Shown here piece after piece: positions 1 to 64,000 of a DNA stretch of 64,000 nucleotides; within the stretch, counting starts at the first letter, position 1; the number at the start of each line of letters is the position of its first letter. The position numbers and the translations under genes are program-made. Source of the stretch: Halalkalicoccus tibetensis. GTDB lineage: Archaea; Halobacteriota; Halobacteria; Halobacteriales; Halalkalicoccaceae. The stretch spans positions 244,587 to 308,586 of the forward strand of contig NZ_JBBMXV010000006.1 of NCBI RefSeq assembly GCF_037996645.1, written 5' to 3'. The notes beneath the pieces were generated by a model that ran no database searches, was not told the DNA's origin, and saw only the letters and a list, made by a program, of their open reading frames with translations.

Positions 1-430
1 AGTTGAAAACACGATCTGTGCTATGGCCGCTTTCAGCTACTTGATCGTCTGCTGGTCGTAGTTCGTTGACGATCGTCGTAACGAGCCGATACGCGGTCTT
101 GTAGTGGCGGCAGTTAATTGGTCCGACGATATGAAGCGGTACTGATCGTCGCTGAGCCTCGCGCTGTAACTTCTCGCGCATCCACTTCGTTACAGCGGTT
201 TTCCCAACACCTGTCGGTCCGTACACGAAGACGTTATTCGGTTCATGACCTTCGACGATATCTTGAAGAGAGTTCGTATAGAGCTTGATCTCTTCGTCTC
301 GATGCATGATCTCGTCGGGCTCATAGGAGTCCTTCTTGAGCGGCTGTTTCCAGGCAAAGATCAGATCCTCGTCCTGAAATGGGTTCTCGTTGTGATCCAT
401 CCGTAGTTCTTGAGTTGTCCGGTCACTCAC
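1..430 (-). CDS. orc1: Orc1/Cdc6 replication initiator, 5' part only
   Basis: The gene runs off the left edge, so only about the first 143 residues are present. It is an archaeal origin-binding AAA+ ATPase that binds origin recognition boxes and loads the MCM helicase. The Walker A motif GPTGVGKT sits near residues 71-78, preceded by the family's typical PDEI..RDEEI stretch (about 38-47). Start: GTG at 430 follows a short GGAG; an in-frame ATG at 400 (MDHNENPF) is a good alternative. The gene points away from the repeat-rich region at 440-820, the usual arrangement of an orc1 next to the origin it serves. Walker B and the C-terminal winged helix lie outside the window. Confidence 0.9.
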   Translation of the reverse strand, partial: MSDRTTQELRMDHNENPFQDEDLIFAWKQPLKKDSYEPDEIMHRDEEIKLYTNSLQDIVEGHEPNNVFVYGPTGVGKTAVTKWMREKLQREAQRRSVPLHIVGPINCRHYKTAYRLVTTIVNELRPADDQVAESGHSTDRVFN

Positions 431-497
431 ACTCCGTCTCCATAAAGATTCCTACCCCCCTGCAAGTGTTACATCTGTTTTGATTGCTTATATACCC

Positions 498-522
498 CAC
501 ACCCACCACTCTGCAAGTGTTC
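498..522 (+). repeat. ORB-like repeat, left arm
   Basis: This is one arm of the origin inverted repeat; its core CTGCAAGTGTTC is shared with the copy at 455-472 and with the complement of 791-815. Confidence 0.75.
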
Positions 523-790
523 CAGGTGAATCAAAGGTCCCCCGTTGTTGATCCACGCTAAGAGGGGAAATGAGACAAGAAATCAGCGGGAAGAGACCTC
601 CCAGCACTAGCTAGTTTCTTCTCTACTACTAGCTCTAGTTCTAGTAGTTATTTTATAGTTTAGGGTAGAAGCAATTCTAGTGCCAGAGAAACGTCTCTAG
701 TGAGGCTTCTGAGGGAATCTTCGTATTTGGCCGCTCCTCTTTATATTCTCCTCTTGTTTTGCTTCTCTCCCCCTCTGATTCGTAGCCATA

Positions 791-815
791 GAACACTTGC
801 ACGGTGGTGGGTGTG
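791..815 (-). repeat. ORB-like repeat, right arm (inverted)
   Basis: Read on the minus strand this gives CACACCCACCACCGTGCAAG then TGTTC. It matches the left arm at 498-522 except for two central bases, and the two arms face each other across about 270 bp of AT-rich DNA. Confidence 0.75.
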
Positions 816-820
816 CCTAT

Positions 821-1419
821 GAGAGTATCTTACCGTGTTGATCTTCACCACTTCTTCAAGAGAGAGAGAGTAGACCGGTATAACAGGGTGATCCTATTGA
901 CTGACCCCGTGGATTCGCTCAGCACGTTCACAGATCTTGAAGAGACTGCTGTTCCCTCGCCCCTATCCAGGTGTATCAAAATCAATATCGCCATATACAG
1001 TTTATACTTATGCTATATTGCGATGTTACGCTTGTAGAGCCTCTAAACCCTCTATATTCACGAACCAATCCTCGAGCTATGATGGTCCTGATTACTTCAA
1101 TAATCACGACCAATTTCCACCACCTCGGCGCTGTCGGGTAAGCACGAACACTGCAACCACCCCATGAGGCCGCTTTCCCCCAGAGTTGATCGAAGAAAAG
1201 AGGGTAGCAAAATCGCGGCGGCCAATCTCCCTCTGTAGTCGAATTATCGGACTTGCTGCTCACGAACGGGGTCCTTTGTTCTCCTCGGTCGAGCTGACCA
1301 GCCTGTAGCTAAGGATACCTTTCTCCACTCCGGATAAACCGTCCTCGCGGTCTATGAGAACTTAAGCAACGAACTGGCTTCCTATAAAGTTCTTATAGTA
1401 GTGGTCCGTAAGACGGCAT
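821..1419. other. Intergenic region, no supported gene
   Basis: Short open frames occur on both strands but none shows a recognisable protein, a ribosome-binding site or haloarchaeal codon bias. An AT-rich patch near 985-1025 and a TATA-like stretch near 1380-1395 could be the promoter of the gene starting at 1420. Nothing else is recognised. Confidence 0.5.
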
Positions 1420-2133
1420 ATGAACCACGAGACGGAAACGAAGAGCTCTCTAGGGGCTTCGGTTTCGCTCTCTATACCTGCTCGTGACCCGGATTTATTC
1501 AAACACAAGGCAACCAGCGATGTCCTCCTCTTTTTAATTAACCATCGGTTCGGTGATTTCTCGCTTCGAAAGATTGCAAGCCACACTGGGCACTCACATC
1601 AGTCTGTGCGACGAGCTGTAACTGTCCTCAGTTCGAATAAACTGGTCGTTGAATCACCGGAAAGTAACCAGCGACTCGTTCAGATCAACCGCAATCGACT
1701 CTCTATTCCGGATGACCCGATTCTCCGAATTCCCCAGCCAGAATACCACCGACCTGTGAAAGCGGCGGTAGAAGAGCTTCACGAGAAGATCAGTGATGTA
1801 GTTGGCATCATCCTCTACGGGAGTGTCGCTCGGGGAGAAGCTGACCGACGAAGTGATATCGATCTCTGGGTGCTTACTCGATCCGGACGGGCTGAAAGTC
1901 AACGGGAAGCGAACGCCGTTGCTCGTGACCTCGAGGAGGTATCATTCGATGGGGACCGGTATGCATATGATATTGACGTTGAGGCTGTCCAAGCAATTCC
2001 AACCTATACTGAGGATATTCGGGAAATCGTCGTTTCGGGAATCCCGATCTACAAGACAAGTGACTTCGAAACCGTCGAAAACCTCCTGTTGGAGGAAGGA
2101 AGCAAGGATACGGACGGAGGTAAGGATGGGTAG
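1420..2133 (+). CDS. Winged-helix plus MNT-type nucleotidyltransferase, probable antitoxin
   Basis: The protein has 237 residues. Residues about 30-90 form a MarR-like winged helix (LRKIASHTGHSHQSVRRAV). Residues about 115-200 form a minimal nucleotidyltransferase with the hallmark GSVARG (134-139) followed by SDIDL (145-149), whose Asp residues bind metal. In the MNT/HEPN (type VII) systems this enzyme AMPylates and silences the partner HEPN toxin. The downstream HEPN gene overlaps by 8 bp (ATGGGTAG), which implies translational coupling. The added DNA-binding domain suggests the antitoxin also represses its own promoter; that is inference. Confidence 0.82.
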   Translation: MNHETETKSSLGASVSLSIPARDPDLFKHKATSDVLLFLINHRFGDFSLRKIASHTGHSHQSVRRAVTVLSSNKLVVESPESNQRLVQINRNRLSIPDDPILRIPQPEYHRPVKAAVEELHEKISDVVGIILYGSVARGEADRRSDIDLWVLTRSGRAESQREANAVARDLEEVSFDGDRYAYDIDVEAVQAIPTYTEDIREIVVSGIPIYKTSDFETVENLLLEEGSKDTDGGKDG

Positions 2134-2635
2134 TGGTTCAGATCCGAACGCGGTTCTCACGGCACTAGGACGCGCCCAGGATGCCTTCGAGATGGTTGGA
2201 CGAGGTCGGACAGAGTTCGAGGAAGGAATTAGCGCCAATGTAGATTGGAAGACACAGCTCACAAAAGCATGTAGGCTTCTCGAAGTTGTCGAAACACTCC
2301 AACTTCAGGATGGGTATTATACTGCCGTCATCGAGATCTGTTTTGGGGCTATTGAACGATCGATCGAGGCGTATGCCCTCTCGATGACGAACGATACGCT
2401 CCAGGACTTCCAGGATCACCAGTTCAGTTACGACCGTGCACACCAAATTGGACTGTTCGAGAGGGAGACCGCAGACGAGATGAAGGCTCTCTATAGCGAT
2501 AATCGGACCGAGAGTTATTACGGAGGTGGCAGACCGACAGCGGAGCAAGCCGATGCAATGACTGAATTAGCGATCGCTGTCCACGAGTTCTCGGTGAGTC
2601 AAATCCGAGAAGGTGGCGTCTGTTTGTGTGACTAA
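2126..2635 (+). CDS. HEPN-domain protein, probable toxin partner of the MNT protein
   Basis: The protein has 169 residues and is mostly helical. ATG at 2126 is chosen because GGAGG lies at 2116-2120 and the start overlaps the stop of the upstream nucleotidyltransferase. HEPN toxins are RNases with an R-x4-6-H active site. Here the matching segment near residue 127 reads NRTESYYGG, with Tyr where His is expected, so either nuclease activity is lost or this subfamily uses Tyr (the site modified by AMPylation in some pairs). Gene order and overlap support a toxin-antitoxin module that could stabilise the replicon. Confidence 0.75.
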   Translation: MGSGSDPNAVLTALGRAQDAFEMVGRGRTEFEEGISANVDWKTQLTKACRLLEVVETLQLQDGYYTAVIEICFGAIERSIEAYALSMTNDTLQDFQDHQFSYDRAHQIGLFERETADEMKALYSDNRTESYYGGGRPTAEQADAMTELAIAVHEFSVSQIREGGVCLCD

Positions 2636-2663
2636 CTACGGGAGACACTGCGAGGAAACTACA

Positions 2664-3914
2664 ATGAAACGAGATACACCAATGAATCGAGTGCAGTCGA
2701 CTCCTCTCACCGAGACGTTCGAGCGCTATCTCCAGGATAAAGGAAAAGGCCGCGGCGGAAACGGTGGAAACTATCGACGGAACGTAGCCCGCGAGCTTGA
2801 GCGGTTTGCAGAGTGGACTACTGGTGAGCGCGGTTCCGATGACTGGACGGGGATCATCCCGACCGACAGTGACAGAGAACCCACTTTCGAGGAGCTTGAC
2901 GAACGAGTCTTCCGTGAATACGCCCGTCACCTTGCTGGCGACCGTGGACTCAAACAGAACACTGCCCAAACCTATTATCGGTATCTCTCTGCGTGGTGTG
3001 GCTGGTGTGTCAATGAAGGCTATCTAGAAGCCCATTATGCTCAGCGAGCCAGTGCGATGGCCCCGCTCCCTGATGATGATGGTCGTAAGCCCGGTGATCA
3101 GCAAGCGTGGACGTCCGAGCAGCGCCATGTCCTCACTCGATTCGTTGATGAGCAGGCTCGAGATGCCATTGAGGAGTTCACAACACTACCTGAGGAGACT
3201 GCGCCTCTCGACAAGCAGCGAACCCGCTACACCGCCTTGAAGGCGACACGAGACCGTGCTCTCGTTTTCGTTCTCGCGTACACTGCCGTTCGGGTTGGTG
3301 AACTCCTTCGTGACCCGAATGATCCGCGTCGACGCGGTGTCCGGTGGACGGACCTTTCCTTTGAGGAGGGGAGTATGGACGTCTATCGAAAGAAACAGCA
3401 GTGGGATGCTGCGAGTCTTCCTGATCCAGTGATTGGGCCGCTTCGAAGTTATCGGAAGCTTCTGGATCCGCCCAGCGAGCGGTGGCCAGTCTTTCCGACG
3501 TTCGACCAGCGGACGCTCGCATCGCTTGTACGCAAGGAGCTGGCTGATCGAGGGCAACGGCCCGACGCAATCGACGAGCAGCGAGCAGCGTCCGCTCGTG
3601 ACTTGCTGTTGGCTCTTGAAGAAGACATTCGCCCGCCGTCGATCACAACAGACGGGGCACGATCAATTCTACAACGTCTTTCGGAGGCTGCTGATATTAC
3701 TATTGACCATCCCAGACACGACTATCTTGCACCGCATGGTGGCCGACGCGGGATGGGCGAGGTTCTTGTTCGAGCATTCGGGTATACTGTTGCTGCCCGC
3801 TATCTCGACAACTCTGAGGAAATGGTTCGAGAGCGCTACTCACATATTGAGGCCGGGGAACTGGGAGACGTCGCAACAGAGGCGCTCGATGAGATCGACG
3901 GTGGTCGGCTCTGA
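2664..3914 (+). CDS. Tyrosine recombinase (phage-integrase / XerCD family)
   Basis: The protein has 416 residues. An N-terminal SAM-like core-binding domain (about 12-125) precedes the catalytic domain. The catalytic Arg lies in AVRVGEL (about 210), the His-x-x-Arg box in PHGGRRG (about 357-361) and the nucleophile Tyr in RERYSHI (about 391), so the R-H-R-Y set is complete. The ATG at 2664 is preferred to an upstream start at 2613, which would run into the HEPN gene; GAGG precedes it. Between an origin and a par locus, it most likely resolves replicon dimers or integrates an element. Confidence 0.88.
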   Translation: MKRDTPMNRVQSTPLTETFERYLQDKGKGRGGNGGNYRRNVARELERFAEWTTGERGSDDWTGIIPTDSDREPTFEELDERVFREYARHLAGDRGLKQNTAQTYYRYLSAWCGWCVNEGYLEAHYAQRASAMAPLPDDDGRKPGDQQAWTSEQRHVLTRFVDEQARDAIEEFTTLPEETAPLDKQRTRYTALKATRDRALVFVLAYTAVRVGELLRDPNDPRRRGVRWTDLSFEEGSMDVYRKKQQWDAASLPDPVIGPLRSYRKLLDPPSERWPVFPTFDQRTLASLVRKELADRGQRPDAIDEQRAASARDLLLALEEDIRPPSITTDGARSILQRLSEAADITIDHPRHDYLAPHGGRRGMGEVLVRAFGYTVAARYLDNSEEMVRERYSHIEAGELGDVATEALDEIDGGRL

Positions 3915-4056
3915 CTCGGTGTTGATCTCCGGTCCGATCAGATTCTGTGCATAGTAGAGGCCCCTCATAAGCCTCAGAACTACTAACGCAGTCTCGGCGG
4001 TGAACAAGCTGTGTTTTCTCTTCGCTCCTTCCTTTCTAGATCCGCTTCTTTGCGGA

Positions 4057-4375
4057 CCTTGTGCAACATTGGGACTTACTCGATCAATGTTGTACAAGGC
4101 ATTGTCGACACTCTCGACATTCTACATACTGCACAATTTCTACAAATTGCACAGAGTCTACAAACTCGAAATCGTGCTCTGGCCCCTAAAATTCTACAAT
4201 TTCTACAAGGCTAACACAATCTCAAAATTTTACACATTGTGAACATCTTAAGAAATGTGAAAATTCCAAAAAGTGTCGATAGATTAAAGTCCCCCTCGTA
4301 ATATGGTATAGACTGTTCATGAGGCTAAACACTGTACACACTCCGAAATCTTTAGACATTGTAGAAATTGTAAAC
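4057..4375. repeat. Iteron-like region upstream of parA, probable partition site or operator
   Basis: This gene-free stretch begins with an inverted repeat, CCTTGTGCAACATTG (4057-4071) against CAATGTTGTACAAGG (4085-4099), with one mismatch. It continues with short direct copies of the core TTCTACAA: 4119-4126, 4137-4145, 4155-4163, 4191-4199 and 4200-4208, then inverted copies near 4359-4375 just before the parA ATG. A TATA-like run is near 4300. Clusters of short repeats beside parA genes commonly act as centromere and autoregulatory sites. The specific function here is inferred. Confidence 0.6.
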
Positions 4376-4389
4376 GGTGGCCAGAATCC

Positions 4390-5223
4390 ATGACTTCGAA
4401 TACTTCTCAACCGCATGCGGTTAGTGTCGCACTCCAGAAAGGCGGTGTTGGGAAGACGACGCTTGCTATTAATCTTGCAGATCGGCTCACTGCACAGGGC
4501 CATGAGGTCCTCTTGGCCGATCTCGATCAACAGGGAAACGCAACCGAAGGTGTTGGGCTTGCAGAACACTATACGGCAGACACTCATCTTGGACACTTTT
4601 TAGAAGACGAAGACAGTGTACAATTTTCAGACATTGTACACAGCGCTCACGGGTTTGATGTCCTGCCAGCGAACAAGGACTACGACGATCTTGAAGATAA
4701 AATCAGAACGACCTCGTTTGCTGAACTCTGGCTTCGTCGGCAGATCGTTGATCCGTTCCTTGGCGATACATACGATTACATTGTCTTTGACTCGCCACCG
4801 AACCTGGGGCCACTCTCAGATGCATCCCTCGTTGCGAGTCGGAACGTGGTCATTCCTTTATTGATGAGTGAACCGAGCGTCAGTGGCTTCGAGCGGATGT
4901 ACACCCAGCAGATACAACCGCTGCGCAATGAGTTTGAGATCAATATCCTGGCGATCGTCCCTAACGCCCTTTCAGGCGACAACGAAGAACGGCGTATTAT
5001 CGGCGACCTCGAAGAATCTCAGTTTGGGTCGCTTCTCCCTACTTTTGCACGGTCCGCACAATTTGATGAATCGCCTGGACCGGGGATCCGTTCACGGATC
5101 GCATTCAAGCGTGCCTATCGAGAGGGTAAACCGCTCGCGAAGTTTGAACCAGAAAACGACATGATTCCACGGCTCGATGAACTTGCTACGATCGTCGAAA
5201 ACGGGGGGATAGAGGATGGTTGA
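4390..5223 (+). CDS. parA: ParA/MinD-family partition ATPase
   Basis: The protein has 277 residues. It carries the deviant Walker A motif KGGVGKTT (17-24), a DLDQQGNAT switch I region (about 45-53) and a FDSPPNLG switch II/Walker B region (about 131-138). ParA proteins form ATP-dependent dimers on nucleoid DNA and drive segregation of plasmid copies with a partner that binds the centromere. The gene overlaps its downstream partner by 8 bp. An inverted repeat of operator type lies inside the reading frame at 4616-4641. Confidence 0.9.
   Translation: MTSNTSQPHAVSVALQKGGVGKTTLAINLADRLTAQGHEVLLADLDQQGNATEGVGLAEHYTADTHLGHFLEDEDSVQFSDIVHSAHGFDVLPANKDYDDLEDKIRTTSFAELWLRRQIVDPFLGDTYDYIVFDSPPNLGPLSDASLVASRNVVIPLLMSEPSVSGFERMYTQQIQPLRNEFEINILAIVPNALSGDNEERRIIGDLEESQFGSLLPTFARSAQFDESPGPGIRSRIAFKRAYREGKPLAKFEPENDMIPRLDELATIVENGGIEDG
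4616..4641. promoter_or_regulatory. Intragenic inverted repeat in parA
   Basis: GTGTACAAT (4616-4624) and ATTGTACAC (4633-4641) are perfect 9-bp arms around an 8-bp spacer, inside codons for SVQFSDIVHS. The ACAAT core resembles the upstream ACAATTTCTACAA repeats, so this may be a further binding site of the same factor. Confidence 0.5.
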
Positions 5224-5617
5224 TGAGAACCGCTTTGCTGGCCTCGCAGATGCTGAGGCAGGCGAATCTGACGATGAAACCAACAGCGAGACTGAAGCCA
5301 CCCCTCAAGACAGATTGGCCGAACCCGAACAGGCTACTGGAGCAGATACTCCAGAAGAGGATGATTCCGATCCTAGTGCTGGACCCGCCTTCTCGTTTGA
5401 TGAGACCACTGCAAAGAGTATCTACGTCCGCGAAGACACTCTCGATCTCCTCGAAGATACTGAATTAGAAGTTGAACTCCGTCTCAGACAAGAATCTGAC
5501 ATCCGTGATGTGACTGGGCGTGAAGTTATGGACGCTGTTCTCCGTGTTGCAGCAGCGAATCCGGATGCTATTGCTGACCAAATTGTTGCCGAGCGTGACG
5601 GCTACACTGACGAGTGA
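5216..5617 (+). CDS. Small acidic ParA-partner protein (probable centromere-binding factor)
   Basis: The protein has 133 residues. The first ~60 are low-complexity and acidic (Asp/Glu/Thr/Ser). The C-terminal part, about 65-130, contains SIYVREDTLDLLEDTELEVE and VTGREVMDAVLRVAA, a pattern resembling small halo ParA partners with a helix-turn-helix or ribbon-helix-helix fold. Its start overlaps the end of parA by 8 bp, so the two are co-translated. By position it should bind the repeats upstream and link them to ParA; DNA binding is inferred. Confidence 0.7.
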   Translation: MVDENRFAGLADAEAGESDDETNSETEATPQDRLAEPEQATGADTPEEDDSDPSAGPAFSFDETTAKSIYVREDTLDLLEDTELEVELRLRQESDIRDVTGREVMDAVLRVAAANPDAIADQIVAERDGYTDE

Positions 5618-5705
5618 GAGCCTTCCATTCATTGTTTTTGCCGGACTTTCTGCAATCACTCTGACTGACTTCTTTTTGATTTAGTTGCTAAGGGCCCAAA
5701 ACCAC

Positions 5706-5752
5706 CCTTGTGCAACAGTACTATATTTACTGTTGCCCAATGTTGCACAAGG
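5706..5752. promoter_or_regulatory. Nested inverted repeat over the promoter of the next gene
   Basis: CCTTGTGCAACA (5706-5717) pairs perfectly with TGTTGCACAAGG (5741-5752). A nested pair, GCAACAGTA (5712-5720) and TACTGTTGC (5728-5736), flanks CTATATT. That TATA-like core is centred about 30 bp before the ATG at 5756, as for a leaderless haloarchaeal promoter. A protein bound here would block transcription. The outer arms match the repeats at 4057 and 12262. Confidence 0.65.
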
Positions 5753-5755
5753 AAA

Positions 5756-6106
5756 ATGACTCCGACTGCACCGTCATCGCTCCCGAATTACCTCGCCGAC
5801 GGGCTTCCCAAACAGGACGACGAGACCCTGCAGGAAGTCCAAGAATACGTCGACGAGCTGCTTGCCGCTCGCGAACACCGTCGAAGCGAGCCAGTGAGCG
5901 AAGACGAACTGCCTGAGGATGCCCAGGTGCTTGAGAACGAATCAAGCGGCGCTGTGTATCTCGAGTATCGAACGTGCGGTGATGAGAGCTGTTCGTGTAT
6001 GAGCGGTGGTGCAAAGCATGGCCCCTACAAATATCGGGCCTATCGCGACGGAGACACTGTGCGGCGGGAGTATCTGGGTAAAGCGTCCGGCAGCGATACG
6101 GACTGA
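5756..6106 (+). CDS. Small DUF6788-like protein with CxxxxCxC motif
   Basis: The protein has 116 residues. The N-terminal half is acidic and helical. The C-terminal half reads CGDESCSCMSGGAKHGPY and ends in REYLGK, a pattern found in DUF6788-type proteins of archaea and bacteria whose role is unknown; the three Cys and the His could bind zinc. ATG at 5756 is chosen because the nested inverted repeat and TATA-like box end just before it. It follows the par genes on the same strand and may regulate itself or replicon maintenance through the repeat; that is inference. Confidence 0.7.
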   Translation: MTPTAPSSLPNYLADGLPKQDDETLQEVQEYVDELLAAREHRRSEPVSEDELPEDAQVLENESSGAVYLEYRTCGDESCSCMSGGAKHGPYKYRAYRDGDTVRREYLGKASGSDTD

Positions 6107-6167
6107 CTCTATTGTCTCGGTGGGCCGATCACAGCAGCTATTGGTCCGACGAAGATATTCTCATACG

Positions 6168-6839
6168 ATGATGTCGAAGCTTGAAACTGATTCTCTCACC
6201 AAAGCTATCGGTGGTGAACTTATCGTCGACTCCATTTCTCTTCGTGTCAAGGAGTCCACTGTCCTCGCTATTATCGGTCCATCGGGAGCGGGCAAATCAT
6301 CGTTTCTTCGGCTTCTTAACCGTCTCGATGAACCGACCGATGGATCCGTCTATCTCGACGGCACTGACTATCGAGAGATCGACCCCCAGGAGCTTCGACG
6401 GCATGTTGGATTCATCTCACAAGAGTCGGCGCTTCTTCCCGGCAGCGTCCGCGAAAACGTCGCTATGAGCGATCGAATACGGGACAAGCCAATCAATGAA
6501 CAGCGAGTAACGAGACTTCTCGATCGAATGCATCTCCCGGGATACGAGAATCGGGCAGTGTCGGACCTCTCAGGAGGTGAACGCCAGCGGGTTTCGATTG
6601 CTCGGACGCTCTATGTTGAGCCGGAGGTGTTGCTCCTCGACGAGCCCACTGCCCATCTCGATACGGCGACCGAAATGGAGATCGAAGAACTACTCGCAGA
6701 GCTGATCCACAATAACGACTTGACCTGTGTCATCGTTACACACGACACCGCACAGGCGAGGCGACTCGGTGATCGCGTCGTTCGATTCGAGGCTGGTAAG
6801 ATTACTGCAAACGGAACACCCGAGGAGATCATCGGATGA
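6168..6839 (+). CDS. ABC transporter ATPase, FetA/YbbL type
   Basis: The protein is about 223 residues, the usual size of a lone ATPase subunit. It has Walker A GPSGAGKSS (about 38-46), a Q-loop in FISQESAL, the signature LSGGERQR, Walker B VLLLDEPTAHLD and the switch His in VTHD. Two adjacent ATGs (6168, 6171) are possible starts. The next gene overlaps by 4 bp and encodes an UPF0014/FetB-type permease, so together they resemble the FetAB iron or metal exporter. FetAB substrate identity cannot be read from sequence. Confidence 0.88.
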   Translation: MMSKLETDSLTKAIGGELIVDSISLRVKESTVLAIIGPSGAGKSSFLRLLNRLDEPTDGSVYLDGTDYREIDPQELRRHVGFISQESALLPGSVRENVAMSDRIRDKPINEQRVTRLLDRMHLPGYENRAVSDLSGGERQRVSIARTLYVEPEVLLLDEPTAHLDTATEMEIEELLAELIHNNDLTCVIVTHDTAQARRLGDRVVRFEAGKITANGTPEEIIG

Positions 6840-7659
6840 CCGAAGCCATGCTTGAGACGGTTCTCGACCAGGTGAGTGATCCGGTTATCGTCACAGGATT
6901 CATTCAGATACTTGCAGCGATCATCCTCGCCACGGTGGTACTGGGAGTAGTCTACGTCCGCGATCTTGATTTCGAACGAGAGGTCATCACTACGTCGGGT
7001 CGCGGCTGGTGCAAGTCGTCGTGGCCGGAGCAGTAATCGGCATTCTGTTAGCAGCCCACCTCGCGTGGGCGGCAGTCGTTCTCGCGTTCATGATCGTCGT
7101 TGCTGGATGGATCTCGATGAAACGCGGCGTCGCGATTCCGGGCGTGTTCCGGAGTTCAGTGGCATCGATCGGATTCGGTGCAGGAGCCGTAATCGTGATG
7201 ATGACGCTTGCGGGCGCGATAGAGACGACGATGCGCGATCTCATCGTCATCGGGAGTATGATCATCGCAAACGCGATGAAGACCAATTCACTGGTGTTAG
7301 ATCGGTTCACGGGCGAGGTCGTTTCGAATCGTTCGGAGATCGAGGCGATGTTGAGCGTCGGTGCCTCGCCGGATCAAGCGATTCGTGAGTACGTCTCGAC
7401 GAGCGTTTATGCATCGATCATCCCGATCCTGGATAGTATCAAGAGTCTCGGTATCGTTCAGATTCCAGGGCTCATGGCGGGGATGATCATCGCTGGAGCG
7501 AACCCGATCTACGCAGCCCAGTACCAGTTTGTGATCATGCTGATGATTTTCGCAGCAGGCGGATTGACTGTCGTTGTGAACACCATTCTTCTTAGTCGCC
7601 GGGTATTCACCGATGCGAAGCAACTCGACAAGGGTGTTCTCGACGCGATAGAGTCCTAA
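6836..7659 (+). pseudogene. UPF0014 (FetB/YbbM) permease, frameshifted
   Basis: The 5' frame (6836-7036) encodes the start of an UPF0014 membrane protein, with a first membrane segment and VYVRDLDFEREVITTS. The rest (about 7004-7659) continues in another frame from LVQVVVAGAVIGILL through several membrane helices to the normal C-terminus. A single missing base near 7004-7006 would rejoin the frames as SGRG-LVQVVV. This is either a real loss-of-function mutation or a sequencing error. No other defect is seen, so decay would be very recent. The intact ATPase partner lies directly upstream. Confidence 0.82.
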
Positions 7660-7698
7660 CACGGGAGTTTTAATCCGCCTCAGAGGACGGCCCACCGT

Positions 7699-7824
7699 AT
7701 GTCTAGGACGACACACTATAATATCGTAATCGTAGGTGGGGGTATCGTGGGGCTTATAACAAGTATCTTCACCCTCCGACATGAGCTTATGATAGCTGTG
7801 TTGTCGGATAAGCGGTTGATTTGA
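7699..7824 (+). pseudogene. N-terminal fragment of a Rossmann-fold oxidoreductase
   Basis: The 41-codon frame starts MSRTTHYNIVIVGGGIVGL, the FAD-binding beta-alpha-beta unit with the glycine pattern GGGIVG of L-2-hydroxyglutarate- or DAO-like oxidoreductases. It stops after residue 41 and no continuation was found downstream, so it is a truncated remnant. Confidence 0.6.
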
Positions 7825-7915
7825 TCCGAGGAAAGAGATCGCATTGGACGCAACCGCCTGGAAAATAGTGGGCCGATACTGCGGCTAGCAAATAGCTGTC
7901 TATCCCATCATTCAA

Positions 7916-7949
7916 GGGTTCGCGTCGCAATTCGTTTTTCAGCGAACCC
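7916..7949. promoter_or_regulatory. Inverted repeat directly before the LUD gene
   Basis: GGGTTCGC (7916-7923) and GCGAACCC (7942-7949) are perfect 8-bp arms 18 bp apart, ending 4 bp before the ATG at 7954. They could be an operator or a 5' hairpin that affects translation. Confidence 0.45.
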
Positions 7950-7953
7950 CACT

Positions 7954-8610
7954 ATGACATACTTCAGTAAAGAACATCTGGCAGATGATCTTGAGCTCGA
8001 TAATCGTTTCGATCAATTGCCGGACGACGAGACGCTCGAAGAGACGATAGCAAACATCGAACGACGAAACATTACTGTGACGATCTGTGAAACCGAGGAC
8101 GACGCTATAGAATATCTCAGAGACCGAATTCCAACGAACGCCTCGGTAGCGAACGGCCGATCGACGACACTCTCCGAACTCGGATTCATCGACTATCTCG
8201 AGGGAGAAGACGGATTCACCTATCTCAACGATCGCATTCGGGAAATCGATGACGACCATCGGCGTGACGAGGCGCGTCGCGAGGCGGTTACGGCGGACGT
8301 GTTTTTCGATAGCCCGAACGCTATCGCGGCGACCGGTCAGATCGTTGGAGTAAACGGGAAGGGAACGAGCCTCGGTGCGTGGCCCTACCCCGCGCGTCGT
8401 CTCATTCTCGTCAGTGGAACGAACAAAATCGTGTCGTCACTTGAGGATGCGTTAGATCGGATACGGAATGTGGCTTATCCGTTAGAGGACGCCCGAGTAC
8501 AAACTGTCGAAGGACACGGAAGCGTAATTGGGAAGGTGATGATTTACGAGCATGAGAAGGAGGACAATCGAACGGAACTCGTGCTCGTAAAGGACAACTA
8601 CGGTTTCTGA
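7954..8610 (+). CDS. LUD-domain protein (LutC-like, lactate-utilisation family)
   Basis: The protein has 218 residues and is all LUD domain. Telling segments are NAIAATGQIVGVNGKG (about 114-129), LILVSGTNKIV (about 149-159) and IRNVAYPLEDAR (about 169-180), which form the nucleotide- or sugar-phosphate-like binding cleft of the LutC/YkgG family. Members act with iron-sulfur LutA and LutB in L-lactate oxidation. No such partners are nearby, so the substrate here is open. The inverted repeat just upstream suggests specific regulation. Confidence 0.82.
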   Translation: MTYFSKEHLADDLELDNRFDQLPDDETLEETIANIERRNITVTICETEDDAIEYLRDRIPTNASVANGRSTTLSELGFIDYLEGEDGFTYLNDRIREIDDDHRRDEARREAVTADVFFDSPNAIAATGQIVGVNGKGTSLGAWPYPARRLILVSGTNKIVSSLEDALDRIRNVAYPLEDARVQTVEGHGSVIGKVMIYEHEKEDNRTELVLVKDNYGF

Positions 8611-8862
8611 GATCTGAACAGATATTCACACCAGTTGCTGCAGTAGGTATGATTAGAGCAGGGACATCTGCCACTTGGAAATTCAGAAAGAGTCCGTCAC
8701 GCTGATTCTCTGAATCCGATCTTAGGCGTTCAATACGGTGTAAGGGTTGCTTTCTATATCTAGTAGAGAATCATAGCTCGGACTGTCGTTTTATGCTGCT
8801 CTCTCAGAGTCCACTTCACCTAGCGCCGGTCTCCTCGCGAACGAACAACCGGCTGAAAGCTC

Positions 8863-9066
8863 CTATCTTTCGAGGTTAAATACATGCCGACGGGTCGCGT
8901 TGCAACTTGAGCACCGGTATTGGTATACTATCACACGCCCATCCGTTTCTGATTTCCATTCGCCGTCCTCGCCGATATATCCACAGTCCGGGCATTTTTT
9001 CTCCGAATTCTCGTATCGGTCGCGCACCCGTTCGAAGGGACTCCTTGCTGTTGGTCCCTGAGACAT
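8863..9066 (-). CDS. HVO_0649-like small zinc-finger protein
   Basis: The protein has 67 residues. Two knuckles, CPDCGY (about 19-24) and CSSCNA (about 52-57), can bind one zinc ion as a C2C2 ribbon. The ending CSSCNATRRHVFNL is typical of the HVO_0649 family of haloarchaeal small proteins. Their molecular role is largely unknown; roles in gene regulation and stress have been proposed for haloarchaeal microproteins. The gene stands alone with about 250 bp on each side. Confidence 0.78.
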   Translation of the reverse strand: MSQGPTARSPFERVRDRYENSEKKCPDCGYIGEDGEWKSETDGRVIVYQYRCSSCNATRRHVFNLER

Positions 9067-9315
9067 ACTACCACATCACACGCGAGAACCAAAAATACCG
9101 GGGAATATTTCCGCATTACAGAGCAAATCATATTGAGACATTCGCAACCTGATTTGGTGTCGCATCCTTTTCATGAAACAACGGATATCGCGATAGTAGT
9201 CTAAAAGGGCTGAGCGGTATTGAGCTCGGTATCGTGCTGGGAAGTGGTGGGCAATCGGTGGTAGGGATGGACCTAACTGGGGGAGATACCTACGACCGCT
9301 TCTCGGGGTTCGCCG

Positions 9316-9498
9316 TCAGTGCAGTAGTTGGGTCAGTTCGTGATCGTCGAGATCCCAGTAGTGAGCAATGTCGCCGAGTAAAGCGTCGATGGTATCACAC
9401 TCATAGTACCGACAGTCTTCGTGTGTTGCGTCGGTGAGTGCGCGGGCGATCAGTTGCCAGTCTTCGAACAGCCATTCGTCGGGAGTTCCGGCGGACAT
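9316..9498 (-). CDS. Small conserved CxxxC protein (copy 1 of 3)
   Basis: The protein has 60 residues. Its core is DWQLIARAL ... CRYYECDTIDALLGDIAHYW ending in LTQLLH. The same core recurs at 17001-17150 (5' truncated) and, decayed, at 28039-28215, so this is the only intact copy in the window. It has no recognised domain; the two Cys three apart plus His could form a metal or redox site. It reads divergently from the gene that starts at 9693. Confidence 0.6.
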   Translation of the reverse strand: MSAGTPDEWLFEDWQLIARALTDATHEDCRYYECDTIDALLGDIAHYWDLDDHELTQLLH

Positions 9499-9692
9499 AC
9501 CCCCTGGTGGGTCCGTCTTCCGGTATAAACTCTCGGAGGGTCTGGGTTGTAGTGCTGGGGCTCTTCAGGGATCACAAGAACACGCTCGCGGAGGTAATCC
9601 TCGAGCACTATGCTGACTTATCTATTCGAGTAGTATCTCCTCGAAACGTTTGCCCGCATTTATTTATGCCTGACAGCAGCTATATTGGATTC

Positions 9693-10304
9693 ATGGTTAC
9701 TTTGAATGAGTACCACTCCTTAGATGAGTTTGACAACAAACGCCGACAGGCTCTCGAATCACTTCTCTATAGTGATGAACAGTTCCTCTACGCAATCGAC
9801 GTGTACGATGCGATATTTCTCGCAAAAAAGCGCGCATCAAAGCTTGTTCTGACGAATCAACGAGTTATTGCGTTCAAGAAGGCATTCATCAAAGAGACGT
9901 CCAAGGACTTCTCTATCGACGAAATCGCGAGCATTGAACACAACAAGGGGTACATTATGCGAAAAATCTCCTTAGAAGGGCATGGATTCTCGGAGGAGTA
10001 CCAGACCCTCGAAGACTTCGGTCGTGGCTTTGTCACTGCCGTCAGAGAGCAAAAGCATCGAAACGAGGAAGGTCTGAATCCGCTCGATAAATCTGCCTTG
10101 CCCCAGCAGTCTGATAGCGGTACGGCTCAGACTGCGGCCGTCAGCAAATACGGATCACTGAAAGCCCATCTTCTCATTGCAGTCCTGACGATTTGGTGGT
10201 CATTCGGTCTCGGAAACGTGCTCTATGGTGTCTTCAGGAACTATCAGTACCGGTCAGCGGATGGCGCTTCTGACGATGATACTGAAAACCCAGCTCGCAG
10301 ATAG
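9693..10304 (+). CDS. PH-like-domain protein with C-terminal membrane segment
   Basis: The protein has 203 residues from ATG 9693, chosen because a TATA-like run (9660-9667) is about 27-30 bp upstream; an in-frame ATG at 9666 would overlap that box. Residues about 20-115 look like a bacterial-type PH domain (DEQFLYAIDVYDAIFLA ... LVLTNQRVIAFKK ... FSIDEIASIE), the pattern of YdjO/SHOCT-associated PH proteins. A polar linker follows, then one hydrophobic segment (about 163-185, LLIAVLTIWWSFGLGNVLYG). Role unknown; probably a membrane-anchored binding protein. Confidence 0.65.
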   Translation: MVTLNEYHSLDEFDNKRRQALESLLYSDEQFLYAIDVYDAIFLAKKRASKLVLTNQRVIAFKKAFIKETSKDFSIDEIASIEHNKGYIMRKISLEGHGFSEEYQTLEDFGRGFVTAVREQKHRNEEGLNPLDKSALPQQSDSGTAQTAAVSKYGSLKAHLLIAVLTIWWSFGLGNVLYGVFRNYQYRSADGASDDDTENPARR

Positions 10305-10334
10305 GCGCTTTTCATTTGTGCTTCGCAGCTACTC

Positions 10335-10958
10335 ATGCTTCTCGAGATCCAAGAGGACTCTGGCCTTCAGCACGAGCAAATACTCACTCTACTGTTGCCA
10401 CTCGATACGATCACCGTTGGATCGATAGTTGGGTTGGTTCAAGACGTGATAGGGTTCCGTGAGCCACAGTCAGAAGATGGGCACGGCCGAGAGCAAGACC
10501 CAGCGGGCTGGACGCCAGACGCTGGCGCAAACACTGTGGTCGGCGAGATCTCTCGACATGAGCTTCCTGGAGCTGCTGACGCAAAAGTTGCAATCTTCCC
10601 ATCCCGCGAAGACGGCATTCCATTTCTCGAGGAGAACAATGCCTGGGGATTCGTCCGTATCGGGCAGAATCCGGAGTATGTTGGGATGTACATCACCGGT
10701 GATGTAGGGGCCGTGATGTATGTTGCACGTGTCAAAGAGATCGTGCCGGCGAGCGAAGCGGCATTGTCACGCCCGCTTGAGTCATATACTGGTGATCAGG
10801 CAACGTTCGACCAGAACAAGCGTGTCGTTGTGTTTGAACCCGAGTCATTGTATGAGTTATCCGATCCAATTCCGCTGGCAACGCGTGTTCCGTATGGGCT
10901 CCAGTATACCGATTTAGAGTCGTTCCGGACCGCCGAGACCACGGACGATATTCTGTGA
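10335..10958 (+). CDS. Uncharacterised protein, PUA/EVE-like in its C-terminal half
   Basis: The protein has 207 residues and was not recognised as a named family. The first ~60 residues look helical. The C-terminal part (WGFVRIGQNPEYVGMYITGD, VMYVARVKEIV, RVVVFEPESLYELSDPI) alternates beta strands in a way that recalls PUA/EVE-like folds; this is a weak structural guess. It lies 30 bp after the PH-like gene on the same strand and may be co-transcribed with it. Confidence 0.5.
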   Translation: MLLEIQEDSGLQHEQILTLLLPLDTITVGSIVGLVQDVIGFREPQSEDGHGREQDPAGWTPDAGANTVVGEISRHELPGAADAKVAIFPSREDGIPFLEENNAWGFVRIGQNPEYVGMYITGDVGAVMYVARVKEIVPASEAALSRPLESYTGDQATFDQNKRVVVFEPESLYELSDPIPLATRVPYGLQYTDLESFRTAETTDDIL

Positions 10959-11194
10959 ACTGGCCGTTCTTTCGTTAAGTGAGTTGGCATTGTTGGAACT
11001 CCTCGAACGGTGATGGATTCTAGAAGTCGTGCTGAATACAGAGCGCGTATCTGTTACAGTAATAATTGACATTTCCATTTGTTCGACGAAGTGCACCCTG
11101 AAGGTCTGGGATGCAGCCGTTGCCACCACTCGTTATCAGCCCTGGTCCCGTCGCTGGTAAGCCCTTTAGTCTCCACCAGCCGTTCTATACCACG

Positions 11195-12043
11195 ATGAAC
11201 CTGCTTCAGGTATTCCCGTGGAGTGAATCAAACCGACTGGTAGCGCTCGCCCAGCAAATTGTCGAGTTCGTCGTGGTCGCCACCGTACTCTACTTGGTGG
11301 GCCGGGTCGTGGTGGTACCCGGAATCGACTGGCTGCTCAAAGCCCGGGATGTCGAGCCCACACTGGCGTCTGCCACGCGGAAGGTCATCCGGACGGGGGT
11401 CCTGGTCGTAGCGGTGGTGTTGGCCGCAGGGTTCGCAGGCTTCACCGGGCTGCTCGGCGGGTCTACCATGCTGGCCGCGGCTGCCACGGTGGCACTAGGA
11501 TTCGCCGCCCAGCAGATAATTGCCAACTTCGTCGCGGGGGTGTTCATTGTCCGCGACCACCACTTCAGTATCGGCGACTGGATCGAATGGTGCGATAACG
11601 TGGGTGTCATCGACGACATTAGCTTCCGGGTGACGCGAATCCGCACCTTCGACAACGAGGTGATGACGGTGCCAAACAGCGACCTAGCGACGAACGCGGT
11701 CACCAACCGGATGGGCAACGATACCTTACGAATTACCTGCGAATTCGGCGTCGAGTACGGCGCCGACCTCGCAGAGGTAAGAGATATCGTGCTGTCGATA
11801 GCCGACGCACACTCACACATTCTTATGGAGCCGAGACCATCGGTCCAGATCGGCGAGCTAGCTGGCGACTCGGTCGACCTCCAGGTACGGTTCTGGATCG
11901 ACAACCCAAATCGACGCGAATACTTGACCGTGCGCTCGGAGTTCCTCCAGCAAGCTGTCGAGCAGCTCGCGGACGCCAACATTGAGGTCGGTACCATCAC
12001 CGACCTAGCCGGCGATTTCGAGGTCCGGGCCACTGCAGAGTAG
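11195..12043 (+). CDS. MscS-family mechanosensitive channel
   Basis: The protein has 282 residues, the size of a minimal MscS. Three membrane segments span about 10-38, 58-80 and 84-110. The pore-lining helix is the Gly/Ala-rich run STMLAAAATVALGFAAQQII. The beta domain follows with GDWIEW and the MscS signature TFDNEVMTVPNSDL, then the alpha/beta C-terminal domain. Such channels release solutes on hypo-osmotic shock. ATG 11195 is preferred because it directly precedes the first membrane segment. Confidence 0.9.
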   Translation: MNLLQVFPWSESNRLVALAQQIVEFVVVATVLYLVGRVVVVPGIDWLLKARDVEPTLASATRKVIRTGVLVVAVVLAAGFAGFTGLLGGSTMLAAAATVALGFAAQQIIANFVAGVFIVRDHHFSIGDWIEWCDNVGVIDDISFRVTRIRTFDNEVMTVPNSDLATNAVTNRMGNDTLRITCEFGVEYGADLAEVRDIVLSIADAHSHILMEPRPSVQIGELAGDSVDLQVRFWIDNPNRREYLTVRSEFLQQAVEQLADANIEVGTITDLAGDFEVRATAE

Positions 12044-12365
12044 CCAGTGCCAGGCACGTCACCGCGAATGCAGTGGACGGACCGAGGGTTGAATCGGCTT
12101 ACGGAACAGTTGATCGGTAGAAAGTAGAAGGGTTCGACGTTCTGATGAATGCACTCTCTCTATTCAGCACTCCCTTCTTATCACAGTCTAATAGTCTCAA
12201 CGAAGCTACCAATTTTGTCATCTATGCCTGTGCGCACGTACTCCCATCTCCTGACGTGGCTAGCCTTGTGCAACAAATTGCTTCTTAAATGCGAGGTGTT
12301 GCACAAGGCTGATTCTCTTTGAGGAGCGACTACCTTCTGCTGGTCCTAGTCAACGGATACGCTCC
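12044..12365. other. Intergenic region carrying a CCTTGTGCAACA inverted repeat
   Basis: No gene is seen between the channel gene and the convergent HhH gene. The only structure is the inverted repeat at 12262-12310, annotated separately. Confidence 0.5.
12262..12310. repeat. CCTTGTGCAACA inverted repeat, third copy
   Basis: AGCCTTGTGCAACA (12262-12275) and TGTTGCACAAGGCT (12297-12310) are perfect 14-bp arms around 21 bp. The arms equal those at 5706-5752 and nearly equal those at 4057-4099. With no adjacent promoter it may be a binding site, a terminator-like hairpin or a relic of a mobile element. Confidence 0.6.
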
Positions 12366-12785
12366 TCACCACCGACCGACATCGTATGTATCTCGATACT
12401 GCTGGTAGTACGCCTTCTCGACAGTCCGGAGATCGAACCCACCCGGATTCCGGTCACGGAGCTTAGTGAGGAGTCGCGGGTAGTCAGAGAGCCGCAGTGC
12501 TCGATCCTCACCGAGGAGGGCCGCAATCATGTATTGATCACCGACTGCATAGTTCGTCGGCTCGTGAAATGCGAGAACGACTGTTGCGGTCGCAGGCCCG
12601 ATACCGGGGATCGACGTGAGGGTGTTCAGCTGGAGCTTCGGATCGTCAACGAGGAAGGCTGCTTCGCTTATTCGCTGGACGAACGCTGCAGGAACCTCGT
12701 ACATCCACTCAATGTATCGGTCTCGCCGTCCGCATTGCGCATCCAATACTTGACGATGTTCGCCGCTGAATAGCCGTGTAGTCAT
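12366..12785 (-). CDS. Helix-hairpin-helix DNA-glycosylase-like protein
   Basis: The protein has 139 residues. The centre carries a helix-hairpin-helix, LTSIPGIGPATATVVLAF (about 56-73), the non-specific DNA-binding motif of HhH-GPD glycosylases. It is too short for a full glycosylase, and the catalytic Asp position is replaced or unclear. Its ATG overlaps that of the divergent gene at 12784 through a shared CATG, so promoters must lie inside the opposite coding regions or be shared. The pairing suggests a two-gene module. Confidence 0.7.
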   Translation of the reverse strand: MTTRLFSGEHRQVLDAQCGRRDRYIEWMYEVPAAFVQRISEAAFLVDDPKLQLNTLTSIPGIGPATATVVLAFHEPTNYAVGDQYMIAALLGEDRALRLSDYPRLLTKLRDRNPGGFDLRTVEKAYYQQYRDTYDVGRW

Positions 12786-13668
12786 GGCTGATGCACCGCC
12801 GGTCGTGCAGCTTCACCATCCTGCTGATAGCCGTTTCAGCCTCAAATTCATTACTGATGAGAGAACAGATCGAATCCGGAAAGCACGGACCCTTACAGAG
12901 AATCCAGATATCGAAGTCGCGGTCCGCGAAGAGACAGTCGACGGTGATCGGCTCTATCTCCTCTATACGAAAACTCGATTCGACGCCGCCTACCAGTCGT
13001 TCGAGACGACTGCAGAGGTTCTTGAATGGCTTAACGAGCACTTTTCGGACACTGACAAACAGATTCTCTTCATCGTGATCGATGCATTTGATGGAATCAT
13101 TTCGGAGACAGAAGACGCTGATGGCACCTTCTCTACGTATAAGAAAATGGATCTGGAGGCGATTCCTGCAATCCTCAATAGCGTTGAATGGCGCCAGTCA
13201 GTACCCGAAGTTGGAGCCGAACTTCTCTCTCAGTTCATTCTCACACATCCAATGCCCAATACAAACCATCGAACGGGGCTCAGCCTCCTTGACCGGTATC
13301 TTGCGTCATATGATCCGGGTGCGACACTCCCAGCAACTGGTGAAGACGGACAGTGGTACGACTGGATTAAGGGGTATATCTATGACTCAAAGCGGCTTCT
13401 TACGCTCCGTACCAATTTTCAATTGCTGTACTGGGCACGTCAGTATGGGTATGAGGCTGCTGAACGGAAAGAAGGGATTCGCATTGAGCTCTCGAGTATT
13501 GACTTAGAGCGATCTGATCCGTGGGACTATTATGCTGATCGGCATCTCGATCTCACGCGGGAATTCATCGTCTCGACAGTGCTTGAGCAAGTGGGAGCGC
13601 CTCAGCTATGTGAGCGAACGGATGACGGAAAACGGGCGTTTGCTGATCGGCTTCGGGCTGCTCGTTAG
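12784..13668 (+). CDS. Uncharacterised protein with a Fic/Doc-like motif
   Basis: The protein has 294 residues and matched no named family by eye. Residues about 158-167 read HPMPNTNHRT, which aligns column for column with the Fic/Doc active site HPFxDGNKRT. It keeps the catalytic His, the Asn and the Arg-Thr end but replaces the acidic residue and Gly. The helix-rich surroundings (GLSLLDRYLASYDP) fit a Fic fold. Fic enzymes AMPylate or phosphorylate proteins and many are toxins. It starts inside the start codon of a divergent HhH protein. Function is inferred from the motif only. Confidence 0.6.
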   Translation: MADAPPVVQLHHPADSRFSLKFITDERTDRIRKARTLTENPDIEVAVREETVDGDRLYLLYTKTRFDAAYQSFETTAEVLEWLNEHFSDTDKQILFIVIDAFDGIISETEDADGTFSTYKKMDLEAIPAILNSVEWRQSVPEVGAELLSQFILTHPMPNTNHRTGLSLLDRYLASYDPGATLPATGEDGQWYDWIKGYIYDSKRLLTLRTNFQLLYWARQYGYEAAERKEGIRIELSSIDLERSDPWDYYADRHLDLTREFIVSTVLEQVGAPQLCERTDDGKRAFADRLRAAR

Positions 13669-13775
13669 TCGGGAAGGTGAGCTAACCGGCGTCCAGTCTC
13701 ATAGGCGCCCTTGCTGAGTTCCGAACGTTCCTCTGCGTTCTCTTCGAGGGCGTCCTTGAACTCGCTAAACTTCAT
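13665..13775 (-). CDS. Possible 36-residue protein
   Basis: The short frame begins MKFSEFKDALEENAEE and ends RRLAHLPD, with a haloarchaeal composition and an ATG preceded by an A/T-rich stretch. Its stop overlaps the end of the convergent Fic-like gene. It may be a real microprotein or the 5' stub of a lost gene. No family was recognised. Confidence 0.35.
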   Translation of the reverse strand: MKFSEFKDALEENAEERSELSKGAYETGRRLAHLPD

Positions 13776-13855
13776 TGTGCTACTGTGTATGTGCTTCGGA
13801 GATAAGACGGTGCTGGTTGTTTTAGTTGTAGGCAACCGATCAGAGTCGGCGGCAG

Positions 13856-14170
13856 TCAGCTCTTTTCTGGTACCTCAATCGCTAATAGTGCAAATGAGAG
13901 TGACTTTCCGTGTGCATCCATCCGAAGTGAAGTAGTCACACCGCCTGCGAGTGCCCCCTCAATAACGAAATTGAACGCATTGAGGTGCGGGAGGTCATAG
14001 CGGGTAACCGTACCATCAATAAGCGGAGCAAGCTCTGATTGCACTCGCTCTGCGGTTAGCTCCTCAGATAACACAGCGAAATCAGCACTATCGTAGGCAA
14101 TGACGCTGATGTTAGATCGGTTGCCTTTGTCGCCAGCTCGCGCATGGGCCAACTTACGAACCTGAGTCAT
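13856..14170 (-). CDS. AtuA-related C-terminal-domain protein
   Basis: The protein has 104 residues. The start, KLAHARAGDKGNRSNISVIAY, and HLNAFNFVIEGALAGG are the marks of the small domain that forms the C-terminal part of AtuA (acyclic terpene utilisation) proteins or stands as a separate subunit. Here it is separate, and its ATG overlaps the stop of the large AtuA gene by 4 bp, so both products are probably made together and form one enzyme. Confidence 0.8.
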   Translation of the reverse strand: MTQVRKLAHARAGDKGNRSNISVIAYDSADFAVLSEELTAERVQSELAPLIDGTVTRYDLPHLNAFNFVIEGALAGGVTTSLRMDAHGKSLSFALLAIEVPEKS

Positions 14171-15510
14171 GCTTGTACCTCCAGTAGCTGTGGCTCAACG
14201 TGCGTTCGGTCGATGAGTGTCGATACGATCCCCACGATTTTCTGTGTCTTCATTGTTGCCCCACCGCCACCCGCTGGACCGTTTGTATAGAGCGTCTGGA
14301 CTTCTCGAGCGACTCGTTTCGCAGCAGACTGTGTTGGACATTTTGCGGCAACGCGGAGACGAACCTCGTATGGCTCTTGATCATGGTTGCGTCCACGGTC
14401 TCCATGAAGCGAGTCTCTGCCGATATGATCGACGTGCAGCTCGTCCCAAGGGATATCCTCCAATCGCTTACGAACGATCTCTTCGGCCAACTCAGCTCGT
14501 TTCGTTGCTCCTGGTCCTGCGTAGGAGATTTGTCCCTCTCCCAAATGTGAGTCGATGTATCCGACGCTCACTTTGAGCGTCTCAGGGTGTACTTCCGCAT
14601 CGGCTCTAGTAACTTCGACTCGGTCTTGTTCTACTTCCGTGAACTTGACGTGGCTAAAATCAGCGACCGCATCCGGTGTTATGTATTCGCTTGGATCATG
14701 CACTTCGTAGAGAAGTTGCTCTGTACAGGTTCGGGTATCAATTACTCCCCCCGTGTTCGGGAGCTTCGTGATCGTTACTTCTCCCGATTCGCTAACCTCT
14801 CCGATCGGGAATCCAAGCTGATCTAATCCAGCTACGTCCTTGTAACCGGGATCGGCGAAGTATCCGCCCGTTACTTGCCCAGCACACTCAAGCAGATGCG
14901 CCGCGACGATTCCCTGCCCAATCAGTTCTGAGTTGGTCAATGGCTCCACCTGCCATCCAAACTCGTAAAGCATTGGTGCCAGAAAGAGCGACGGATCGGC
15001 AACACGGCCCGTCAAAACGATATCAGCGCCGTTCTCAAGCGCTTTCACGATCCCATCAGCACCCAGATAGGCATCAGCTGATACAGCCTCGTTTTCATAT
15101 TCGTGAATCGATTCGCCACCAAATGTCTCTGATTGGAACTGCCCGAATGCATCGAGGACATCTGATCCAGAGACACCGGCGATTTGAGCGTCGTACTCTG
15201 TTTCTTGGACTATTTCAGCCGCTTTTCGTACTGCCCCTTCTACGTTCGCAGCCCCCATGTTCGAAACGATCGTAATCTCGTTCGAGAGGCAATTTTCTAC
15301 GACTGCCCTGAGGCGCTCTTCGAGAAGGGAGTTGTAGCCTGCATCCGGATTCTCGAGTCGATCGAGTTGCGCCAGTGCGATCGTTCGTTCGGCGAGACAC
15401 TCGAATACTAAGTAGTCGAGATCACCATACTCTGACAGCTCGACAGCTGGATCGATGCGATCGCCGCTGTAACCTGCTCCCGCACCGATTTGTAATGTTG
15501 TGTCGCTCAT
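14167..15510 (-). CDS. AtuA-family (DUF1446) protein, large subunit
   Basis: The protein has 447 residues from the ATG at 15510; in-frame sequence further upstream overlaps the transporter gene and is unlikely to be translated. Early motifs are IGAGAGYSGDRIDPA (about 8-22) and SNMGAANVEGAV (about 83-94); GADIVLTGRVADPSLFLAP follows near 160-180. AtuA proteins occur in degradation pathways for acyclic terpenes, citronellol and some dicarboxylates, and their exact reaction is not settled. Between the CitMHS transporter and the AtuA small domain, it probably processes the carboxylate that is imported. Confidence 0.82.
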   Translation of the reverse strand: MSDTTLQIGAGAGYSGDRIDPAVELSEYGDLDYLVFECLAERTIALAQLDRLENPDAGYNSLLEERLRAVVENCLSNEITIVSNMGAANVEGAVRKAAEIVQETEYDAQIAGVSGSDVLDAFGQFQSETFGGESIHEYENEAVSADAYLGADGIVKALENGADIVLTGRVADPSLFLAPMLYEFGWQVEPLTNSELIGQGIVAAHLLECAGQVTGGYFADPGYKDVAGLDQLGFPIGEVSESGEVTITKLPNTGGVIDTRTCTEQLLYEVHDPSEYITPDAVADFSHVKFTEVEQDRVEVTRADAEVHPETLKVSVGYIDSHLGEGQISYAGPGATKRAELAEEIVRKRLEDIPWDELHVDHIGRDSLHGDRGRNHDQEPYEVRLRVAAKCPTQSAAKRVAREVQTLYTNGPAGGGGATMKTQKIVGIVSTLIDRTHVEPQLLEVQA

Positions 15511-16865
15511 AGTAGTGGTACAGCCCCCGTGAGAATAGCTACAGCCAGCATGACTAATGAGACTAGCCACGCCCACAGGAAGGTGAATTTAATGTGTTCA
15601 CCGAGGTCAACCTCAGCGAGACCGATTAGGAGATAGGTTGCTCCCGTCAGTGGTGAAATAGGGAATCCAACCGTGTGTTGACCGATGAGCGAGGCTCGGA
15701 CGACTGCTTCCTCCTCGAGTCCAAACGCTGCTGCGGTTTCGGCCAACACTGGCAACACACCGAAGTAGTATGCATCCGGACTGAACACGAGGCTAGCCGG
15801 TGCCGCGATTATCCCCACAATTACAGGGATGAATCTACCGAGTGATTCTGGAATGATCATCAGGAGAATAGTTGCCATCTCCGTGATCATGCCCGATTCA
15901 TTGAGCACCCCGAGGAGAATCCCTGCTGCAAAGAGGATCCCGACATACGTCATCACGTCCGGCGCGTACTCTTCGAGGATCTCTCGTTGGTCATCGTAGT
16001 CTCGAACGTTAAGAAGCAGTGCGATAACAAGTCCAACCATAAATACAATGGCTGGGCTTGTGATATCTGCCATCAGGATCGCAACGATCAGAAGTGTAAG
16101 GACAAGGTTGATCCCCCACATCCGGTTTACTGCTGCAATCTCCCCACCGACTGCGTCCTCAACAAGGGCCTCTTTTTCACTAGCTGTGAGGTCGATCGTG
16201 CGATCGACACGCCGACTAAAGTAATACGCGATTAGTATGATCGTGACAAAACCTGCAATCTGAGACGGAATCAGCGGTGTGTAGATGTTTCCCACTGTTG
16301 CGGTATCAATAGCACTGATACCCCGAACAGTGACTCCACCCCATGGAACGAGGTTCATCGTTCCTGCACTGAGTGCTACGAGTGCAGCCAGGATCTTCGT
16401 ATCCACATCTAGAGCAATGTAGAGTGGGAGGAGTGCTGGAATCGTAATGAGCATGGTTGTTGCTCCTGCTCCATCCAGGTGTGTTACAGCAGCGAGTACG
16501 ACGGTTCCAATCGTTAGCATAGCCGGTCGCTGTAACACTGTATCAACGACGCGATGGACGAGCGGATCAAACAAACCGTAATCTCGCATGATCGCGAAAT
16601 ACCATACGGCGAACGCGAACATTGCAGTAATTTCGACGATTCCAGCCAACCCTTCTCCGGCGAACTCACCGAGATCCGCAGGACCGAATCCAGCGAGAAT
16701 CGCTCCCAGGACGGGGACGATAATCAGGGTTGGAATAACATAGGTTATCTTGCCGATAATGAGGACTAAGACGAGTGCAATAACCAGGTAGCCGATGATC
16801 CCCAGTTCGATGCCGCTTACTTGTCCAATGGTAAAAACCATCTCGTTACCGTTGCTGTGTAACAC
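15507..16865 (-). CDS. CitMHS-family carboxylate transporter
   Basis: The protein has 452 residues and about 12 membrane helices. Motifs such as THLDGAGATTMLITIPALLPLY (positions about 130-151) and SPLTGATYLLIGLAEVDLGEH (about 400-420) match the citrate-metal/proton symporter family of the ion-transporter superfamily. The GTG at 16865 has a TTATAATT box about 26 bp upstream, fitting a leaderless transcript; ATG 16841 is an alternative. It overlaps the AtuA gene by 4 bp and heads the operon, so it should bring in the substrate of AtuA. Confidence 0.85.
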   Translation of the reverse strand: MLHSNGNEMVFTIGQVSGIELGIIGYLVIALVLVLIIGKITYVIPTLIIVPVLGAILAGFGPADLGEFAGEGLAGIVEITAMFAFAVWYFAIMRDYGLFDPLVHRVVDTVLQRPAMLTIGTVVLAAVTHLDGAGATTMLITIPALLPLYIALDVDTKILAALVALSAGTMNLVPWGGVTVRGISAIDTATVGNIYTPLIPSQIAGFVTIILIAYYFSRRVDRTIDLTASEKEALVEDAVGGEIAAVNRMWGINLVLTLLIVAILMADITSPAIVFMVGLVIALLLNVRDYDDQREILEEYAPDVMTYVGILFAAGILLGVLNESGMITEMATILLMIIPESLGRFIPVIVGIIAAPASLVFSPDAYYFGVLPVLAETAAAFGLEEEAVVRASLIGQHTVGFPISPLTGATYLLIGLAEVDLGEHIKFTFLWAWLVSLVMLAVAILTGAVPLL

Positions 16866-17000
16866 ACTACCACCCGATCAGGAAATTATAATGAATCTTT
16901 CTCTCAATAGATAACAGGAGATAGATCTGCTCAGTCTATCGTTGGGTTGAGGATGGATTTGGTGGGGAGGTGCCTCCGACAGCTACCCGACGGTTCGTCG

Positions 17001-17150
17001 TCAGTGCAGTAGCTGGGCCAGTTCGCGGTCGTTGAGGTCCCAATAGTGAGCAATGTCGTCGAGTAAGGCGTCGATCGTATCGCACTCATCGCACTGGCAG
17101 TCTTCATGTTCTGCATTCCTGAGTGAGCGGGCGATCAGCTGCCAGTCGTT
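17001..17150 (-). pseudogene. 5'-truncated copy of the small CxxxC protein (copy 2 of 3)
   Basis: The last ~49 codons, from DWQLIARSL to LAQLLH, match the intact 60-residue protein at 9316-9498, including CDECDTIDALLDDIAHYW. The first ~11 codons are missing, and the frame instead runs upstream into the end of the next gene. The core itself is not disrupted. Confidence 0.6.
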
Positions 17151-17170
17151 CCTGGTAGACCCATTGAATC

Positions 17171-17683
17171 CTAGACAGGGAGCGCGTCGCGTTCGGCGGC
17201 CCAGTCGTACTCGTTGAGTGCTGCTCGGATAATTGGGAGCCGGTCGGCGAAATGCTCCCATTTACTGGCGATTTCCCGCCGTGTTTCGATCTCGTCTGGA
17301 TCATCAAGATCGGCGATGCTTGCTCGGAGTTCGCCTGGTGTTTCGACGGTATACGAGGTCTTCCACTCGGTAATTTGCGTGCGCATTGATTCAAGCGAAG
17401 TAGTGAGTTCTTCGCGGTCATGTTCACGTTGAAGTGCAGCGACTTCGCGATAGGTCGCCATGAGCTGATCGACACAGTAAAGCGTCTGATCACCTTGCTC
17501 GATTTTCCGAAGAACGTTGTCCTCGACGAGCTGCTCGAGGTATTTTTGTGCGGTCTTCACCGAGGCGTCTGTCTCGTTTGCGACCCAACTGGCAGTACGA
17601 GGCGTTCGAAGTGTCCGTGCGGCCGCACGGACTCGTTCTCCACGCGTCATCGAAGAGTGAGTATGACCGGAATCAGTGGACAT
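17171..17683 (-). CDS. Winged-helix regulator (DUF7342-like)
   Basis: The protein has 170 residues from ATG 17683; a TATA-like GATATATG near 17712-17719 supports this start over one nine codons upstream. Residues about 15-75 form a winged helix (TASWVANETDASVKTAQKYLEQL as positions about 30-52), followed by a coiled helical C-terminal part rich in Glu. Proteins of this kind occur in haloarchaeal mobile DNA, often as the antitoxin or regulator beside a PIN-like gene. Its usual partner is not present, and a truncated small gene follows directly, so a downstream deletion is likely. Confidence 0.7.
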   Translation of the reverse strand: MSTDSGHTHSSMTRGERVRAAARTLRTPRTASWVANETDASVKTAQKYLEQLVEDNVLRKIEQGDQTLYCVDQLMATYREVAALQREHDREELTTSLESMRTQITEWKTSYTVETPGELRASIADLDDPDEIETRREIASKWEHFADRLPIIRAALNEYDWAAERDALPV

Positions 17684-17829
17684 ACTCGTATTTACACGAT
17701 ACTGGAACATATATCGACTGCCTTGGAAATATATTCTCTAACCATAGGTTCCTCAGCCGGCGGGTAAGTGCAATATAGTCTGGGACAAGGCGCTTTCTGG
17801 GAGTAATCAAATCAGATAACTCCGCTTGT

Positions 17830-18903
17830 TCAGAGATATTGCGCGACAAAATCGCGATGTTCAGCAGCACGCCCATCACGCTCTACAGGCGTGTCTTGAT
17901 ACCAGAGCGGCAGACAGGCCATTGCATCCAGACGGCAGGTGAGCTGATACACATGCATCCGTTCGAGGGTGGCTGCATCGAATGACCAGCTGTCACGAAT
18001 GCCAGTGTAGGCGGTTCGAAACGTCCTCCGCAACGCTTCGGTGCGAGCTACACTGTCAGAGTCAGGTGTAAGCAGTAATGACTCCGCACTAGCAATGTTG
18101 AACGCCGGAGCAACTGCCATGATAACGCCCCAATCAAGCACTGCCTGTGTCTGTCCGGTTTTCGGATCGATCAGTACGTTCCCGTACCGGTAATCTTGGT
18201 GGCAGTATGTTGGCGGATCAGGGTCCGGAAGCTCTGGAATTACGTCTCGAAGATACTGACGCAAACCTGGGACGAGATCGGCAAATCGCGTTGGCTCATC
18301 AGCAAGCTCCGGAAAGTACCCTCCGTCGGTGAGGCTGTCGAGCGTCTCCTCATACGACGCAAGTAACCAGTCATGGAAGTCCTCAGAGCTCGGATGATCG
18401 TCAGTATCGAGAACGGTCACGTTCCCGTTTTGAACCCCGATACGACCAATTTTCGACAGAGGCCCGAGTTCATGCAGCTCCGCGAGATTGTGGCCGGCTT
18501 CGCGGAGGATCTGATCACGGACATGCGGAGCAAGACACTGGGTGCGTCCTTCGTAATTTTCCCCGTCTACATAACTCATCACGTAGAATGGGGCTGGATA
18601 TTGGTCGTGCTCATCGCAGTAACCATATACTGTCGGAACCGGGATGGTTGTTTCCTGATCAACGAGCGACATCAGTCGTGGTTCGGCCTGAACTGTCTCA
18701 GGGGCAGTCCAGTCTGCAGTTGCTGCTTTAAACACGACTTGTCGTCTTTCATCCGATGTGTGAACGTCGACAATAGCTACAAAATCAGTGCCATGGACGC
18801 TGCGATCTATTTTTTTGACGCTCCATGATGACTTGAGGTACCGGATCATCTCCCGGACTGCACTACTAGTGATATCACCTGAGGAGGAGTCCTCGTCAGC
18901 CAT
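17830..18903 (-). CDS. Aminoglycoside-phosphotransferase-like kinase (APH family) 1
   Basis: The protein has 357 residues. The kinase-like core shows VVFKAATADW near the ATP lobe, the catalytic loop CHQDYRYGNVLID (about 244-256) with the Brenner-type H-x-D-x4-N, and VLDWG (about 265-269) as the metal-binding DFG equivalent. The family phosphorylates small hydroxylated molecules such as aminoglycosides, choline, homoserine or sugars; the substrate cannot be read. A second member of the family is at 20352-21413. Confidence 0.85.
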   Translation of the reverse strand: MADEDSSSGDITSSAVREMIRYLKSSWSVKKIDRSVHGTDFVAIVDVHTSDERRQVVFKAATADWTAPETVQAEPRLMSLVDQETTIPVPTVYGYCDEHDQYPAPFYVMSYVDGENYEGRTQCLAPHVRDQILREAGHNLAELHELGPLSKIGRIGVQNGNVTVLDTDDHPSSEDFHDWLLASYEETLDSLTDGGYFPELADEPTRFADLVPGLRQYLRDVIPELPDPDPPTYCHQDYRYGNVLIDPKTGQTQAVLDWGVIMAVAPAFNIASAESLLLTPDSDSVARTEALRRTFRTAYTGIRDSWSFDAATLERMHVYQLTCRLDAMACLPLWYQDTPVERDGRAAEHRDFVAQYL

Positions 18904-19057
18904 ACCCTGCTATTTTGCTCGTTGACCGTAATATCAACGGCCCACTCGAGGTGGTTTCCTTGTGTGTCATTGAGAGGGCGATATTCAGCAGTATCTCTTA
19001 TTTCTAAGCACTCTCTCAGCCGAACCTTCTATCATCTCCGCCACCGATTGCCATAGT

Positions 19058-19594
19058 ATGCGGATTCGCGAAGCAACACCAGTAGATGCGGAGAGAATCC
19101 GTGAGGTCCACTACGAGTCTATTACGGAGCTCGGAACGCAGGCGTATGACCACGAGCAGGTCAAAGCGTGGGCAGCAGGGTGTGAATCAGCCGACTACAT
19201 GTCTAGCATTACGGCTGACGAGGTCGTGTTTGTTGTTGCTGATATTGATGAGATCGTTATAGGGTTTGGATCGTTGACACTCGCTGCGCCAAATAACTAT
19301 GACTCAGAGATAGAGGCGGAAATTACGGGAGTCTATGTCCATCCAACAGTCGCTCAGCAAGGTATTGGGACCTGTATCTATACAGAACTAGAACAGCAAG
19401 CACGAGCGAATGAGATTCAGTCCGTAGGGCTTTCAGCCTCTCTTAATGCAGTGTCGTTTTACGAAACGCATGGATTTGAACGGGTCCAAGAGCATACACA
19501 TGAGTTTTCGAGACACGAATCCACAGGAGCCACAGGCATAGTCGTCGAAATGAAAAAGAACTGTGAGCACCATCGACAGAGTCTCTGCAGCTAA
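19058..19594 (+). CDS. GNAT-family N-acetyltransferase
   Basis: The protein has 178 residues. It begins MRIREATPVDAERIREVH, the usual first strand and helix of GNAT enzymes. The acetyl-CoA-binding motif A is VYVHPTVAQQGIGTCIYTELE (positions about 90-110) with QQGIG as the pyrophosphate loop, followed by FYETHGFERV as motif B. The substrate is unknown. It is divergent from the kinase at 18903 across about 150 bp. Confidence 0.88.
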   Translation: MRIREATPVDAERIREVHYESITELGTQAYDHEQVKAWAAGCESADYMSSITADEVVFVVADIDEIVIGFGSLTLAAPNNYDSEIEAEITGVYVHPTVAQQGIGTCIYTELEQQARANEIQSVGLSASLNAVSFYETHGFERVQEHTHEFSRHESTGATGIVVEMKKNCEHHRQSLCS

Positions 19595-19633
19595 GTCTCA
19601 CCCCTCAGTTTAGCAGGTCGGCCGAACTCTGCT

Positions 19634-19831
19634 TTACGAGACGGCGTAAGCGCCAACAGCACATGCACCAGCCATCACTACGATAGCCAGCATACCGACG
19701 GTAGTGTACAGCGCGATAGTGACACCGACGATAGCCACTATGACTGTGATTACAGAGGGCTGTCGGACGAGACGGTCGCGCTGACGGCGTTGTTCGTGTT
19801 CCAATTCGGCTTGTGTCGGGGGTCGCTGCAT
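19634..19831 (-). CDS. Small two-helix membrane protein (copy 1 of a duplicated pair)
   Basis: The protein has 65 residues from ATG 19831 (MQRPPTQAELEHEQRRQRDR). The charged N-terminus is followed by two hydrophobic segments, about 24-40 and 42-62. A paralogue with the same start and about three quarters identity lies at 29272-29472. Longer upstream frames are rejected because the DNA before 19831 is conserved as non-coding sequence. Role unknown. Confidence 0.65.
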   Translation of the reverse strand: MQRPPTQAELEHEQRRQRDRLVRQPSVITVIVAIVGVTIALYTTVGMLAIVVMAGACAVGAYAVS

Positions 19832-20020
19832 TGGATTTTGGGTTCTGCTCGAGTACGACGAGAGATGTCTCTCCGTGTCCCGAGCGCTTGCTGTGGTCAG
19901 GTACCGACCGCCAGAAGACGTGACCAACCACGAACGGCAGGTTAGCACCGTCTCTACAGTGCTGACTGCGTTGTGGCCGTTAGAGCACGCGCCAGACGCT
20001 TCCCACTATACGGGACAGAG
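19832..20020. repeat. Conserved non-coding block upstream of the small membrane gene (copy 1)
   Basis: This block is nearly identical to 29473-29665. Positions 19877-19918 match 29522-29563 for 42 bp without change. Further out, GTTAGCAC (19941-19948) can pair with GTGCTGAC (19959-19966); the other copy has GTCAGCAC, so the stem is kept with a G-U pair. This points to a structured RNA leader, an independent RNA or a promoter/operator block. Confidence 0.6.
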
Positions 20021-20351
20021 GAGAGAGTGGCGCGATGAGACGTCGAAAACGCGGCCGGATGAGGCGTGCATTGATGGAATCAACGCGTGAATCCGGCCGT
20101 CGGGGAGTGCCCGACCGTGACCGGACCTAACGTTGATTGGAGAACGCGATTGGTCCGAGCTTGGTCATGTATCCGCTCATGACTGTGTAGTCATTGGCTA
20201 TAAAACTACCTTGAGGCATGATGGCATTAGCCAAACAAGTTGAATGAACATTAGACTTACCAATAGGTATCGTCGCATCGAGCTGCCTGGAAATAACTAC
20301 TACGGCATTTGTACAGTGAGTTCGATACCAAGCACCCTCGAGTACAGTGTC
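20021..20351. other. Intergenic region, nothing recognised
   Basis: Between the conserved block and the convergent kinase gene no open frame resembles a protein. An AT-rich stretch is near 20195-20260. Confidence 0.4.
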
Positions 20352-21413
20352 TCAGCCAAGAAGGACTCGTAGATCATTGCTAATGCGGGCTCTCACGGTT
20401 GGCTCAGACTCCTCAGGGATGTCCAAGTGATGGAAGTCGTTCATAACGCGGGTCATTGCCAACGCCTCGTAGAGTGGTTCTGGAGTTACGAGTACGTTGG
20501 CACGATCCGGCGCTACTGTTCGATATCCTTCTAGCATTGCTTCCCGTACCAAGGAACGTCGATCCGAGACATCAGGGAGACCCGCTAAGAACGCCCCGCT
20601 GAAGAGATAGACCGCAAATTCAAAATCAAACGTCGCTGGCACAGCCAATGTATATCCCCAATCAAGCATCGCAGTGATTTCGCCTGTCGCGGGGTCAATC
20701 AGGAGATTATGCAGTCCGTGGTCGTTGCGGCCCAGGACAGGCTCGAACGGTCCCTGTAGGTTTTCGATGCTTGCTTCGACCCAGTGGCGCAACTGGGGTG
20801 TGAGTTCCGCGAATCTCGACTCAGCATGTCGATCGAGTTCACGTGTCGCGTATGCCTGCAGGCATGTTGGCCAGTCGATATAGGGATCGTTGACGGTCAG
20901 TATTCCTGGATCACCACTGGGTCGGTCGCCAGTTAGTGCAGGCCCGTTGTGACGAACGTGGCCGAAGTTCTCGAGGACCGGAATGGAGTGCAATTCGGCC
21001 AAGTATTCTCCCAGTTCTCGAGCGAGTCGCCGAAGCGCTTCGTCTTCGAGCTGACCGATCCGTTCGTAGGCGACGGCCTCACCGGCGAGTGCTTCCATGA
21101 TGAAGTACGGTGTCGGGAGGGTTTCGTGATCATCAGTGATTCCGTGAACTTTCGGAACGGGGATTGTAGTCTGGGTGTTGAGCGTCGCTTGGAGGCGAGC
21201 TTCGGTTGGAATCGAGTACGTCTGTCCATCGGGGGAGGCCTTCACATAGAGATCACGGGTCGTGTTGTTGCTACTAAGGATAATTTGGTAGGTTGAACAA
21301 AAGCCGCCCTCGGCTGGGGTTGCGTCTCGAAGTTCCCAAGCTGGGTTGACTGTCTGAAGCATTTCCTCCAAGGTCGACTCGGAAATCTCTCTCGCTTCAG
21401 GGATATCGTCCAT
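20352..21413 (-). CDS. Aminoglycoside-phosphotransferase-like kinase (APH family) 2
   Basis: The protein has 353 residues from ATG 21413 (MDDIPEAREISES); an upstream in-frame start would add 30 residues of no family character. The catalytic loop is GRNDHGLHNLLID (H-x-x-x-H-N form) and the metal motif is MLDWG. The N-lobe has LYVKASPDGQ. It shares the fold with the kinase at 17830 but is diverged, so the two probably act on different small molecules. It is divergent from the HAD gene at 21526. Confidence 0.84.
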   Translation of the reverse strand: MDDIPEAREISESTLEEMLQTVNPAWELRDATPAEGGFCSTYQIILSSNNTTRDLYVKASPDGQTYSIPTEARLQATLNTQTTIPVPKVHGITDDHETLPTPYFIMEALAGEAVAYERIGQLEDEALRRLARELGEYLAELHSIPVLENFGHVRHNGPALTGDRPSGDPGILTVNDPYIDWPTCLQAYATRELDRHAESRFAELTPQLRHWVEASIENLQGPFEPVLGRNDHGLHNLLIDPATGEITAMLDWGYTLAVPATFDFEFAVYLFSGAFLAGLPDVSDRRSLVREAMLEGYRTVAPDRANVLVTPEPLYEALAMTRVMNDFHHLDIPEESEPTVRARISNDLRVLLG

Positions 21414-21525
21414 ACACCAGTTTCTGACTCGTCTTTTAGAATGATTTGGGATACTCTTGTGTGAGGATGCTCGCCCGAAGTTATATCCAACAACTGGAAT
21501 CAATCCATAGAGAAGGAGGATACTG

Positions 21526-22170
21526 ATGACAGCAATCTATTTTGATCTTGATGGCACACTCATTGAGTACGACAGCTCGTTCACGGAGATCTACGATGCA
21601 ACACTCCACGAGCTCGGTGTCATACCCCACAGCGAAAGCGAATATGGTGCGGTTTTCTTTGATGTTCTCGGAACGGTCGATGATCCCTTTGCGACAGCGA
21701 TCGCACGGACGTCAGTTGATGTCGACCCTACTGCGTTTAGCGAGACGCTTGTTGCAAAGGAAATTGAGAACGTGTCTGCGAGGACAGGGGCGCACACCCT
21801 CTTGGAGTCTCTTTCGGGAACGTATCCGCTTGGTGTTCTTACGAACGGAGTCAGCCGTGCACAGCACGGTAAGCTCCACGCTACTGAGCTAACAGATTAC
21901 TTTGACTCGATTGTCGTGTCCGGTGAGGTTGGTGTGCGAAAGCCGGAGGCAGATATCTATCGTATCGCAGAGCGCCGCCTTCCAGCAGACAAGTACGTGT
22001 TTGTAGCCGATGATTTCGATCGCGATGTCCGTCCAGCAATCGAATGTGGGTGGTATAGGATTCTTTTTGGAGACGAAGTGCCTGATGACGTCCCCAGTGT
22101 ACAGCAGTTCGATGAGATACCACATGTATTGGACGAGATAGATACCTGTTCACGATCATCGCCTAGCTAG
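21526..22170 (+). CDS. HAD-superfamily hydrolase
   Basis: The protein has 214 residues. Motif I is YFDLDGTLIE (nucleophile Asp at about residue 6), motif II is LGVLTNGVS (about 105), the Lys is in VRKPEADIY (about 143) and motif IV is FVADDFDRDV (about 160). It is a class I phosphatase of the YjjG/PGP type with a helical cap, likely acting on a small phosphorylated metabolite. It is divergent from the APH-like kinase. Confidence 0.88.
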   Translation: MTAIYFDLDGTLIEYDSSFTEIYDATLHELGVIPHSESEYGAVFFDVLGTVDDPFATAIARTSVDVDPTAFSETLVAKEIENVSARTGAHTLLESLSGTYPLGVLTNGVSRAQHGKLHATELTDYFDSIVVSGEVGVRKPEADIYRIAERRLPADKYVFVADDFDRDVRPAIECGWYRILFGDEVPDDVPSVQQFDEIPHVLDEIDTCSRSSPS

Positions 22171-22402
22171 TACTGTTTGCACGTCCTCATTGGACAGCAC
22201 AACAGTCTAATAGAGTGCGTTCCTCATACCAAGTGAAGTGGCCACTTCCCAAGTCATCTGCTGGCGCTGGCGTGCCTTCCGGGAAGTGGATAGTATCGCA
22301 TTGTAGAATCGCTCGGGCTTCACTCGAGGGATTCGCTGTCGATGCTCACTCGCTTTCCTGATTGCATCGCTTCCAGAGTGACGACATCATCCACTACTAC
22401 AC

Positions 22403-22610
22403 ATGCCAGCAGACCCAGACGACTTCACCGTAACACCGTACGCCGTCGAAGGCGAGATCGATTATGACCGCCTGCTCGAACAGTTCGGCACTGACCGACT
22501 GACCGACGAGCGGATCGCACAGTTCCCGGAGCCCGTTCACCCGCTTGTCCGCCGAAAGTTGTGATGGGGCGCGGTCCGCCAGGACCGATGCACATCAGTA
22601 TCACCAATAA
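22403..22610 (+). pseudogene. Remnant of tryptophanyl-tRNA synthetase (trpS), 5' end with internal deletion
   Basis: A 53-codon frame starts MPADPDDFTVTPYAVEGEID and runs to PVHPLVRRKL before a stop, matching the N-terminal extension of haloarchaeal TrpRS. Directly after the stop, another frame reads GRGPPGPMHIS, the HIGH-box region of the same enzyme, so a piece between them is deleted. The rest of the gene is absent. A core gene fragment here implies past recombination with chromosomal DNA. Confidence 0.7.
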
Positions 22611-22899
22611 ATCCTTGTGAAGATAAAGAGACAAAGCAATGTGAAATTAATTTAAAGCCATTATCACGGGCAAACTCTTATAGATTGAAATGAGAATGTC
22701 AGACATTCGAAGGCACCATCAACGCAAAGTTACGGAGACATAACGCTTCTTGAGGAGGTATAGGATCCTTACAATGACAGCCTGATATTGCAGGATCTAC
22801 GTAGAATAACCTATTGGCTGTAGCTTCGTCATTGAAAGTGAGCCGATTGATTAGCCACAGATCATGCTCACAAATGCCTCGAAGAGAAAGTAACCTCGA
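22611..22899. other. Intergenic region, nothing recognised
   Basis: This AT-rich spacer between the trpS remnant and the convergent end of the TRAP permease gene shows no coding pattern. Confidence 0.4.
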
Positions 22900-24984
22900 T
22901 CAGCGACTAATTGGATTCAGCGACGCCGCCCTCGACGGGAAGCCGAGGTAGACAACTAAGCCCACGCAGAGAGCTGCAAAACCGATCTGTGCAATGAGAT
23001 GCGGAACGAACAACGCAGTAAAGCCAACTACGAGGAAACCAGCTCGTGCTGGGAGGCTGATTTTCTCACGGATGTTCCCGCTGAGCGCAATACTCATCGC
23101 AACGAATGCGACGAGAACGATGGCAAACACCGGGATTGTCATCAGGCTTGGGTATAGTAGTGATTGGTTGAAAAGAAAGGCGTAGGGTAAGAGGAACATC
23201 GGGAAGCCAATCTTCAGCGATTCAATTGCGGTCTCCCAGAATCCAGATCCGGCGATTCCCTGTGCGATAATTACGGAGAGTGCGATTGGAGGTGTGATAT
23301 TCGCGACGATCGCGAAATAGAAGACGAAAAGATGAGCGGGTAACTCATTGAGACCGATCGTAGTAAGTGATGGTGCGATCAGGATCCCGACGATCATGTA
23401 GGCCGCCGCTGTTGACATCCCCATTCCGAAAGCAATCGAGGCAATCATCGCTAAGACAAGTAGGATGAGGAGGACACCTCCAGAGATAATAACCAACTGG
23501 GTTGAGAGACGCTGGGCGAAACCAGTGACCGTCAGCGCACGAATAACGATCCCGAGGCTTGCTAGAAGGATTGTGATATTGACCGTTACCTCTGCACCTC
23601 GACGGAAGCCCTCGAGCGTCTCACGACCATAGTACAAGAGCGTAGAGGAAGTCTCGACGTCGTCTGTTCGTATCTCGTTGAGCGTGCGGACCAGACGAAG
23701 TGCTATTAGTGTCAGGATGCTGTAGAAGCCAGCGAGCATCGGATCGGCCTGAATATATACTAACCAGTAGAGGAGCATGACGAACATACCGATATACTCG
23801 TAGTGGCGAAGCACACCTATTGTTCGCTCACCAATCGAAAGCGGATCGCGTTCGCTTCGGAGTGAACGAGTCGTCGTGTCTCGGGAATTGAGAGTCACTG
23901 AGGCGCTAGTCGTAAGGAAAAAGAGGAGAGCGGGTGCAGTCGCAGCGACGATGATATCCGAATACGCTGGCTCGATGAGCTCTGCCATCAGGAACGCACC
24001 AGCCCCCATGATCGGTGGCAGCACCTGGCCACCGCAAGAAGCAACCGATTCGATTGCAGCAGCGAGTTTCGGCTTGTAACCGTTCTCCTTCATTAAGGGA
24101 ATCGTGAATGCGCCTGTTGTCGCAGTGTTTGCGGCAGTCGATCCGTTAATCGACCCCATTACCATACTCGCTGCAATCGCAATCTGCCCGATTTCCAGAT
24201 ACGGGTTCTGCGACGCGTACCGACTTGCGCCTTTGATGAACTGCGCCATCCCTCCATACGTCTCCATCAAACCAGCCAGCAGGAGGAAAATAACGACCCA
24301 GGTTGCGGATACCTGTAGGAGCGTTCCCAGAAGGCCCTCCATCTCGAGGGTGTTCATCGTAACGACTCGCTCGACCGAGAGACCACCGTGAGCGAGAAAT
24401 CCAGGCATGTACGGACCGAAGAGAGCGTAGACGATACCACTGGCTGCGACAGCTGCGATTAGCCGCGAGATAATCCAGAGTGGGATGAATATCAAGACGA
24501 TCAACGCAACACCCATCAGGAAATCAAGATCGGTATAAGCACCGGTTCGGAGGACGATCTCACCGTAGAAAGTGTGCATATAGTAGAGTGGAACGACAGC
24601 AAGGACGCTATAGAGTGCGTATCCAACAGAGGCAAGTTTTCCTCGCAATACTTCTCGATCAGTCTTCAGAAGCTGGAGAAGTCCCCATAGCGAGAGAATA
24701 AGTGCGAGGTGGATTACCCCATGATTGTCCCGTGAAAGACCGATTGTGTATGCGTACCACATGTGGTAAACAAAAAACCCAATTGCGAATGCGTAGATGA
24801 TAAGCTCAAAGACTCCCTGAGATCGTAACGACGCTGTGTACGTTTCGCGGAATTTTTCGTCGATTCTTCGTTCAAGCTGCTCTACCGTCTCGATCTCATC
24901 TTCGGTTTCAATGGCTTCAGGATCTGTTTCAGTGCCAGTTCCAGTCCGGCGTGGCCCATCACCCGAATCGGTAGATCCACTCAC
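22900..24984 (-). CDS. TRAP transporter fused small-large permease (TAXI type), system 1
   Basis: The protein has 694 residues. An acidic soluble start (about 1-50, ESD-rich) is followed by the four-helix DctQ-like part and the DctM-like part with about 12 helices. Marker segments are MVMGSINGSTAANTATTGAF (about 276-295), GQVLPPIMGAGAFLMAE and FYFAIVANITPPIALS. TRAP systems use ion gradients and a binding protein to import carboxylates or amino acids. Its start overlaps the stop of the TAXI gene by 4 bp. Confidence 0.9.
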   Translation of the reverse strand: MSGSTDSGDGPRRTGTGTETDPEAIETEDEIETVEQLERRIDEKFRETYTASLRSQGVFELIIYAFAIGFFVYHMWYAYTIGLSRDNHGVIHLALILSLWGLLQLLKTDREVLRGKLASVGYALYSVLAVVPLYYMHTFYGEIVLRTGAYTDLDFLMGVALIVLIFIPLWIISRLIAAVAASGIVYALFGPYMPGFLAHGGLSVERVVTMNTLEMEGLLGTLLQVSATWVVIFLLLAGLMETYGGMAQFIKGASRYASQNPYLEIGQIAIAASMVMGSINGSTAANTATTGAFTIPLMKENGYKPKLAAAIESVASCGGQVLPPIMGAGAFLMAELIEPAYSDIIVAATAPALLFFLTTSASVTLNSRDTTTRSLRSERDPLSIGERTIGVLRHYEYIGMFVMLLYWLVYIQADPMLAGFYSILTLIALRLVRTLNEIRTDDVETSSTLLYYGRETLEGFRRGAEVTVNITILLASLGIVIRALTVTGFAQRLSTQLVIISGGVLLILLVLAMIASIAFGMGMSTAAAYMIVGILIAPSLTTIGLNELPAHLFVFYFAIVANITPPIALSVIIAQGIAGSGFWETAIESLKIGFPMFLLPYAFLFNQSLLYPSLMTIPVFAIVLVAFVAMSIALSGNIREKISLPARAGFLVVGFTALFVPHLIAQIGFAALCVGLVVYLGFPSRAASLNPISR

Positions 24985-26045
24985 TCTTCCGCCTCCGGTG
25001 GTGCGGTGAGGTCGTAATCGTCCCAGATTCCAATGTCTTGGTAGTAGTTATATGCCCCTTCGTGAACCGGGACGTCAGGATGAAGATTGCCAACGTAATC
25101 GTCGGGGTCAGTGAAGAATCCCATTATATTCTCTTCTTCATACATATCTTCACCGTACTCGTCGGTGATCTCACACATCTCGTAGATCACCTCTGGATCG
25201 CGCTCAGCTAGTGTGACCCAAAGATACGTAAGGGTAAACGTATCGATCGGTTCTCCGTAACCCTCAGTGATGTCGTCGACCTCACCTTCATCGAGCTGGG
25301 CGTACTCGCTGTATTCGAGGTCGTTCTCGACGTGTTCGACAAGATCATCATCGAACTCCAAGGCTACCCAGTTGACGGTCGCATCAATCTCTTGGAACCA
25401 TCCGATCGGGACAGACCGGTTGGATGCCCACGTGACAGCCGCGTCGATTTGACCAGCTCGCATTGCTTCCGGTATATCAGCGAACGCCATGTACTCTGCA
25501 TCGATGTTGTCCATTCCAATTCCGAAATCGAGAACTTCTTCGTAGGGCACTCGTGCAGCGGCCCCCGCAGAGGAAACAGCGACCGATCGGCCCTCGAGGT
25601 CTTCCCAGGTCTCGATACCAGCTTCGCGGTTCCCGATAACGAAATTGTAGAAGCCCATGTACCCCTGAATTTGGCGGATATTCTCCGCATTCTGCATCTC
25701 CTCGCCATCATACACTCCGTCCTCGATAGAGGAGCCAAGGGCCTCTGTCGTACTGCCACCGACCTCGAAATCGCCGGAATCAGTTCGTCGATACGACGCT
25801 CCTGTCCCCTCGGTTACAACCGCTTCAAGATTGACGGTCTCGGAGATATCCTCTCGCTCGATGAATTCGGCATATCCCGAGCCAATACGGAAGGAAGACG
25901 ATCCTTCCGATGAGGTGCCGAGTGACCACTCCCCCTCATCTCCTCCTCCTCCGCCTGCATCACGGACATCATCAAGACATCCGGCAACAATGATTGTCCC
26001 GGCACCACCCATCTGTGCTAGTAGCTCCCGCCTATCATATGACAT
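24981..26045 (-). CDS. TAXI-family TRAP substrate-binding lipoprotein, system 1
   Basis: The protein has 354 residues. The N-terminus MSYDRRELLAQMGGAG ends in the lipobox IVAGC (Cys at about 22) with a twin Arg, so export is probably by Tat and anchoring by lipid. An acidic Gly linker follows, then the TAXI domain: SVAVSSAGAAARV, AMRAGQIDAAVTWASNRS and, near the end, VPVHEGAYNYYQDIGIWD. It captures the solute for the permease at 22900. Its promoter is in an AT-rich stretch near 26070-26130. Confidence 0.9.
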   Translation of the reverse strand: MSYDRRELLAQMGGAGTIIVAGCLDDVRDAGGGGGDEGEWSLGTSSEGSSSFRIGSGYAEFIEREDISETVNLEAVVTEGTGASYRRTDSGDFEVGGSTTEALGSSIEDGVYDGEEMQNAENIRQIQGYMGFYNFVIGNREAGIETWEDLEGRSVAVSSAGAAARVPYEEVLDFGIGMDNIDAEYMAFADIPEAMRAGQIDAAVTWASNRSVPIGWFQEIDATVNWVALEFDDDLVEHVENDLEYSEYAQLDEGEVDDITEGYGEPIDTFTLTYLWVTLAERDPEVIYEMCEITDEYGEDMYEEENIMGFFTDPDDYVGNLHPDVPVHEGAYNYYQDIGIWDDYDLTAPPEAEE

Positions 26046-26160
26046 AAAACATCAATAATGACCATCTATTATAAACATTGCGTATGCTCTCCGATCTTAA
26101 AACTACTATTAGTTATAATACATAATAATTCACTATGACAAATAGGTAGCGACAGTAGGA

Positions 26161-26363
26161 GTGAATGGTTCCAAGGATGATCTCTTATTTAAAAGCGGGA
26201 CAAGTATTGGAACGCCATTTGTGACGGGATTAGTTGCTGTATTGCTCGCTGACTCACTTACGCAGGGTCACTACCAGCTCCTGCAGAACTCAAAACGGCA
26301 GTCATCCAAGATGCTAGTAGGTTGCACAAGGCAGCTGACGATGTCTGGATGGGTTGCTCGTGA
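26161..26363 (+). pseudogene. C-terminal remnant of a subtilisin-like protease
   Basis: The frame reads SGTSIGTPFVTGLVAVLLA, the region around the catalytic Ser of subtilases (GTSxAxP), then shifts by one frame to LTYAGSLPAPAELKTAVIQD, the next conserved helix. The upstream catalytic Asp and His domains are missing. A frameshift near 26250 and a 5' truncation make it a clear pseudogene. Confidence 0.72.
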
Positions 26364-26661
26364 GGAGTCGGTGGCGGCCGATCCCGACGATCAGACGGCC
26401 GTTGAGACGGTTGGGGCCGCCTATGAAGCCTGGGTGGGCGATATCGGCTATGATCCCGCAACAACCGATATGGCTGGTGGTGAGCTCGAAGCCGAGGAGG
26501 GAGGAGACATGGCCGACCCATTCGCCAGGCGCTTCACGATTACCATTTCGACGAGATACAGGGGGCCCTTAGTCTATCGACGAGGTGAAAAGACGGAAGA
26601 AGTCGGGATAAAGCTCTATTTCGACGTGGGCGATGGCAACGATCCTTGGCTGGATATCTAA
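26341..26661 (+). CDS. Possible 106-residue protein of unknown family
   Basis: The frame from ATG 26341 (MSGWVAREESVAAD) has acidic haloarchaeal composition and ends GDGNDPWLDI. It contains a beta-rich part (RRFTITISTRYRGPLVYRR). It sits between two gene remnants, so it may be a surviving fragment of a larger protein rather than a whole gene. No domain was recognised. Confidence 0.4.
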   Translation: MSGWVAREESVAADPDDQTAVETVGAAYEAWVGDIGYDPATTDMAGGELEAEEGGDMADPFARRFTITISTRYRGPLVYRRGEKTEEVGIKLYFDVGDGNDPWLDI

Positions 26662-26921
26662 TCGACGGGCCATTACTGGATATGGGTGCTGGCGCTGGAC
26701 GGCATTCACTCTACTTTTAGGACCAATTCGAGACCGTCGCAATCGAGCAAAATGAAACGCTAGTTGAGATAGAGTACGATGGAATGCTTGGAGAGCCCTG
26801 GTTATATAGACTCTTCACACCCGACCGTGTCCGCGACGCAGCCAATAACACGGACTGGGAAATTACTGAGGTAAGGTACATGACAGAACGTCTCTATAAT
26901 ATTGCCTTAGAAAAGCGGTGA
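26643..26921 (+). pseudogene. Remnant of a class I SAM-dependent methyltransferase
   Basis: One frame reads GPLLDMGAGAGRHSLYF, then a TAG stop, then DQFETVAIEQNE: motif I and the acidic loop of a methyltransferase. It then jumps to EYDGMLGEPWLYRLFTPDRV and ends near VRYMTERLYNIALEKR. An internal stop and a missing middle make it non-functional. Confidence 0.7.
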
Positions 26922-27352
26922 AAGCACGTTTGGAGTCCCAATGAATTGTTTCGTTGAATTTTCAGACCCGTCTAAGATCCGTAACATCCAGACTAACCGA
27001 AACGAATGACGAGGGAATGCTGGAAACACTCTCTTTCCTAATATCGGGTAGGGAAGCTCATACCAGAGCCTATCGTCATATGGATACGTCGCGTCGGTGT
27101 TCGAAGATCACCTCTGAATGTTAATATTTCGGATAAAATAATAAAATGTATTAATTACAAATAATATGATAACTCACGGATGAGCAGACGATCCCCGTGG
27201 CAGTGCTTTCCGGGACGATCGGCGCTGGCAAACAGAGAACATAGTGACCGCAGCCCATGAGCTCGATACCTGCCAAGATGACTGTTCCGAACTGAACCGT
27301 CACGCACAATAGGTGCTGTAGCACGGGTCACCGAGGTTACGATCCGAAACCG
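26922..27352. other. Decayed DNA including a CobW-like fragment
   Basis: At 27179-27240 the plus strand reads DEQTIPVAVLSGTIGAGK, the start of a CobW/COG0523 GTPase with its P-loop, broken right after the Lys. The rest, including an AT-rich part at 27120-27175, has no recognisable gene. Confidence 0.5.
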
Positions 27353-27610
27353 CTACCAAGAACAGATCCGCGCAATGGGATTTAGCGAATAGCGACATTC
27401 GGCGCCACGTAATCTAATATCGTTTGATGTTTTGAGATGCTCGAAATGTCTTGTTTTGTAATTCGAGCCGTAGGTTTCATTTACCAGAAACGCCTGCGCC
27501 AGCGTGCGTATTTCGTACGGTGCTAGCTCATCGCACTGATCATGTGGAGCCAAATCAACGTATTGGAATAAGTGTTCGTAAATAAACTCGCTAACCGATT
27601 GTGAGCCTCG
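27353..27610 (-). pseudogene. Possible N-terminal fragment of an IS transposase
   Basis: The frame includes SVSEFIYEHLFQYVDLAP and YEIRTLAQAFLVNETYGSNY, which resembles the early helical part of haloarchaeal IS4/IS5-like transposases (pattern YE...LARAF.L.E..G......L..YL). No catalytic DDE region follows. The identification is tentative. Confidence 0.4.
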
Positions 27611-27639
27611 TGAGCAAACCAGACTGATACGACAGTCTG

Positions 27640-27863
27640 AATATTTTCTTCGAATCCGCCGAGTGAGCTTCGGCGAAACTCTTGAGACCAAACGGACCGG
27701 TTCCGATATGATGTACGAACGTCAATCGGGGCGCTTTCATGCCGCAGGCTATCGCCTTCTCGCGAAACAACGCCCGCAATCGGTCGTGGAGATCGACGAT
27801 GAGAACGTCGGACCTCTCAAACGGTGTGTCTTCGAGGAGATGGTGGATGGGCGAGACGACCAC
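27640..27863 (-). pseudogene. Fragment of an FAD/NAD(P)-binding (SidA/PvdA-like) protein
   Basis: The frame reads RSDVLIVDLHDRLRALFREK followed by ACGMKAPRLTFVHHIG and FGLKSFAEAH. This is the stretch after the FAD-binding unit in haloarchaeal lysine/ornithine-monooxygenase-like proteins (VD.HDRL...F..KA.ACGM...R...VHH). Both ends are missing. A separate N-terminal piece of the same kind of protein is at 50415-50555. Confidence 0.55.
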
Positions 27864-28038
27864 GCTGAATCATTTGCTTCGTAAGAGCGACAATCGCGAT
27901 CTCGAAACCTCATCCATATACTAGCTACTGACCCGTGTCCGCTGGAATGAAATTTCGGTAAGATAGTGAATAATTGTATTTGAATTTTACAGTCCAGACG
28001 TTCCTGAGTGAGGACCAGCCACCTCTTCGCTACCTACG

Positions 28039-28215
28039 CTATCACTTTGGCCACCTCACGTTCGTCGAGGTCCTAGTAGTATGCGATGTCAAAAAGCAGC
28101 GCCTTGATCGTATCGCACTTGTAGCACCGGTAATCCACGTGTTTTGTATTTTCACGTGTACGAGCGATCAGGGGCTAATCCGAGTACAGCCATCCGGTGT
28201 TCCGCTGGGTATACG
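28039..28215 (-). pseudogene. Decayed copy of the small CxxxC protein (copy 3 of 3)
   Basis: Read on the minus strand with two frame changes, it gives SGTPDG, then LIART, then YRCYKCDTIKALLFDIAYY, a stop, and DLDEREVAKV. This aligns along the whole 60-residue protein at 9316-9498. Stops and frameshifts exclude function. Confidence 0.6.
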
Positions 28216-28298
28216 CCCATCGGAACCTTTTCTAGTATAAAACATTGCAGAGGTGCAAATGGGTAATATTTATTAACCTATAAAGCATAGTTGTTAAA

Positions 28299-29249
28299 AT
28301 GGCCACAAAGAGCGGTAACGCAACCCAATCCGAACTGGACTACGATGTGCTTATTATTGGCGGCGGACCAGCGGGATTGAGCATTGCACTCCAGTTAGGG
28401 CGCTCGCTGCGAAGCGTCCTCGTCTGCGACGACAATGAACCACGCAATGGGCCAGCAGCTGAGGCGCATGGTTATCTTACACGAGATGGGATCGACCCAC
28501 AAGAACTCCGCCGGCTCGGTCGTGAGGAAGTGACCGGATACGGCGGCGAGTTCCGAGATGCGCAGGTAACAAACATTGCCACAGCTCAAGATAGGTTCAC
28601 GAGCACGCTTGATGCTGGCGAGACAGTCACGAGTCGAAAGGTCGTGTTAGCGACTGGTATAAGCGACGTGCTCCCTGATACCGACGGATTCGAGGAGCTA
28701 TGGGGAAACGGAGTCTATCACTGTCCCTACTGTCATGGCTACGAAGTTCGTAACGAACCACTCGGAGTTTTGGTCACAAACGAACATATGATCGAATATG
28801 CGAAGCTTATCTATAATCTGAATGATGATCTCGTCGTGTTCACCAATGGGCAAGACATCTTCGATAAAAAAACACGGTCTGCGTTCGTCGAACGAGGGAT
28901 CGAGATCGAAGATAAACCGATCAACGCGCTCAACGGTTCCAATGGACTCGAAAGTGTCTCACTCACGGATGGTCGGGAGATAGCCCGTCACGCACTCTTC
29001 TACCCTCCACCAATGACCCAACACAGTAAACTAGCTGAGAAGCTCGGTCTCCAAGTGAATGCAGCTGGACTCGTCGAAGCAGGGCAGTCAGAACATGGTA
29101 TCGGATTTACGTCGATCGACGGACTGTTCGTCGCAGGCGACGCCTCAGATGCATCGGTTTTATCGATTCCGTCTGCCGTTGCTGATGGGCACAATGTAGG
29201 TGCGACTATCAACATGGAACTCTCGCAAGAAGTGTTTGAGAACGGTTAG
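28299..29249 (+). CDS. Thioredoxin-reductase-like FAD/NAD(P)H oxidoreductase
   Basis: The protein has 316 residues. The FAD site is LIIGGGPAGLSIAL (about 18-31), followed by the dimer-type ATG motif VVLATGISDVLPD (about 113-125). The CPYCHGYE segment (about 142-149) lies where thioredoxin reductases carry the redox CxxC. The closing FAD motif is GLFVAGDASD. Compared with classic TrxB the NADPH-domain glycine motif is poor (GVLVTNEHMIEYA), as in ferredoxin/flavin-dependent reductases of archaea, so the electron donor is uncertain. A TATA-like ATATTTATTAA lies about 25-33 bp upstream. Confidence 0.85.
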   Translation: MATKSGNATQSELDYDVLIIGGGPAGLSIALQLGRSLRSVLVCDDNEPRNGPAAEAHGYLTRDGIDPQELRRLGREEVTGYGGEFRDAQVTNIATAQDRFTSTLDAGETVTSRKVVLATGISDVLPDTDGFEELWGNGVYHCPYCHGYEVRNEPLGVLVTNEHMIEYAKLIYNLNDDLVVFTNGQDIFDKKTRSAFVERGIEIEDKPINALNGSNGLESVSLTDGREIARHALFYPPPMTQHSKLAEKLGLQVNAAGLVEAGQSEHGIGFTSIDGLFVAGDASDASVLSIPSAVADGHNVGATINMELSQEVFENG

Positions 29250-29271
29250 AAGTGGCTGAGAATGAATCGGC

Positions 29272-29472
29272 TCAAGAGGACATAGAGCGGCGGCCAGCAG
29301 CACATACGCCCACCGCCGCCACGACAGCCAGAATACCGACGGTGGTATACAGCGCGAGAGCGACAGCGACGGTCGCCACACTGACTGTGATCACTGAGGG
29401 CTGATGGACGAAGCGTTTGCGTTGGCGTCGTTGTTTGTGTTCTAGTTCGGCTTGTATCCGGGGTCGTTGCAT
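29272..29472 (-). CDS. Small two-helix membrane protein (copy 2 of a duplicated pair)
   Basis: The protein has 66 residues and begins MQRPRIQAELEHKQRRQRKR. The two hydrophobic segments match the paralogue at 19634-19831, but the last seven residues differ (GRRSMSS), so the 3' end may be altered. It converges with the reductase gene, 22 bp away. Role unknown. Confidence 0.6.
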   Translation of the reverse strand: MQRPRIQAELEHKQRRQRKRFVHQPSVITVSVATVAVALALYTTVGILAVVAAVGVCAAGRRSMSS

Positions 29473-29665
29473 TTTGGATTCCGGATCGATGCTCGGGTAC
29501 GACGGAGAGATGTCTCTCTGGGTCCCGAGCGCTTGCTGTGGTCAGGTACCGACCGCCAGAAGATGCGATCAACTATGAACAGCAAGTCAGCACCGACTCT
29601 ATAGTGCTGACTTAGCGTTGTGGCCGTTGTAACTCACGCCAGACACTTCCCTCTATACAGCTTGG
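29473..29665. repeat. Conserved non-coding block upstream of the small membrane gene (copy 2)
   Basis: This is the counterpart of 19832-20020. It holds the 42-bp identical segment (29522-29563) and the stem GTCAGCAC (29586-29593) with GTGCTGAC (29604-29611), here perfectly paired. The far end overlaps the first codons of the small gene proposed at 29620. Confidence 0.6.
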
Positions 29666-29934
29666 AGTATGTACTACCTCTCGGTCTATCAGTTATCGAT
29701 CACCCGGCGGTACTCCGATTCCACGAGGACCACGGGGTCGACCTCACGACGCGGTTCTGGGAACTCGAGTGGTGCTACAACCCGGAGTACATTACCATTC
29801 GCTCCGAAAGCCCACTCGATGTCGTTGTCAGTATTCCACTCGACGACAACCGGCTCATGGTGGTGATCGACGAGACGCTAACTGTTAGAGTAGAGTGGAT
29901 TGAGGCCGAAACGATTGAGGATTTCACCCCCTAA
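29620..29934 (+). CDS. Hypothetical 104-residue haloarchaeal protein
   Basis: The frame contains LSVIDHPAVLRFHEDHGVDL, FWELEWCYNPEYITIRSESP and LDVVVSIPLDDNRLMVVIDE, alternating acidic beta strands with strong codon bias, so it looks genuinely coding. The first ~20 residues overlap the conserved repeat block, so the true start may be later or the gene may have been joined to the repeat. Family and role were not recognised. Confidence 0.5.
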   Translation: MAVVTHARHFPLYSLEYVLPLGLSVIDHPAVLRFHEDHGVDLTTRFWELEWCYNPEYITIRSESPLDVVVSIPLDDNRLMVVIDETLTVRVEWIEAETIEDFTP

Positions 29935-30254
29935 GGAAGGGAACTTCTAGAGTAGCCTCGTCCTGATTGCGACGCGGAACCCACACCACTGACAGCGGTT
30001 TCGTACGAACCGGGCCGACCGGTATCACGATCGTTGTGATCGGGTGAACGAGCAAGCCTCCACAGAGAGCGTGATGTCCTAACACCAAGACTACAAGAAA
30101 GAGCATAGTTCGAACCAACCACCCCGGGCAAGCCCTCCTCTCCTAGTGACAACTCCGAGCAGCCTCTTCCCAATATAGTAGCAGTAGAGGGAGTCGAAAC
30201 GGGTTCGTCGGTTCTACCTTCGGAAGCATATCACACTACGGCCTAATCGGATAC
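29935..30254. other. Intergenic region, nothing recognised
   Basis: No convincing open frame. Weak inverted repeats exist (for example ATCAC/GTGAT near 30026-30042), but no clear element. Confidence 0.4.
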
Positions 30255-30518
30255 TCAATCCATCTCAATTTTGATGTATGTTGAGCTATCCTTAGTAGAA
30301 ATATCGGTCATCTCGACATTGGATCTGTTCATGAGTTGCAGGAGATCCGGATCCATCGATGAATCTGGAGCAAGACGGATCGTTACCCGTTGTCCAGTAG
30401 CAGTTGATTGGTGATTGATAATCCGTGCTCCTGGTCCTTGCTCTTCATCCCGTTTGAAATCCTGTGCTCGTATACTCTCAAATAGAGCAGTAGAGATCCA
30501 CTCCCGCAACCATCTCAT
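30255..30518 (-). CDS. Hypothetical 87-residue protein
   Basis: The frame starts MRWLREWISTALFESIRAQD and ends in a beta-like STYIKIEMD. It has a basic-amphipathic N-terminal helix, then a mixed region with RVTIRLAPDSSMDPDLLQLM. No family was recognised; composition and an AT-rich upstream region make it plausible. Confidence 0.4.
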   Translation of the reverse strand: MRWLREWISTALFESIRAQDFKRDEEQGPGARIINHQSTATGQRVTIRLAPDSSMDPDLLQLMNRSNVEMTDISTKDSSTYIKIEMD

Positions 30519-30823
30519 TTGTAGTGAATCCCATCTGATTATACAAATAACTTGTCAATAGATAGAACTGCTAGAATCTACTGTTGTAAGTAAGGTTGGC
30601 AGTTCAAAGTTTTCTGAAGGAAGCAACTGAAGTATATCCAGTTTCTGGCAATTGTTGCACCTGCCTCCGACTATCGAAAGTGCCACGTTAGCACGTATGA
30701 ACGATGGAAGAACGCTGTCGGCATAGTAGAACCCGTCAGCACGAATAGTGAGATCTCACACGTCTGAGCGACACCTACCGGAGTGGGACGTGGTTTACCG
30801 TCGGCGCACGTTGTTCAGTTCGT
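30519..30823. other. Intergenic region before the binding-protein-like gene
   Basis: Divergent promoters for 30518 (minus) and 30824 (plus) must lie here. The part near 30540-30610 is AT-rich. No other feature is recognised. Confidence 0.4.
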
Positions 30824-31729
30824 ATGGCCGACATCGACATCGCACACGAGTACTTCACATGGGAGCTCGTTCAGCAAGTCGCCGAAGAGAACGGCTACTT
30901 CGAAGAGGAAGGTGTTGAGACGGACCTCTCGTACTTCGCGCCGGGTACGCAGGATTTCTCCGACCAAGGCGAAAACGCTTACGAGACCGATTGGTGGGAG
31001 GATCTCGACGAGCAGGGTGAGACTCACGGCGTCTGTGAATGGAACGCCGTTCAGGAGGCTTCTGAGACGGACCGCCAGATCATCGGATCGTATAGCGAGT
31101 GGGATCGTGTTCTGTTTGCACCCGCTGATTCCAATATCGAATCGATTGAAGACCTGAAGAGACGATCGATTGGGATCAACAAGTACGCGACCTCGTTCTA
31201 TTCGATCCCAGAAATGCTCGAAAACGAGGGCTTTGAGGAAGAAGAGATCGTACTCGAGCATATTGGTTCCGCCGAAGACCGATTCGAGGCCGTCAAAGCC
31301 GGTGAGATCGATGCGATTGGTGTCCTTGAACCCTACGTGACCCTTGGGCGGTACGACGACGAACTCAAAGCAGTCTACGAAGGTCCCTGCCGTGCGGCCC
31401 TTGTTGCATCGTCCGATATCGACCCGGAACAGGTCTCAGCGTTCCGTCAGGCGCTGAACCGAGCCGTCGAAGACATCAACAACAATCTCGATCGATATCG
31501 AGACGAATACGTTGATCTCCTCGAAAAGGCTGCAGCCGACGACGAGGAGAGTTTCGAGGATGTCGACTTCGATCGTCTTCGGAACGACTTCGAACTCCGG
31601 AACTTCCTCCCTGTCCGAGCGCCCGACGAAAAGCGAATCGAAGGAACAACCGAGTGGATGACTGAGAAAGGCTACGTGGACGACGAGGACGCTGTCACGA
31701 CGATCGAAGACGAGGTGTCCTCGGACTAA
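30824..31729 (+). CDS. NMT1/SsuA-like periplasmic-binding-fold protein without signal peptide
   Basis: The protein has 301 residues. It starts directly with the binding fold, ADIDIAHEYFTWELVQQVAE then GYFEEEGVETDLSYF, as in NMT1/THI5-like and SsuA-like solute-binding proteins. RFEAVKAGEIDAIGVLEPYV is the usual domain-2 segment. There is no signal peptide, Tat motif or lipobox, and no ABC permease or ATPase is adjacent. It may therefore be a cytosolic sensor or an enzyme of this fold. The CstA gene follows 85 bp later on the same strand. Confidence 0.75.
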   Translation: MADIDIAHEYFTWELVQQVAEENGYFEEEGVETDLSYFAPGTQDFSDQGENAYETDWWEDLDEQGETHGVCEWNAVQEASETDRQIIGSYSEWDRVLFAPADSNIESIEDLKRRSIGINKYATSFYSIPEMLENEGFEEEEIVLEHIGSAEDRFEAVKAGEIDAIGVLEPYVTLGRYDDELKAVYEGPCRAALVASSDIDPEQVSAFRQALNRAVEDINNNLDRYRDEYVDLLEKAAADDEESFEDVDFDRLRNDFELRNFLPVRAPDEKRIEGTTEWMTEKGYVDDEDAVTTIEDEVSSD

Positions 31730-31814
31730 CCGATCCAGTCGGTTTGATTCGGTTCGGCTCCGGTTCCCGGTTCGCCGTAGCCATCTCAACCAATACCATC
31801 GTCAGTACCCTCTC

Positions 31815-33590
31815 ATGCCTCAACTCCTCACCGTTATTACCATCGTCGCCTGTATCTTCGCCCTTGCGTACGTCGTCTATGCGCGGGTACTGAGCCAGTA
31901 CTTCGAACTCGATGATGAGCGACCGACGCCTGCCCATGCACACGAAGACACCCACGAATACGTCCCCTCACGCAAAATCGAACTCTTCGGGCACCACTTT
32001 TCCTCGATTGCAGGTGGCGCACCAATTATCGGTCCGATTACAGCAGCGCTGGCATGGGGCTGGGCACCAGCTTTGATCTGGATCGTCGTGGGAACAGTTG
32101 TTTACGGCGGGTTAAACGATCTCGCGACACTCACCAGCAGTATGCGTCATGAAGGCCGCTCAGTCGGTCATATCTTTGGTAAGTATGCCGGTAATCGAGG
32201 CAAGCGGCTTCTGTTAACGCTTGCTATAGTCGCGAATCTCTTGGTGATCGGGGTTCTCTCGCTGGTTACGGCTGTCATTTTCGATGCCTTCCCTGCTGCA
32301 GCCACAGCCTCAATCGTGTATCTACTGCTCGCGATTGCGTTCGGGTTCGTTCGTCGCTACACACCGGTTCCATTTGTCCTCGCGACGATCGTATTTGTTG
32401 GAGGCGTGTTCGGTGGTGTCTTTGTCGGACTCGAATATCCAATTACGCTTATTCCAGCAGGCGAAGCAACGCTGTTGCCCACAGTTATCTCGCCCAATGT
32501 TTCGGCATGGCTGGCAGTATTACTTCTCTATGCGTTTGCTGCGAGCGTGCTGCCAGTCTGGACGTTGCTCCAGCCCCGGGATTTCCTTTCTTCGTTTCTA
32601 CTATACGCCGGCCTCGGCGGTGCGGTCCTCGCAATCATCGTGGGAACGCTCTTTGGCACTGCTGAGACATCGATGACGATGAATTTGGACCCCTTTACTG
32701 GCTTCATGAGTCCTGCATTTGAGGGCATGGGGCCGTTATTGCCAATGTTGATCCCGACGATTTTCTGTGGAGCGGTCTGTGGCCTTCATTCGATGGTCTG
32801 CTGTGGGACAACGCCCAAACAGATCAACAAAGAGACGGACGCGACCGCAATCGGATACGGGACGACGTTGGCAGAGGGGCTTCTGGCGGTGATCGCGATC
32901 GGGACGGTTGCGGTCATTCCAACGATCCCCTCAGGGGAAGGAATCGACCTCGCACTACCGGCGTTTGCTGATGGTGGTGCATTGATTCTCTCGAGCCTCG
33001 GCATTCCGACCGGCGTTGGTGCTCCGTTTATGGCATTAGTGCTATCTGCGTTCGCCCTCACGACTGTTGATACTTCGATTCGACTTGGACGCTACTTCCT
33101 CGATGATATGATCGATACAGACACGACTGCGAATGTGACCGCTCAGGCGATGACGAACAAATATCTCAGTGGTGGAGCCCAAGCGATACTTGCGTATCTG
33201 TTGGTCGCCAGTGGAAGCTGGGCAACGGTCTGGCCACTCTTTGGGGGATCTGTTCAGGTCTTTGCTGGTCTCTCGATGATAACTGTTGCAATCTGGATCG
33301 TGAACTGGGATGAGAGAAAGTCAGTTATAGCGTTCCTTGCAGGAGCGGCATTTATTCTTATAGCAAGCCTCTCAGCACTACTCTATATTGCATCGCAAAA
33401 CGCGCGTTCGTTGCTTGATCCTACGTGGGTTGTAGCAGCGACGCCGATCGAAGTTGCTTCCGTCGCGATTCAGGTACTCGTTGTCATTATCTTATGTGGA
33501 TTTACCGCAGAAATCGTTCGACTTGCTTATCTCCATGTGAGCGATCAGCGTGGCTCTCCGATACGTCGATTTGTTCCTGGAGACGACTAA
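31815..33590 (+). CDS. CstA-family carbon starvation protein / peptide or pyruvate transporter
   Basis: The protein has 591 residues and about 16 membrane helices. The family block VPSRKIELFGHHFSSIAGGA followed by PIIGP is at about residues 51-76, and CGLHSMVCCGTTPKQIN is near residue 325. CstA proteins import peptides or pyruvate during carbon starvation. Length and core motifs are normal. The binding-protein-like gene just upstream may sense or bind the same compound; that is inferred from position. Confidence 0.9.
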   Translation: MPQLLTVITIVACIFALAYVVYARVLSQYFELDDERPTPAHAHEDTHEYVPSRKIELFGHHFSSIAGGAPIIGPITAALAWGWAPALIWIVVGTVVYGGLNDLATLTSSMRHEGRSVGHIFGKYAGNRGKRLLLTLAIVANLLVIGVLSLVTAVIFDAFPAAATASIVYLLLAIAFGFVRRYTPVPFVLATIVFVGGVFGGVFVGLEYPITLIPAGEATLLPTVISPNVSAWLAVLLLYAFAASVLPVWTLLQPRDFLSSFLLYAGLGGAVLAIIVGTLFGTAETSMTMNLDPFTGFMSPAFEGMGPLLPMLIPTIFCGAVCGLHSMVCCGTTPKQINKETDATAIGYGTTLAEGLLAVIAIGTVAVIPTIPSGEGIDLALPAFADGGALILSSLGIPTGVGAPFMALVLSAFALTTVDTSIRLGRYFLDDMIDTDTTANVTAQAMTNKYLSGGAQAILAYLLVASGSWATVWPLFGGSVQVFAGLSMITVAIWIVNWDERKSVIAFLAGAAFILIASLSALLYIASQNARSLLDPTWVVAATPIEVASVAIQVLVVIILCGFTAEIVRLAYLHVSDQRGSPIRRFVPGDD

Positions 33591-33843
33591 CAGCATTTGC
33601 TGTTCCTGTTCGTTCCAGTGGGTAGCCAGATTCGATTGCAGGATAGTCGTACCTAACCACAGACGGTAAGACCTATCTGTAGGACACCATTCGCACGCCG
33701 ATCTATCGTTCCAGTTGTCTTACTACCGGAATGCCGTCGGAGTGAACCAATCTTCAGTAGCGTAGTGAGTGGTTCAGCGTTAACTACCATACCAGTATGC
33801 GATCGGCTAGTGGTGGGCTACTCGTATCGGGGTGGAATAGAGT
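33591..33843. other. Intergenic region, nothing recognised
   Basis: No coding pattern or repeat is evident between the end of the CstA gene and the small zinc-finger frame. Confidence 0.35.
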
Positions 33844-33957
33844 TCAGGCCTGTGCCCGCTCGACAGTCTCCTCGAGGTGCTGTTCACAGGTGTATTCTGA
33901 GAGTACGTCATCAGTCAGAACGTAGTAATCGGCCTCGTGTTCACAGTCATCGGTCAC
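33844..33957 (-). CDS. Possible small zinc-binding protein
   Basis: The frame from GTG 33957 has about 37 residues: VTDDCEHEADYYVLTDDVLS then EYTCEQHLEE. The spacing of Cys, His, Cys and His could bind zinc. An extra in-frame Cys lies just before the GTG, with a stop a few codons further up, so the true 5' end may be lost. Composition is haloarchaeal. Confidence 0.4.
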   Translation of the reverse strand: MTDDCEHEADYYVLTDDVLSEYTCEQHLEETVERAQA

Positions 33958-34151
33958 ACATGGCCGTGGTGTATTTTACTCGCCAAGCCTGAGGACGAGA
34001 TCAACACCAGGTCGATCGAGACGATCTACCATAGCTACCTCTCTTTCAATGGACCACATAATTCCTCTAGATCTGAAAAACTCGTCTGTTCTACGATGGC
34101 TGTCTGAACCCAATAGGTCTAGATCAATCAAGCCGAACAACCGTGTTCTAT

Positions 34152-34283
34152 TCAGTTGAGCGATTCGATCGCGGTTGTAACATTCATAGTGGGTAGAACA
34201 TTATGCTTGACCTCGGTATCTAGCTCACTAGAGAGACGGCTCACAATCAACCGAAGCAAAGGTTGAATCTCGGAACTCTCCAT
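34152..34283 (-). CDS. 43-residue protein coupled to GGGP synthase
   Basis: Its ATG (34283) follows the TGA of the upstream GGGP synthase gene without a gap (TGAATG), so translation is probably coupled. The product MESSEIQPLLRLIVSRLSSE ... continues to a stop after 43 residues and is helical. No family was recognised. Confidence 0.5.
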   Translation of the reverse strand: MESSEIQPLLRLIVSRLSSELDTEVKHNVLPTMNVTTAIESLN

Positions 34284-35015
34284 TCAATGATCAACACGAG
34301 TTGTCTGCCGGTACGCGTCACGATCCTCGTGAAAGCAGTCTCCGACCACAATTGCATCAGCACCCGCACTGAGAACAGCATTCGCTTTCTGCCCTGAATC
34401 AATCCCACCACCGTACAGCAATCGCGTCTCACCAAGAACTGTCGCCGCCGCGTTGACAGCAGTCGTGCCTCCAAACTGGCCCGAGTACTCAACATAGAAG
34501 AGCGGAAAATCATAGAACACTTCGGTAGCGAGAGCAGCCCCCCGAACTTCATCCAGTGAGAGCGATTCTGTAACCCCTGCAGTAGAGGCGGCTCGCGAAT
34601 CAGTATTCTGAATTACGTACCCAACAGCACAGATCTTCTCAGCGATGCTCGCCATCGATCCACTCTGGCCCAGTAATCCCTCAAAATCCGAGCTAAGCTG
34701 GGTGAACATCTGCAGATGTTTGCCGACAAAATGGGTCTGATCACCGTTGTAGATCGCAGGCACGAATAGCTGATCGACAGCTGCAATCGTCTCGACTGAG
34801 ACGTGCTGTGAAGAATACGGCTCCTGTAACACCGGTATCTCAGGAACCGAATCTACCACTTCCTGAATCGTTGTGAGTGCGTTTTCTTCCGTAACATCGT
34901 CCGACCCTCCAACAATGACTAGATCAGTGTGCTCAAGCACTCCAAGATCGGCTGGAAGGGGTTTGGCCGGATCAATTTTAGTGATGTGAGTAATGGCCGG
35001 CCACTCAATCGTCAT
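34284..35015 (-). CDS. Geranylgeranylglyceryl phosphate synthase family protein
   Basis: The protein has 243 residues with a TIM-barrel pattern. Family motifs are THITKIDPAKPLP (about 8-20), VIVGGSDDV (about 33-41), LFYVEYSGQFGG (about 179-190), RLLYGGGIDSGQKA (about 200-213) and ADAIVVGD (about 222-229). GGGPS joins geranylgeranyl diphosphate to glycerol-1-phosphate, the first step of archaeal ether lipids. As the gene lies on accessory DNA beside a regulator, it is probably a second, regulated copy; this cannot be proved from the window. Confidence 0.85.
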   Translation of the reverse strand: MTIEWPAITHITKIDPAKPLPADLGVLEHTDLVIVGGSDDVTEENALTTIQEVVDSVPEIPVLQEPYSSQHVSVETIAAVDQLFVPAIYNGDQTHFVGKHLQMFTQLSSDFEGLLGQSGSMASIAEKICAVGYVIQNTDSRAASTAGVTESLSLDEVRGAALATEVFYDFPLFYVEYSGQFGGTTAVNAAATVLGETRLLYGGGIDSGQKANAVLSAGADAIVVGDCFHEDRDAYRQTTRVDH

Positions 35016-35067
35016 GACCGATAGTTCCGTCTACACGGGCAAATGAACTCGTATTAGCTGTTCACAC

Positions 35068-36198
35068 TCAGTCCGAGGGACACTCAGTACGAACCGCTCG
35101 CTGACGATACGAGTTATAGATGTTCGTCCCCCACTCGATAAGATCCTCATGTGAACTAACGATGATCGCCGTATGCTGGCCGTCACCTATTTCGTTGTAT
35201 GTCCCGATAGCCACTTTCTGATCATCATAGAGTGCGATTCCGAGCGTCAATCGCTCATCCAATCGAAGCAAATCGTAGTGCTCGTAGGAGGACGTATCCA
35301 GCAGATACTGCATCTCTTCGTTCTGAACGATCTTCTCATAGACCGATGTGTCGATGATCCCTTCCCCAGACATTCCCATTGAGAGGAGTCGATAGTACGC
35401 CCTGAACAGCGTTGGGGAGTACACAGAGATGAGTGATCGATAGTTCTTGATACGAGGATCACACAGCTTGAGAGCAGCCTCAACAACCAGACCTGGTGAA
35501 TCAGGCTTCGAGACAACGAGATTCGCTTCCGGAAGGGCATGGGTAGGAAAGTCAGACCAACGCGGCGAGAGACGTTGTAGGAAGGGCGCTTTCGCGATCA
35601 CCTGCTCTGCAATCGTCTCGAGCTCTTCGTAGGCTTCGAGAGTGCGTTTGCCTGCCGGTAGGAGATGATAGGAATTACTACTGCTCTCACACCATCCGTA
35701 CTCAGCAAACGCCTGTAGCGTTCGCCAGACTGTTGTATGAGACGGTGACTGCGGGCAATCAGACACCATATCACCTGGGGCTACAGGACGTGCCTGAAGT
35801 GTACGGAGTAGCTCTAGGGTCCACTCGGATCGTGTTAGATCCGCCAACTGCTCTTGGGTAACTTCAACGAGCCATCTCTCAGCTGCATCAAGAATACAGT
35901 GCCCACCAGCCGTCAACCAGTACTCGTCGGTGTCCGACGCTTGGTTGAGAAGCCCCATTGACAGACAATCAGAGACGTGCGAGGAGACGGTTCGACGTGA
36001 GACATCGGCTTGAGACGCAATTGTAGATAATTCAGTTGGGGACTCACGATCTCGGAACGATCGAATCACTGTGAGACGGTCAGAATCGCTGAGCCCGTTA
36101 ATGAACTCTCGCACAATGAGATGATCGCCGGTTAGCGGATTCGTCACTGTACGCTCCTTCTGCGAACCGACGGTCTCGGCATTGGCCCCCACCATCAT
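35068..36198 (-). CDS. Haloarchaeal transcription regulator with two winged helices (FilR1-like)
   Basis: The protein has 376 residues. A first winged helix (about 27-95, IASQADVSRRTVSSHVSDCL) and a second (about 125-185, CPQSPSHTTVWRTLQAFAEY) are followed by an alpha/beta sensor domain (about 200-365) of the type in methanogen FilR1-like regulators (DLLRLDERLTLGIALYDDQK). It lies 52 bp upstream of the GGGPS gene on the same strand and is divergent from a P450 across an AT-rich intergenic region, so it could control either. The ligand is unknown. Confidence 0.8.
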   Translation of the reverse strand: MMVGANAETVGSQKERTVTNPLTGDHLIVREFINGLSDSDRLTVIRSFRDRESPTELSTIASQADVSRRTVSSHVSDCLSMGLLNQASDTDEYWLTAGGHCILDAAERWLVEVTQEQLADLTRSEWTLELLRTLQARPVAPGDMVSDCPQSPSHTTVWRTLQAFAEYGWCESSSNSYHLLPAGKRTLEAYEELETIAEQVIAKAPFLQRLSPRWSDFPTHALPEANLVVSKPDSPGLVVEAALKLCDPRIKNYRSLISVYSPTLFRAYYRLLSMGMSGEGIIDTSVYEKIVQNEEMQYLLDTSSYEHYDLLRLDERLTLGIALYDDQKVAIGTYNEIGDGQHTAIIVSSHEDLIEWGTNIYNSYRQRAVRTECPSD

Positions 36199-36342
36199 TT
36201 AATCGCTGCATCCTGCTGTGGATGGCGACGGCGGGATAAAAATTATCATACCATCACAACTTCATATATAATAGTAGCTGAGCCAATTATTGGAAAGTCT
36301 CGATGAAGAGAGTTTACATGCGCCCATATCTGACCGGATAGT

Positions 36343-37662
36343 ATGGCCTCTCCGCTGCCGCCGAAACCTGCGGGGCATCCTGTGATTGGTCACGCACTTC
36401 GGTTTGCTCGTGGACCGTTTGACTTTGTAGACGCCGCCACGACCGAATGTGGCGACGCCTATCGAATGGAACTACCGGGATCGAACGAGATCTACGCACT
36501 CTGTCATCCAGATTACTTCGAGCAAGTCCTTGTCTCAGACGTCGGCTCATTTACCAAGACTGATGACTTCCAGCAGGCGTTTGGGAACGGATTACTATCT
36601 ACTGATGGAGCCCAATGGCGTAAACAGCGCAACAGTCTGCAGCCACTCTTCTATCGAGACCATATCAGGGGCTTTGCCGAACAGATGAGTGAGTGCACTC
36701 AGCGTCGCCTTAAGACCTGGCAAGAAGGAGAAACCCGTGATATGGAAGCTGAAATGCAGAATCTTACCTTCGAGATTCTCTTTTCGACGCTCTTTGGCCG
36801 TGAGGTACAGCCTGGGGAGGGTGCTGAGCTACGCGACGCTGCCGACGGTATCAATGACTGGTTCGTCGCTTCTTCCTGGATGTTGCCAAACTGGATCCCA
36901 ACCCCTGCTCGTCGTCGATTCAAGCAATCGAAAGCCCGTCTTCGCGAGGAGGTTCGAGCGATCCTTGCCGACAACCGAGAGCAATCAGCTACAGAGAGTA
37001 TGGATATCCTCTCACAACTTAACCGGGCACGGGATGCCGATGGGGGCCTCTCGAAAAAAGAGATCGAGGATCAGCTCGTCACGATGGTCTTTGCGGGCTA
37101 CGAGACCACTGCAGTCGCCCTCGCATTTGCTTGGCACTCACTCTCCGATCATCCAGAGATTCGAGAAGAGTTCCACCAGGAACTCGAGACGGTCCTTGGT
37201 GGTCGGGCGCCGACCTATGAGGATCTCTCAGAGTTAGAAATCACCGAGCGCATCATCAAAGAGACGCTTCGGTTGTTCCCACCAGTACATACGATCCCAC
37301 GGCGTACGAAGGTACCTGTCGAGTTTGACGGCTTCCACGTCCCAGAAGGCGAAGAAGTACATCTAGCCGTCCTCCATGCCCACCGTGATCCCGAGACTTA
37401 CGAGAGCCCGACCGAATTCCGGCCTGATCGATGGAAGGGAGACTTAGAAGAAGAGATCCACGACTTCGGGTATGTTCCATTCGGTGGTGGACGACGGACG
37501 TGTATTGGGCGAGAGTTCGCACTGTTAGAGGCGAAGATCGTGTTAGCCACGATCGGACAGCAGTTCGAACTTGACGGTGATCACACGACAGAGATCGAGC
37601 TGGAACCCCAGCTTACGACCCAATCGAAAAATGGGATTCCGATGACGATTCGGCCTCGATAA
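36343..37662 (+). CDS. Cytochrome P450 (CYP174-like)
   Basis: The protein has 439 residues. The oxygen-binding I-helix motif is AGYETTAV (about 253-260), the K-helix is KETLRLFPP with the E-x-x-R pair, and the haem loop is FGGGRRTCIG with the Cys ligand near 387. It has no membrane anchor, so it is soluble. The long-chain-type motifs resemble CYP102/CYP174 fatty-acid or carotenoid hydroxylases. No redox partner gene is adjacent. It is divergent from the two-winged-helix regulator, a candidate controller. Confidence 0.9.
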   Translation: MASPLPPKPAGHPVIGHALRFARGPFDFVDAATTECGDAYRMELPGSNEIYALCHPDYFEQVLVSDVGSFTKTDDFQQAFGNGLLSTDGAQWRKQRNSLQPLFYRDHIRGFAEQMSECTQRRLKTWQEGETRDMEAEMQNLTFEILFSTLFGREVQPGEGAELRDAADGINDWFVASSWMLPNWIPTPARRRFKQSKARLREEVRAILADNREQSATESMDILSQLNRARDADGGLSKKEIEDQLVTMVFAGYETTAVALAFAWHSLSDHPEIREEFHQELETVLGGRAPTYEDLSELEITERIIKETLRLFPPVHTIPRRTKVPVEFDGFHVPEGEEVHLAVLHAHRDPETYESPTEFRPDRWKGDLEEEIHDFGYVPFGGGRRTCIGREFALLEAKIVLATIGQQFELDGDHTTEIELEPQLTTQSKNGIPMTIRPR

Positions 37663-37995
37663 CTGCAATCGCCAGTATACCCCCGCTTACTACCGTTTTG
37701 TAGTTGATCCGGTGTGAGTGCAGGCGGGTAATTTCAGACCGTTTCACACTGTGAACGGGCATGCAATTATACACCTCCCGCAATTTGGCCCTTCTACAGA
37801 GTAATCGCAAGCAAGGAACAAGATAGAGCGGTTTGATCGCTCACCAAACGTCGCCTCACACCGTCTCCAAAGGCAGCCCTCCGATCATCACCATAGGACT
37901 GTGAACATCGGAGGCTGCCTTTGTGGTGACGGAAGGCGCCAGGGTATCGAATACCAACTGCCCAGCGGCAATCGGTAGTCTACCATCCAATCCAC
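37663..37995. other. Intergenic region with a strong hairpin
   Basis: No protein is seen. The main feature is the hairpin at 37869-37922, annotated separately. Confidence 0.45.
37869..37922. repeat. Long hairpin upstream of the tiny-gene operon
   Basis: AAAGGCAGCCCTCCGAT (37869-37885) and ATCGGAGGCTGCCTTT (37907-37922) pair over 16 bp with one bulged base and leave a loop of about 21 nt. It is too far from the P450 stop (about 200 bp) to be an obvious terminator and stands about 75 bp before the first gene of a plasmid-type operon. It could be a replication, recombination or regulatory site. Confidence 0.6.
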
Positions 37996-38106
37996 ATGAC
38001 GCCACTCGAACAACAAGACCCTGAGAATAAAGGTCTTCTCACGGTTCAGATCAGTAGCGTAGCACAGCCCCCAGTTCATCTCACAGACAGTGAGGTGATC
38101 GCCTAA
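37996..38106 (+). CDS. Tiny 36-residue protein, first gene of a plasmid-type operon
   Basis: The frame MTPLEQQDPENKGLLTVQIS ... ends VIA and its stop TAA overlaps the next ATG (TAATG). The overlap and haloarchaeal composition suggest a real gene. Function unknown. Confidence 0.5.
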   Translation: MTPLEQQDPENKGLLTVQISSVAQPPVHLTDSEVIA

Positions 38107-38534
38107 TGCACCGCGAGATCGGCACCGACGTCACCCAACTGTTCGTCGGTACTCGACTCTCAACCACAGCAACCTGCACACAGTGCGCACAGACGTTCGC
38201 TCCAGGTGACCCCTGTATCTTGTCTGCAACTCGCCCGGAAGATGCTCCGACCTACGCGATTGAGGCCCTCTACTGTCCCGAGTGTGCTCCCGAAACGATC
38301 CCCAACCCGACACTCGGAACGACCGACTACCTTTTCGAGGCCCAACTCGCCCGAACCGAAACAGCGAGCCCACGGCAACGCCATCTAACCCTCCTCAGGG
38401 TCGATATCCGGGCCTCAAGCCCACTCGCGGAGGGTACGCCCACTGAACAACCACCAATACCGACTGGCTGTGATTACAGTACACCTCAGGGCGACAGTCA
38501 CCTGAGCACCGAGCACCGGTCAAACGCCAACTAA
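38106..38534 (+). CDS. Small zinc-knuckle protein of plasmid/virus type
   Basis: The protein has 142 residues. Two Cys pairs, CTQC (about 22-25) and CPEC (about 58-61), bracket a short beta region and can bind zinc. The C-terminal half is Pro/Thr/Ser-rich and probably disordered. Such proteins are common in haloarchaeal plasmids and proviruses, usually with unknown roles. It overlaps the previous tiny gene by 1 bp. Confidence 0.65.
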   Translation: MHREIGTDVTQLFVGTRLSTTATCTQCAQTFAPGDPCILSATRPEDAPTYAIEALYCPECAPETIPNPTLGTTDYLFEAQLARTETASPRQRHLTLLRVDIRASSPLAEGTPTEQPPIPTGCDYSTPQGDSHLSTEHRSNAN

Positions 38535-38547
38535 CCCCGGAGCTCGC

Positions 38548-38673
38548 ATGCACGCGACCGCAGCCACCCAGCGGGAGCGACCGCTTCCGCCGAGCGACGC
38601 CCGACCGCCAGTAACAACCACCGACCAACAGCGAGCGACAGTTCTCATCGATTCAATTCCTTACCTCCAATGA
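38548..38673 (+). CDS. Tiny 41-residue protein
   Basis: The frame MHATAATQRERPLPPSDARP ... ends LIDSIPYLQ, and its stop overlaps the ATG of the coiled-coil gene (ATGA), indicating coupling. It is basic and Pro-rich, with no known domain. Confidence 0.45.
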   Translation: MHATAATQRERPLPPSDARPPVTTTDQQRATVLIDSIPYLQ

Positions 38674-39566
38674 GCGACAGCACTACTACCAGCGCACGTA
38701 CCGCTATCGAACCCAACCAATCGAACACCCAGACCCTTGAGTCACTTTGTGACCACCTCACGACGCTTATAGAGCGCGTTGATGAACTCGAAGCCGAACT
38801 CACCCAGAAAGACGACCGTATCGACGAGCTCGAACGCAAACTCGACGATAGAGACGAACGAATTGAGGAACTCGAACAGGAAGTCGAGCGCCAGGACTCA
38901 CTCCTCGACGCGCTTCGGCGCAAGACCGGCGGTACCCGCGAGATGGTCACGGAACTCCAATCGCGCGAACTCGAGAAAAACGCTCATCTCCAGTGGGAGC
39001 ACGTCGATCCCAATACTGACTCACTCGAGATCGAGACCGATCGGATCGAGAAATTCACCAAAGACGACGGCACCACGTACGCCCGCATTCCCGGTGGTGA
39101 GGACCCACTGAGTCGTGACGGTAAGCCCGCACTGACGACTGGTGACCTCCTTCCGATCCAGCAACTTGCCCGGATGGACAACGATATGTTGCACTCAACT
39201 GCTTCCTCGAAGCCCGTACGACTAGCAGCGGAAGTCTGGCAGGACCACGAACAGGAGCAAAGCACGCTCTGGAATCAGGGCTGTAATGGCGTACGCGAGT
39301 ACGTTGACGCTGGCGAGCTCGCCCAGTGGCTCAGACACAACGAACCGGGGGTGAACAAGGAATATAGCCAGAAGCTCGCCAGTCGAACGATCGATGCGCT
39401 CACCGATCTCACTAAAGGTCGTCTCTACGTTACACAGAAGAATCGTCGGAAGGACGGCCTCTCATACAAGGAACGCCGGATCGTCCTCCCTGAGGAGTCC
39501 GAAATTCCCGGTGAGACAACCTTCGAGACTGATTCACCGGAGACAGCTGACGTCGGTCGTAAGTAA
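38670..39566 (+). CDS. Coiled-coil plasmid-type protein
   Basis: The protein has 298 residues. Residues about 25-85 form a clear heptad coiled coil (LTTLIERVDELEAELTQKDD and following Glu/Leu repeats). The middle (about 105-200) contains EIETDRIEKFTKDDGTTYAR and a Pro/Gly-rich stretch. The C-terminal part (about 205-275) looks like a helical DNA-binding domain (LAQWLRHNEPGVNKEYSQKL, then TKGRLYVTQKNRRKDG). This combination fits a replication- or partition-associated DNA-binding protein of haloarchaeal plasmids; the role is inferred. Confidence 0.65.
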   Translation: MSDSTTTSARTAIEPNQSNTQTLESLCDHLTTLIERVDELEAELTQKDDRIDELERKLDDRDERIEELEQEVERQDSLLDALRRKTGGTREMVTELQSRELEKNAHLQWEHVDPNTDSLEIETDRIEKFTKDDGTTYARIPGGEDPLSRDGKPALTTGDLLPIQQLARMDNDMLHSTASSKPVRLAAEVWQDHEQEQSTLWNQGCNGVREYVDAGELAQWLRHNEPGVNKEYSQKLASRTIDALTDLTKGRLYVTQKNRRKDGLSYKERRIVLPEESEIPGETTFETDSPETADVGRK

Positions 39567-39581
39567 TGTCCCCGGACCCAA

Positions 39582-39650
39582 ATCCCCGTGAGGGCGGATT
39601 AAACCTCTAACAGGATACGACTCCACTCCCACGCGAGCGGTTGTTCGTAC
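39582..39650 (+). repeat. Degenerate repeat, related to 55458-55525
   Basis: Shared blocks are CCCGTG, GCGGAT, CTCTAACAGG and CACG...CGG at similar spacing. The stretch follows the coiled-coil gene and precedes the 85-bp element. Similarity is moderate, so common origin is likely but not certain. Confidence 0.45.
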
Positions 39651-39665
39651 GGTACGATTACTAGC

Positions 39666-39749
39666 GGGTACATCCCGTGAACGGCTGGTGACGGCTCTAG
39701 CCACAGACCCTTCTGGAGGGTTTCACTCCTGACACCAGCTGTCCGTGGA
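39666..39749 (+). repeat. 85-bp conserved structured element, copy A
   Basis: This copy aligns with 54914-54999 and 60374-60455. The most conserved core is TCCCGTGAACGGCTGGTGAC. GGCT/AGCC form a small hairpin directly after it, and GCTGGTG can pair with CACCAGC near the end (39733-39739). It ends about 15 bp from the stop of the decayed PIN gene on the other strand. Confidence 0.65.
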
Positions 39750-39763
39750 GACCGCAGTGGTCT

Positions 39764-40047
39764 CTACTCGCCATCGCTGCTGTCATTGAGTAACGAGATT
39801 CCCTGCTCAATGACGGCGCCGGTAAGATAGGTACTCATCTCGTGCTGGAGCGTTCAGATCAATTCAGCCGTTTCCGGTTGGTTGAGACAGCCTTCTATGC
39901 ATCCCACGAGCGATACTACGGATTGACACGTGGACCTCAACGCCAAGAAATGTCGCTGCGCCGCGATCTGTAAGGTCGTCAGTTAGTAAGATTGCATCAC
40001 GTGCAGTGGCGATCGCAAGAGCGACGGTTTCGCCCGGACTTACCTCT
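39764..40047 (-). pseudogene. Decayed PIN-domain (DUF3368-like) gene
   Basis: On the minus strand the DNA reads SPGETVALAIATARDAILLT then DDLTDRGAATFLGVEVH, the C-terminal half of a PIN nuclease with its acidic residues. A frameshift, an internal TGA and then LQHEMSTYLTGAVIEQG follow to the normal end. The N-terminal half is missing. It is a dead VapC-like toxin. Confidence 0.65.
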
Positions 40048-40198
40048 CATTAGTGGGACGAACAATCCCAAAGCAGAGGAGTCTGTCCAATAGATCCTAC
40101 TCCATAGATTAGGAATTATCCATCTGTAGTGAACGATAGGAAATAGCGATAAGTAAAATACACCATTGTTTAAGGTTCTTCAGGCTCACTGGAGGATT
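40048..40198. promoter_or_regulatory. Promoter region of the thiolase gene
   Basis: The stretch is AT-rich with TATA-like runs near 40150-40160, and a clear ribosome-binding site GGAGG at 40191-40195 sets the ATG at 40199. Confidence 0.5.
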
Positions 40199-41341
40199 AT
40201 GAGGTCAGAGACTACGCCCGTAATCGCACAAGCACTTCGAACCCCGCAAGGAAAGGAAGGTGGTGCTCTTGCCAATGTCCGCAGTGAGGATCTCTCAATC
40301 CCGCTGATTGACGAGATCCTCGCCGAAACCGGACTCAGTGGTGAAGAGATCGACGACCTGATGTGGGGTTGTGCTCAGCAACGTGGAGAGCAGGACAACA
40401 ATATCGCGCGCGTCATTGCCCTGCTCTCGGAGCTGGGTGAGAACGTCCCTGCGACCACCATTAACCGCTGGTGTGCCTCCTCAATGCAAGCGATCATCTC
40501 TGCGAGCGATGCAATCCGTGCTGGGCAACGTGACGCGATCATCGCTGGCGGCGTCGAGTCGATGAGTCGAGTGCCGAAGGACGGCCAGTCCTATGATCAC
40601 CTCCATCCGAAGCTCGCTGAAAACTACGATGTCACCGGGCTACAGATGGGTATGACAGCCGAGAAAGTAGCTGAAGAGTTCGACGTCTCGCGGGAGAAAC
40701 AGGACGAGTACGCGCTTCGAAGCCACCGACGCGCGGCGGCGGCGACCGATGAAGGCCGCTTCGAGGACCAGATCGTTCCTATCAAAACCGAGGATGGGAT
40801 CGTGACCGAGGACGAAGGGATTCGTCGTGACACCTCGATGGAGGCACTCTCCGGGCTTCCGACAGTATTCAAAAGTGACGGTAGTGTCACCCCAGGTAAT
40901 GCCTCACAAATCACCGACGGTGCTGCTGCCACTCTTGTCACGAGCCGCGGATTCGCGAAGGACCATGGTCTCAACGTGCTCGCGGAGGTCGGCTCGAACC
41001 ACGTCGCAGGTGTGGATCCCACGATCATGGGAGTTGGTCCCGTCCCCGCGACGAAGGGGCTGCTCGAACGCACTGGACGAGAGATCGACAACTACGACCT
41101 CGTCGAACTCAACGAGGCGTTCGCGAGCCAAACACTCTACTCACAACGCGAGCTTGGCGTCTCTGATGACCGGTTTAACGTCAATGGTGGCGCGATCGCA
41201 TTGGGTCACCCGCTGGGTGCAAGCGGTGCTCGTCTACCTGTTACGTTGATCCATGAACTGATCGACCGTGACGCCGATCGCGGGTTGACGACGCTTTGTG
41301 TTGGTTTCGGCCAGGGCGCGGCGATCGAGTTCTCACGATAG
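40199..41341 (+). CDS. Thiolase (acetyl-CoA C-acyltransferase)
   Basis: The protein has 380 residues, starting MRSETTPVIAQALRTPQGKE. The acyl-accepting Cys is in NRWCASSMQAI (about 92), the NEAFA motif is near 308, the catalytic His is in GGAIALGHPLGASGAR (about 335) and the second Cys region is near 366 (LCVGFGQG). It cleaves 3-ketoacyl-CoA or condenses acetyl-CoA units. The strong GGAGG 4 bp before the ATG fixes the start. It stands alone but near acyl-CoA dehydrogenase and ligase genes, suggesting fatty-acid or side-chain breakdown. Confidence 0.9.
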   Translation: MRSETTPVIAQALRTPQGKEGGALANVRSEDLSIPLIDEILAETGLSGEEIDDLMWGCAQQRGEQDNNIARVIALLSELGENVPATTINRWCASSMQAIISASDAIRAGQRDAIIAGGVESMSRVPKDGQSYDHLHPKLAENYDVTGLQMGMTAEKVAEEFDVSREKQDEYALRSHRRAAAATDEGRFEDQIVPIKTEDGIVTEDEGIRRDTSMEALSGLPTVFKSDGSVTPGNASQITDGAAATLVTSRGFAKDHGLNVLAEVGSNHVAGVDPTIMGVGPVPATKGLLERTGREIDNYDLVELNEAFASQTLYSQRELGVSDDRFNVNGGAIALGHPLGASGARLPVTLIHELIDRDADRGLTTLCVGFGQGAAIEFSR

Positions 41342-41448
41342 GAGTCACAAGCTACCTTTCATCCGGATCACCGGAACGCAGATCACCCGCCCTATAGTGA
41401 ACCTATGAAACACGAGAGAATCGATACTGGTTCTGATGATCGAATGCC

Positions 41449-43131
41449 TTAATCATGGACGAGAACGTCCAAGACGGTTGGTTCGCTACTTGCGATCGCG
41501 TCCTTAACTGCGGAGCTGATCTCTTTGGGTGTTTCGATCAAGCGGCCCTCGGCACCATGGCTCTCGGCGTTGGCTGCAATGTCGACAGGCGGCTCAAAGT
41601 CCATTCCAACGTATTCGTGATCGGTATCGGTTCCCCCGAAGAGCTTGATCGTGTTGTCCTTCAAGATGCGGTAGTTACGGTTATCGGAAACCACAACCGT
41701 CAGGTCGATCCCGTGGCGCGCCGCGGTATGGAGCGTGTGAGGATAGTAGAGATAGGAACCGTCGCCGACGAATCCAAGCACATTACGTGGCGCTTCACGC
41801 TGGTTCTCAGCGATAGCCGCTCCGACCGCCGCCGGAAGTCCGTAGCCGAGACCGCCACCCTTGTTTGAGATCAGGCCTTCAGGTTCAAGCGGCCACCGGT
41901 TCAACAGCGCGTACTTCGAAGTGACGCCCTCATCGACAAGGTAGGCGTCGGGGACGGTTTCCCGAATGCGGTCGACTAGATCGGCCTTTGAGGCGCGAGG
42001 ATCGTCCGCCGCGTCGCTCGTTCCGACCGAGGACAGGGTAGCGGCTAGCGACTTACGGACGTCCTTTACGTGTTCGAGCCGTGCGTCTCGAACGCCCGTA
42101 TCGATCCGCTCCTCAACTCGGTCAGAGAGAGCTGCCATGACCTCGCCGGAATCGCCGAGTACGGCGGCGTCAGCCGGTTGGAGTTTGCCGAGTTCCCACG
42201 CGTCCTGTCCGAGATGGATACAGGTCGTCTCGCGACCGACCAGCGGGTTCTCGTGGCGAACCAGCGTCGTATTGGTTGAACAGCCTGCGAACACCAGCGT
42301 GTCAACATCCATGACCTCTCTGGCTAGATCCTCATCGGGCGGAACGTAGGAGATCCATTGGTCGTGTTCCGTTGGGAAGTTGACCTCGCAGGCGAGAATC
42401 TCGCCGTGGACGCGGAGGCCGGCGGCTTCGGCGAGCGCCACCGCTGCGTCGACGGCATCGCGCCCCGCCCGGGCGACGTGATCGCCGACGACCAGGACGG
42501 GATCCTCGGCCGCAGCGAGCAGCTCCGCGGCCCGGTCTATCTGGTGCGGATCGCCACGGCCGGCCGTGGGGATCTCGCCCAGCCGCTCGGGATCGGCGTC
42601 GGTCTCGGTCATCATCGTATCCAGCGGTAGACCGAGAAAGACCGGGCCGGTCGGGGGTGTAAGCGCGGTCCGGAAGGCACGGCGGACCATCGAGGGCAGT
42701 GCCTCGACATCGAGTACTTCCGCACTCCACTTGGTGAACTCCTCGGCTATCCCAACGAGGTTCCCCGAGAGGATCGGCTCCTCGTGGCGGAAGTCGGTAC
42801 TGTGGTTGCCCGCGGTGACGACCACGGGTGCGCCCGCAACCTTCGCGGCGTAGAGGTTGCCGAGCCCGTGGGCGAGCCCCGGTGCAAGATGGAGGTTAGC
42901 GACACCTACCGGAAGAACGTCCGAATCATGATGAGCGTGGTAGCGTCGAGTACTCGCGTAGCCACCGGCCATTCCGACGGCGATGTCCTCGTGTAGGCCG
43001 AGGATGTATTCGATCTCGCTATCACCGAGCGCTTTTAACACGGGTAGCTCGGTCGTCCCGGGATTGCCGAAGACGTGGGAAACACCGTACTGCTCGAGGG
43101 CCGTAACGAATAGTTCTGATCCTGTTTGCAT
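41449..43131 (-). CDS. Thiamine-diphosphate enzyme of the acetolactate synthase / benzoylformate decarboxylase group
   Basis: The protein has 560 residues in three domains. The N-terminal PYR domain has HVFGNPGTTELPVL and the catalytic Glu in GLHEDIAVGMAGGYA (about 48). The C-terminal PP domain has the ThDP motif GDGSYLYYPHTLHTAARHGI (from about 465) ending in the DNRNY region. It lacks an obvious FAD-type central signature, pointing to a 2-oxoacid decarboxylase or carboligase. Two bases separate it from the TRAP permease upstream, so it is probably the first enzyme for the compound imported by system 2. Confidence 0.85.
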   Translation of the reverse strand: MQTGSELFVTALEQYGVSHVFGNPGTTELPVLKALGDSEIEYILGLHEDIAVGMAGGYASTRRYHAHHDSDVLPVGVANLHLAPGLAHGLGNLYAAKVAGAPVVVTAGNHSTDFRHEEPILSGNLVGIAEEFTKWSAEVLDVEALPSMVRRAFRTALTPPTGPVFLGLPLDTMMTETDADPERLGEIPTAGRGDPHQIDRAAELLAAAEDPVLVVGDHVARAGRDAVDAAVALAEAAGLRVHGEILACEVNFPTEHDQWISYVPPDEDLAREVMDVDTLVFAGCSTNTTLVRHENPLVGRETTCIHLGQDAWELGKLQPADAAVLGDSGEVMAALSDRVEERIDTGVRDARLEHVKDVRKSLAATLSSVGTSDAADDPRASKADLVDRIRETVPDAYLVDEGVTSKYALLNRWPLEPEGLISNKGGGLGYGLPAAVGAAIAENQREAPRNVLGFVGDGSYLYYPHTLHTAARHGIDLTVVVSDNRNYRILKDNTIKLFGGTDTDHEYVGMDFEPPVDIAANAESHGAEGRLIETPKEISSAVKDAIASSEPTVLDVLVHD

Positions 43132-43133
43132 GA

Positions 43134-45107
43134 TTAGTTTCTAGCTGAAACACGAAATCGCGACGGAGTGCTCGAATTCGAGACGGCTAAGGCAACGACG
43201 ACAGCGACGCCGGCCCCGATCTGGAGCGCGGGATGGACGACCACACCGAACATCGCGCCGAACGACGCGACCCCGTAGAGGGTCCGTCGGAGCGATCCGA
43301 GCGAGCGCCTGCCGTCGTAGCCCACCGTGGCGACGATGAGCGCGACGGTCCCCGCGAGCACGAGCGGGAACGCGACGACCGTCTCGGGGAACGACCACTG
43401 GATCAGGCCGTCGTTGGCGACGAACGCGAAGGGGATGGCGAACCCCGGCGCGCCGATCCGCAGGGCCTGTAGGCAGGCCCTCGTGAAGCTCGTGCCCGCG
43501 ATCCGCGAGCCGACGGCGACCGAGATGGCCACGGGCGGCGTGATCGCCGACAGCATCGCGAAGTAGAACACGAACATGTGGGTCGTGAGCTCGGGGATCC
43601 CCATCGCCTCCACGCCCGGCGCGACGAGGATCACCACGAGAATGTACGCCGCGGGCGTCGGCATGCCGAGCCCGAAGAGGATGCTTGCGAGCATCGCGAG
43701 CACGAGCACGAGCAGCAGGCTCCCGCCGCCGAGCCCGACGATCAGCGTGCTCACGCGCTGTGCGAGGCCGGTCTGGGTGAGCAGTTCGATGATGATCCCC
43801 ATCGCCGCGAGCACGCCGACCAGTGGCGCCATCTCGACGCCGCCACGGTACAGCCCCGTGACGGTCCGCCTCGCGGTTGCGAGGAGGGTGTCGAGCGAGG
43901 GTCCGTCGACGTAGAGGTTCCTGAGCGCGACGGTCCCGACGATCGTGAAAATGGTGTACATCCCTGCCGAGAGCGGCGAATAGCGAAGCACGATCAGCGT
44001 GTAGAGCAACACTGCGAGCGGGACCGCGAAATGGAGCCCTTGGAGGAGGACCCGCGGCTCGAACTTGTCCGTTCGCTCGGTCGTCCAGCCGAACTTCAGC
44101 ACCGCCAGGTGGACACCGACCCCGACGCTCAGGTAGAACAGGGCGGCCGGAATCAGTCCCGCGCGGATGACGTCGACGTACGGCACACCGATGATGTCGG
44201 CCATGAGGAAGGCCGCGACGCCCATCACCGGCGGGAGCATTTGTCCGCCCGCACTGGCGACGGCCTCGATGGCGGCCGCGAAGTCGTCGCGGATCCCCTG
44301 ATCGCGCAGCATCGGAATGGTGAAGCTACCCGTCGTCGCGGTGTTGGCCGCCGCGCTGCCGGTGATCGATCCCATCACCATGCTCGCGATCACGGCCACC
44401 TGGACGATCCCGGTCCGAAGGCTCGAGCCGATCTCGCGACCCGCATCGAGGACGAAGTCCATCAGTCCGTAGGCCTTCGCGATCCCCGCGAACATGATGA
44501 AGATCGCGACCCAGGTCGCGCCAATGCCCATTAGCGTCTCGTGGTAGACCCCTGTGAGCCCGATCGCGCCGTCGCGGGCGATCTGCTCCCAGCTCATCCC
44601 CGTGTGGCGGAAGACGCCGGGCATGTTCGGGCCCACAAGCGAGTGGGCGTAGACCACCGCCGTGAGGGTGACGGCGGCGATGGTGTTGCCGAACGCGCGT
44701 CGGGTGGTGTCGACCGCGAGCACGATCAATACGAGCCCGACGAGGAGGTCGTTGGTCGTGTAGCCGACCACCGGTGCGTCGTAGAACAGCCGATCGAAAT
44801 GCAGTTCGACGTAAGCAACTGACCAGATCGCGAGCCCGGCGAGCCCGACCGCGACCAACGGTTCGATCCGCCGACGGATCGACCCCTCGGTCGCCCCCTC
44901 CTCCCGCTGCCCCTCAAGGACCGTATGGAGGTAAAACAGCGCGATCCCCAGACCGAGAAAGAGGTTGGTGTAGCGGATCTGTTGGGTGAAGAACTGCGAA
45001 TACGCGTAGTAGATCGTATAGAGAGTGAACGTCACGCCCAGGAGGTAGGTGACCGCCCGGAGGACGTTCAGTGGCGTCATCCACGCGCGGACGGCCCGAA
45101 CCGACAT
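43134..45107 (-). CDS. TRAP transporter fused permease (TAXI type), system 2
   Basis: The protein has 657 residues and is the same type as the permease at 22900 but clearly diverged. Marker segments are MVMGSITGSAAANTATTGSF, GGQMLPPVMGVAAFLMADII and FYFAMLSAITPPVAISV. The DNA is visibly richer in GC than that of system 1, so the two systems have different histories. It lies between its TAXI binding protein (3 bp upstream) and the ThDP enzyme (2 bp downstream), forming one operon. Confidence 0.9.
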   Translation of the reverse strand: MSVRAVRAWMTPLNVLRAVTYLLGVTFTLYTIYYAYSQFFTQQIRYTNLFLGLGIALFYLHTVLEGQREEGATEGSIRRRIEPLVAVGLAGLAIWSVAYVELHFDRLFYDAPVVGYTTNDLLVGLVLIVLAVDTTRRAFGNTIAAVTLTAVVYAHSLVGPNMPGVFRHTGMSWEQIARDGAIGLTGVYHETLMGIGATWVAIFIMFAGIAKAYGLMDFVLDAGREIGSSLRTGIVQVAVIASMVMGSITGSAAANTATTGSFTIPMLRDQGIRDDFAAAIEAVASAGGQMLPPVMGVAAFLMADIIGVPYVDVIRAGLIPAALFYLSVGVGVHLAVLKFGWTTERTDKFEPRVLLQGLHFAVPLAVLLYTLIVLRYSPLSAGMYTIFTIVGTVALRNLYVDGPSLDTLLATARRTVTGLYRGGVEMAPLVGVLAAMGIIIELLTQTGLAQRVSTLIVGLGGGSLLLVLVLAMLASILFGLGMPTPAAYILVVILVAPGVEAMGIPELTTHMFVFYFAMLSAITPPVAISVAVGSRIAGTSFTRACLQALRIGAPGFAIPFAFVANDGLIQWSFPETVVAFPLVLAGTVALIVATVGYDGRRSLGSLRRTLYGVASFGAMFGVVVHPALQIGAGVAVVVALAVSNSSTPSRFRVSARN

Positions 45108-45110
45108 GGC

Positions 45111-46163
45111 TCAGCCCTCCCCGCGCTCGAACTCCTCGCGCCAGACGTCGATCTCCTCGTAGAAGTCGGCCGCCGCGGGATGAAACGGGACGTCCTCGTA
45201 GGCGTTCTCGACCCAGAACTCCTCGTCCGCCAGTGGGTTGAGCAGTGCGTGGTACTCAGCGAGCCCCTCGCGGCCCTCGTACAGCGTCTCGAGGAACCCA
45301 TAGACGGTGTCGTACTCAAGGTCGTCGCGACAGACGAAGTTATAGGAGAACTCGACCCCCCACACCTCCTCGGGCGCGGCGGCGGCCTCCTCGAGATCCT
45401 CGCCTGGGAACGACTCGGCCTGCAGGCGCTCGTCGTCCTCCCAGGCCTCGATCGCCTCCTCGGGCACTTCCAGTAGACTGAGATCGACAGTCCCCATCAT
45501 CTCCTGAAGCCATCCAGGGACAATCTCGTAGTTCATGTAGGTTCCCATTCCGACATCGAGACGTCCCTCGTTCATCGCGCTGGCCTGCTCGCCGTAGTCC
45601 TCGCTCACCCGGTCGTACTCATCGATGACGTACTCAAGGGCGTGCTCAACCGCCGTGGCCGTCCCCGATCCCCGGGGCGTCGGCGAGACCGTCGTCTCCG
45701 CCTCGATATCGGCGATCGAGTCGAGCCCTTCAGTGGCCGAGCAGAAGAACCACGGCAGATCATAGTAGTGGAACACCTGGTTGATCGAAAAATCGAGATC
45801 GCCGAACGGTTCGACCCCCTCCCGAACGTCGACGGCCGACCAGTTCTGAATGTAGACCATTTCGGCCTCGCCACTGTTGAGCGCGCCGATGTTCGCCTCG
45901 GTTCCCGGGCTGGTCTGAGCCTCAACGAACACCTGGTCCGTGTCGTCGTTCACCGCGGCCGCGATCCCCTGGTTGGCGGCGTAAGCGGCAGTTGTGGACG
46001 TTGCAGTCCGCATCCGCAGGGTCGACTCCCCGTCCGAACTGCCGTTGCCGCCCTCGTCAATTGTCTCCGGATCGTCGTCACCGATACAGCCGGCTAGTCC
46101 GAGCGTCCCCGCCCCGCTCGCGGTTAGGAATGCCCGCCGGCCAAGCCCGATACGATCGCTCAT
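45111..46163 (-). CDS. TAXI-family TRAP substrate-binding lipoprotein, system 2
   Basis: The protein has 350 residues from ATG 46163. The signal is GRRAFLTASGAGTLGLAGC, a twin-arginine sequence followed by a lipobox (Cys near 25). The TAXI domain has TTAAYAANQGIAAAVNDDT, GEAEMVYIQNWSAVDVREG and VPFHPAAADFYEEIDVW at the end. It delivers the solute to the system 2 permease. The promoter region before 46163 includes TGATCATTAATAACT near 46246-46260. Confidence 0.9.
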   Translation of the reverse strand: MSDRIGLGRRAFLTASGAGTLGLAGCIGDDDPETIDEGGNGSSDGESTLRMRTATSTTAAYAANQGIAAAVNDDTDQVFVEAQTSPGTEANIGALNSGEAEMVYIQNWSAVDVREGVEPFGDLDFSINQVFHYYDLPWFFCSATEGLDSIADIEAETTVSPTPRGSGTATAVEHALEYVIDEYDRVSEDYGEQASAMNEGRLDVGMGTYMNYEIVPGWLQEMMGTVDLSLLEVPEEAIEAWEDDERLQAESFPGEDLEEAAAAPEEVWGVEFSYNFVCRDDLEYDTVYGFLETLYEGREGLAEYHALLNPLADEEFWVENAYEDVPFHPAAADFYEEIDVWREEFERGEG

Positions 46164-46288
46164 TGTCTCCCCCGTCCGCATTCACCGTTTCCACTGTGAC
46201 CCGAGTTTCCTATCATTGTTAGCGCTTATCGGCCTAGTGGTTCACACTGATCATTAATAACTATCTAGGACGGCGAAGGTCGATCTCC

Positions 46289-46531
46289 TCAGAGCGGCTC
46301 CTCGCCCTCGATCCCCTCGCGCATCGCGGCGATGTCTCCGCCCGCCGAGAAGGCGCCGCCGGCGCCCTCGACGACGAGACAGCGTGCCTCGTGATCCTTA
46401 ACCGTCGCGAGCGCCTCGCGCAGACCGTCGCTCACCTCCCGTGAGAGGGCGTTCCTCCGGTTGGGTCGGTCAATCGTGACCGTTACCATCCCGTCGTCGA
46501 GTGTCAACCGAACGGCGTCGCTGTCGATCAT
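46289..46531 (-). pseudogene. 3'-truncated enoyl-CoA hydratase
   Basis: The first 80 residues of a crotonase are present: VTIDRPNRRNALSREV (about 18-33) and the oxyanion-hole segment GAFSAGGDIAAMREG (about 59-73). The frame stops after EGEEPL, while family members have about 255 residues. The active-site Glu or Asp region is absent. Its ATG overlaps the stop of the acyl-CoA ligase, so the two once formed an operon. Confidence 0.75.
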
Positions 46532-47755
46532 TCGTCCGCGGCCTCTGTCTCTTGCTCGCGGAGCTTGAACTTCTGGACCTTGCCGGTCGTGGTGCGGGGC
46601 AGCTCCTCGACGAACTCGACCTCGCGGGGGTGTTTGTACTCCGCGAGGCTCGACAGGCAGTACTCCTTGATTTCCTCGGCGCTCACGTTGGCATCCGGCG
46701 TCGGGACGATGTAGGCCTTGATCGTCTCGCCCCGACGACCGTCGGGGATCCCGACAACAGTAGCGTCCGCAACAGCCTCGTGTTCGAACAACAGCTCCTC
46801 GACCTCGCGTGGGTAAACGTTGTAGCCTGCAGTGACAATCATGTGCTTCTCGCGGTCAACGACGTAGTAAAAGCCATCCTCGTCGTGGTAGCCGATGTCA
46901 CCGGTGTGGAACCATCGTCGCCCATCGGCCTCCGTGAACGTCCTCTCATTGGCCTCGGGCAGGCCGTAGTACCCCTTCATCACGTTCGGCCCCGCGATGA
47001 CGAGTTCGCCGGTGATCTCGTCGAGGTCAACCTCCCCCTCATCGACGGGCCCGCGCTCGACGGGCGGGACGTCCTCGAAGCCGTCGGTGACGATCCGCGA
47101 CTCGATCCCCGGTAGGGTCCGGCCGATCGAGCCGACCCGCCGATCGTTCGGGCTGTTGAAGTGGGTGACCGGTGCGGTCTCGGTCAGCCCGTAGCCCTCA
47201 CAGACGGTCACGTCGTAGAGCTCCTCGAAGCGCCGCAGCACCTCGATCGGGATGCCCGATCCGCCCACCCCCGCGAGCCGCAGCGAGGAGAGGTCGAACT
47301 CCTCGGCGTCGGGCTGGTTGATCACGTCGTTGTACATCGCGGGCACGCCGTGCATCAGGGTGAGCTCCTCCTCGGCGATCAGCGAGGTCGCCTCCCCCGC
47401 GTCCCAGGAGGGAAGCGGGTAGAACGCCCCGCCGTTGAACAGCGTCGCATTCATCGTTATTGTCATTCCGTAGATGTGAAAGAACGGCAAGACGCCGATC
47501 TGTCTGTCGTCGACTCCGATCCCGTTGGGTACCACCGCCACCGACGCCTCGGCATTCGTCGCGAGGTTCTCGTGAGTCAATTGCACTCCTTTGGGCTGGC
47601 CAGTCGTCCCCGATGTATACAGTTGAACGGCGTCGTCGTCGTCGGCCCGGTCGACGACGTCAAGTTCGTCATTGGCGAGGAATTCCTTAAAGGGGGTGGC
47701 GATTTCCGCTGTCCCGCCGATCGATACGATCTGTTCAACCTTGGTATCGTCCTCA
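46528..47755 (-). pseudogene. 5'-truncated AMP-binding acyl-CoA ligase
   Basis: From EDDTKVEQIVSIGG onward the sequence is a normal ligase: the P-loop YTSGTTGQPKG, GYGLTETAPV, FHTGDIG, YNVYPREVEELL and the catalytic Lys in TTTGKVQKFK near the end. About the first 120-140 family residues are missing. The reading frame stays open upstream only because it runs antisense through an acyl-CoA dehydrogenase fragment, so the N-terminal part of that long frame is not real protein. The C-terminal ~400 residues are intact. Confidence 0.8.
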
Positions 47756-48141
47756 ACCTCGAGCAGGCCCGCGAGTACGCGACCGACCGCGAGCAGTTCG
47801 ACAAACCCATCGGGAGCTTCCAGCTCCAGCAGGGCAAGCTCGCGGAGATGGCCACGGAGATCACGACGAGCCAATTGCTTGCCCATCGGCTCGCGGAGCT
47901 GAAGGAACGCGGCGAGCTGCGCCCTCAGCAGGTCTCGATGGCCAAACGCAACAACGTCGAGATGGCTCGCGATCAGTCGCGGGTCGCCCGCGAGATGCTT
48001 GGAGGCAACGGAATCACCGATGAATACTCCCCGATGCGCCACATGGCCAACATGGAGACGGTCTACACCTACGAGGGGACCCACGACATCCACACGCTGA
48101 TCCTGGGTCAGGACCTCACTGGCCTCTCCGCGTTCGAGTAA
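47755..48141 (+). pseudogene. C-terminal fragment of an acyl-CoA dehydrogenase
   Basis: The plus strand reads LEQAREYATDREQFDKPIGS, then LAEMATEITTSQLLAHRLAE, MLGGNGITDEYSPMRHMANM and TYEGTHDIHTLILGQDLTG, the last ~130 residues of a glutaryl-CoA-dehydrogenase-like enzyme. The N-terminal ~250 residues are missing. It abuts the 5'-truncated ligase head to head near 47750-47765, marking a deletion or inversion breakpoint. Confidence 0.8.
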
Positions 48142-48372
48142 ACGTAACCACCCTGCAAGACCGTCTTCAGTGCGTAACTGGCTGTACAACTACCGGTAAA
48201 GTTCGGATATTCACGCTCCAATCAGAGGATCGCCTCCAATCCTCCACATTGCTGTTTTGGTGGTCATGAATCGGTTTGCAAGGTATCGTTGTCATTCTTG
48301 ATATGGTCGACGTCGTCTCAAAATGGGAACTACCGAGCGATTTCGTGATCTTTTGGCCGCACTGGACTACGG

Positions 48373-49533
48373 CTACTCTTCGAATTTCGCTTGCTGACTA
48401 TAGATCAGATTTCGCTGGATCTCGTTTGCTCCTTCATAGATAACAGGGATTCGGCAGTCCCGATAAACACGAGCGATTCGGCGGTTGGTAAATATTGATC
48501 GTCCACCATGCAACTGCATCCCGCGCTCGGCACAGTCTACCGCCGTCTCAGTAGAGTTGGTTTTCACGAGGGAACCCCATAGACTCGTTCTCTCACCCTC
48601 TATTGCTTTGTCGGCAGCTCGCCAGTTCAGTGCACGAGCACTCTCAAAGTCGATACGCATATCCGCAAGTTCATGCTGAACAGCCTGGAAATCGCTTATC
48701 TTCTTCTCGAACGCCTCACGGTCGTGGACGAATTTCCAGGTCTCTTCCACGGCTGCGGCAGCGATCCCCAGGCCATGACCACCGACGATGACGCGTTCTT
48801 TGTTAAAGAAATCGACAAGCATGTAAAACCCATCATTTTCGGTGCCAAGGAGGTTCTGCTCGGGTATTCTGCAGTTCTCGAAGATGATGTGGCCCTGCTT
48901 GCTCGCACGAAAAGCCATTTTCTCCGGAATATGCTCGGCTTCGTAGCCGTCGGCATCGGTTGGCACGATGAACAGCGAGTAATTCGAATACCGATGGTCC
49001 GAGTCGTCCGTTTTCGCATATACTGTCAGCCAATCAGCCTCAACCGCGTTACCCACCCAGTATTTCTCGCCATTCAGCACCCACTCGTCGCCGTCCTTTT
49101 CAGCGTGAGTGGTCATTCCTGCGAGGTCACTGCCCGTATCGGGTTCCGATATCGCAAGTCCAGTAATTTGATCCCCGTTCGCGACTGGGCGAAGATACTC
49201 TTCGTGTTGAGCATCGGTTCCATGTCTCTCAACAAGCTCACCGCCGAAACTCGCTAACCGTAACGTAAGTCCGATACCCGGATCTGCTCGGAAAAATTCC
49301 TCCACAAGTGCCAGCATCTCCATGACATCAAACCCACGACCTCCATAATCCTCGCCAATATCTTGAGCGACCAGATCTGCGTCACGACCTGCCTCTAAAA
49401 TCTCCCACGGATAGTCTCCAGTTCTAAAGTACTCCTCCGCATTTGGAGCAATATACTCTCGGGCAAATTTTCGTGCCTCTCGTTTCACTTGGTGAGCATG
49501 CTCCGGTATGATTGACTCGTCTAACAACTCCAT
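48373..49533 (-). CDS. Acyl-CoA dehydrogenase
   Basis: The protein has 386 residues, full length for the family. Signatures are GLAISEPDTGSDLAGM (about 127-142, FAD/substrate loop), KYWVGNAVEADWLTVYAKTD, QAVQHELADMRIDFESARAL and the end QLHGGRSIFTNRRIARVYRD then YEGANEIQRNLI. It oxidises acyl-CoA to enoyl-CoA and passes electrons to ETF. Chain length cannot be told. Unlike the fragment at 47755 it is intact. Confidence 0.9.
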   Translation of the reverse strand: MELLDESIIPEHAHQVKREARKFAREYIAPNAEEYFRTGDYPWEILEAGRDADLVAQDIGEDYGGRGFDVMEMLALVEEFFRADPGIGLTLRLASFGGELVERHGTDAQHEEYLRPVANGDQITGLAISEPDTGSDLAGMTTHAEKDGDEWVLNGEKYWVGNAVEADWLTVYAKTDDSDHRYSNYSLFIVPTDADGYEAEHIPEKMAFRASKQGHIIFENCRIPEQNLLGTENDGFYMLVDFFNKERVIVGGHGLGIAAAAVEETWKFVHDREAFEKKISDFQAVQHELADMRIDFESARALNWRAADKAIEGERTSLWGSLVKTNSTETAVDCAERGMQLHGGRSIFTNRRIARVYRDCRIPVIYEGANEIQRNLIYSQQAKFEE

Positions 49534-49840
49534 GACTATCTCACCATCCTACAAGCGCTCTTACAGCACTGTTTTGCTTACAATGGCCAAATGAATAACC
49601 CGCTCTCCAAGCTCTCTGCTGATACTCGGTCACGAACCCCGACCTACTAAGGTTAGTAGTACTGCTACTAGCTGTTTCTATTACTGGAATATTCACGGAT
49701 CTCTATAACCAATAGAGAGGTAAGATGATAAAATTTTGTACATCGGTAATATATAATCCTCTCAAATTATCGTTGGTTACTATCCTATTGGTGAAATGAA
49801 GTATGATATGGTTTTAACTTTTCTGTACTACTTCAGCGTG
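49534..49840. other. AT-rich intergenic region with promoter of the acyl-CoA dehydrogenase
   Basis: The stretch is AT-rich at 49720-49800. A short imperfect repeat around TTAGTAGTACTGCTACTAG (49652-49672) could be an operator; no gene is seen. Confidence 0.4.
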
Positions 49841-50418
49841 CTACTTGGCTGCTATGCCCCCATCTGCAAGGTGGATTTCTCCAGTAACATAGGCCGCTGC
49901 GTCGCTCGCAAGGTAAACCGCGCTTGCAGCGATTTCTTCGGGTTCGGCGAACCGCTCCTGCGGGATGTCAGCCAAGATGTCCTTTCGAATGTCCTCGTTT
50001 TCCCGGACGCCCTCCGTGAATGCAGTCTTTACGTACCCCGGTGCGAGCGCATTTACTCGAATATCAGGTGCCCACTCGACAGCTAAGCATTTCGTCAGTC
50101 CGACAATGGCATGCTTGGATGCCGTATAGGGTGTCTGATACGGGAGCGCAACAACACCACCAACGCTAGAGATATTAATCAAAGATCCGTCTCCCCCTCG
50201 TTCCAAAATTCGTTGTCCAAATTGTTGCGCGCAAGTAAATGTACCTTGAACGTTAACAGTGAAGATCTGCTCCCATGTTTCTATATCTAAATCAGCCGTA
50301 TTCCCAAAGTATGGATTCACACCTGCATTATTCACTAAGATGTCGACATCGCCAATTTGGCTCTCGACCTCATCAAATAGTCGTTTAATGCCGTCTTGAT
50401 CCGTAACATCCTGTGGAT
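49841..50418 (-). pseudogene. 5'-truncated short-chain dehydrogenase
   Basis: The frame runs from FNPQDVTDQDGIKRLFDEVE through ILVNNAGVNPYFG, SLINISSVGG, the catalytic YTASK and VTGEIHLADGG to a normal C-terminus. The N-terminal NAD-binding unit with TGxxxGxG is missing. At about 50415 the SDR sequence is joined to the start of an unrelated FAD protein in another frame. Confidence 0.75.
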
Positions 50419-50555
50419 TGAACAGTGTCTTGCAGCCCGTTGGGATCGAGAATTCGGAGGCGCTGGCGGTCGACGATGCCGGCGTTCAACAGCCGGATCG
50501 CCAGGTGGGTCCCGTGGACCCCACCGCCGATGATCGTTACTTCAGTGTCGGTCAT
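50415..50555 (-). pseudogene. N-terminal fragment of an FAD/NAD(P)-binding protein
   Basis: ATG 50555 opens MTDTEVTIIGGGVHGTHLAI, a beta-alpha-beta FAD unit, and continues RLRILDPNG before the junction with the truncated SDR near 50415. It is the same family type as the middle fragment at 27640-27863. Confidence 0.65.
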
Positions 50556-50565
50556 CGTCCGGACG

Positions 50566-50950
50566 TTAGCCGAACAGCAGCGTACCGCTCCAGGCGATCA
50601 TGACCGCAAAGGCGACTGCGGCAACCGCCTGGCGGGCCATCATTTTCAACGCCCAGCGAGCAGAGACCTCGCGGGCGACAGTAAAGGCGGTCACCAGACA
50701 CGGCAGCAGGACGCCAGCGAGATAGACGACAGCGAGCACCTGGACGGGCGACAGCGCGGCGGCCGTCGACGCGCCGTCGGCAGTCAGCAGCGCGATCCCG
50801 TCCTTTCGGATCGAGGCGAGAACGACAGTGAGGGCGGCGTCAGCAGGGAGATTAAAGAGACTCATCGCCGGACCCAGCACCGCCCCCATCGCGTCGATCA
50901 CGCCCAGTCGGTCGCCCGCGTCGACGGTCTCCGGGAGTAGGGAGGCTCCC
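50566..50950 (-). pseudogene. C-terminal fragment of ferrous-iron transporter FeoB
   Basis: The frame reads LLPETVDAGDRLGVIDAMGA, LGPAMSLFNLPADAALTVVL, ASIRKDGIALL and VYLAGVLLPCLVTAFTVARE, the last Gate/FeoB-C helices. The GTPase domain and first helices are missing. GC content is visibly higher than in the SelO gene next to it. Confidence 0.7.
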
Positions 50951-51066
50951 GAAAACGACCACCGACTACTGTGGTCTTTCTAGGAATAACCGCTTTACTA
51001 ACGCCCTCTGTGTATTTAGTGAATCCGATAAAATGACTTTTGATACTAAAATATCAATAAAATTTG

Positions 51067-52461
51067 TTAAGTGTTGCAGTAAGTTGTATACTCTGAGTCG
51101 AATTCTTCTGGAGGCGGTTGTTGGAATTGTGAATTCGCATCTTTCGATTCATATGGGTTTTCCAATCTATCTAATAAACGCTTGAATTTAGATAGATTCT
51201 CTTTTTTCAGATACTCATTTAGTGCCTCTTCTATCAAGTAGTTGCGGGGGATGTAGCGGGGATTGGTTTTCTTCATTATCCTCTTATCTAGACCGGCATC
51301 AGCTAATTCGTTCCAAATATGTTTGAAACCTTCAGATGAATAGACTGGATCATCAAAAGAGCCAGGGTTTTCTAATTCTATGAATGTATTCGTATAGTCT
51401 GCTCTAGAATCACGAAGCCAGTCTAAAAATTTATTTACTATTTTTTTCTCTCCGTCTGATTTAATCCCTAGTTTCCTGCTCATCATATTGTAGTATTTTT
51501 CATCGAATGTTTCATCGAAACTGTCTAGCTTGGCTTTTAGTTCATCAAAAGCGTAAGATGATTCTTCAAAAAGCGGTTGTAGAGATTCTGCGAAGCGTGT
51601 AAGATTCCATTGCAACATCTCTTTTTGACTCCCGAAAGAATATCTACCTCTTTTATCTACCGAACTGAAGACAGTATCTTCGTCGTAATAATTCATGAAT
51701 GCACATGGTCCGTAATCAAATGTTTCCCCATCTATACTCATGTTGTCTGTATTCATCACACCATGTATAAATCCTACACGCATCCAATCAACAACCATAT
51801 CTATAGAAGATCGCATAACTTCATCAAAAAAGTCTACGTATTTTTTACTCTTGTTATTCAGATGAGGATAGTGCCTGTCGATCACATAATCAGTGAATTC
51901 CTCTAGTTCTCCGGGTGCTTGGCTTGCAACATATTGGAAAGTACCGTATCTAATATGGCTTTCCATCACTCTTACAAGGATGGCTCCAGGTTCTGTTCTA
52001 CGTCTCCGAACTAAGTTTTCCGTTTCGATTACTGCTAGACTTCTAGATGTTTTTATGCCAAGATTTTCCATCGCATATGAATAAATATACTCTCTGAGCA
52101 TGGAGCTAACAGTTGCGTTCCCATCGCCTCTTCTTGAGTAAGGGGTTCTACCAGATCCTTTCAACTGAATATCATGTCTACTGCCATCGTGTACATGTTC
52201 GCCTAGTATCATCGCTCTTCCGTCGCCAAGTACAGTAAAACGTCCAAATTGATGTCCTGCATATGCTTGAGCAATCGGTTCTTCTAGAAGTTCCTGTCCT
52301 GAAAGAATCTGACTATTTAATTCCTCTTTATGTAATCCAAGATCATGACACAGACCTTCATTGAGAACTAAAACCTCCGGATTATCGATGTCTTTTGGCT
52401 TCACTCTCGAATAGAGTTTAGTGTCCAAATTTTTGTAGGTCGTGTCAAAGGAAAGGGGCAT
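51067..52461 (-). CDS. selO: SelO/YdiU-family protein AMPylase (pseudokinase fold)
   Basis: The protein has 464 residues, close to the usual ~480. Family motifs are AYAGHQFGRFTVLGDGRAMI (about 66-85), LKGSGRTPYSRRGDG (about 100-114), SLAVIETENLVRRR, and the metal/active site HGVMNTDNMSIDGETFDYGP. SelO transfers AMP to protein Ser/Thr/Tyr residues and is tied to redox stress. The DNA is strikingly AT-rich (many AAA, TTT, AGA and TCT codons) compared with both neighbours, and the protein is less acidic than its neighbours, so recent transfer from a low-GC organism is likely. Confidence 0.9.
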   Translation of the reverse strand: MPLSFDTTYKNLDTKLYSRVKPKDIDNPEVLVLNEGLCHDLGLHKEELNSQILSGQELLEEPIAQAYAGHQFGRFTVLGDGRAMILGEHVHDGSRHDIQLKGSGRTPYSRRGDGNATVSSMLREYIYSYAMENLGIKTSRSLAVIETENLVRRRRTEPGAILVRVMESHIRYGTFQYVASQAPGELEEFTDYVIDRHYPHLNNKSKKYVDFFDEVMRSSIDMVVDWMRVGFIHGVMNTDNMSIDGETFDYGPCAFMNYYDEDTVFSSVDKRGRYSFGSQKEMLQWNLTRFAESLQPLFEESSYAFDELKAKLDSFDETFDEKYYNMMSRKLGIKSDGEKKIVNKFLDWLRDSRADYTNTFIELENPGSFDDPVYSSEGFKHIWNELADAGLDKRIMKKTNPRYIPRNYLIEEALNEYLKKENLSKFKRLLDRLENPYESKDANSQFQQPPPEEFDSEYTTYCNT

Positions 52462-52610
52462 TTGTTATCACATAATGTCTATTGGCTCTATTTTAATAAG
52501 CTATTCCTTGTGAACTACCATACCCTGCTCGCGCTGACGCGCTCGCTGAAATGAGTAGCTCGCGGTTGCGAGATTCACCCTCTATATTCAGCAGCCCGTT
52601 CCTCTCGGAA

Positions 52611-52868
52611 TCACTTACATTCGCCCTCCTCGGATGCAATAGCGAGCTCTCGTTCGAGGTTGTGAACGACACACTTGATGACGAGTTCCTGGAACTGCTT
52701 CCACCAGAGGCGTGACCGCACGAATGCACCGAATTTCTGTTTGATCGCTGCGTTGACTGTTTCGTTCATGTTCCGCCGATGGTAGAGATCGCTGTCCAGC
52801 CGTGCATTCCACGCTTTGTGGAGTGAGGTGAACTCACGATGCTTGATAAGTGGTCGAATATTGTGGTC
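52611..52868 (-). pseudogene. C-terminal remnant of an IS transposase
   Basis: The minus strand reads LHKAWNARLDSDLYHRRNMN then ETVNAAIKQKFGAFVRSRLW and KQFQELVIKCVVHNLERELA to a stop at 52611. This is the end of a haloarchaeal DDE transposase of the IS4/IS5-like group. The upstream catalytic part is absent, and no terminal inverted repeats were identified. Confidence 0.72.
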
Positions 52869-52968
52869 GCTGGCTCGCTGGCTGGTTCGTCGTCGGTGTC
52901 CTCACTATGATCGTGCTCGTTGCCGGCGCCATTGTTATCGGTGGCGCCCTCGCAGGTGGTCTATAATG
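52866..52968 (+). pseudogene. C-terminal end of a membrane protein cut by the IS remnant
   Basis: The plus strand reads WLAGWFVVGVLTMIVLVAGA and ends GGALAGGL with TAA overlapping the next ATG (TAATG). It is a hydrophobic helix pair whose gene begins in or beyond the transposase remnant, so the 5' part was lost at the insertion. Confidence 0.5.
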
Positions 52969-53361
52969 GCCCACCGAGTTCATTATACTCGCGACGAGCC
53001 CGGGACCAGCGTTGCTGCTGACATCCTCGAGATCGTCGAGTCGGGGCGCTGGGTGACGATCCGACTGAGCGGTGACGCGAGCATCTACTCAGAGCCGGCT
53101 CACGCGATCCGATTCATCACCCTCGATTTCGTCGCCCAGGGGCCCAGTGCAGTCACCGGGCCGACCGGCGACGATCTCGAGCACCTGATTCACTTCGTCG
53201 AGGGCGCTCGTCCCGACATCGACGACCGCGCGGTCGCAAGCGAGTACCGATTCCGAAACGGATGGCTGCAGTATGCCGAGCTCGAGAGCGGCGAGGACGT
53301 CCTTTGCCCGCCGGATGTCGTCGAGCCGATCGAGCTCGATACCGCGTCGATCGACGACTGA
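52966..53361 (+). CDS. Hypothetical 131-residue acidic protein
   Basis: ATG 52966 overlaps the stop of the truncated membrane gene, so it was the second gene of an operon. The sequence (MAHRVHYTRDEPGTSVAADI ... VTIRLSGDASIYSEPAHAIR ... LEHLIHFVEGARPDIDD) is typical acidic haloarchaeal protein with alternating strands and helices. No family was recognised. Loss of its upstream neighbour may have removed its promoter. Confidence 0.55.
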   Translation: MAHRVHYTRDEPGTSVAADILEIVESGRWVTIRLSGDASIYSEPAHAIRFITLDFVAQGPSAVTGPTGDDLEHLIHFVEGARPDIDDRAVASEYRFRNGWLQYAELESGEDVLCPPDVVEPIELDTASIDD

Positions 53362-53827
53362 CGCGCCCGCAGGCACCCCTCCCGGCGGAACTTTCTAGTT
53401 CGGCAGGAGCGTATAATTAAATGCCGTTGACACCACTGGACGACAGCCCCGCTTTTCTCAGGGCTTCTCTCACAGGCCCTCAGCTGGCCGCTAACCCGGA
53501 CGGCTGACCCCCTGTCTTGGCGCGTTATGCCTAACGGGCCCGCACAAGGTCGACGAACACAGCGGCCGCTCAGGACAGCCTCCGATAGCTATTTTGTGTG
53601 CGAGCGCGTGCCATAGCCTGCCAGTCGGCCCAGTACCCCGACCCAGTTGAAGCTGTGACCTCTCCGATTCGGAGAGGTTTCCGAGGTCATATCAATAGAT
53701 GATAGAGATATGTATTCTACTCTGAGTGTCTATAATCGCCAGATGTCGGTGAGATCGTGAATCACCATTGACGGGGGACCGGCAGGGCTACTTTTAATTA
53801 ATAGTTTTGATCTATAATACATCACAT
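53362..53827. other. Intergenic region with one strong hairpin
   Basis: Two GC-rich stretches (53440-53600) and the hairpin at 53658-53678 are present. A short frame at 53421 (28 codons) is too weak to call. The last ~150 bp are AT-rich and lead into the SDR promoter. Confidence 0.4.
53658..53678. terminator. Short perfect hairpin
   Basis: ACCTCTCCG and CGGAGAGGT pair perfectly around ATT. It lies 300 bp after the 52966 gene and 200 bp before the SDR gene, with a weak T-run (TTT) after it; it may be a terminator or a regulator site. Confidence 0.4.
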
Positions 53828-53844
53828 AACTTAAAATAAGTTAC
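53828..53844. promoter_or_regulatory. Palindrome in the SDR promoter
   Basis: TAACTTA (53828-53834) and TAAGTTA (53838-53844) are perfect arms around AAA, 31 bp before the SDR ATG at 53876. It overlaps the expected TATA/BRE position. The sequence differs from the TTGATT palindromes of the P450 genes, so another regulator may act here. Confidence 0.5.
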
Positions 53845-53875
53845 TTTTATGCACAGATCAGTGGTAGGTTATAGC

Positions 53876-54658
53876 ATGGCAGAGTTATTAACAGACAAGA
53901 CAGCAGTCGTGACGGGTGCTGCAAGCGGAAACGGACGGCAGATCTCCCTTGCATTCGCATGCCATGGCGCGGATGTCGTCGTAGCGGACATCCAGCCCGA
54001 ACCTAGAGAGGGCGGCACGCCAACCCATGAGAAAATCGCTAGCGAGACGGATACTACTGCTGATGCGACTTATGTTGAATGTGACGTGACGAACACCGAC
54101 GACCTCGAAGAAGCAGTCGAGGCCGCCGAAGAGTTCGGCGGTGTCGAAGTGATGGTGAACAACGCTGGCATATTCCGTGACGAGGACTTCCTCGATGTGA
54201 CCGAAGACGAGTACGACCAGCTAATGGATATTAACGCGAAAGGCGTGTTCTTCGGCGCGCAGGCCGCCGCCAAACGGATGGTCGAACGCGATCGCGGCGG
54301 ATCGATCATCAATATATCGAGCGTTGCAGGCCTCGAAGGAAGCGGGGAATATCCGACTTACTGCACCTCGAAAGGGGCCGTTCGACTTCTCACCTACTCA
54401 CTAGCTAGCGCGCTGGGCCCAAACAATATTCGTGTGAACGGGATTCACCCCGGGATCATCGAGACGACGATGACATCCGAGGACGTGCCCATCGTCGGGG
54501 CTGAGCTCGGCGAACAGTTCCTCGAAACGGTCCCCTTGCGCCGAAACGGCCAGCCCGAGGACGTCGCCGACGCGGCCGTTTTGCTGGCGAGCGACCTCGC
54601 CAGTTACGTCACCGCTATATCATTTGTCGTCGATGGCGGAATGACGAACACTCAATAG
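53876..54658 (+). CDS. Short-chain dehydrogenase/reductase 1
   Basis: The protein has 260 residues from ATG 53876; an in-frame ATG at 53849 would start too close to the palindrome. The NAD(P) motif is TGAASGNG (13-20), with NNAG near 92, the catalytic Ser in NISSVAG (about 144) and YCTSK (Tyr about 161, Lys about 165). The C-terminal FVVDGG is typical of classical SDRs. It is at the edge of the TetR/P450 cluster and could oxidise an alcohol made by a P450; substrate unknown. Confidence 0.87.
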   Translation: MAELLTDKTAVVTGAASGNGRQISLAFACHGADVVVADIQPEPREGGTPTHEKIASETDTTADATYVECDVTNTDDLEEAVEAAEEFGGVEVMVNNAGIFRDEDFLDVTEDEYDQLMDINAKGVFFGAQAAAKRMVERDRGGSIINISSVAGLEGSGEYPTYCTSKGAVRLLTYSLASALGPNNIRVNGIHPGIIETTMTSEDVPIVGAELGEQFLETVPLRRNGQPEDVADAAVLLASDLASYVTAISFVVDGGMTNTQ

Positions 54659-55072
54659 CAACTATCACAGACCTATAGATTATTGAATAATTCTCAGATG
54701 AGCTGATAGATTCGCCTCGCTTAACTCACTCATGGCCCGAGACGTGGACGGGTTCATAGGGGTCCTCGAGGTCTTTCCGATCGGCGAGGGCGGGCGATGT
54801 CACTTCGGGCGCGGGGATTGTCTTGCGAATCTTCTGATCCCACATCCGGGACCCTTCGAAGAACTCAGACGGTGGCCCCGCGTCGCCACAACCGGCGCCA
54901 ACAACGTGAGGACGCAGGTACGTCCCGTGAACGGCTGGTGACGGTTCCAGCCAGGGACCCTCTTAGAAAATCTCACTCTCGACAACAGTTGTCCAGGGAG
55001 AGGAGGGCTCTTTTAATGTTCCATGATAACATTTAACTATAGGGAACGATAATTATCGACCAGTATATAGGG
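54659..55072. other. Intergenic region with element copy B and a possible gene scrap
   Basis: The minus strand at about 54735-54903 stays open (VGAGCGDAGPPSEFFEGSRM, then WDQKIRKTIPAPEVTSPALA) and has haloarchaeal codon use, but no family was recognised and there is no start or end, so it may be a gene fragment. The 85-bp element follows at 54914-54999. Confidence 0.4.
54914..54999 (+). repeat. 85-bp conserved structured element, copy B
   Basis: The core TCCCGTGAACGGCTGGTGAC is identical to copy A. The next hairpin has GGTT/AGCC in place of GGCT/AGCC, so pairing is kept through a G-U. The far arm (CAACAGT) pairs less well with GCTGGTG than in the other copies. No PIN gene is next to this copy. 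Confidence 0.65.
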
Positions 55073-55363
55073 ATGAGCAAACCCATTCCCCCATCAACCG
55101 ATCGTGGAGAACAAGTAGCTCCTCATCAAGACGGGGAAGGCGACGATAATCCGCTTAGAGACTACGGATTTGCAGTCATCAGCCTCGTGATTACGGCTAC
55201 GTTGGTGACCGTACTGTTCCCGGGTTCTGCTATTGCAGGAGAACCAGTCAGTGCTCTCGATTCCACATGGTTGCTTAGTTTGGTTCTTGGTTGCTGGCTG
55301 GCACTGTGGATCTGCCTTCAGACTCTCTGGGCATGGAGTGACAATATCTTGAATATAGTATAG
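55073..55363 (+). CDS. Small membrane protein
   Basis: The protein has 96 residues. A polar acidic start (about 1-30) is followed by two membrane helices, about 31-52 (YGFAVISLVITATLVTVLF) and 64-87 (WLLSLVLGCWLALWICLQTL). The Trp-rich ending WAWSDNILNIV is cytoplasmic or interfacial. No family was recognised. An AT-rich promoter-like region precedes it. Confidence 0.55.
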   Translation: MSKPIPPSTDRGEQVAPHQDGEGDDNPLRDYGFAVISLVITATLVTVLFPGSAIAGEPVSALDSTWLLSLVLGCWLALWICLQTLWAWSDNILNIV

Positions 55364-55457
55364 GGCCTTGTGAAGGCGCTGTGCTCATATGAGTCGCCGA
55401 TACCAGTAAAGAAAGCGACAAGCAGAATTTACAGAGGAGTGGTCTCTCTGGCCGTTA

Positions 55458-55525
55458 GCTCCCGTGGGTGCGGATCACCTCTCTAACAGGGCACAATCTC
55501 TCTCACACGAACACGGCCGTCGAGT
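55458..55525 (+). repeat. Degenerate repeat, related to 39582-39650
   Basis: It shares CCCGTG, GCGGAT, CTCTAACAGG and CACGAAC...CGG with the stretch before element copy A. In this region it lies after, not before, the 85-bp element, so the order differs. Confidence 0.4.
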
Positions 55526-55636
55526 CTAGTATTTCTACTTTCTAATTCAGAGCCTGCTGGTACCACTTAGAGGAATTTTCCCTCACTGATCGTAAAGAGA
55601 GGCTTATGAACCATTGCTCTACATACTGTCGATACG

Positions 55637-56257
55637 ATGAGTAGCTATCCTGAGACTAAACAACGCATTAGAGAAGCTGCCTTCCGTGCGCTCACTACGC
55701 ACGGGTACGCGGATCTCTCGATCAAAGATATTGGTGACGAACTCGGTCAAAATCCATCCCTGATATACCATTATTTCGATAGCAAAGACGAACTCCTGCT
55801 TTCAATGCTTGATGTCTTTGTCGAGATTTTCGTCGGTCAACGAGCTGAGCAGCCGATTACTGACCCAGAAGCAGAACTACGAGAGTTCATTGATCAAGTT
55901 CTCTCTCCTCAACCAGAGCAAATCGAACAGGTCATGTTCTCCCCACCAGCCGATATCCAACAGGGAGTTTCGCGAGTATTCGTCGAACTATGGGCCCATG
56001 CGACGTGGGATGACGAATTCCGAGCAGAAACTACACGAGTGGAAAGTCGACTCAGAGAAACGGTCATTCAGATACTCCGTGCCGGCATCGAACTCGAGCA
56101 GTTCCAACCAGTGGAACCGGAGCAGACAGCAGATCATCTTCTCTTTCTGCTCAAACAAACGATCCACACTCGTACGACGACGAACCGAGATGCCGTCACC
56201 GAGCGTGGTCAAATGATTATCGATCGTGTGATAGACGATATTTCAGTAGAGAGTTAG
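55637..56257 (+). CDS. TetR/AcrR-family transcription regulator
   Basis: The protein has 206 residues. The N-terminal helix-turn-helix is LSIKDIGDELGQNPSLIYHY then FDSKDEL (about 24-50); the rest is the helical ligand-binding and dimer domain. ATG 55637 gives the usual MSSYPETKQRIREAAF start. It is the likely owner of the TTGATT palindromes before the two P450s (56352, 59075) and the SDR (60237). A decayed paralogue start is at 62988. The ligand is unknown. Confidence 0.9.
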   Translation: MSSYPETKQRIREAAFRALTTHGYADLSIKDIGDELGQNPSLIYHYFDSKDELLLSMLDVFVEIFVGQRAEQPITDPEAELREFIDQVLSPQPEQIEQVMFSPPADIQQGVSRVFVELWAHATWDDEFRAETTRVESRLRETVIQILRAGIELEQFQPVEPEQTADHLLFLLKQTIHTRTTTNRDAVTERGQMIIDRVIDDISVES

Positions 56258-56351
56258 TCACAAGGCTGCTGCTGCTATAGTTTCGACGATCGCTTCACGT
56301 CTTCTTCCCATTACAGTGCCATTAGCCCACGACGGTACCAAAAGACCCATA

Positions 56352-56371
56352 TTGATTAATCGATCAATTAA
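56352..56371. promoter_or_regulatory. Palindromic operator before P450 A
   Basis: TTGATTAATCGATCAATTAA ends 3 bp before the ATG at 56375. The same 20 bp, and three more bases (CGT), recur on the minus strand before the second P450 (59072-59094). The arms TTGATTaATCGATcAATTAA are near-perfectly symmetrical, as for a TetR dimer. It would cover the transcription start of a leaderless mRNA. Confidence 0.75.
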
Positions 56372-56374
56372 CGT

Positions 56375-57604
56375 ATGCAGTCATCTGGATCAGTCGTTGG
56401 AGTGGGTCAGGCACCGGAAGCCATTCGAAGCCGCGACAGGCAGCTCTCGCCGTTCGAATGGTACGCTGAGATGCGTCAGGAAACTCCCGTTTGTTACGAC
56501 GAACGACGGGAAACATGGGACGTGTTCCGATACGAAGACGTAAACCACGTTCTCAAAGATCATGATGCGTTCACAGCTAATCGCACACTGGAGGCCGATG
56601 AATCCTCAAATGGCGGTAGTGATGAGATGCCGATGTTGCAGACGATGATCACAACAGGCCCACCGGAACACAACCGCCTGCGGGGATTTATCGACGAACG
56701 GTTCCAGCCGGGAGCGATACGGGAGTACCAGCCCCAAGTAGAGAAGGTAACAGCGGAGTTGCTGGATGACCTCGAAAACAAGCAGCAGTTCGATTTTGTC
56801 GACGAGTTCGCAATTCCGGTTCCGGTCATCGTCATCGCCGAGCTGCTGGGGATTCCCGCTGACCGCCGCGAGCAGTTCAAGGAATGGTCGGATGCACTCG
56901 TTGCACGGCCCGAAGACGACACACAAGAGGAGATACAACGGGTCCAGCAAGGACAGCAACAGGCCCAACAGGAAATGGGCAGGTACTTCGCGAAGTTATT
57001 GGAAGAGCGCCAGGGGGGTGACGGCGATGACCTCGTTACGCTCGCAGCGAACGCAGAGGAGCTATCCAGAGGCGAAAAGGTCGGGTTCTGCATCCTCCTT
57101 CTTCTCGCAGGCAACATCACAACGACGAACCTCCTCACTAACACGATCTGGTCGTTCGAGGAAGAGGGAATCACAAATGACGTTCGAACGGGAGCGATCG
57201 ATCACGAACAGGCCATCGAAGAGGCGCTTCGATATCGGTCCCCGATCCAGTCATTAAAACGAATCGCTACGGAGGACGTCGAACTGAACGGCCAACAAAT
57301 CCAGACTGGGGACATCCTGACGCTCTGGTTGGGTGCTGCAAACCGTGACCCGGAGGTCTTCGATGATCCCGAGGAGTTCCGACCCGAGCGAGGGTCCAAC
57401 CGGCACATCGCGTTCGGAACGGGAGTCCACTTTTGTTTAGGTGCTCATCTCGCACGGATGGAAGCAGACGTCGCCATAGAGCAGTTGCTTGAGCGCTTTG
57501 ATCGGCTGGACGCGGATCTCTCGGATCTTCAACCGTTGAGTAGTCTCTACGGTCTCGAATCGCTCCCCTGTGAAGTGAGCATGAACGCTCATTCAGAAAG
57601 ATAG
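56375..57604 (+). CDS. Cytochrome P450 A
   Basis: The protein has 409 residues, a soluble bacterial-type class I P450. The I-helix motif is LLLAGNITTTN (about 243-253), with Asn-Ile where most have His/Glu-Glu/Thr before the Thr pair. The K-helix is EEALRYRSPIQ and the haem loop is FGTGVHFCLGAHLARME with Cys354. It has the fold of CYP107/CYP109-like terpene or steroid hydroxylases, but the substrate cannot be told. It follows the TetR gene by about 115 bp and converges with P450 B. Confidence 0.9.
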   Translation: MQSSGSVVGVGQAPEAIRSRDRQLSPFEWYAEMRQETPVCYDERRETWDVFRYEDVNHVLKDHDAFTANRTLEADESSNGGSDEMPMLQTMITTGPPEHNRLRGFIDERFQPGAIREYQPQVEKVTAELLDDLENKQQFDFVDEFAIPVPVIVIAELLGIPADRREQFKEWSDALVARPEDDTQEEIQRVQQGQQQAQQEMGRYFAKLLEERQGGDGDDLVTLAANAEELSRGEKVGFCILLLLAGNITTTNLLTNTIWSFEEEGITNDVRTGAIDHEQAIEEALRYRSPIQSLKRIATEDVELNGQQIQTGDILTLWLGAANRDPEVFDDPEEFRPERGSNRHIAFGTGVHFCLGAHLARMEADVAIEQLLERFDRLDADLSDLQPLSSLYGLESLPCEVSMNAHSER

Positions 57605-57688
57605 GCTGATATCGCCAGTTATTCTATTCGCGTATCTCCGTAGTAGATCTCGGGCCACCGAGTGATAGGCGACCGGTTACTCGGCCGC

Positions 57689-57835
57689 TCAGTAGCCGTC
57701 CGTGAGTAGTGTATGCCTTTCTCTGTTTGGTACCTTGTAGATCACAGTCATGTACTGTCGATCGACGGTGGTCATGTGGCCGATTGAATAGCGTCCGTAT
57801 TCGACCTTTGTGATAGCCAGCGCGACGTCCGCCAT
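57689..57835 (-). CDS. Possible 48-residue protein between the P450 genes
   Basis: The frame MADVALAITKVEYGRYSIGH then MTTVDRQYMTVIYKVPNRER has haloarchaeal codon use and a beta-rich pattern. Its start is 45 bp beyond the stop of P450 B on the same strand, so it could be the second gene of that operon. No family was recognised. Confidence 0.4.
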   Translation of the reverse strand: MADVALAITKVEYGRYSIGHMTTVDRQYMTVIYKVPNRERHTLLTDGY

Positions 57836-57879
57836 TTGTGTGAGCGAGGCGAACGAAAACCGACGTGGCCCGATCGAAG

Positions 57880-59073
57880 CTAATTATGCGGATGAAACGT
57901 CATCGGGAGACGATCGAATCCATAGCTAGTCGCTAGCTCGACGGGCTCAGAAGGACCCTCGTTGACCTCGAGTCGTTCGACGCGATCCGTGACGGCATCG
58001 AGAATGATATCCCCCTCCAGCTTCGCGAGCGGCGCACCGAGACAGTAGTGAGGACCGAACCCGAACGCGATGTGACGATTCGGCCTCCGATCGGGACAGA
58101 ACTGATCTGGATCGTCGAAGACGTCGGGGTCCCGATTGGCCGACCCAATCCAGGAGACGATCCGCTCGCCTTCGGGAATCTCCGTTCCGCTTAGTTCGAC
58201 CGCTTCAGCCGTTCGTCGCCCGGAGATCGACTGTACCGGTCCTCGATACCGGAGAACCTCGTCGAACACTGTCCGCCGGTCGAGCTCGCCATCGCGGAGT
58301 CGCTCGTACTCCCCGGTTTCCTCCAGCGTCCAAAGGGCGTTCCCGACGGCGTGGGTCGTCGTCGAGTGGCCGGCGAGAAAGAGAAAGACACAGAACGCCC
58401 GCTGTTCGGACGGCGAAAGCGTCGGTTCGTCGTCCGCTTCCGAACCCGCGATGACCGAGATCAAGTCACTTTCCGGATTCTGGCGACGCTCATCGAGGAG
58501 ATTACCGAAGTATTCGTACATCTTTCCCACCCCTTCCATGATGGCATCGCGCCCAGCCTCGTCGCCAGTCATCGCGCCGGACCACTGTCTGACCAGGTCC
58601 CAGTCGTCCTCGGGAACACCCAAAAGCCGGGAGATTGTTAGGACGGTTACCGGGGCGGTCAGCTCGCCGATAACATCAATCTCCCTTCCATCTTCGAGTG
58701 CTCGATCGAGGCGGTCGTCGACGATCGATCGAATCGACGGGCGAAGCTCCTCGAGGTTTCCTGGCTGGAAGTACTCCTCGACGACACCCCGAAGCCGGTC
58801 GTGCTCCGGCGGGTTCTCGTCGATGAGGAGCGTTCCCAGGTTTCCGTTCGGATCGAAGTCCGACGCACCCGTCGAGGTGAATGTCTCGTAATCGGAGAGC
58901 GCCCGCTTGACGTCATCGTAGCGAAAAACGTCCCAGCAGTCGCGACTCTCGTCGTATCGAACGGGTTCGGTCTCGCGCATCGTCTCGTACCACGGAAACG
59001 GGTCCATCAGCCGTTCTTCCGCGGTGAGTTCGTCCGGTGGTCGCATATCAGGTCCAGGATTTTGCTGGCTCAC
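57880..59073 (-). CDS. Cytochrome P450 B
   Basis: The protein has 397 residues from GTG 59073. An upstream ATG at 59097 would translate the operator itself (LINRSI), so the GTG directly after it, or ATG 59046, is preferred; P450 A starts at the same place relative to the same palindrome. The I-helix is LFLAGHSTTTHAV, the K-helix EVLRYRGPVQ and the haem loop FGFGPHYCLGAPLAKLE (Cys about 344). It is about as long as P450 A and clearly homologous, suggesting duplication and divergence. Soluble, class I. Confidence 0.88.
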   Translation of the reverse strand: MSQQNPGPDMRPPDELTAEERLMDPFPWYETMRETEPVRYDESRDCWDVFRYDDVKRALSDYETFTSTGASDFDPNGNLGTLLIDENPPEHDRLRGVVEEYFQPGNLEELRPSIRSIVDDRLDRALEDGREIDVIGELTAPVTVLTISRLLGVPEDDWDLVRQWSGAMTGDEAGRDAIMEGVGKMYEYFGNLLDERRQNPESDLISVIAGSEADDEPTLSPSEQRAFCVFLFLAGHSTTTHAVGNALWTLEETGEYERLRDGELDRRTVFDEVLRYRGPVQSISGRRTAEAVELSGTEIPEGERIVSWIGSANRDPDVFDDPDQFCPDRRPNRHIAFGFGPHYCLGAPLAKLEGDIILDAVTDRVERLEVNEGPSEPVELATSYGFDRLPMTFHPHN

Positions 59074-59074
59074 G

Positions 59075-59094
59075 TTAATTGATCGATTAATCAA
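59075..59094. promoter_or_regulatory. Palindromic operator before P450 B
   Basis: On the minus strand this reads TTGATTAATCGATCAATTAA, identical to 56352-56371, and the next three bases CGT are also the same. The GTG start lies directly after it. Confidence 0.75.
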
Positions 59095-59386
59095 CATCGT
59101 AGGTCTTTCGGTTGCCGTGCTCCCGGTCGGCCCTGCAGTCAGAACGACCGATATTCACTATGAGGGTCGGCGCGGTGGTCGACCGTACGACGTGGAACTG
59201 ATCGACATCCCGACCAAGGAAGGTAACGACGGTTCCACAGACTACAGGGGACCACAACGATATGGCCCACGGGTTCGTGACGTTCCACGAGGTCGATCAG
59301 GCTCGCAAGGCGATCAGGGACCTCGGCGGCGATCTCGCGGAGCTGCTCACCGGGAACTGACGTCCGGCACTATCGTGTGCGCTATC
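59095..59386. other. Intergenic region between divergent P450 B and convergent SDR 2
   Basis: A plus-strand frame near 59261-59362 (MAHGFVTFHEVDQARKAIRD then LGGDLAELLTGN) could be the end of a lost gene; it has haloarchaeal composition but no recognised family. Nothing else is seen. Confidence 0.4.
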
Positions 59387-60223
59387 TCAGTCGGCTGCCT
59401 GACCACCGTCGACGGGCAACGTGTGGCCGGTGATATAGGAGGCATCGGATGAACAGAGGAACGCGACTGCGCCGGCCATCTCCTCCGGTCGAGCGATGCG
59501 GTCCATCGGTACGTCCCGCATGGCTGACGTATCGAAATTCATCCGGCGTGTCTGAATTACCATCCGGATCAGTTCGACGGCCGTTCTGATCCGATCAAGC
59601 ATCGGTATCGGCGATTCGCTGGCTCTGCTCAACAGGCCCGACTGGATGTTCGTTCGTGTCGGACCGGGCGCGATCGCATTGATACGGACGCCCCGATCGG
59701 CGTACTCGAGGGCGGCCGATTTCGTCAAGCCGACGACACCATGTTTGCTGGCCGAGTAACTGGCGAGGCCGCTCATGCCGACCAAGCCGGACTCGGAGGC
59801 CGTGTTGACGATCGCGCCGCCGCCTTGCTCCTCCATGACTGGGAGCTCGGCCTTCATGCACGTCCAGACGCCCTTTAGGTTGATCCGGACGATCCGCTCC
59901 CACTGTTCGTCAGTGATGTCCTCGATTCCCGAGAATCCCGTGAGAATCCCTGCGTTATTGTGCGCGAACTCAAGGCTCCCGTAGGTGTCGACCGCGACGT
60001 CGACCATTCGTTCGACAGACTCGGAATCGGAGACGTCGACTTCGACAAACGTCGCGTTACCGCCCGCATCCTCGATGAGATCGACCGTCTTACGGCCCCC
60101 TTCTTCGTCGACGTCCGTGACGACGACGTTCGCCCCTTCCTCCGCGAAGCGCCGTGCTGATTCGCGTCCAATGCCCGATGCGGCTCCCGTTACGACGGCA
60201 GTCTTCCTATCTAATCCATTCAT
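59387..60223 (-). CDS. Short-chain dehydrogenase/reductase 2
   Basis: The protein has 278 residues. TGAASGIG (12-19) binds the cofactor, DVDEE near 37-41 suggests NAD preference, NNAG is near 92, the catalytic Ser is in NTASESG, and YSASK (about 159-163) gives Tyr and Lys. It has an insertion (about 195-235, SGLLSRASESPIPMLDRIRT) seen in steroid- and terpene-type SDRs. The palindrome at 60237-60256 lies 14 bp before the ATG, so it is probably co-regulated with the P450s. Confidence 0.88.
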   Translation of the reverse strand: MNGLDRKTAVVTGAASGIGRESARRFAEEGANVVVTDVDEEGGRKTVDLIEDAGGNATFVEVDVSDSESVERMVDVAVDTYGSLEFAHNNAGILTGFSGIEDITDEQWERIVRINLKGVWTCMKAELPVMEEQGGGAIVNTASESGLVGMSGLASYSASKHGVVGLTKSAALEYADRGVRINAIAPGPTRTNIQSGLLSRASESPIPMLDRIRTAVELIRMVIQTRRMNFDTSAMRDVPMDRIARPEEMAGAVAFLCSSDASYITGHTLPVDGGQAAD

Positions 60224-60236
60224 GAGTTATCCCTTT

Positions 60237-60256
60237 TTGATTGATTACTCAATCAA
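60237..60256. promoter_or_regulatory. Palindromic operator before SDR 2
   Basis: TTGATTGATTACTCAATCAA has perfect 8-bp arms TTGATTGA/TCAATCAA around TTAC. It shares the TTGATT half-site with the P450 operators but has a different centre, so it is the most divergent of the three. Confidence 0.7.
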
Positions 60257-60373
60257 TAAGAGTTCTCATATGATAGTCGTCTTGGATTTCCGGTGAGCCT
60301 TTGAGCTATAGAGGCGTTCTACGCCCAACAACAAGTATCTCTAAGCTTTAACGTAGATATCGGGACGGTATTC

Positions 60374-60455
60374 GCAGGTATGTCCCGTGAGCGGCTGGTG
60401 ACGGCTCTAGCCACCTACTTAAGAGATCCACTCCTGACACCAGCTGCCCGTGGAC
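60374..60455 (+). repeat. 85-bp conserved structured element, copy C
   Basis: The core is TCCCGTGAGCGGCTGGTGAC, one base from copies A and B. GGCT/AGCC and GCTGGTG/CACCAGC pairings are kept. It ends 8 bp from the stop of the intact PIN gene on the opposite strand, the same arrangement as copy A with its dead PIN gene. Confidence 0.65.
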
Positions 60456-60463
60456 TGGTCCGG

Positions 60464-60973
60464 TTACAGATCATCTGCGAGCAAGTCTTCAATGAACCGG
60501 AAGCCGTTCACGAACGTGACCGAATCACCATACCCCTTACTGGCCAAGACGGTCTCGGCTCCTTCACCAGCGGCACTATCAGTTGTATAGATGTAGACCG
60601 CAGTCGCTGTGCCTGTACTGAGGTATTGGGCCGCGAGCGCAGCCAGGGCGGCGTCAGCCCGCTCGATCTCGTCCGCTGGCCGGTCGTCAGCGTTCGCGAT
60701 GTATCGCTGGACACCATCCATCGTTCGGGAAACGATAGACTGAGAAAACTCGAGTGGCGCTGCGACTGCCGTCCACCCCTCTTCGATCGCCGTATCGACG
60801 GGCAGTGTCCGGATATCGGGCTCGTCGGTGGCAAGCTCGTCATACACTCGTTCAGGGAGGACGAACGTGATGTCGTTGCGGCGGGCAAACCGCCGGACGG
60901 TTTGATACCGGCTGTTCGATGGCTGACCCATTGCGACGAACAAGCCAGTATCAGCAATATGGAGATGGCTCAC
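60464..60973 (-). CDS. PIN-domain-like nuclease, probable toxin
   Basis: The protein has 169 residues. Asp residues typical of PIN nucleases are in HIADTGLFVAMG (about 7), VYDELAT (Glu near 44), ERADAALAALA (about 108) and YTTDSAAGEGAE (about 132). VapC-like toxins cut tRNA or mRNA. The upstream winged-helix gene overlaps it by 4 bp and is the likely antitoxin or regulator. The conserved 85-bp element lies directly past its stop. Confidence 0.75.
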   Translation of the reverse strand: MSHLHIADTGLFVAMGQPSNSRYQTVRRFARRNDITFVLPERVYDELATDEPDIRTLPVDTAIEEGWTAVAAPLEFSQSIVSRTMDGVQRYIANADDRPADEIERADAALAALAAQYLSTGTATAVYIYTTDSAAGEGAETVLASKGYGDSVTFVNGFRFIEDLLADDL

Positions 60974-61569
60974 GCGTCGTCAATCGCATCGCGCTCATCG
61001 ACGCCAATCGTCTCAAGCGACGCGCCCGCCTCCTCAATCTCGTAGTAGTCGTGCACGACAGGCCGAAGTGCTTGGAGAATGATCTCCGCAGCCAGCGGCG
61101 AGATATCGAGATCCTGTGCCATCAGGCGATGGGTTGTCTCGCCCCGTTCCCGCGCGAGGGCGTAGGTGAGTGCCGTCGCGAGGCCAGCGATACCGTGGCG
61201 GTCGATGTAGGTGTCGATATCGTCATTGCCCTCACGTCGTCCGACGGCATCGATGAGTGCCGGCGTGATCGTGTACTCGCGGTCACCATCGGCCGCCGTG
61301 ACAGTCAAATCAATCTCGCGGGCGGCGTATCGCCGGGGCTGTTGTTCCTGTGTTACCTTAACAACGCCAGTATCAACCAGTCGATTGACGTAGGTGTAGG
61401 CTGTTCCCTGGGCGAATTCGAGGTCATCGATGACATCTTGGACGGTCGCCTCTCCCTCGTGATCGAAATACGTGTAGAGGTGAGCCAGCTGAGGATCCTC
61501 GAGAAGGCCCGCAACTGAGAGAAAATCGTGGACAATATCACCATTTGCCCGATTTGAAGTGCGTGACAT
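60970..61569 (-). CDS. Winged-helix protein, probable antitoxin/regulator of the PIN gene (DUF7437-like)
   Basis: The protein has 199 residues. A winged helix (about 25-95, ATVQDVIDDLEFAQGTAYTY and VNRLVDTGVVKVTQE) is followed by a helical part with DTYIDRHGIAGLATALTYAL. Proteins of this kind accompany haloarchaeal PIN-type toxins. The 4-bp overlap with the PIN gene means coupled translation. It probably binds its own promoter, where the DNA at 61575-61610 is AT-rich. Confidence 0.75.
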   Translation of the reverse strand: MSRTSNRANGDIVHDFLSVAGLLEDPQLAHLYTYFDHEGEATVQDVIDDLEFAQGTAYTYVNRLVDTGVVKVTQEQQPRRYAAREIDLTVTAADGDREYTITPALIDAVGRREGNDDIDTYIDRHGIAGLATALTYALARERGETTHRLMAQDLDISPLAAEIILQALRPVVHDYYEIEEAGASLETIGVDERDAIDDA

Positions 61570-61900
61570 GATTTCGATTCTAATTACAGTTTACAGCGAA
61601 TCAGTAAAGAGTGTTTTGATCAGCTCGGTAGACTAAGCGACAGCCGGTACGGCTGTGGCAACATCCTTTCCGGAACTCCGCAAGAGTACGACTCCTTATT
61701 TCCGACGAAAGAGCAGCGAAACGTCGTGTAAGCGGTTGACTATAGAACAGTTGTATTTCCAGTAGCTGTAAGGGTCGTTCCGTCGGAGTAGCGTTATCAC
61801 CTCTAATCGGCACCATCTTCTTTCTGGTCGGTAGACGGTATATCAGTTCTTCGCCCTCTCGAGCGATAGTGTTATACTGGCTAAAATTGTATGCAATTGC
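61570..61900. other. Intergenic region
   Basis: It holds divergent promoters for the antitoxin gene (minus) and the small gene at 61901 (plus). TGCAATTGCA (61891-61900) is a 10-bp palindrome just before the latter. No other gene is seen. Confidence 0.4.
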
Positions 61901-62110
61901 ATGGGCGATCAAACCACTATTACGCTCGATCGCACCGACAAAGAGCGTCTCAACGAAGAACGAGGCGCTGTTCCGTGGGGCGCATATCTGATTGGGTTGC
62001 TCGAAGATACGGAGGAAGAACCGGTCCGTTTGGATCCCGCACAAGCTGAAGAACTCTCCCGGATGACCGCAGAACGGACTGTTGACCTTTTTGAGGAGCG
62101 CCGCTACTGA
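61901..62110 (+). CDS. Small helical protein, possible antitoxin
   Basis: The protein has 69 residues: MGDQTTITLDRTDKERLNEE, then VPWGAYLIGLLED and ELSRMTAERTVDLFEERRY. The beta-strand start and following helices recall ribbon-helix-helix antitoxins or small haloarchaeal regulators. A stub of a paralogue (SRMSAEQTVALFEE and stop) lies at 62698-62742. A palindrome precedes the ATG. No toxin partner is adjacent. Confidence 0.55.
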   Translation: MGDQTTITLDRTDKERLNEERGAVPWGAYLIGLLEDTEEEPVRLDPAQAEELSRMTAERTVDLFEERRY

Positions 62111-62170
62111 TTTCCCTCTTCTCATGACGATACAACAGAGTTATACCTGCGAATTATCGTAGGCCCGCTA

Positions 62171-62532
62171 ATGGCACATGGATCAACGAACCAACACTCA
62201 TCTCTCTCACTCGACACGGTATTCGAACTATTAGCCAACAAGCGACGACGGTTCGCGCTGTATTCGTTACTCGACTCTTTAGAAGATCCCATCGAGTTTA
62301 AAACGCTAGCTGAGGATGTCGCAACTCTCGAAGCCGCCATGCTCGAGAACCCCTCACTCGAGACCTGTATCAGGACATTGCAGCAGACCTCTATCAGTGG
62401 CATCTCCCGGTTCTCAGTGATGTCGGAATCGTTGATTGTGATCCTCGTCATGAACTCATACGCTGTCTTGATCAACCCCTACTCGCTCAGTGGGCTGCTC
62501 GCGTGCGGCACGATGAACTCAATTCAGGCTGA
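62171..62532 (+). pseudogene. DUF7344-like winged-helix protein, frameshifted
   Basis: The N-terminal frame (LDTVFELLANKRRRFALYSL, then LAEDVATLEAAMLENP) is a haloarchaeal DUF7344 winged helix. After the CCC at about 62350 the family sequence continues in the +1 frame: LTRDLYQDIAADLYQWHLPV, LSDVGIVDCDPRHELIRCLD and WAARVRHDELNSG to TGA at 62532. One missing C in a C-run accounts for the shift. Otherwise the gene is intact, so it is a very recent mutation, a sequencing error or possibly a phase-variable site. Confidence 0.78.
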
Positions 62533-62987
62533 GGAGCGACATGCTTCTGTTGTTGTGATCACAGACCTTGGCTCACTGCTTGTTGCTTATAGAGCAGGTC
62601 TCTTGAGCGCTCTGTCTCATACCCGGTTCTACTACACCTGCGATATCGTATCGCGTTTTGATTAGGGTTGGTGGGGGACGCAGTGTTACCGACGGTGTCT
62701 CGGATGAGCGCAGAACAGACGGTCGCCCTCTTTGAGGAGTGATGATACCGAATTCCAACTCCTATTATGAGTTGGGAGGCCCGATCCTGCAGAGGGATTA
62801 AGTCGTATGGAACGGCAGCACTTACTGGCGATCCATCCCCACCGATCGCTACTGGTTAGTGCTGGCATTTCGCCTATCCACTTCGGATAGGCTTTCGATG
62901 GAAACACACGCTATGATTACGAGATAGCGTCTCGCATAGAGGGTAATGCATCAGCTATCCGTCCGTACGGAGATGGCATCTAATACG
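62533..62987. other. Decayed region with a stub of the 61901 gene family
   Basis: At 62698-62742 the plus strand ends SRMSAEQTVALFEE with TGA, matching the last residues of the protein at 61901; the rest of that copy is gone. Hairpin-like GCTATC/GATAGC words lie near 62950-63000. No intact gene is seen. Confidence 0.45.
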
Positions 62988-63074
62988 ATGGATAGCTATC
63001 CGGTGACTGAACAGTGCAGTAGAGAAGCGACCCTCTATCAATCATCGAATACATCCGTAGCTTTTAATCACTAG
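62988..63074 (+). pseudogene. N-terminal remnant of a TetR regulator paralogue
   Basis: MDSYPVTEQCSREATL matches the start of the TetR protein at 55637 (MSSYPETKQRIREAAF), and the DNA around the ATG (atacgATG..TAGCTATCC) is also alike. The match ends after about 16 codons and the frame stops at codon 29. Confidence 0.55.
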
Positions 63075-63409
63075 GTGTCAGTATACGACACGGGTACTGG
63101 CCGTTCAGACATTGCGGCTCCGTACCCCGTATCCGTGGTGGGCTGGATTCCATACCAGCCCCCGCCTCTCACCAACATTCGCAGCTTAGCCGATTCTGCT
63201 TCGTCAAGATGACAATCTCTCGTTTAGCCGAACAAGTCCGTAGCTTTTTCGCGGAGAGTGTCGATGGCTCACATGGGCACGGGATCTGATGTGGCCCATT
63301 GTAATCCTGCTGCCTGTCGGGGCTGGGATCACCCTGCCCCGAAGAGAATCGTCGCGTCTGACTACACTACGGAGCTATGGATCTCCTGAAGGCGAGACGA
63401 TCTCTACTG
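63075..63409. other. Intergenic region, no supported gene
   Basis: An open frame from ATG 63289 has a hydrophobic start but soon runs antisense into the regulator gene and is not supported. Confidence 0.4.
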
Positions 63410-63943
63410 TTAGTGATCCGGTTCACCAACAGGCGCTTCAAGTCGATCAACCTGCACCACGAGAATTCTGTTGGTCGTATCGATACCGTCGAGAGTTCCT
63501 CCGACCACAAGCTTTGAGAGTGGCGTTGGACCAACCGTAATCGAATCACCGTTCTCGTAGTCCTGAACGGATCCCTGAATGTGAATCTCCGCGCGACACT
63601 GTTCGGGATGCTGAACGCTCGAGAGATCGATTTCACGGATATTAGCATCTTCGACGGCCTCACCATTGTGAGTCAGCGAAACCGCGGCCGGCTCGTCCAA
63701 TTGATCCATGTCCAGCACTTCAAACGCTGTTACCGTCGGCTTGTATCCGCCTTTTGGACCGGGGACCCCCTCAACTAACTGCAGGGCTTTCAGACTCTGC
63801 ATCTGATTGCGAATCGTCCCTGGATTGCGGTCGACTTCTCCGGCTATTTCGTCACCTTTCACCGCATTCTCTCGATTCCGATGGAGGTCAACGAGTGCAG
63901 TGAGGATGCTCTTTTGGCTCGCTGTAAGCTCGATTGCGGACAT
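63410..63943 (-). CDS. Winged-helix regulator of the haloarchaeal Rrf2/TrmB-like group
   Basis: The protein has 177 residues from ATG 63943, chosen for GGAGG just before it and a TTTATTAAG box about 27 bp upstream; an upstream start at 64000 is less likely. The winged helix (about 8-70, VKGDEIAGEVDRNPGTIRNQ then LVEGVPGPKGGYKPT) is followed by a beta-rich ligand- or metal-type domain with VQHPEQCRAEIHIQGSVQDY. It resembles halophile HTH proteins that carry a C-terminal dimer or sensor domain. Targets unknown. Confidence 0.75.
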   Translation of the reverse strand: MSAIELTASQKSILTALVDLHRNRENAVKGDEIAGEVDRNPGTIRNQMQSLKALQLVEGVPGPKGGYKPTVTAFEVLDMDQLDEPAAVSLTHNGEAVEDANIREIDLSSVQHPEQCRAEIHIQGSVQDYENGDSITVGPTPLSKLVVGGTLDGIDTTNRILVVQVDRLEAPVGEPDH

Positions 63944-64000
63944 ACCTCCGTTAAAAGAAGGATTCTTAATAAACTGTGGAAACACAGTATGTGCTGACAT

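Follow-up and report, generated by a model that had tools for sequence, protein, structure and literature searches.

The window, the whole 64,000-nucleotide stretch of DNA that was analyzed, likely contains a small TetR regulon in which a predicted repressor blocks two cytochrome P450 genes (P450 A and P450 B) and a short-chain dehydrogenase gene (SDR 2) until a hydrophobic ligand releases it. A preliminary description had proposed such a regulon of two P450s and an SDR, and at the level of sequence the proposal is supported: the palindrome shared by the three promoters tracks the TetR gene, has a fixed place in the promoter and is rare elsewhere. Beyond that description, we find a fourth member on another contig and a likely transfer of the set between families, and related loci hold unlike palindromes in this promoter slot.

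Genes and palindromes of the cassette

The tetR gene, located at 55637..56257 on the + strand in agreement with the preliminary description, encodes a predicted repressor of 206 aa that scores above threshold for both TetR_N (50.3 bits; threshold, 24) and TetR_C_6 (32 bits; threshold, 27). It falls below the curated NCBIfam cut-off for Bacillus-type FadR (29 bits vs 200) and below those for BetI (35.9 vs 118 and 35.8 vs 201.3). The predicted model of the protein has ten helices in an all-helical fold (pLDDT 87.1, pTM 0.83), and the nearest solved fold is 3crj, a Haloarcula TetR (TM 0.78-0.89 for chains A, B and D). Because the named TetR orthologues (61-76% identity) sit in the haloarchaeal genera Natrinema, Haloterrigena, Haladaptatus, Natrialba, Haloferax and Halobacterium, with one in an unclassified halobacterium, the window can be taken as haloarchaeal.

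P450 A (56375..57604, + strand) is a CYP109-like protein of 409 aa with a Pfam p450 score of 123.1 bits, and P450 B (57880..59073, − strand; 83.9 bits, searched from 59076) would begin at an in-frame GTG. The heme-binding cysteine motif is present in both translations, as FGTGVHFCLG and FGFGPHYCLG. The closest solved structures to both P450s are CYP109 entries; in a comparison with the solved structure of CYP109E1 (5l90), P450 A is identical at 151 of 388 positions (38.9%). As a rule, a P450 is placed in the CYP109 family when it exceeds roughly 40% identity with members already named. SDR 2 (59387..60223, − strand) is a predicted short-chain dehydrogenase of 278 aa (adh_short 200.8 bits, adh_short_C2 223.4 bits) whose TGAASGIG and YSASK segments match the classical-SDR motifs TGxxxGxG and YxxxK. 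We rejected the naming of a substrate, since the solved relatives, CYP109 enzymes and general SDRs, are too broad for a choice.

The sequence TTGATTAATCGATCAATTAA is found on the + strand at 56352-56371 before P450 A and on the opposite strand at 59075-59094 before P450 B, and the related palindrome TTGATTGATTACTCAATCAA is found on the − strand at 60237-60256 before SDR 2, all three as first reported. The three bases that follow the two P450 sites are also equal, so that 23 bp are identical, and a repeat search recovers this pair as 26-nt inverted arms with 96% complementarity. All three palindromes, which we regard as candidate operators, are exact matches to TTRATTRA-N4-TYAATYAA. They had been said to abut the start codons; this holds for the P450s, where the gap is 3 nt before the P450 A ATG at 56375 and 1 nt before the in-frame GTG of P450 B at 59073, but is a loose description of the 13 nt that separate the third palindrome from the ATG of SDR 2 at 60223. 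The longest P450 B open reading frame begins at an ATG at 59097, a start that would place the palindrome inside the gene.

Read in gene orientation, the region before P450 A consists of a CCAAAAG-like element, a TATA-like box, the palindrome and the start codon, with the putative CCAAAAG/TATA-like promoter element at 56338..56353 (+ strand). The corresponding candidate element of P450 B, CCGAAAGACC with its TATA-like box (59095..59111, − strand; likewise read in the sequence), resembles the block upstream of P450 A, and the likeness extends into CC(A/G)AAAGACC. No bacterial sigma-70 promoters were found in 55400-60400. In an alignment of 17 P450 A promoters the CCAAAAG..CTATAA-like block is kept, with 0.98 bits per column in the BRE/TATA part (−44 to −24), and the operator columns carry 1.59 bits, compared with 0.22 bits at −90 to −45. 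Outside this alignment stands the L109 promoter, which lacks a full palindrome and precedes a damaged P450 A.

Distribution of the palindrome and a proposed mechanism

Within the window, TTGATT-N8-AATCAA at up to two mismatches has five matches vs 1.86 in shuffled sequence, and 2 of 100 shuffles reach five; the window alone is therefore only moderately convincing. In the whole 3.6-Mb genome, the same pattern at up to one mismatch occurs at nine places vs none for the pattern reversed, two of the nine being one same sequence on contigs C14 and C15. Six of these places lie outside the window: two are intragenic, one is located 41 nt upstream of the start of an unrelated gene and the setting of the other three is unclear or intergenic, and none of the six matches the refined form TTRATTRA-N4-TYAATYAA at up to one mismatch. 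The refined form itself, derived from relatives, occurs genome-wide at four places at up to one mismatch and at eight at up to two, where the reversed control gives three. The fourth place, C5:12582-12601 on another contig, lies 15 nt upstream of an additional SDR 2 copy (85% identical); it was found through a search for SDR 2, the TTGATT-N8-AATCAA pattern being too narrow to include it. The four extra places at two mismatches, a number in keeping with the reversed control, are inside unrelated genes (three) or beside one. The preliminary description had asked for a scan of the genome to see whether the palindrome is common at unrelated places, and the regulon idea was not refuted by it. Chance, or a common genomic word, was rejected as the source of the motif, which is rare genome-wide and far above the Markov expectation in relatives.

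An orthologous TetR (E<=1e-40) is present in 19 of 391 sampled Halobacteria genomes, and we refer to genomes with no match at this threshold in the 391-genome search as being without the TetR. The comparison of loci covered 21 TetR-bearing stretches: the window, G006, the 17 other TetR-bearing genomes of the sample, and two named records, Natrinema zhouii (L029) and Haladaptatus sp. (L031). At up to two mismatches these contain 35 places, two further matches being shifted readings of sites already counted, and every one of the 35 precedes P450 A (17), SDR 2 (14) or P450 B (4). All 17 P450 A sites are 3 nt from the start codon, and the spacing at the SDR 2 sites is 13-15 nt (9 or 13 in L134). 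The 20 relatives alone (354 kb) have 34 matches vs a mean of 0.15 and a maximum of 1 in 20 order-2 Markov simulations, although counts over these stretches are not independent because the loci are related and several come from one genus.

Beside this TetR, the site precedes P450 A at 17 of 18 loci. The exception is L109, where the first 43 residues of P450 A are unmatched, the segment before the heme cysteine is gone and just a shortened, AT-rich remnant of the palindrome remains. P450 B orthologues with 64% identity or more have the site in four of four cases (the window, G006, G289 and G259/L134), and a B-like P450 in L140 (46% identity) is without one. Where SDR 2 heads its own unit it has the site at 14 of 15 loci, and the exception, again in L140, counts against our main reading. 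In L031 and L135, SDR 2 is downstream of and co-oriented with P450 A and has no site of its own. Autoregulation is common among TetR-family regulators; it appears to be absent here because none of the 21 stretches has a site before tetR, and we rejected tetR itself as a target. A larger conserved pathway was also rejected: in stretches of 14-20 kb (open reading frames from 90 aa upward, identity of 42% or higher), no family beyond TetR, P450 and SDR recurs in more than 3 of the 21. One reading-frame family seen in six stretches runs antisense to SDR or TetR genes and was left uncounted.

A different regulator, for example a TetR paralogue encoded at another locus, could read a palindrome of this kind, with the neighboring tetR controlling something else. 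Another TetR could do so because the genome encodes three further TetRs at E<=1e-15 and because the paralogues at L037/L038, which have TTGATTGA-like sites, have the recognition helix PSLIYHY in common; a like palindrome does precede paralogous tetR genes. The distribution of the motif argues against this explanation, which we consider unlikely. The exact form YTRATTRA-N4-TYAATYAA is found in 16 of the 19 TetR-bearing genomes vs 1 of 20 genomes without this TetR (taken from the top of a list of 372 rather than at random). In the TetR-bearing genomes it occurs at 24 places, 23 of them within the cassette and one, on G188 C4, with no evident target; G273, G259 and G095 have no exact match and carry sites with one or two mismatches instead. 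The sole exact place in the 20 other genomes is a perfect TTGATTGA-N4-TCAATCAA, 1 nt before the ATG of a paralogous TetR. Likewise, the motif is upstream of SDR 2 orthologues in five of six TetR-bearing genomes vs 0 of 23 orthologues in genomes without this TetR, a comparison that covers 29 of 37 SDR 2 places, the other eight being in TetR-bearing genomes. One of the 23, in G044 (L239), has a different palindrome, TAACTAAATGGTTAGTTA, at the same place.

For control by the neighboring TetR, we infer binding, repression, a leaderless start, a ligand and an order of reactions at the cassette as follows. The TetR would bind the 20-bp palindrome, probably as a dimer. Since haloarchaeal transcripts are mostly leaderless, the palindrome would be at about −23 to −4, and a TetR bound there, flanked by the TATA-like box and the start codon, could bar polymerase or its factors and so block transcription. 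A hydrophobic ligand would free the operator and allow P450 A, P450 B and SDR 2 to be transcribed. The P450s may then hydroxylate a hydrophobic compound and the SDR oxidize the resulting alcohol to a ketone, which would amount to the inducible oxidation of a hydrophobic compound suggested at the outset. None of the four cassette genes encodes a redox partner, and we therefore propose that electrons come from a host ferredoxin. With so few genes under one likely ligand-sensing repressor, the regulon provides a handle: whatever releases the TetR is expected to be the P450 substrate or a compound near to it.

Some TetR-family members activate transcription, and activator sites are expected upstream of the TATA box. 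The cassette TetR might be an activator, as FasR is described to be, or might act on its promoters in both directions, rather than being a simple repressor. We regard this as improbable, because the site follows the TATA-like box and precedes the start codon, a position at which bound protein would prevent initiation.

The preliminary description had correctly noted that the two P450s face each other and are homologous, and had suggested that the operator was copied along with a duplicated P450. The genes are convergent, and their protein identity is 38-39%. In the tree, P450 A groups with nine other P450s of haloarchaea, and P450 B falls outside, at a fork (84/99) that is not fully supported; the sample (25 P450 A-type, 5 B-type and 9 others) is a subset of the P450s found, the outgroup branch is very long and the L140 B-like protein is unsure. 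Copying by a recent duplication was rejected on the basis of this identity and the separate tree groups, and the sequences agree better with a second P450 having been recruited into the regulon. That the 23 bp common to both P450 sites are a remnant of such a duplication of P450 and promoter, with no regulatory role, is scarcely credible despite the homology, the convergent arrangement and the upstream likeness, since a related palindrome also precedes the unrelated SDR 2 and the site is conserved across 21 loci, in addition to the P450 divergence.

Exchange of operators and regulators and mobility of the cassette

P450 A orthologues (67-76% identity) from five genomes without the TetR, and a second copy in G193, lack the cassette motif. 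In or near the slot, these orthologues have palindromes of a TTRACTRA type (L197-L200) or of a GAACGTTC type (L201, L202), and more distant P450 A relatives (47-58% identity) have further variants. The L204 palindrome is near the cassette type, with two or three mismatches, and its host, G328, does carry the cassette-type TetR on another contig; no palindrome is visible in the slot of L207. A TetR is present in 7 of the 14 P450 A-relative stretches that were fetched. None is found within the fetched stretch at L198, L200 and L203-L207, of which L198, L200 and L203-L206 still hold alternative palindromes, a point against our main reading.

The recognition helix segment QNPS[LI][IL]YHY is present in all 21 cassette TetRs and in none of the seven TetRs near P450 A-type genes with other palindromes (identity 47-76%). 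The clearest case is provided by L135/L031 and L201/L202: their P450s are 74-76% identical and form sister pairs (100/99), whereas their TetRs are just 33-34% identical and the palindromes differ. Because both palindrome and recognition helix differ at related P450 A loci, regulator swapping is suggested. We lean, by a small degree, toward the view that haloarchaeal CYP109-like P450 promoters have a fixed operator slot, lying between TATA box and leaderless start, in which TetR/operator pairs are exchanged and spread horizontally.

The cassette, at 55565..60264, is shared with G289, a genome from another family, in blastn pieces at 55565-59150 (90.0% identity) and 59386-60264 (81.4%); outside the cassette, blastn against G289 returned only two short pieces, which map back inside. 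Cassette DNA is 79-82% identical to that of G006, from the same genus, and 77% in the SDR part. A polymerase subunit has the reverse relationship, with 88% protein identity to G289 vs 94-96% to G006. Horizontal transfer is argued because the cassette is nearer to G289 and the polymerase subunit nearer to G006, and from these sequences, with one polymerase-subunit comparison as the basis, the gene set probably moved between families. A dispersed repeat flanks the cassette (54913-54953 and 60373-60413; 90% over 41 nt), and other copies, at C5:9836 and C5:12392, are near the second SDR copy.

The cassette thus suggests an expression switch that travels between families with its enzymes. If the slot reading is true, the P450 stays in place as repressor and palindrome are swapped together, yielding natural, orthogonal, substrate-released switches. 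Loci at which operator and recognition helix change together would supply, ready-made, a code for the specificity of TetR proteins at high salt, and matched operator/helix loci are a possible source of orthogonal inducible promoters for haloarchaea.

Relation to known systems

CamR of Pseudomonas putida is a TetR-family repressor of P450cam and of a dehydrogenase that oxidizes its product, an arrangement like that of the cassette. The CamR system differs in being divergent and autoregulated, in having redox partners in the operon and in using a dehydrogenase of another family.

Archaeal CYP109s are described on plasmids and chromosomes, and one listed operon, in Halorubrum lacusprofundi, has CYP109G27 followed by an SDR (excerpts of PMC12250468 and PMC9962201); the term TetR has no hits in the searched text of these two papers. 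In the excerpts of PMC9962201, bacterial CYP109 members oxidize fatty acids, alkanes, terpenoids, norisoprenoids or steroids. The same source treats the majority of archaeal P450s as orphans, with catalytic activity described for one, CYP119, and states that archaeal P450 operons lack redox partners, with which the cassette agrees. No TetR-controlled haloarchaeal P450 was among the matches listed from titles and abstract starts of the open-licence literature. Nor did those matches include a P450-SDR cassette of haloarchaea in which the operator slot is fixed and repressor and operator have apparently been exchanged.

The closest parallels are regulators outside haloarchaea. FatR and Bm3R1, which in Bacillus accompany CYP102 and are displaced by fatty acids, are like the cassette TetR in being TetR-family repressors dedicated to a P450, with a palindromic promoter operator that in B. 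subtilis is 18 bp long and acts as a roadblock (excerpts of PMC3814354). Release by a hydrophobic compound is shown there for FatR/Bm3R1 and predicted for the cassette TetR. In contrast to FatR/Bm3R1, the cassette has an archaeal promoter, its target P450s are nearest to CYP109 rather than CYP102, and its regulon further includes a second P450 and an SDR that have separate sites of their own. The fatR gene is within the operon it represses according to the same excerpts (PMC3814354), whereas the cassette tetR is without a site.

FadRSa of Sulfolobus acidocaldarius is an archaeal TetR-family repressor that is released by acyl-CoA (excerpts of PMC6449355). It resembles the cassette TetR in having few genomic sites (four for FadRSa), and its operators are semi-palindromic. 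Unlike the cassette TetR, it governs a cluster of 30 kb for lipase and beta-oxidation functions, its own gene also carries a site and its motif is 16 bp long, and no P450 is mentioned in these excerpts (PMC6449355). As far as the excerpted sources describe it, the kind of circuit proposed here is thus already known, from FatR/Bm3R1 in bacteria (PMC3814354) and from lipid catabolism in Sulfolobus (PMC6449355).

Second SDR 2 copy and the dispersed repeat

A second copy of SDR 2, with 85% identity, lies outside the window on contig C5 of the H. tibetensis genome (C5:12582-13450; stretches L241 and L242). The palindrome lies 15 nt upstream of its start, and this gene is likely a fourth member of the regulon, joining P450 A, P450 B and SDR 2 as predicted targets of the cassette TetR.

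The cassette itself (55565..60264) bears a dispersed repeat on both flanks, in the same orientation (54913-54953 and 60373-60413). The window holds a further copy at 39672-39694, and the repeat is also present at C5:9836-9959, C5:12392-12426 and C6:171508-171590, the C5 copies being close to the second SDR copy. The repeat may be a trace of the route by which the cassette moved. Contigs C14 and C15 of the same genome, each of 31359 bases, have an identical motif match in opposite orientations and are possibly a single sequence that was assembled twice.

Gene content of the wider window

A third P450 (25% identity to P450 B across 273 aa) and an acyl-CoA dehydrogenase are also encoded in the window. 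They lie at 14167-15576, 36343-37662 and 40199-49533, along with genes that by eye resemble those for an AtuA-type protein, a thiolase, a thiamine-diphosphate enzyme, a TRAP-like transporter and an AMP ligase. Taken together, this is perhaps a catabolic region.

Palindromes in related cassettes and at other tetR genes

G006, a genome of the same genus, carries a damaged P450 A gene whose palindrome survives only as a short AT-rich remnant (L109 10453-11561), whereas the palindromes at P450 B and SDR 2 are retained. In G259, which bears an orthologous TetR, a second TetR (41-44% identical) sits between P450 B and SDR 2, with the site present at both genes (L134 6387-8470).

Palindromes of the TTGATTGA type also occur upstream of paralogous tetR genes with a divergent ORF opposite (L037 7910-7929; L038 7908-7970, where there are two), and the encoded TetRs have the PSLIYHY helix in common with the cassette TetR. 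In L166, the perfect palindrome TTGATTGAGTACTCAATCAA (5166-5185) is located 1 nt upstream of a different tetR, which is followed by a transporter-like gene; its position before tetR probably reflects autoregulation.
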